Origin: Microcaldota archaeon
GTDB taxonomy: Archaea > Micrarchaeota > Micrarchaeia > Micrarchaeales > Micrarchaeaceae
Assembly (NCBI GenBank): GCA_021806185.1
Contig: JAJZXZ010000006.1
Location: forward strand, 1 to 13,360
Length of the DNA stretch: 13,360 bases
Direction: 5' to 3'
Shown here: positions 1 through 13,360 of the stretch, piece after piece
How the letters are laid out: each line of letters opens with the position of its first letter
Numbering within the stretch: the stretch's first letter is position 1
Made by a program: the position numbers and the translations under genes
The notes under the pieces: generated by a model
The model's input: the letters and a program-made list of their open reading frames with translations, nothing else
Database searches by the model: none
Told to the model about the DNA's origin: nothing

Positions 1-13
1 CTTGATTTGGCAT
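1..13 (-). CDS. Possible 5' end of a leftward gene (partial, unidentified)
   Basis: On the minus strand an ATG lies at 13-11, followed by codons for Pro, Asn and Gln before the window ends. About six bases upstream is an AAGGTGGA stretch (complement of 20-27), a good archaeal Shine-Dalgarno sequence, and the symmetric TTTAAAT near 55-62 could serve as its TATA box. Only four codons are visible, so no product can be named and the gene itself is an inference from the start signals. Confidence 0.3.
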
Positions 14-55
14 GCAATTCCACCTTATTATCGCATCTAAGGCGAATCAAAAGCA

Positions 56-63
56 TTTAAATA
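56..63 (+). promoter_or_regulatory. TATA-like element upstream of the transglutaminase-like gene
   Basis: TTTAAATA sits in an AT-rich stretch. Together with a second AT-rich element, TTTAATAA at 151-158, it could drive the rightward gene. The second lies about 24 bases before the ATG at 178, the usual archaeal TATA-to-start distance for a leaderless mRNA. The first is nearly symmetric and could also serve a leftward gene starting at 13. Confidence 0.4.
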
Positions 64-177
64 CTTTCTGTTTTGAATTTTACTTTCTTTCAAAAGTTGT
101 CAACCGGCTTTTCTAAGAGGTTATTAGCACATTATTGGCAGCAAAAGGATTTTAATAAAGATACGCGAATAGCTAAT

Positions 178-681
178 ATGGACGCAGTCAAAGCATTCGA
201 AAAGATAAGGGACGTCCCCTATAGAATACCTCTAAACCTTAAAGAAAGGGACGATTCCTGTAGCGGGAAAAGCGATAGGTTATTCAAACTTCTAACCAAG
301 ACCGGCTATAAGGTAAGGTACAGGGTTTGCGAGTTTTTGTGGAGCTCGATGGACCTACCAGCTGTAGTTAGAAAAGCACCGCATGAAAACCGCTGCACCC
401 ACACTTATCTGGAGGTTTACATCAATGGCAAATGGAGAGTGCTCGATGCAACATGGGACAAAGGGCTCGGCAGTGTATTGCACGTAAACCACTGGAATGG
501 AGAATCCAGTACAGAGATAGCGGTCAAGCCTATAAAGACATTCACACCGGAAAAGAGCAGATCCGCAGTAAATGCATACGGCACGGAAAAAGAAATCAAG
601 GCCGATTTGAGGGAGAATGGAAGATTTTATAGAGCGTTCAATGAATGGGCTGACATGGTCAGGCATTCTTCCCGAAATTAG
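178..681 (+). CDS. Transglutaminase-like (papain-fold) protein
   Basis: A 167-aa protein resembling the transglutaminase-like superfamily of papain-fold cysteine hydrolases and their relatives. The three expected active-site positions are visible: Cys28 in DSCSGKS, His75 in THTYLEV and Asp90 in LDATWD. The specific substrate cannot be told, and no signal peptide or membrane segment is seen. The frame is open back to a TTG at 73, but 73-177 is only about 30% GC and carries TATA-like elements, while composition rises from 178 onward. I therefore prefer the ATG at 178, read as leaderless; TTG 97 and TTG 73 are alternatives. The gene is more AT-rich than its neighbours and may be a later acquisition. 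Its last 23 bases overlap the convergent nop5 gene. Confidence 0.72.
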   Translation: MDAVKAFEKIRDVPYRIPLNLKERDDSCSGKSDRLFKLLTKTGYKVRYRVCEFLWSSMDLPAVVRKAPHENRCTHTYLEVYINGKWRVLDATWDKGLGSVLHVNHWNGESSTEIAVKPIKTFTPEKSRSAVNAYGTEKEIKADLRENGRFYRAFNEWADMVRHSSRN

Positions 682-1585
682 ATTTCCAGCCGCCTTTCCT
701 GCGCTGGAAACCGCGCCCTCCCATCCTCCTCTGGAAGCCCTTCTTCTCAAAAACCCTATCTGGCGCCTCCTTCTTCGGCTTTATCGGCTTCTCCCTTATC
801 CTCTTTATGCTCTCGTCCAGGTCCTTCTTCAGCTTCTCTGCTATGAAGTTCTTAGAGAAGTGGTCCGCCTTGAGCGCAATGCATATCTTTGTCGCGTATA
901 CTCTCGCAAACCTGCCGCGTATCTCCCGCGGCGCGTTCGTTACCTCAGGTATCTTGAACAGTATCCCGTATTTCGGCGGTTTGCTCCCGAACTTTATGTG
1001 CTTGAATAGCGCCTTTTCGGCTCCTAGCAGCTGCACTGTGCCAGCTGGCATAGTGGCCAGCCTCTCCATCGAGCCCGCCCTGCTCAGCAGCTCTGCAGCT
1101 ATCATATGGCCTGCCAGGTATGTCGTGTTGGGCATTATCCTGGTCGATGCCTTCTTTATATAGGAATCTAGTCCCTTGAGCGAATCCGACATCCCAAGCA
1201 GCATCCGCGCGAATTCCGATATCGCGCTGCCGTCTTCGCCTTCCAGCGCCCTGCCTATTGTCGAAAGCAGCTTATTGTGTATCTCACCTGCGCGTCCCTC
1301 GTCGCCAACAGCCTCCTTTATCGCGGCATCGTCCTTGCCCTTGCCTTGCACTGCCATGACAAGCTTTGCCAGGGTCTCAGGGCTGGTAATTCTGACCTCC
1401 GGAAGGTATATCCCGAACCACTCGCTTAGCCTCTCGTAAGCGAGGTTGAGCGATCTATCCGTCTCGATGTAAGCGTTGACGGCCTGCATCAGCGCGTACT
1501 CCTCGCTCTGGTATGCGCTCCTTATCCCCTCTTTGGCGCTCTCCAGCATTCGCTCCCTTACCCCCTCAAATCCTTTCTTTGGCAA
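659..1585 (-). CDS. nop5: Nop5-type (Nop56/Nop58) C/D box RNP core protein, lacking the usual N-terminal domain
   Basis: Core protein of the archaeal C/D box sRNP, which guides 2'-O-methylation of rRNA and tRNA with L7Ae and fibrillarin. From the TTG at 1585 it is 308 aa. Residues about 17-145 form the long helical coiled-coil region (AVNAYIE, ERLSEWFGIYLPEV). Residues about 150-250 form the NOP domain that binds the box C/D-L7Ae surface (PAGTVQLLGAEKALFKHIK, KPPKYGILF, RGRFARVYATK). The C-terminus is basic and rich in Gly and Arg, with a duplicated GFQRR unit at 283-287 and 292-296. The roughly 100-residue N-terminal domain that holds fibrillarin in known Nop5 proteins is absent. TTG 1585 is chosen because GGTGTG precedes it by three bases and a TATA-like ATTTTATAC lies upstream. 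ATG 1549 is an alternative. The ATG at 1660 lies upstream of the promoter. Confidence 0.88.
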   Translation of the reverse strand: MPKKGFEGVRERMLESAKEGIRSAYQSEEYALMQAVNAYIETDRSLNLAYERLSEWFGIYLPEVRITSPETLAKLVMAVQGKGKDDAAIKEAVGDEGRAGEIHNKLLSTIGRALEGEDGSAISEFARMLLGMSDSLKGLDSYIKKASTRIMPNTTYLAGHMIAAELLSRAGSMERLATMPAGTVQLLGAEKALFKHIKFGSKPPKYGILFKIPEVTNAPREIRGRFARVYATKICIALKADHFSKNFIAEKLKKDLDESIKRIREKPIKPKKEAPDRVFEKKGFQRRMGGRGFQRRKGGWKSNFGKNA

Positions 1586-1620
1586 ATTCACACCGCAGCA
1601 AGAGAGGTATCTCCGATAAG

Positions 1621-1630
1621 GTATAAAATA
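1621..1630 (-). promoter_or_regulatory. Probable TATA box for nop5
   Basis: The minus strand reads TATTTTATAC here. A start of transcription about 25 bases further on would fall near 1600, just ahead of the TTG start at 1585. The element excludes the ATG at 1660, which lies upstream of it. Confidence 0.5.
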
Positions 1631-1664
1631 GCGATAGATGTGCGCTGCCCTACAGCACAAAAAG

Positions 1665-1672
1665 TATAAATA
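1665..1672 (+). promoter_or_regulatory. Probable TATA box for the 108-aa unknown gene
   Basis: TATAAATA, a near-consensus archaeal TATA element, predicts transcription from about 1690-1697. That leaves a leader of roughly 20 bases containing AGTGAT three bases before the ATG at 1714. It is divergent from the nop5 promoter, about 40 bases away. Confidence 0.6.
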
Positions 1673-1713
1673 CCTTCGAGCATGAGTCCCTTCTGTTCGC
1701 TTGAAGTGATTTT

Positions 1714-2040
1714 ATGGCGAGAAGGCTAGTAGATGAAGCATTGGGGCAAGGAAGGACACAGCGCATCGTCTCAGCGCACCAGATCAGCGCTCTGCCGGGC
1801 AGCATAGAAGGGCCAAAATCCGGGGACCTGAAGGCTCCGACGGCAAGTGAGCCTTTAATGGGGATAATGCGAAGGGATGAGACTGCGGTGCAGGTCGCAA
1901 TGCCGCTCAGGGTAGCGCCCATCAAAGGATTCGAGCGGTTCTTGGAGCTGAGGGCAGCAGAAAGGGACATAGCCAGCAAGCGCAATACCACGGGCGAGCA
2001 AGAGCCTTTATCTAATAGCATGCAGTCCGACACGCAATAA
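1714..2040 (+). CDS. Hypothetical protein, 108 aa
   Basis: I do not recognise this protein. It begins MARRLVDEALGQGRTQR, has a Pro/Ser/Ala-rich middle (about 25-60), a likely helix at about 70-90 (GFERFLELRAAERDIASK) and a polar tail. No membrane segment, signal peptide or Cys cluster is seen, so it is probably soluble and basic at its N-terminus. The rightward frame is preferred over the overlapping leftward open frame. It has a good TATA box at 1665-1672, AGTGAT three bases before the ATG, and AGG/ATA/CTG-rich codons like those of neighbouring genes. It ends 27 bases before the M16 peptidase. Confidence 0.6.
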   Translation: MARRLVDEALGQGRTQRIVSAHQISALPGSIEGPKSGDLKAPTASEPLMGIMRRDETAVQVAMPLRVAPIKGFERFLELRAAERDIASKRNTTGEQEPLSNSMQSDTQ

Positions 2041-2048
2041 TTTTAAGC
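2039..2048 (+). promoter_or_regulatory. Possible TATA element for the M16 peptidase gene
   Basis: AATTTTAAGC begins at the stop codon of the preceding gene, and its centre is about 24 bases before the ATG at 2068. That is the spacing expected for a leaderless transcript. No Shine-Dalgarno sequence is seen in front of this start, which fits. Confidence 0.4.
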
Positions 2049-2067
2049 TGTACCGCGAAAGAGAAGC

Positions 2068-3303
2068 ATGCAGACAAAGGTCACGACGCTCGGCAACGGC
2101 CTTACACTGATAGTATCGCCTATGCGCAGCCTGCAGACCGTCGGCATAGCTTTGGGGGTAAGGTACGGCTACGTGGACGACCTGCCAGGAAAGATAGGCG
2201 TTTCGCACTTTCTCGAACACATGCTCTTCAAGGGGACGAGGAAAAGAACCTGGAAGGGGATAGACGAGGAGACGAACCGCCTAAGCATAGACGACAACGC
2301 TTTCACCGATTCCGAGTATACGGTATACACAATGACCGCATACAAGGGCTACTTCGGCAGGGCGATGGAAATACTCTCAGACATGGTGAGGAACTCGACA
2401 ATTCCAGATAAGGAATTCGCCATGGAGAAGGGGCCGATAGTCAACGAGATACTGATGTTTCACGACAATCCGGCATCGTCGGAGATGTCAGGCGGCTACC
2501 TGCCAAGAGTGCTGTTCAAGAAGCACCCTGCAAGGAACACGTCGCTGGAGAATCCGAGGAGCACACGAGGCATGACGAGGAGGGACCTCATGCGAGTGTA
2601 CGACAGCTACTACACGCCTGGCAACATGGTCCTCTCAATATACGGCGGGGTGGGCGCTAGCACTGCCACGTCCATATCGAAAAGATACTTCGGCGGGTTC
2701 AGGAAGCACACGAAGAAACCGCTCAGGCACCCTTCAAGGGAGAAGCAGGAGAGGTCTGTCATGACGATAACGAGGAGGGGGGTGAAGCAGGCAAGAGTAG
2801 GCATAGGGTTCAAGACGCAGGAGTTCCGCAAGCAATACCTCAACGAGTACCTGTCGTCGCTTGTGGCTGGGCTGCTGCTCCAGCACAGGCTCTTCGAAGA
2901 GGTGCGGGAGAGGCGCGGGCTCTCCTACGAGCCTGCTGCCAGGGCGTACACCTACTCCACATATGGATTCATGGGAGCCGAAGCGGGCGTAGAGCAGAGG
3001 AACCTGAGAGAGGCGGAGAAAGTGATACTAAAGGAATTCTACAAGCTGCAGTGCGGCGAGATAAAGAAGAGCGAGATAGACAGGATAAAGAACGAGCTGC
3101 GCATAGGCTACACGATAGCGAGGGAGAGGCCGCTGGAGATGGCCATCAGGGCTGCAGTATCGACGATGACAGAGCAGGATCCGAGCCTTCCGGAGCGGAT
3201 GCCGGAGCTGATAGGCAGGGTGAGCCTCGACGGGGTGAGAGGGTACTGCGCAAAATACATAGACGTCGACAGGTATGGCATGTACATACTGAAGCCGAGG
3301 TAG
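2068..3303 (+). CDS. M16-family zinc metallopeptidase (processing-peptidase/insulinase-like)
   Basis: A 411-aa zinc-dependent peptidase of the two-domain M16B type, related to bacterial YmxG/PqqL-like proteases and the mitochondrial processing peptidase. The inverted zinc motif HFLEH is at 47-51 (His47, Glu50, His51). The distal zinc ligand is Glu127 in PIVNEI, 76 residues after His51, the spacing used by the family. Glu120 is the other conserved acidic residue. The second domain carries the family signature around Arg280 and Tyr287 (LFEEVRERRGLSY). It should therefore be catalytically active, cutting peptides inside a closed chamber. No signal peptide or membrane segment is visible, so a cytoplasmic role is likely. 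M16 proteins are mostly bacterial, so an old transfer is possible. Its substrate is unknown. Confidence 0.92.
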   Translation: MQTKVTTLGNGLTLIVSPMRSLQTVGIALGVRYGYVDDLPGKIGVSHFLEHMLFKGTRKRTWKGIDEETNRLSIDDNAFTDSEYTVYTMTAYKGYFGRAMEILSDMVRNSTIPDKEFAMEKGPIVNEILMFHDNPASSEMSGGYLPRVLFKKHPARNTSLENPRSTRGMTRRDLMRVYDSYYTPGNMVLSIYGGVGASTATSISKRYFGGFRKHTKKPLRHPSREKQERSVMTITRRGVKQARVGIGFKTQEFRKQYLNEYLSSLVAGLLLQHRLFEEVRERRGLSYEPAARAYTYSTYGFMGAEAGVEQRNLREAEKVILKEFYKLQCGEIKKSEIDRIKNELRIGYTIARERPLEMAIRAAVSTMTEQDPSLPERMPELIGRVSLDGVRGYCAKYIDVDRYGMYILKPR

Positions 3304-3308
3304 CGCAC

Positions 3309-3320
3309 CTTTTTTATATT
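3309..3320 (+). promoter_or_regulatory. Probable TATA box for glyS
   Basis: A T-rich stretch ending TTTATATT follows directly after the M16 stop codon and lies about 28-31 bases before the ATG at 3347. The glyS transcript would be leaderless or nearly so. GlyRS, OGG1 and translin probably share this promoter, because no other promoter is seen before them. Confidence 0.5.
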
Positions 3321-3346
3321 GGTTAGAGAGAGGTATACCGAGATAT

Positions 3347-4822
3347 ATGAAGATAGAAGAACTGCTTGCGTATGCGAAGAGCAAGGGCTTCTTCTGGCCT
3401 AGCGCAGAGATATACGGCGGAGCGTCGGGCATATTCGACTACGGGCACGTGGGGGCGCTCCTGAAGAGGAGGTTCGAAAGCCTCTGGCTCTCCTACTTCG
3501 TTGACCAGAATGAGGGCTATCACCTGATAGAGGGATCCGAGATGCTCCCGGAGAAGCCGCTGATAGCGTCCGGCCACGCATCAAGGTTCAATGATGTGCT
3601 GGTAGGCTGCACCAAGTGCAAGACCTTCTTCAGGGCCGATGTGATACTCGCAGAGAAGAAGGTGGCGGTGTCAGAAGGAGCGTCACCGGAAGATATGGAC
3701 AAGCTGATAGAAAAGAGCGGGATAAGGTGCCCGAGATGCGGCGGCGACCTCGGAAAGTCGAAGTCGTTCAACATGATGATCGGAATAAGCCTCGGCCCGG
3801 AGAAGGCGGAGAGGGGCTACCTCAGGCCAGAGACCGCGCAATCCGCATACCTGAACTTCTTCCAGGAATTCAACGTCCTGAGGAAGGCGCTGCCGCTCGG
3901 ACTTGCGATAATAGGCAAAGCGTACAGGAACGAGATATCGCCAAGGCAGGGCCTTTTCAGGCTCAGAGAGCTGACGCAGGCCGAATTGCAGATATTCTTC
4001 GACCCAGAGACCTGGAAGCCGGGGGACGACGGGCTCTCAGAAAGGAAATTCATTGTGGTAACGTACAGCGACAAGAAGACGCAGCTGCTCAGCGCGCATG
4101 AGCTCGCCAAAAGGTACGGCATACCTGAATTCTATGCCTATCACATGGCGCTGATAGACAGGTTCTACACTGACGTGATGGGCGTCCCTAAGGAAAGGTT
4201 CAGGTTCCTTGAGAAGGGCGGCGATGAGAAGGCGTTCTACAACAAGGTCCATATGGACATCGAGGTAGATATAGAGAGCTGGGGAGGTTTCAGGGAGGTC
4301 GGAGGCCTGCACTACAGGACGGATTACGATTTAAGCTCCCACACAAAAGGATCCGGCAAGGACCTCTCAGTAAACATCGCCGGAAAAAGGATAATGCCGC
4401 ACGTGCTCGAGCTGAGTTTCGGAGTCGATAGGAACGTCTGGATGCTCCTGGATCTCTTCTACAAGAAGGACGCAGAGAGGAGCGTGCTGATGCTGCCGAA
4501 GCGGCTCGCCCCGTACCAGGCAGCGGTGTTCCAGCTGCAAAACGACGAGAAGCTCGACCAGACCGCGCAGAAAATATACGAGAGCCTGAAGCACAGGTTC
4601 AAGGTCGTTACCGACAGCTCCGGTTCTATAGGCAGGAGGTATGCGAGGATGGATGATATAGGAACCCCATACTGCATAACTGTAGATTTCAAGAGCACAG
4701 ACAAGGCTGACAAGGAGCACGGCACCGTCACGATAAGGAACCGGGACGACAGGTCGCAATCCAGGGTCAAGATAGACTCGCTTCAGGAGTTTTTTGAAAA
4801 GGCATACACGCACGGTGATTAG
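3347..4822 (+). CDS. glyS: Glycyl-tRNA synthetase (archaeal/eukaryotic dimeric type)
   Basis: Class II aminoacyl-tRNA synthetase charging tRNA-Gly, 491 aa. The N-terminal segment FFWPSAEIYGGASGIFDYG (15-33) is typical of this enzyme. A zinc-ribbon-like insertion follows, with Cys88, Cys91, Cys128 and Cys131. The RPETAQ segment is at 160-165, motif 2 at about 188-212 (YRNEISPRQGLFRLRE) and motif 3 at about 351-370 (HVLELSFGVDR, Arg362). The C-terminal anticodon-binding domain covers about 378-485. It is somewhat shorter than many archaeal GlyRS proteins. Its last two codons, GGT GAT, form a perfect Shine-Dalgarno sequence for the next gene, whose CTG start directly follows the TAG stop. Confidence 0.96.
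   Translation: MKIEELLAYAKSKGFFWPSAEIYGGASGIFDYGHVGALLKRRFESLWLSYFVDQNEGYHLIEGSEMLPEKPLIASGHASRFNDVLVGCTKCKTFFRADVILAEKKVAVSEGASPEDMDKLIEKSGIRCPRCGGDLGKSKSFNMMIGISLGPEKAERGYLRPETAQSAYLNFFQEFNVLRKALPLGLAIIGKAYRNEISPRQGLFRLRELTQAELQIFFDPETWKPGDDGLSERKFIVVTYSDKKTQLLSAHELAKRYGIPEFYAYHMALIDRFYTDVMGVPKERFRFLEKGGDEKAFYNKVHMDIEVDIESWGGFREVGGLHYRTDYDLSSHTKGSGKDLSVNIAGKRIMPHVLELSFGVDRNVWMLLDLFYKKDAERSVLMLPKRLAPYQAAVFQLQNDEKLDQTAQKIYESLKHRFKVVTDSSGSIGRRYARMDDIGTPYCITVDFKSTDKADKEHGTVTIRNRDDRSQSRVKIDSLQEFFEKAYTHGD
4814..4819 (+). promoter_or_regulatory. Shine-Dalgarno sequence for the CTG start of ogg
   Basis: GGTGAT is complementary to the AUCACC of the archaeal 16S rRNA 3' end. It encodes the last two residues of GlyRS (Gly-Asp). 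The TAG stop fills the three-base spacer, and CTG 4823 follows. The same GGTGAT-N3-CTG layout occurs before eS26 and Bud32. Confidence 0.7.
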
Positions 4823-5689
4823 CTGCAGAGCCAGCCCAGCATACCAGTAACCACGTTCTCGCTCAGGCACACGTTCGAGAGCGCGCAGCCGCTGACGTTC
4901 TATGCGGACTTCAATAGGGTGAGCAACACACTCATATACCCGAAAGGAAGCTTCTTTATAAACGTGGTGCAGTCAGGCAGCGACGAGAAAGGGCGCTTGC
5001 ACGTGAGCGGAGTCCGCCCTAAAGATGGAGTGCGCGAGGTGAGGAGGAGATTCAGGCTCAGAGACGACATGGGCAGGATATATGAGAACATACGGCCAGA
5101 CACGTACATCGCAAGGGCGATAGATTCATATATGGGAATGAGGCTTACCCTCAACGACCCGTGGGAGACAACGCTCGTATTCATAATATCGCAGTTCAAC
5201 AACGTGAAGCGCATACGGCTTATAACACGGAACATAATCGGTAAGTACGGAAGTGAGATAGAGGGCCATGACGGGATAAAGGCGAGGAGCTTCCCAACAA
5301 GCGCAGATATGATGAAGGCTACCGAGAAGGAGCTCAAACGGCTTGGCGCAGGGTACCGCGCAAGGTATATAATCGGGGCGGCGGATTACTGCACAAACAA
5401 CGTAGACCTAGGCGAGCTGCCGGCCCACAAGTACTTGAAGCTGAAGGAGGAGCTGATGCAGATAGACGGAGTTGGTGAAAAGGTGGCCGATTGCATAGCC
5501 CTGATGGGCTACGGCAACCTGAAGGCATTCCCGATAGACGTGCACATAAAAAGGACCATGGAGAAACTCTACTTCGGGGGAAAGGCAAAGAGGATGCACG
5601 AGATACGTGAGTTTGCGGAGAGCAGGTGGGGTAACTACATGGGATACGCACAGCAGTACCTATTCCACAATGCGAGGATGATGGCATGA
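4823..5689 (+). CDS. ogg: 8-oxoguanine DNA glycosylase/AP lyase, OGG1 type (CTG start)
   Basis: Bifunctional base-excision-repair enzyme removing 8-oxoguanine, 288 aa from CTG 4823. It matches human OGG1 point by point. The helix-hairpin-helix is IDGVGEKVADC with catalytic Lys220, and the catalytic Asp239 is in FPIDVHI, 19 residues later as in OGG1. Cys224, Gln277 and Phe281, which recognise 8-oxoG, are present, as are Tyr178 and Arg179 (GAGYRARY). The residue matching OGG1 Asn149 is Phe125, which may alter opposite-base choice. The first ATG/GTG/TTG in frame is GTG 4919, but codons 4823-4918 encode TFSLRHTFESAQPLTF. That matches the OGG1 N-terminal strand with its SGQ-F/W motif, so the protein must start upstream of 4919. 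It shares an operon with glyS and overlaps translin by four bases (ATGA). Confidence 0.9.
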   Translation: MQSQPSIPVTTFSLRHTFESAQPLTFYADFNRVSNTLIYPKGSFFINVVQSGSDEKGRLHVSGVRPKDGVREVRRRFRLRDDMGRIYENIRPDTYIARAIDSYMGMRLTLNDPWETTLVFIISQFNNVKRIRLITRNIIGKYGSEIEGHDGIKARSFPTSADMMKATEKELKRLGAGYRARYIIGAADYCTNNVDLGELPAHKYLKLKEELMQIDGVGEKVADCIALMGYGNLKAFPIDVHIKRTMEKLYFGGKAKRMHEIREFAESRWGNYMGYAQQYLFHNARMMA

Positions 5690-6258
5690 AGGCACTTGAC
5701 GCTGACATAGAAAATATAGCTGGCGGGCTTACCAGGAAACAATCGGACTTCGATGTAGTGATGCAGCTTTCGAGGGAACTTATCCGTGATGCCGGCCAGA
5801 CGATCACTTTCATGCACAACAACGAGATAAAAAAAGCTGCAGAAAAGCTGCGCGCCATGGCATCAACGGTGAAGAGGCTGCAGAAGATAGACTCCAAGTT
5901 CAGGTACCATACGATGCAGGCGTATCAGGAGTATGCAGAGGCCAGGATCTTCGCTGACATAAAGACCAAACGAACGGTCACCCCGCTAAGCGGCGTGAGA
6001 GTCGATGGCGATGCATACTTGATGGGGCTGATGGATGTGGAGGGGGAGCTGAAAAGGGAGATATTGGAGTCCCTCAGGGCCGGCAGAGTGAAGGAAGCGG
6101 AATGGTACTTCGACACAATGAAGAGGATATACGACTCAACAAGGAAGCTAAGGTTCGCCGAGGCTGTCTTGCCCGGGTTCAGGAAGAAACAGGATACCGC
6201 GAGGATCCAGATAGAGAATGCGGGCAGCGAGATACTGATGTTCAAGAGAAGGCGCTAG
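5686..6258 (+). CDS. Translin/TRAX-family nucleic-acid-binding protein
   Basis: A 190-aa, mostly helical protein of the translin superfamily, whose members form octamers that bind single-stranded RNA or DNA; TRAX-type members cleave RNA. Family features seen are QAYQEYAEARIF (78-89), the acidic GLMDVEGELKREIL segment (114-127) and the C-terminal LPGFRKKQDTARIQIE (162-177). Acidic residues Glu82, Glu85, Asp117, Glu119 and Glu121 could make up a TRAX-like metal site, so RNase activity is possible but unproven. The start ATG overlaps the stop of the glycosylase (ATGA), implying translational coupling, and GATGAT lies three bases before it. The stop lies in a CTAG shared with the stop of the convergent HTH gene. 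Confidence 0.88.
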   Translation: MKALDADIENIAGGLTRKQSDFDVVMQLSRELIRDAGQTITFMHNNEIKKAAEKLRAMASTVKRLQKIDSKFRYHTMQAYQEYAEARIFADIKTKRTVTPLSGVRVDGDAYLMGLMDVEGELKREILESLRAGRVKEAEWYFDTMKRIYDSTRKLRFAEAVLPGFRKKQDTARIQIENAGSEILMFKRRR

Positions 6259-6566
6259 CGCAGCCTGAGATACACTGACGATGCAGCCAGGTCTATGCTC
6301 TTGTTGACCGTGTCGGCATGGCTGCCGGACGCGGCGAGCTTGGCTATCCTGTTGTCCAGGCCCATCTCCTTTATCCTCGCAGCAACCATGGCTATCCTTT
6401 CTGAATAATCGCCATTGATATACTTGTTGACAGACGCCTGTGTTATCCCAAGCCTGTCTGCTATCTCCTGCTGCCCCATCTTGTACTTACGCTTGAGCAG
6501 CCTTGCCACAGCAACCCTCACCGCAGGTATCGCAGTCCTTATAATGCTGTCGCACTCAGATACCAT
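6255..6566 (-). CDS. Archaeal HTH transcriptional regulator (COG2522-like)
   Basis: A 103-aa predicted DNA-binding protein. A Cro/XRE-type helix-turn-helix spans about residues 30-52 (GQQEIADRLGITQASVNKYI). It is preceded by IPAVRVAVARLLKRKY, the arrangement of the small archaeal COG2522 regulators. The C-terminal half is helical with no recognisable ligand domain. The ATG at 6566 overlaps the TGA stop of the upstream gene by one base (TGATG). GTG 6569 would add one residue. The two are almost certainly co-transcribed, so the regulator may control its own operon with the RpiB-like protein. The gene ends within CTAG, sharing bases with the translin stop on the other strand. Confidence 0.82.
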   Translation of the reverse strand: MVSECDSIIRTAIPAVRVAVARLLKRKYKMGQQEIADRLGITQASVNKYINGDYSERIAMVAARIKEMGLDNRIAKLAASGSHADTVNKSIDLAASSVYLRLR

Positions 6567-7213
6567 CACTCTACACCGAAAGTGTCCTTTAACGATCCGA
6601 ACAGACCTTTGCCCTTTTTGTTCTGCTGCGGTGGTTCCTGCACCTTCTTAGGCTTCTGCGCCTCACGTTCGGCCCTCTTTTGCAAGACTGGCGCTGGCTT
6701 CTCCTTAGGCGCAGGCGCGCCAGCTCCGAATACATTCTTTATCGAGCCGAACATTCCGCTGCCCTGCTGCTTCTGCGGCAGCGCAGCTTGCTGCACGGTC
6801 TTCTCCCCCTTCGGTTGGACATCCGCTATCTGCCTCTGCCTGCCCATGGCGTTTCCGAACGAGTCCTCTACGCTCTTGATTATGCCCCTCGTGTCCATCC
6901 TGTAGACTTTAGACGAATCGAGTATTATCACGTTGCTCTTCGCCTGCATGGCGGAAACCGCGTCATCGACGTCCTTGCACACTGCAGCGCGCACCCCGCT
7001 GACCTTGTTCGCCTCTATTACCGCATCCATAGGCTTCTTTGAAACAAGTATTGATACGTCATACCCTGAGATCGAGTCGCGTATGTCCTTTATCAGGATC
7101 CTGTAGTCGTCCGTGTCTTCGTCGCTCATTATGCAGGTGTTCCCGCTCCTGTTTATTATGTTGGCTAAGCGTATGCTCAGACCCTTGTCATCAGATGCCA
7201 AATATACCCGCAT
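6566..7213 (-). CDS. Degenerate RpiB-fold protein with a three-copy C-terminal FG motif
   Basis: Residues 1-100 of this 215-aa protein follow ribose-5-phosphate isomerase B / LacAB from end to end. MRVYLASDDKG aligns with the RpiB SDHAG region, and EANKVSGVRAAVC (67-79) aligns with the ANKVPGIRAALC signature. The catalytic CGTG segment is replaced by LVSKKP, and the His after the first Asp is Asp, so isomerase activity is unlikely. The C-terminal 115 residues are Gln/Pro/Lys-rich and probably disordered. They contain three copies of a G-x-x-x-S-hydrophobic-(K/E)-(N/D)-x-F-G motif at 110-120, 153-163 and 203-213. Start ATG 7213 is chosen because of the TATA box at 7231-7240 and GGGGAT three bases upstream. 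An in-frame start at 7249 lies before the promoter. Function unknown. Confidence 0.78.
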   Translation of the reverse strand: MRVYLASDDKGLSIRLANIINRSGNTCIMSDEDTDDYRILIKDIRDSISGYDVSILVSKKPMDAVIEANKVSGVRAAVCKDVDDAVSAMQAKSNVIILDSSKVYRMDTRGIIKSVEDSFGNAMGRQRQIADVQPKGEKTVQQAALPQKQQGSGMFGSIKNVFGAGAPAPKEKPAPVLQKRAEREAQKPKKVQEPPQQNKKGKGLFGSLKDTFGVE

Positions 7214-7230
7214 CGGATCCCCCATGCCGA

Positions 7231-7240
7231 TAATAAATCT
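7231..7240 (-). promoter_or_regulatory. Probable TATA box for the RpiB-like/HTH operon
   Basis: The minus strand reads AGATTTATTA, centred about 22 bases before ATG 7213, so the transcript would be leaderless or nearly so. It stands back to back with the promoter region of the eS26 gene. Confidence 0.5.
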
Positions 7241-7251
7241 TGCTGACATGG

Positions 7252-7260
7252 TTATTAAGC
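7252..7260 (+). promoter_or_regulatory. Possible TATA element for the eS26 operon
   Basis: TTATTAAGC would place the transcription start near 7281, only just ahead of the Shine-Dalgarno sequence GGTGAT at 7282-7287. The match to the TATA consensus is moderate. Confidence 0.35.
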
Positions 7261-7281
7261 TTTGTGATGGAATAAGGATAA

Positions 7282-7287
7282 GGTGAT
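7282..7287 (+). promoter_or_regulatory. Shine-Dalgarno sequence for the CTG start of eS26
   Basis: GGTGAT (inside AAGGTGAT) pairs with the archaeal anti-Shine-Dalgarno and lies three bases before CTG 7291. The competing GTG at 7312 has only a weak purine-rich stretch about 13 bases away. This site helps decide the start. Confidence 0.6.
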
Positions 7288-7290
7288 GAA

Positions 7291-7521
7291 CTGAGAGGAA
7301 GAGACACCCTCGTGGTTTGCGAATCGTGCGGCAGGAAGGTACCGAGAAACAAGGCTGTGATCGACGAAAAAGCGATACGCTTCAGCACCGAGCTGAAGAA
7401 TGCCAACGATGTAAGGTTCTTCGAGCGCAGGAAGGTGGTGTACTGCATAAGCTGCGCGAAGCACAGAGGAATATTCGAGAAGAAGAAGCGCCAGGCCATA
7501 GAACGGGCGAAAAGGTTCTGA
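7291..7521 (+). CDS. rps26e: Small ribosomal subunit protein eS26 (likely CTG start)
   Basis: A 76-aa zinc-ribbon protein of the 30S subunit, in the region that in eukaryotes binds mRNA near the exit channel. The eS26 signature is clear: CESCGRKVPRNKAV followed by YCISCAKHRGI, with zinc ligands Cys10, Cys13, Cys52 and Cys55. From the CTG at 7291 the N-terminus reads MRGRDTLVV, which resembles the Arg/Gly-rich segment before the first Cys pair in longer eS26 proteins. The conventional choice, GTG 7312, would drop seven residues and has no well-placed ribosome binding site. The next gene starts one base after the stop. As I recall, eS26 is present in only part of the Archaea. Confidence 0.85.
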   Translation: MRGRDTLVVCESCGRKVPRNKAVIDEKAIRFSTELKNANDVRFFERRKVVYCISCAKHRGIFEKKKRQAIERAKRF

Positions 7522-7522
7522 A

Positions 7523-8338
7523 ATGGTGGAGAAGGAGGATCTGCTAATCTTCAGTATGCGCGAGGGAAGCGCAACGCAGCCGGCCGCTCAGCCGGCTGAG
7601 GCACAGCCGGTCATTGCGCAGCCGTCCAAGCCAGTGCCGCAAAAGAAGAAGGAGGAGAAAGGGCAGGAGCTGAAGGCGCAGAGTAGGCAGGCTGCCAAAG
7701 GGCTTTACTGTGAATGGCACCCGTGGAGGCCTGCGTATGCTGTGTGCTACACCTGCCACAAGCCCTTTTGCTACGAGGACATATCTGAATACAACAACAA
7801 GTACTACTGCCTTGAGGACATAGACTCTGCGGTTGCCAGGGAGAAGCCCCAGCTGACGTTCGCTTTCAACAAGGTGAGCATGCTGCCTGCAAGCCTCTTC
7901 CTGCTGACCATGTTGGTGTATATATACTTCGTCAACGCGGTCATCGCCTATATCGCGACTAACGCAGCCAGCGTCGGCATACAGGCATTCATAGCCAGCA
8001 ATTTCATACAGAGCGTGAACCTTAGCTATGTGATGCTCTTTGTCGGGTTAGCCATACTCGCATTCCTATTCGCAGGAGGACTCCTCATATTCGCGCAATC
8101 AAGGAAAGGATACTGGCTCAGCATATTCTCCGGCTCTATAGCTTTCATATTCTTCAGCTATGTCTACATAGCAAATTTCCAGGACTACGGCTTCATAATA
8201 GGCGCGCTGACGCTAGCCGGGCTGATAACCATGAGGTTTGCGGTCAATTCGCGCACCACAGAGGAGGAGCAGGCGGCAGGCGCCCCGCCTCTTCCAAGCA
8301 GCTTCAAGTACGGCGCCCAGTCCCAGCTGCGTTTCTGA
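7523..8338 (+). CDS. B-box-type zinc finger membrane protein
   Basis: A 271-aa protein of unknown function with three parts. Residues 1-60 are a low-complexity Ala/Gln/Pro then Lys-rich cytoplasmic linker. Residues 61-100 form a B-box-like zinc finger with Cys63, His66, Cys75, Cys78, Cys83 and Cys96 and the recurrent HPWRPAYAVCYTC signature. Four hydrophobic segments follow at about 118-146, 168-191, 197-217 and 222-241, then a polar tail. It is likely an integral membrane protein with the zinc finger on the cytoplasmic side. ATG 7523 lies one base after the eS26 stop, so the two are probably one operon. The stop TGA forms TGATCA with the stop of the convergent Bud32 gene, leaving no intergenic bases. 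Confidence 0.82.
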   Translation: MVEKEDLLIFSMREGSATQPAAQPAEAQPVIAQPSKPVPQKKKEEKGQELKAQSRQAAKGLYCEWHPWRPAYAVCYTCHKPFCYEDISEYNNKYYCLEDIDSAVAREKPQLTFAFNKVSMLPASLFLLTMLVYIYFVNAVIAYIATNAASVGIQAFIASNFIQSVNLSYVMLFVGLAILAFLFAGGLLIFAQSRKGYWLSIFSGSIAFIFFSYVYIANFQDYGFIIGALTLAGLITMRFAVNSRTTEEEQAAGAPPLPSSFKYGAQSQLRF

Positions 8339-8962
8339 TCAGCCGGCCATCAGCGTGCGCGCCTGGTACCTTCCCCTCCTCTCTATCTCGGCAAGCCGCC
8401 CCATTATCTCGCCGCTGGATCCGCAGCTCTTCCTGTAACCGGCAAGGAACCTCCTGAAAAGGCCCGGGCGCACAGACCTTTTCATAAGAAGCAGGTCCAA
8501 AGCCTTCTCCTCTGTTGACTTCGTGCTCTCAGCAAGTCCGAAGTCTATTATCCAAATCCTATCTGCATTATCAAGCATGAGGTTCGCAGGAGTATAGTCA
8601 CCGTGCGCTATGCCGATGTTGTGCAGCATCCCGCAGCATACTCCCGCATCGTGCATTGCCCTGCCAAGCCTAGCGCTGCCGATCCTGGCAAGCCCCATTG
8701 TGAATTCGTGCAGGCTCCTGCCGCGTATCCTCCCCATGCATATGCTTGTGCGTTCGACCAGCAGCACGTTCGGGACGTTCATGCCGTGCGACGAGGCCGC
8801 ATAAAGCAGCCGAGCTTCGCTTTTTGTGCGTTGGCGCCTGAGCCTATCGTCAAGCTGCTTTATCCTGTAGCTCTTCGCTATCCTTTCCTTGACTATCGCA
8901 TCTATCCCAAGGAACTCCGTCTCATAAATCCTCGCTTCAGCGCCTTCAGATATGAGTCTCAG
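8339..8962 (-). CDS. bud32: Bud32/PRPK atypical protein kinase of the KEOPS complex (CTG start)
   Basis: Small atypical kinase/ATPase that works with Kae1 in KEOPS to make the tRNA modification t6A at A37. From CTG 8962 it is 207 aa, beginning MRLISEGAEARIYETEF, the canonical Bud32 start. Nucleotide-binding Lys25 (VKER), Glu49 (KSEARLL), catalytic Asp122 and Asn127 in HGDYTPAN, metal-binding Asp140 in IDFGLAE, and the C-terminal RRGRYQAR are all present. The first in-frame ATG (8782) would remove 60 residues including the ATP-binding lobe, and no ATG, GTG or TTG exists between the upstream in-frame stop at 8977-8975 and 8782. GGTGAT is three bases before the CTG and overlaps the Kae1 stop, so the genes are probably translationally coupled. 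Confidence 0.93.
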   Translation of the reverse strand: MRLISEGAEARIYETEFLGIDAIVKERIAKSYRIKQLDDRLRRQRTKSEARLLYAASSHGMNVPNVLLVERTSICMGRIRGRSLHEFTMGLARIGSARLGRAMHDAGVCCGMLHNIGIAHGDYTPANLMLDNADRIWIIDFGLAESTKSTEEKALDLLLMKRSVRPGLFRRFLAGYRKSCGSSGEIMGRLAEIERRGRYQARTLMAG

Positions 8963-8965
8963 ACG

Positions 8966-8971
8966 ATCACC
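8966..8971 (-). promoter_or_regulatory. Shine-Dalgarno sequence for the CTG start of bud32
   Basis: The minus strand reads GGTGAT, then CGT, then CTG at 8962-8960. The sequence includes the TGA stop of kae1, so terminating ribosomes would sit directly on it. Layout and spacing are the same as at ogg and eS26. Confidence 0.7.
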
Positions 8972-9944
8972 ACGTCACCTTGACCGTGTCAACGCGGTAC
9001 CTCTGATTTATGCCTAGCTGCTCTGCGCTGTAGCGCTGCCCGCTTCTGTACATCTTCTCCGCCACTACGGCAATCATCGCGCCATTATCCGCATTCAGCT
9101 CATTCGGCGAGACGAAGAATCCCGCACCGTGGCATTTCGCTACAATTCCGAGCATCTCCTTCAGCCTCTTGCTCTGCGCAACGCCACCGCAAACCATCAG
9201 CTCCCTCTTCTTTGCAAGGAGGAGCGCGCGCTCGGTAGCCTCGCAGAGCATCGCAAACGATGTTTCCTGCAACGAATATGCGGTATCCTTGACCGAGTGG
9301 CTTTTCAGCGCCTTCTCGGCAAAGGTCTGCAGCCCTGTGAAGGTGAAGTCCATGCCCTTTACAGTGTACGGCATCTCAAAGTACCTGCCGCCATCTGCAA
9401 CCTTGGCAACAGTGGAGCCCCATGCAGGGACAAGGCGTGCAGCGCGCGCAAAGCTGTCTATCATGTTTCCGATTCCTATATCGAATGTTTCGCCGTAAAC
9501 GTGGTAGTGTCTGAACGGGCTGTCTACGAGGCCCAATATCTGGGAGTTGCCTCCGCTGACATAGAGAACAAGCGGATCCCTCAGCCTGAACGCCTGCTTC
9601 GTAACCTCTATGTGGCCCAGCGCGTGGTTGACCGGCATGAGCGGCAGTTTGTATCTCTTTGAGATAAGCGCCGCAACAAGCTGGCCTACCGCAAGGCATG
9701 GCCCAAGCCCTGGCCCCTTGGTATACCCTACGGCTTCCACATCGCGCGGTTTTATTCCAGCCTCGTCCAGAGCGCGCTTTACCACCAAATGGGCATTCCT
9801 CATGTGGAATCCGGCGACCTTTACGGGTATCATGCCCCTCTCTTTTATCGGGTACATGCTCTTCTGGTTGGCGAGTATCCTGCCGTTGTCGCAGATGCCG
9901 ACTCCAAATGTGTGCGCTGTACTCTCAATTCCAAGCACGGCCAT
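8967..9944 (-). CDS. kae1: Kae1 (TsaD/OSGEP family), catalytic subunit of KEOPS
   Basis: Threonylcarbamoyl transferase that transfers the threonylcarbamoyl group to A37 of ANN-decoding tRNAs (t6A), 325 aa. It has the ASKHA-fold signatures: GIESTAHTFGVGI (5-17), GYTKGPGLGPCL (73-84), the metal site His107 and His111 in NHALGHIEV, SGGNSQ (130-135), GETFDIGIGNMIDSFAR (151-167), VCGGVAQSKRL (251-261) and Asp286 in NADNGAM. All catalytic and metal ligands are present. ATG 9944 gives the standard MAVLGIEST start; an in-frame TTG at 9968 would add eight residues not seen in the family. It is separate from Bud32, unlike the fused form in some archaea, and lies directly upstream of bud32 and downstream of eIF1. 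Confidence 0.97.
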   Translation of the reverse strand: MAVLGIESTAHTFGVGICDNGRILANQKSMYPIKERGMIPVKVAGFHMRNAHLVVKRALDEAGIKPRDVEAVGYTKGPGLGPCLAVGQLVAALISKRYKLPLMPVNHALGHIEVTKQAFRLRDPLVLYVSGGNSQILGLVDSPFRHYHVYGETFDIGIGNMIDSFARAARLVPAWGSTVAKVADGGRYFEMPYTVKGMDFTFTGLQTFAEKALKSHSVKDTAYSLQETSFAMLCEATERALLLAKKRELMVCGGVAQSKRLKEMLGIVAKCHGAGFFVSPNELNADNGAMIAVVAEKMYRSGQRYSAEQLGINQRYRVDTVKVTW

Positions 9945-9992
9945 AAAGGATCGGTTAAAATGACTCAAAACAGGAATAAAAGGCTTTATGGC

Positions 9993-10298
9993 TCAGATGA
10001 CATCTATTATGTCCTCCTTGTAGCCCATCCCGATCAGCGCCTTCTTCGTCGTGTCCTTGTGGTCGCCCTGCAGCTCAACTACGCCGTCCCTGCTCGTCCC
10101 GCCGCAGGCTAGTATCCTCTTGAGGTTCTTCTCCGCGCTCTCGAGCTCGTCGTTGTTTATGCCCTCTATGACGGTCACTACGCGGTTGAACTTCGCCTTC
10201 TTTGTATAGACCCGTATTTTGCTCTCCGTCTCGCGGTCAAGTACGGAGCATACGCAGATGTCTTTGGGTAATCCGCATTTTGGACATACGTCTGGCAT
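9993..10298 (-). CDS. sui1: Translation initiation factor aIF1 (SUI1/eIF1)
   Basis: A 101-aa archaeal eIF1 homologue that helps the 30S subunit select start codons. An N-terminal zinc-ribbon-like segment has Cys5, Cys8, Cys15 and Cys17. The SUI1 domain follows (KFNRVVTVIEGI, LKRILACGGTSRDGVVELQGDHKD), with the conserved basic and CGG regions intact. ATG 10298 overlaps the TAA stop of uL29 (TAATG). Its presence is notable because this window contains several apparent CTG initiation codons, and eIF1 governs start-codon stringency. Confidence 0.96.
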   Translation of the reverse strand: MPDVCPKCGLPKDICVCSVLDRETESKIRVYTKKAKFNRVVTVIEGINNDELESAEKNLKRILACGGTSRDGVVELQGDHKDTTKKALIGMGYKEDIIDVI

Positions 10299-10504
10299 TA
10301 GCTCTTTGCACCCTTCTTGTTCAGGATCGTGTTTATCCTTGCAATGGTCCTCCTTATCTCGCGCGCCTTGATCACCTTGCTGGCTACGCCGGTCGAAGCC
10401 ACCTTCCTCCTCTCTATGCTCAGCTCTAGCTCAAGCTCGCCAAGCTTGGTTCTAAGTGCGCTTTCAGACAGAGAACGTAGTTCACGCGCTTTTATTTCAG
10501 ACAC
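10298..10504 (-). CDS. rpl29: Large ribosomal subunit protein uL29
   Basis: A 68-aa two-helix ribosomal protein near the polypeptide exit tunnel. The family pattern is seen: KARELRSLSESALRTKLGELE, then ELSIERRK and KVIKAREIRRTIARINTIL. The GTG at 10504 is the likely start; a TATA-like element lies about 30 bases upstream and no Shine-Dalgarno is needed if the transcript is leaderless. In many archaea uL29 and eIF1 sit side by side in the S10/spc ribosomal cluster after uS3. Here that pair is retained but followed by kae1 and bud32 instead. Confidence 0.95.
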   Translation of the reverse strand: MSEIKARELRSLSESALRTKLGELELELSIERRKVASTGVASKVIKAREIRRTIARINTILNKKGAKS

Positions 10505-10528
10505 CTGTAATATTATTGCACCTTCCAG

Positions 10529-10540
10529 ATATTAAAAGCT
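10529..10540 (-). promoter_or_regulatory. Probable TATA box for the rpl29-sui1-kae1-bud32 operon
   Basis: The minus strand reads AGCTTTTAATAT. Its centre is about 30 bases before GTG 10504, giving a leader of only a few bases. A weaker AT-rich element near 9975-9983 could give kae1 and bud32 their own promoter. Confidence 0.5.
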
Positions 10541-10651
10541 TTGCGTGCGTTTACGTCTTTGCTAATGACTTCTGAATGCTGCCAGCAAAATGGATTAATG
10601 AGCAGGGTTTACTAGCAAACGCGTGAGTCTCGGAAACCTTAGGCAATGAGA

Positions 10652-10663
10652 GGATATTAATAG
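10652..10663 (+). promoter_or_regulatory. Probable TATA box for lon
   Basis: GGATATTAATAG lies about 37 bases before ATG 10695, predicting a leader of roughly 10 bases. Topoisomerase VI subunit A, four bases downstream of lon, probably shares this promoter. Confidence 0.45.
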
Positions 10664-10694
10664 TTTGTCTCGATAATACTGTTGGTAATCATCA

Positions 10695-12635
10695 ATGCAG
10701 AGCTTCAAGACGACCGCAGAAGTCAAGGTTCCAGAGAAGCTAATCGATCAGGTAATCGGGCAGGAGAAAGCCACAGATATAATCAAGAAGGCGGCAAAAC
10801 AGCGAAGGAACGTGCTGCTGGTCGGATCGCCAGGTACTGGAAAAACGATGCTAGCCCAAGCGATGGCAGAGCTGCTGCCTGCCGCAGAGCTCGAGGACAT
10901 ACTTGTCTACAAGAATGTCAACGACGAGAACATGCCGCTCATCAAGGCAGTTAAGACATACCCTAACGAGGAAGCGAGGGCTAAGGGCGGCGACGGCCAG
11001 GGCAGGCAGATACTGCAGAAAGAGCGGATGAAGAACAGGATGATGATGGGGAAGGGCGCATCGCTCGTAACTCCGATAATACTCCTCCTCGTCATAGTCC
11101 TATTCGGGCTCTCGCTGAGCGGCTACATAACGGGATACGAGATAATAGTGCTTGCCGCACTCATCCTCGGGATACTGATATTAAGGACAATGAAGATGTT
11201 CATGAGCGGGGTCACCCGCCGCGCAGGCATACTGGGCACAACAGACTACAACGAGCCTAAGCTTATAGTTGATAACACAGGATACAAGCATGCGCCTTTC
11301 ATAGACGCTACTGGCTCTAGGGCCGGCGCGCTTTTCGGCGACGTCAGGCACGACCCGCTGCAGAGCGGCGGGCTCGGCACCCCGGCGCACCTTAGGGTTG
11401 AGAGCGGTGCGGTGCATAAAGCCAACAAGGGAGTCCTTTTCATAGATGAGGTATCAAGGCTTGAACCGAGGTCGCAGCAGGACCTTCTAACGTCAATGCA
11501 GGAGAAGAAATACGCGATAACAGGGCAAAGCGAGATGAGCTCAGGCGCACTCGTCAAGACCGAACCGGTGCCTGCCGACTTCGTCCTGGTGGCTGCAGGC
11601 AACCTGCAGGACATACAGGCGATGCACCCAGCGTTGCGGTCAAGGATACGCGGATACGGCTACGAGGTTTATATGGAGTCGACCATGGAGGACAACGATG
11701 CCAATCGCACAATGCTCGTCCAGTTCATCGCGCAGGAGGTGAAGAAGGACGGCAAGATACCGCATTTCGGCAAGGATGCCGTCGGCGAGGTGCTTGAGGA
11801 GGCGCGCAGGCGCGCAGGCAGGAAGAAAAGACTTACTCTCATACTCAGGGACCTCGGCGGATTGGTGAGGGCTGCAGGGGACCTCGCCGTGGAGCGGAAG
11901 CAGAAGGTGGTGACCAAGCAGGATGTGATAGATGCTAAGAAACTTGCCAGCTCTATAGAGTCCCAGGCAGTTACCCAGGAGATAGAATATACGAAGGACT
12001 ATCAGGTCTTCACCAACCGCGGGTTCAGCGTTGGCAAGGTGAATGGCCTGGCTGTGATGGGCTCATCGTCCATAACATCAGCAGGCCTAGTGCTGCCGCT
12101 TGTCGCTGAGGTCACTCCGGCAAGCTCCAGGGCGGAAGGCAAGTTTATACCCACCGGCAAGCTCGGGAAGATAGCGAACGAGGCAGTGAAGAACGTTAGC
12201 GCGATAATAAAGAAGCATATCGGCAAGGACGTCGCCAACTACGACATGCACGTGCAGTTTCTGCAGTCGTACGCAGGCGTTGAGGGAGACAGTGCAAGCA
12301 TATCGGTAGCTATAAGCATAATCTCTGCAATGGAAAACCTGCCTGTCGACCAATCGGTCGCAATGACCGGATCCCTCTCTGTAAGGGGGGAGGTGCTGCC
12401 CGTAGGCGGAGTTACCAGCAAGATAGAGGCGGCGATAAGCGCAGGCATGCGCACGGTAATAATACCGCAGAGCAACCGTGATGACGTCTACATAGCGAAG
12501 GAGAGACTGCGTAGGATAAAGGTTGTGCCTGTGAAAACCCTGGCTGAAGTAATGAAATACTCGATAAAGCCAAGCAAACGCAAGGACGAGATAATAATGG
12601 AGCTCAGGAAGCACGAGCTGCCGAACGGAAAGTGA
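10695..12635 (+). CDS. lonB: Archaeal membrane-anchored ATP-dependent protease LonB
   Basis: A 646-aa LonB, the main archaeal membrane-bound AAA+ protease for quality control. The Walker A motif GSPGTGKT is at 44-51. Two transmembrane segments (about 124-145 and 147-164) are inserted between Walker A and Walker B, which is diagnostic of LonB. Walker B LFIDE is at 248-252, with the sensor region VAAGN at 299-303 and arginines at 315-319. The C-terminal protease domain has the Ser-Lys dyad: Ser533 in EGDSAS and Lys576 in [10 protein letters not shown]. Length is normal for the family. No defects are seen. The next gene, topoisomerase VI subunit A, starts four bases after the stop. Confidence 0.97.
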
Positions 12636-12639
12636 GAGA

Positions 12640-13360
12640 GTGAGCGAGCGCAAAGATGCGGATGCGAAGAAGAAGCTCGAGCTTTTCGGGAAGGAGATAC
12701 TCGAAGAGGTGGAGAATGGCAAGAGCCCGACCTTTACCACGCTCTCTAGGTCGAGGTCCAACGTGAAGTACGACGAGAAGGCCGGGGTGCTCATGCTAGG
12801 CAAGAATTCCGAGGAGCGCAACTTCGTGAACGTCGCCCAGGCAAAACGATTTATGCAGACGGTCGCGATAGCTTCCAAGTGTTATAAGTTCATCAACGAG
12901 AACCTGCACACATCAATAAGGGGGCTATTTTATCAGCTTAAGTACTCGCTTGGGGAGGACGTCGACGAGAACATATTTAACGAGCAGGCCGAATCGAACC
13001 CGCTCATAGAGGACCTTGAGGTGTCCCTCGGCGTAAAGAGGGAGGACCTCAACCTTAACGCGAACAGGAAGGGCGTGCTGGCAGGAAACCTGAAGATACA
13101 CGACACGTTCGGCGGGGAGCGCCAGCTGATAGACGCGGCAAAGCAGGGGAGGAGCGGATGGGCGATACCGAGCGATGTGGACAACGAGATAGAGTTCACC
13201 GACGTGCGGGCTAAGTACGTGCTTGTCGTTGAGAAGGACGCCATCTGGCAGAGGCTAAACGAGGACGGCTTCTGGAAGAAGGAGAACTGCATACTCATAT
13301 CGCCGCAGGGGCAGGCCGCAAGGGGCACGCGGCGCCTCAGAAGAAAGCTCGCCGACATGG
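12640..13360 (+). CDS. top6A: DNA topoisomerase VI subunit A (Spo11-like), partial at 3' end
   Basis: The first 240 residues of the cleavage subunit of the type IIB topoisomerase; the gene runs off the window. The winged-helix region holds the catalytic tyrosine, Tyr98, in SIRGLFYQLK. The usual archaeal motif has two tyrosines, but here the first is Phe and the catalytic one is kept. The Toprim domain begins at about 192 (KYVLVVEKDAIWQRL) with acidic Glu198. The CILISPQGQAARGTRR segment at 217-232 is also characteristic. The GTG at 12640 is preceded by AGTGAG-N3, the spacing common in this window. The lon stop is four bases upstream, so the two are probably co-transcribed. Subunit B is not in the window. 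Confidence 0.95.
   Translation, partial: MSERKDADAKKKLELFGKEILEEVENGKSPTFTTLSRSRSNVKYDEKAGVLMLGKNSEERNFVNVAQAKRFMQTVAIASKCYKFINENLHTSIRGLFYQLKYSLGEDVDENIFNEQAESNPLIEDLEVSLGVKREDLNLNANRKGVLAGNLKIHDTFGGERQLIDAAKQGRSGWAIPSDVDNEIEFTDVRAKYVLVVEKDAIWQRLNEDGFWKKENCILISPQGQAARGTRRLRRKLADM

Follow-up and report, generated by a model that had tools for sequence, protein, structure and literature searches.

The window analysed here, a stretch of 13,360 nt from a member of the Micrarchaeota (Micrarchaeaceae; assembly GCA_021806185.1, contig JAJZXZ010000006.1, positions 1-13,360), raises the question whether three of its genes, ogg, eS26 and bud32, are naturally translated from CTG codons, as a preliminary description had proposed. 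Each shows the Shine-Dalgarno (SD) hexamer GGTGAT followed after three bases by CTG (GGTGATNNNCTG, i.e. GGTGAT-N3-CTG), and the three sites at 4814-4825 (+), 7282-7293 (+) and 8971-8960 (-) were confirmed by pattern count, reading frame and profile matches (Table 1). Three occurrences compare with a mean of 0.13 expected (200 dinucleotide shuffles, of which 0/200 reached three), while GGTGAT without CTG was not enriched (5 vs. 4.54 expected); thus, the unusual part is the pairing of the hexamer with CTG at a distance of three bases. The weaker SD-like matches described at 1714, 1585, 5686, 7213 and 12640 were likewise present in the sequence as read.

Table 1. Features of the window bearing on the three CTG codons.
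Feature	Position	Strand	Remarks
GlyRS gene	3347..4822	+	ORF; NF003211 (467 bits) and TIGR00389
SD GGTGAT of ogg	4814..4819	+	within last GlyRS codons; same hexamer in L001, GGTGGT in L004
CTG, inferred ogg start	4823..4825	+	CTG also in L001 and L004; first conventional codon 32 codons further on
ogg, 8-oxoguanine DNA glycosylase, 288 aa from CTG	4823..5689	+	OGG_N, HhH-GPD, TIGR00588
SD GGTGAT of eS26	7282..7287	+	identical in L001 despite different spacer; GGTGTT in 34/82 family genomes
CTG, inferred eS26 start	7291..7293	+	TTG in most relatives
eS26 ribosomal protein, 76 aa	7291..7521	+	Ribosomal_S26e profile; PDB matches
bud32, KEOPS kinase, 207 aa from CTG	8339..8962	-	TIGR03724, 178 bits (cut-off 125)
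CTG, inferred bud32 start	8960..8962	-	TTG in L001, ATG in L002-L004
SD GGTGAT of bud32	8966..8971	-	overlaps kae1 stop TGA (8969-8967)
kae1	8967..9944	-	upstream of bud32, overlaps bud32 SD

All three CTGs are in frame and located at the homology-predicted N-terminus, and none is preceded by an ATG, GTG or TTG as far back as the nearest in-frame stop. Downstream, the first conventional codon lies 60 codons in for bud32, 32 for ogg and seven for eS26 (GTG at 7312). In ogg and bud32 these next starts fall inside the matched domains and are incompatible with the conserved protein. Residues 7-200 of bud32 match positions 1-193 of the 193 positions of TIGR03724. For ogg, residues 7-285 cover positions 10-305 of 310 in TIGR00588 (155 bits, below the cut-off of 398), OGG_N was matched over residues 8-116 (20.2 bits, cut-off 23) and HhH-GPD was also matched. 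The eS26 assignment is based on Ribosomal_S26e (E=1.9e-5; 25.5 bits, cut-off 27) and on PDB, where all 54 entries with a match of E no higher than 0.1 bear the name S26 or eS26; the window protein is about 14 N-terminal residues shorter than other eS26. Since initiation at its GTG would retain the first Cys, the case for eS26 rests on comparison with relatives rather than on the absence of another start.

At the aligned positions of relatives, CTG recurs for ogg (L001, L004) and eS26 (L001, L003 and L007, 3/42 loci), and TTG or ATG is found elsewhere, including at bud32. The closest relative, L001, is a separate assembly with 87% nucleotide identity to the window. Both CTG and GGTGAT are preserved there in ogg and in eS26, in the latter despite a change of the spacer from GAA to GCC. 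From the CTG to the first conventional start, window and L001 differ in ogg by 10 synonymous and 4 nonsynonymous codons (21.7 and 74.3 sites) and in bud32 by 16 and 6 (42.3 and 137.7 sites); over the whole of eS26 the differences are 14 and 1. In the family, the codon aligned to the window eS26 CTG is a start codon in 75/82 genomes, being TTG in 62/82 and CTG in 3/82 (G001, G018 and G020) besides the window; G009 has two eS26 copies, of which the tally omits the second. This TTG or CTG stands behind a GGTG motif in most of the family. Given the conservation of CTG and GGTGAT in L001 (ogg, eS26), the exchange with TTG or ATG, and the mostly synonymous divergence of ogg and bud32, the three CTGs are most likely genuine translation starts, and comparison with relatives supports the proposal of natural CTG initiation at the three genes.

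A set of 593 ATG-first ORFs gave GGTGAT at -9 to -4 as the SD consensus of the lineage, corresponding to the N3 spacing. An exact SD occupies this position before all three CTGs, unlike a leaderless mRNA start, for which no SD is expected. The complementarity of GGTGAT to the 16S 3' end was borne out in both of the near relatives, among eight searched, in which a 16S was located; in these two the 16S 3' region reads GATAGATCACCTC. If all six bases of GGTGAT pair with AUCACC close to the 16S 3' end, the 30S subunit would be positioned so that CTG occupies the P site at the usual three-base spacing, and the initiator Met-tRNA (CAU) could then decode CUG with a first-position mismatch; we infer that Met would be the first residue. 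A dedicated CUG initiator tRNA was not predicted in a partial scan covering 38 stretches from G020 and G022, which yielded two tRNA-Met(CAU) genes, initiator and elongator not being distinguished. The suggestion that a strong SD compensates for a poor start received partial support. Among bud32 starts picked without regard to the SD, exact GGTGAT preceded 3/9 non-ATG vs. 0/65 ATG starts (p=0.0013), two of the three being the window and L001, but a rank test over all SD scores was not significant (p=0.17) and the eS26 CTGs of G018 and G020 stand behind the weaker GGTGTT.

The scan for GGTGAT-N3-CTG in relatives, recommended at the outset, gave no excess as a raw count, with five matches in 80 family loci irrespective of position, within the range for other spacings; position at gene starts was therefore tested instead. 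Here, 7/28 GGTGATNNNCTG sites from eight near relatives were start-like (two of the seven being copies of one gene in G024), compared with 1/30 examined GGTGATNNNCTH sites (p=0.02). ATH in place of CTG gave 10 start-like sites among 30 examined (89 matches), a count retaining L367, L374 and L388, which by eye resemble non-coding frames, against the 1/30 examined for CTH (71 matches). Pattern and reversed pattern in the eight genomes yielded 28 vs. 15 matches for CTG, 71 vs. 69 for CTH, 89 vs. 76 for ATH and 5 vs. 47 for ACG.

In the region ahead of every conventional start, near-cognate codons taken together followed exact GGTGAT in 5/1246 cases vs. 0/10781 for other codons in the discovery scan (p=1.2e-5). 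The corresponding figures were 7/1307 vs. 3/13302 in Kae1 loci (p=4e-6) and, at an SD score >=4, 11/1147 vs. 18/9224 in the pooled replication (p=1.5e-4). The near-clade sample (382 kb), one of the three used for replication, gave no effect, with 0/348 vs. 1/3398 for the exact hexamer and 2/348 vs. 11/3398 at SD >=4 (p=0.34). The class effect is driven mainly by ATA and ACG, and AAG/AGG showed no excess (0/486 and 0/621). For CTG by itself, the discovery scan (window and L001 excluded) gave 1/154 at SD >=4 (p=0.31), and the Kae1 loci gave 2/219 at SD >=4 (p=0.11, not significant) and 6/219 at 3.5 (p=0.0027). It thus looks as if the phenomenon is wider than CTG, with near-cognate codons as a class following strong SDs at gene starts. 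As a rough estimate from sequence comparison, such starts (CTG, ATT, ATC, ATA, ACG) may account for near 1% of family genes.

Near-cognate starts also seem to be used by relatives in other housekeeping genes. Profile alignments extend to the N-terminus for Trm1 (CTG), uS15 (ACG), PheT (ATA), ornithine carbamoyltransferase (ACG) and Nmd3 (ATA), and orthologues carry ATG, GTG or TTG at offset 0 in PheT (3/3), uS15 (2/2), Nmd3 (2/4) and ornithine carbamoyltransferase (1/1); conventional codons are found nearby in uS15 (three codons in) and ornithine carbamoyltransferase (two codons in). The 41 candidate near-cognate starts were picked by a rule that favours codons with an SD, and they include 13 without a match in the sequences compared, two that represent one place listed twice and several that are offset. 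The carbamoyltransferase had been considered as PyrB, a name abandoned as its best matches are ornithine carbamoyltransferases, and TBP with ACG in G022 and G020 was not counted owing to an offset of two codons in the alignment. A homology-only search for N-terminal extensions was also set aside; it returned at least 93 entries, and leader stretches that align between relatives made up many of these. For the RNHCP protein, 3/5 near-clade genomes have a conventional codon further upstream, preceded by a poor SD.

The best explanation, to which we assign a probability of roughly 0.85, is that the CTGs are real starts reached via six-base SD pairing. As the same arrangement would operate with ATT, ATC, ATA and ACG at other family genes, CTG would be one instance among several of near-cognate initiation supported by the SD in Micrarchaeota; the original reading in terms of CTG only was right as regards CTG and too narrow in leaving out the other codons, which seem to be used likewise. 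It is improbable that the CTGs go unused and that shorter proteins are made from the next conventional codon. Such a reading would agree with the starts named in a review of archaeal initiation, ATG, GTG and TTG (PMC7531240), and could invoke the GTG of eS26 and a GTG eight codons into L001 ogg. However, the latter is GTA in the window while the CTG is common to both, the eS26 of L003 carries CTG and has GTT at the GTG position, and the stretches that would be skipped in ogg and bud32 reach into matched domains and diverge mostly synonymously. That CTG is a sequencing or assembly error from TTG or ATG is hardly credible: L001 bud32 does have TTG where the window has CTG, but CTG recurs in separate assemblies (L001 and L004 for ogg; L001, G018 and G020 for eS26), and in G076 GGTGAT-TAA-ATC precedes a gene resembling spermidine synthase, in which the next conventional start lies 108 codons in.

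A possible, though rather unlikely, alternative is that coupling of termination and reinitiation, and not the SD, renders the near-cognate codon usable. The three bases separating the ogg SD from its CTG are the GlyRS TAG (4820-4822), and the bud32 CTG sits 4 bases past the kae1 TGA (the kae1 start is placed near 9944, since in most relatives the match begins at residue 8 or 9 of the ORF read from TTG), so that termination-reinitiation probably contributes; in-frame stops serve as spacers elsewhere too, e.g. TGA-CTG before Trm1 (G022) and TAA-ATT before GrpE (G024). On the other hand, the upstream neighbour of eS26 is a divergent gene, a stop spacer is present at just 2/7 start-like CTG and 3/10 start-like ATH sites, and exact SDs occur both with and without one. 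That start selection became relaxed because the lineage lost a fidelity factor, for instance the KsgA/Dim1 rRNA dimethyltransferase, is very improbable. Proteins raised in E. coli and Haloferax KsgA/Dim1 deletion strains were reported as enriched for non-AUG starts (PMC7897474), and the near-clade genomes G018, G021 and G023 show only weak RrnaAD matches (E ~1e-4). Yet RrnaAD was found above cut-off in 74/85 family genomes, some by weak matches only, with strong matches (E below 1e-42) in G001, G019, G020, G022, G024 and G025, the MAGs are incomplete, and loss of this enzyme was set aside; moreover, the window carries an aIF1/SUI1 gene above cut-off (9993-10298).

SD-supported near-cognate initiation, as proposed here, resembles eukaryotic near-cognate initiation, which uses CUG, ACG, AUA and others and uses AAG and AGG poorly, in its similar codon set and in the lack of excess of AAG and AGG; eukaryotic near-cognates are tied to scanning and Kozak context, whereas those of Micrarchaeota are tied to SD pairing. 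Archaeal initiation is described as SD-led (PMC7531240), and it has in common with the present sites that the SD pairs with the 3' end of the 16S, while the terms CUG, AUA and non-AUG are absent from the text of that review. The switching analysis of Belinky et al. 2017 (PMC5622118) likewise associated weaker starts with stronger SDs; it counted switches to CUG at 2/61,358 AUG, 1/5,080 GUG and 1/2,468 UUG ancestral starts, in contrast to the recurrent eS26 CTG and the additional AUN and ACG starts seen here. In the openly accessible literature, no paper on near-cognate starts in Micrarchaeota or DPANN was found by title or the beginning of the abstract.

If this reading is true, the starts of a set of housekeeping genes would be wrongly annotated or missing across a large uncultured group, and the Micrarchaeota would offer an archaeal example from nature of a strong SD that seems to make one-mismatch starts other than AAG and AGG tolerable. 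As initiation in archaea joins factors of eukaryotic type to an SD of bacterial type, conserved near-cognate starts would make the trade-off between these selection modes measurable. A further idea, which we regard as doubtful, is that the Micrarchaeaceae maintain a working, inherited class of such starts, comprising the five codons with strong GGTGAT-type SDs at ~1% of genes, including those for translation and chaperones, with the weak codon kept on purpose at some of them; eS26, which in eukaryotes is located in the mRNA exit channel (PMC7531240), could then tune these starts through its level.

The rare near-cognate starts of bacteria, e.g. the AUU of infC, offer a further comparison. Shared with infC is a codon other than ATG, GTG or TTG at the true N-terminus that is kept in relatives; the Micrarchaeota would differ in using several codons (CTG, ATT, ATC, ATA, ACG) in unrelated genes with a strong SD. 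Retention of a poor codon at the same gene is seen in eS26, with its TTG and CTG starts, and in GrpE, where GGTGAT-N3-ATT is found in four of the 30 genomes read (G001, G018, G024 and G025).

The preliminary description read GGTGAT, three bases and CTG at ogg, eS26 and bud32 as natural CTG initiation. All three occurrences were confirmed: GGTGATNNNCTG matched the window three times against 0.13 expected, and none of 200 shuffles contained three matches; for GGTGAT by itself no excess was found in the window (5 versus 4.54). Each CTG is in frame with its gene, and in all three genes the stretch from the upstream in-frame stop to the CTG is free of conventional starts (ATG, GTG or TTG). Residues 7-285 of the ogg product match positions 10-305 of the TIGR00588 profile with a score under the model cut-off, bud32 matches TIGR03724 above the cut-off (178 bits) and eS26 scores slightly under the cut-off of Pfam S26e, while all PDB sequences matched by eS26 at E up to 0.1 (54/54) bear the name S26 or eS26. 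The window eS26, encoded at 7291-7521, is shorter at its N-terminus than other eS26 proteins by about 14 residues.

Coordinates of the features discussed in the text
Feature	Sequence	Position	Strand	Remark
ORF	window	73-681		within the part non-syntenic with L001
ogg, CTG	window	4823	+	behind GGTGAT-N3
eS26, CTG	window	7291	+	behind GGTGAT-N3
bud32, CTG	window	8962	-	behind GGTGAT-N3
16S rRNA gene	G001 (L158)	G001:C14:105389-106474	-	matches piecewise
tRNA-Ile gene, predicted	G020	L174:8564-8640		anticodon UAU
ACG/ATG pair	L031	offset 12383 of reverse complement	-	homologue in L017

Upstream of 593 ATG-first ORFs in stretches of the genomes G001, G020 and G022, the consensus reads G-G-T-G-A-T at -9 to -4, and GGTG occurs at -9 in 49 cases, no other position having it more than 11 times; GGTGAT-N3-start is therefore the ordinary signal of this lineage. 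The perfect motif seldom precedes the first conventional ATG (3/643). Its proposed complementarity to the 16S 3′ end agrees with the 16S rRNA genes found in two of eight near relatives, both of which read GATAGATCACCTC near the end. In the G001 16S gene the sequence past AATCGGATCAGATA is unlike that of G020, possibly owing to an intron or an assembly break.

Using the window Kae1 (encoded directly upstream of bud32) as query, the best 80 of 151 loci were taken, most of them named Micrarchaeota. The nearest among these 80 was L001 (isolate FK3.bin110; Kae1 91%), with 87% nucleotide identity to the window across 9.2 kb; its genome, G001, comprises about 700 kb, and the family sample consisted of 85 genomes. 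All tests treat the sequences as independent of one another. Positions 1-720 of the window are non-syntenic with L001, the alignment ending at 720 although L001 continues.

The case for the three putative CTG starts in the window rests on gene-by-gene comparison. L001 keeps GGTGATTAGCTG at ogg, and at eS26 it has GGTGATGCCCTG versus GGTGATGAACTG in the window, with a different spacer and an unchanged motif and CTG. At bud32 it reads GGTGATCGGTTG, placing TTG at the position of the window CTG, and the aligned codon is ATG in L002, L003 and L004. CTG was also found at ogg in L004 (GGTGGTTAGCTG) and, behind GGTGTT, at eS26 in G018 and G020, and exact GGTGAT precedes ACG at ogg in L044 and ATA at bud32 in L076. 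In the stretch that runs from the CTG to the next conventional start, 10 codons differ synonymously and 4 nonsynonymously between window and L001 in ogg, and 16 and 6, respectively, in bud32; since nonsynonymous sites are about 3.3 to 3.4 times as numerous as synonymous ones in these stretches, this mostly synonymous change shows protein constraint from the CTG on. The seven codons preceding GTG in eS26 are identical in the two sequences and thus uninformative under this test.

In eight near relatives, GGTGATNNNCTG gave 28 matches versus 15 for the reversed pattern, the corresponding counts being 71 and 69 for CTH, 89 and 76 for ATH, and 5 and 47 for ACG. Sites were considered start-like when the codon lay at most 50 codons from the upstream stop with no conventional start in between and at least 80 codons were open, a rule that leaves out the eS26 site because this gene is only 76 codons long. 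Of the 28 CTG sites, 7 (two being copies of one G024 gene) were start-like versus 1 of 30 CTH sites examined (p = 0.02). The same held for 10 of 30 ATH sites examined (p = 0.003 versus CTH), three of which appear non-coding by eye, and for 1 of 5 ACG sites. The genes with start-like CTG codons include Trm1 of G022 (TIGR00308 matched from profile position 2; next conventional start at +30), a family-2 glycosyltransferase of G018 (next start at +33) and a gene for a 120-aa protein in both G001 and G024. For this last protein, the codon aligned with CTG is ATG in the homologues of G020 and G076, and the G022 homologue has TTG four codons before it; the G001 gene has an additional GTG three codons in.

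Genome scans covered ORFs of at least 90 codons. Beginning at the upstream stop, every codon ahead of the first conventional start was scored for a six-base Shine-Dalgarno (SD) sequence at N3; the scoring matrix came from ATG-first ORFs in the discovery set, which comprised stretches of G001, G020 and G022 without the window and L001. In this set exact GGTGAT preceded near-cognates (CTG, ACG, ATA, ATT or ATC) in 5/1246 cases and other codons in 0/10781 (p = 1.2e-5), and the near-cognate excess amounts to roughly 10 cases among 1134 ORFs, or close to 1%. The Kae1 loci (L002-L080 minus L006 and L007) gave 7/1307 versus 3/13302 (p = 4e-6), with ATG directly after each of the three latter cases; because this set takes in other species' ogg and bud32, it is not independent of the finding. 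By codon, at SD ≥4, the discovery set gave significance for ACG and ATA, and the Kae1 loci for ACG; CTG alone was not significant (1/154, p = 0.31, and 2/219, p = 0.11, respectively), and reached 6/219 (p = 0.0027) in the Kae1 loci at SD 3.5. AAG and AGG showed no excess behind SD in the scans. With the matrix fixed and SD ≥4, replication was null in further near-clade stretches (2/348 versus 11/3398, p = 0.34) and positive in G076 (4/408 versus 1/3358, p = 6e-4), G071 (5/391 versus 6/2468, p = 0.011) and the pooled data (11/1147 versus 18/9224, p = 1.5e-4; exact motif 3/1147 versus 2/9224, p = 0.011).

Among individual genes, GrpE (73 genomes matched, starts read in 30) has GGTGAT-N3-ATT in G001, G018, G024 and G025, with spacers AGC, AAA, TAA and AAA and no preceding conventional codon; exact GGTGAT precedes ATA in G021 and CTG in G040, AGTGAT precedes ATG in G022, G045 and G084, and many further homologues combine ATG with a poor SD. 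An RNHCP protein (starts read in 30 of 71 genomes) has GGTGAT before ATC in G001, G018, G021 and G022 and before ATA in G024, of which only G001 and G018 are clean because in the other three a conventional codon, itself behind a poor SD, lies further upstream. The ATA of PheT in G071 (next start +14) has offset 0 to ATG in three genomes; that of Nmd3 in G071 (next start +66) has offset 0 to ATG and GTG in two genomes and offset 1 to ATG and ATA in two others. The ACG of uS15 in G022, with ATG three codons in, aligns with ATG in two genomes, and that of ornithine carbamoyltransferase in G001, with a conventional codon two codons in, corresponds to TTG behind the same GGTGGTTGA in G020. The best family profiles of these four proteins were matched from position 1 to 3. 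Of 41 near-cognate candidates, 13 had no match in the compared sequences, and two are a single place entered twice. In a 94% identical pair from L031 and L017, one member carries GGTGATTTT-ACG and its counterpart AGTGATTTA-ATG, start and SD having changed together; it is ambiguous because ATG follows two codons on. Archaeal AUA decoding usually relies on tRNA-Ile with a CAU anticodon; the form predicted in G020 carries UAU.

A match to eS26 was present in 82 of the 85 family genomes, making it almost universal in this Micrarchaeota family. Its start was TTG in 62, ATG in 14, CTG in 3 and GTG in 3; in 75 genomes it sits at the aligned codon, and in the other 7 it precedes this codon by one or two. 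The tally partly depends on SD because the picking rule favours codons that score above 2 for SD. The TTG share (62/82) far exceeds that in near-clade ORFs, where the first conventional codon is TTG in 285/1134, in a comparison that ignores relatedness, and most TTG starts have a GGTG motif just upstream. Such a conserved weak start could serve regulation. According to the review PMC7531240, euryarchaeotes lack eS26 and TACK/Asgard archaea have it.

The proposal that strong SD sequences offset poor starts was upheld in part. When bud32 starts were chosen by codon class and position alone (74 of 81 sequences), exact GGTGAT preceded 0/65 ATG and 3/9 non-ATG starts (p = 0.0013), the three being the window and L001, which are close kin, and L076; a rank test across all SD scores gave p = 0.17. 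The final Trp codon and TGA of kae1 partly dictate the GGTGA in front of bud32. For GUG and UUG, such compensation is already known (PMC5622118). The likeliest mechanism would be retention of the 30S on the codon by the SD duplex, giving Met-tRNAi time to be accepted despite one mismatch. In the window, ogg and bud32 begin where an upstream gene ends, so that reinitiation may help them as well, which does not apply to eS26. Loss of KsgA/Dim1 favours proteins with non-AUG starts (PMC7897474). KsgA/Dim1 was strongly matched in six near-clade genomes and weakly in G018, G021 and G023, and an aIF1 gene is present in the window.
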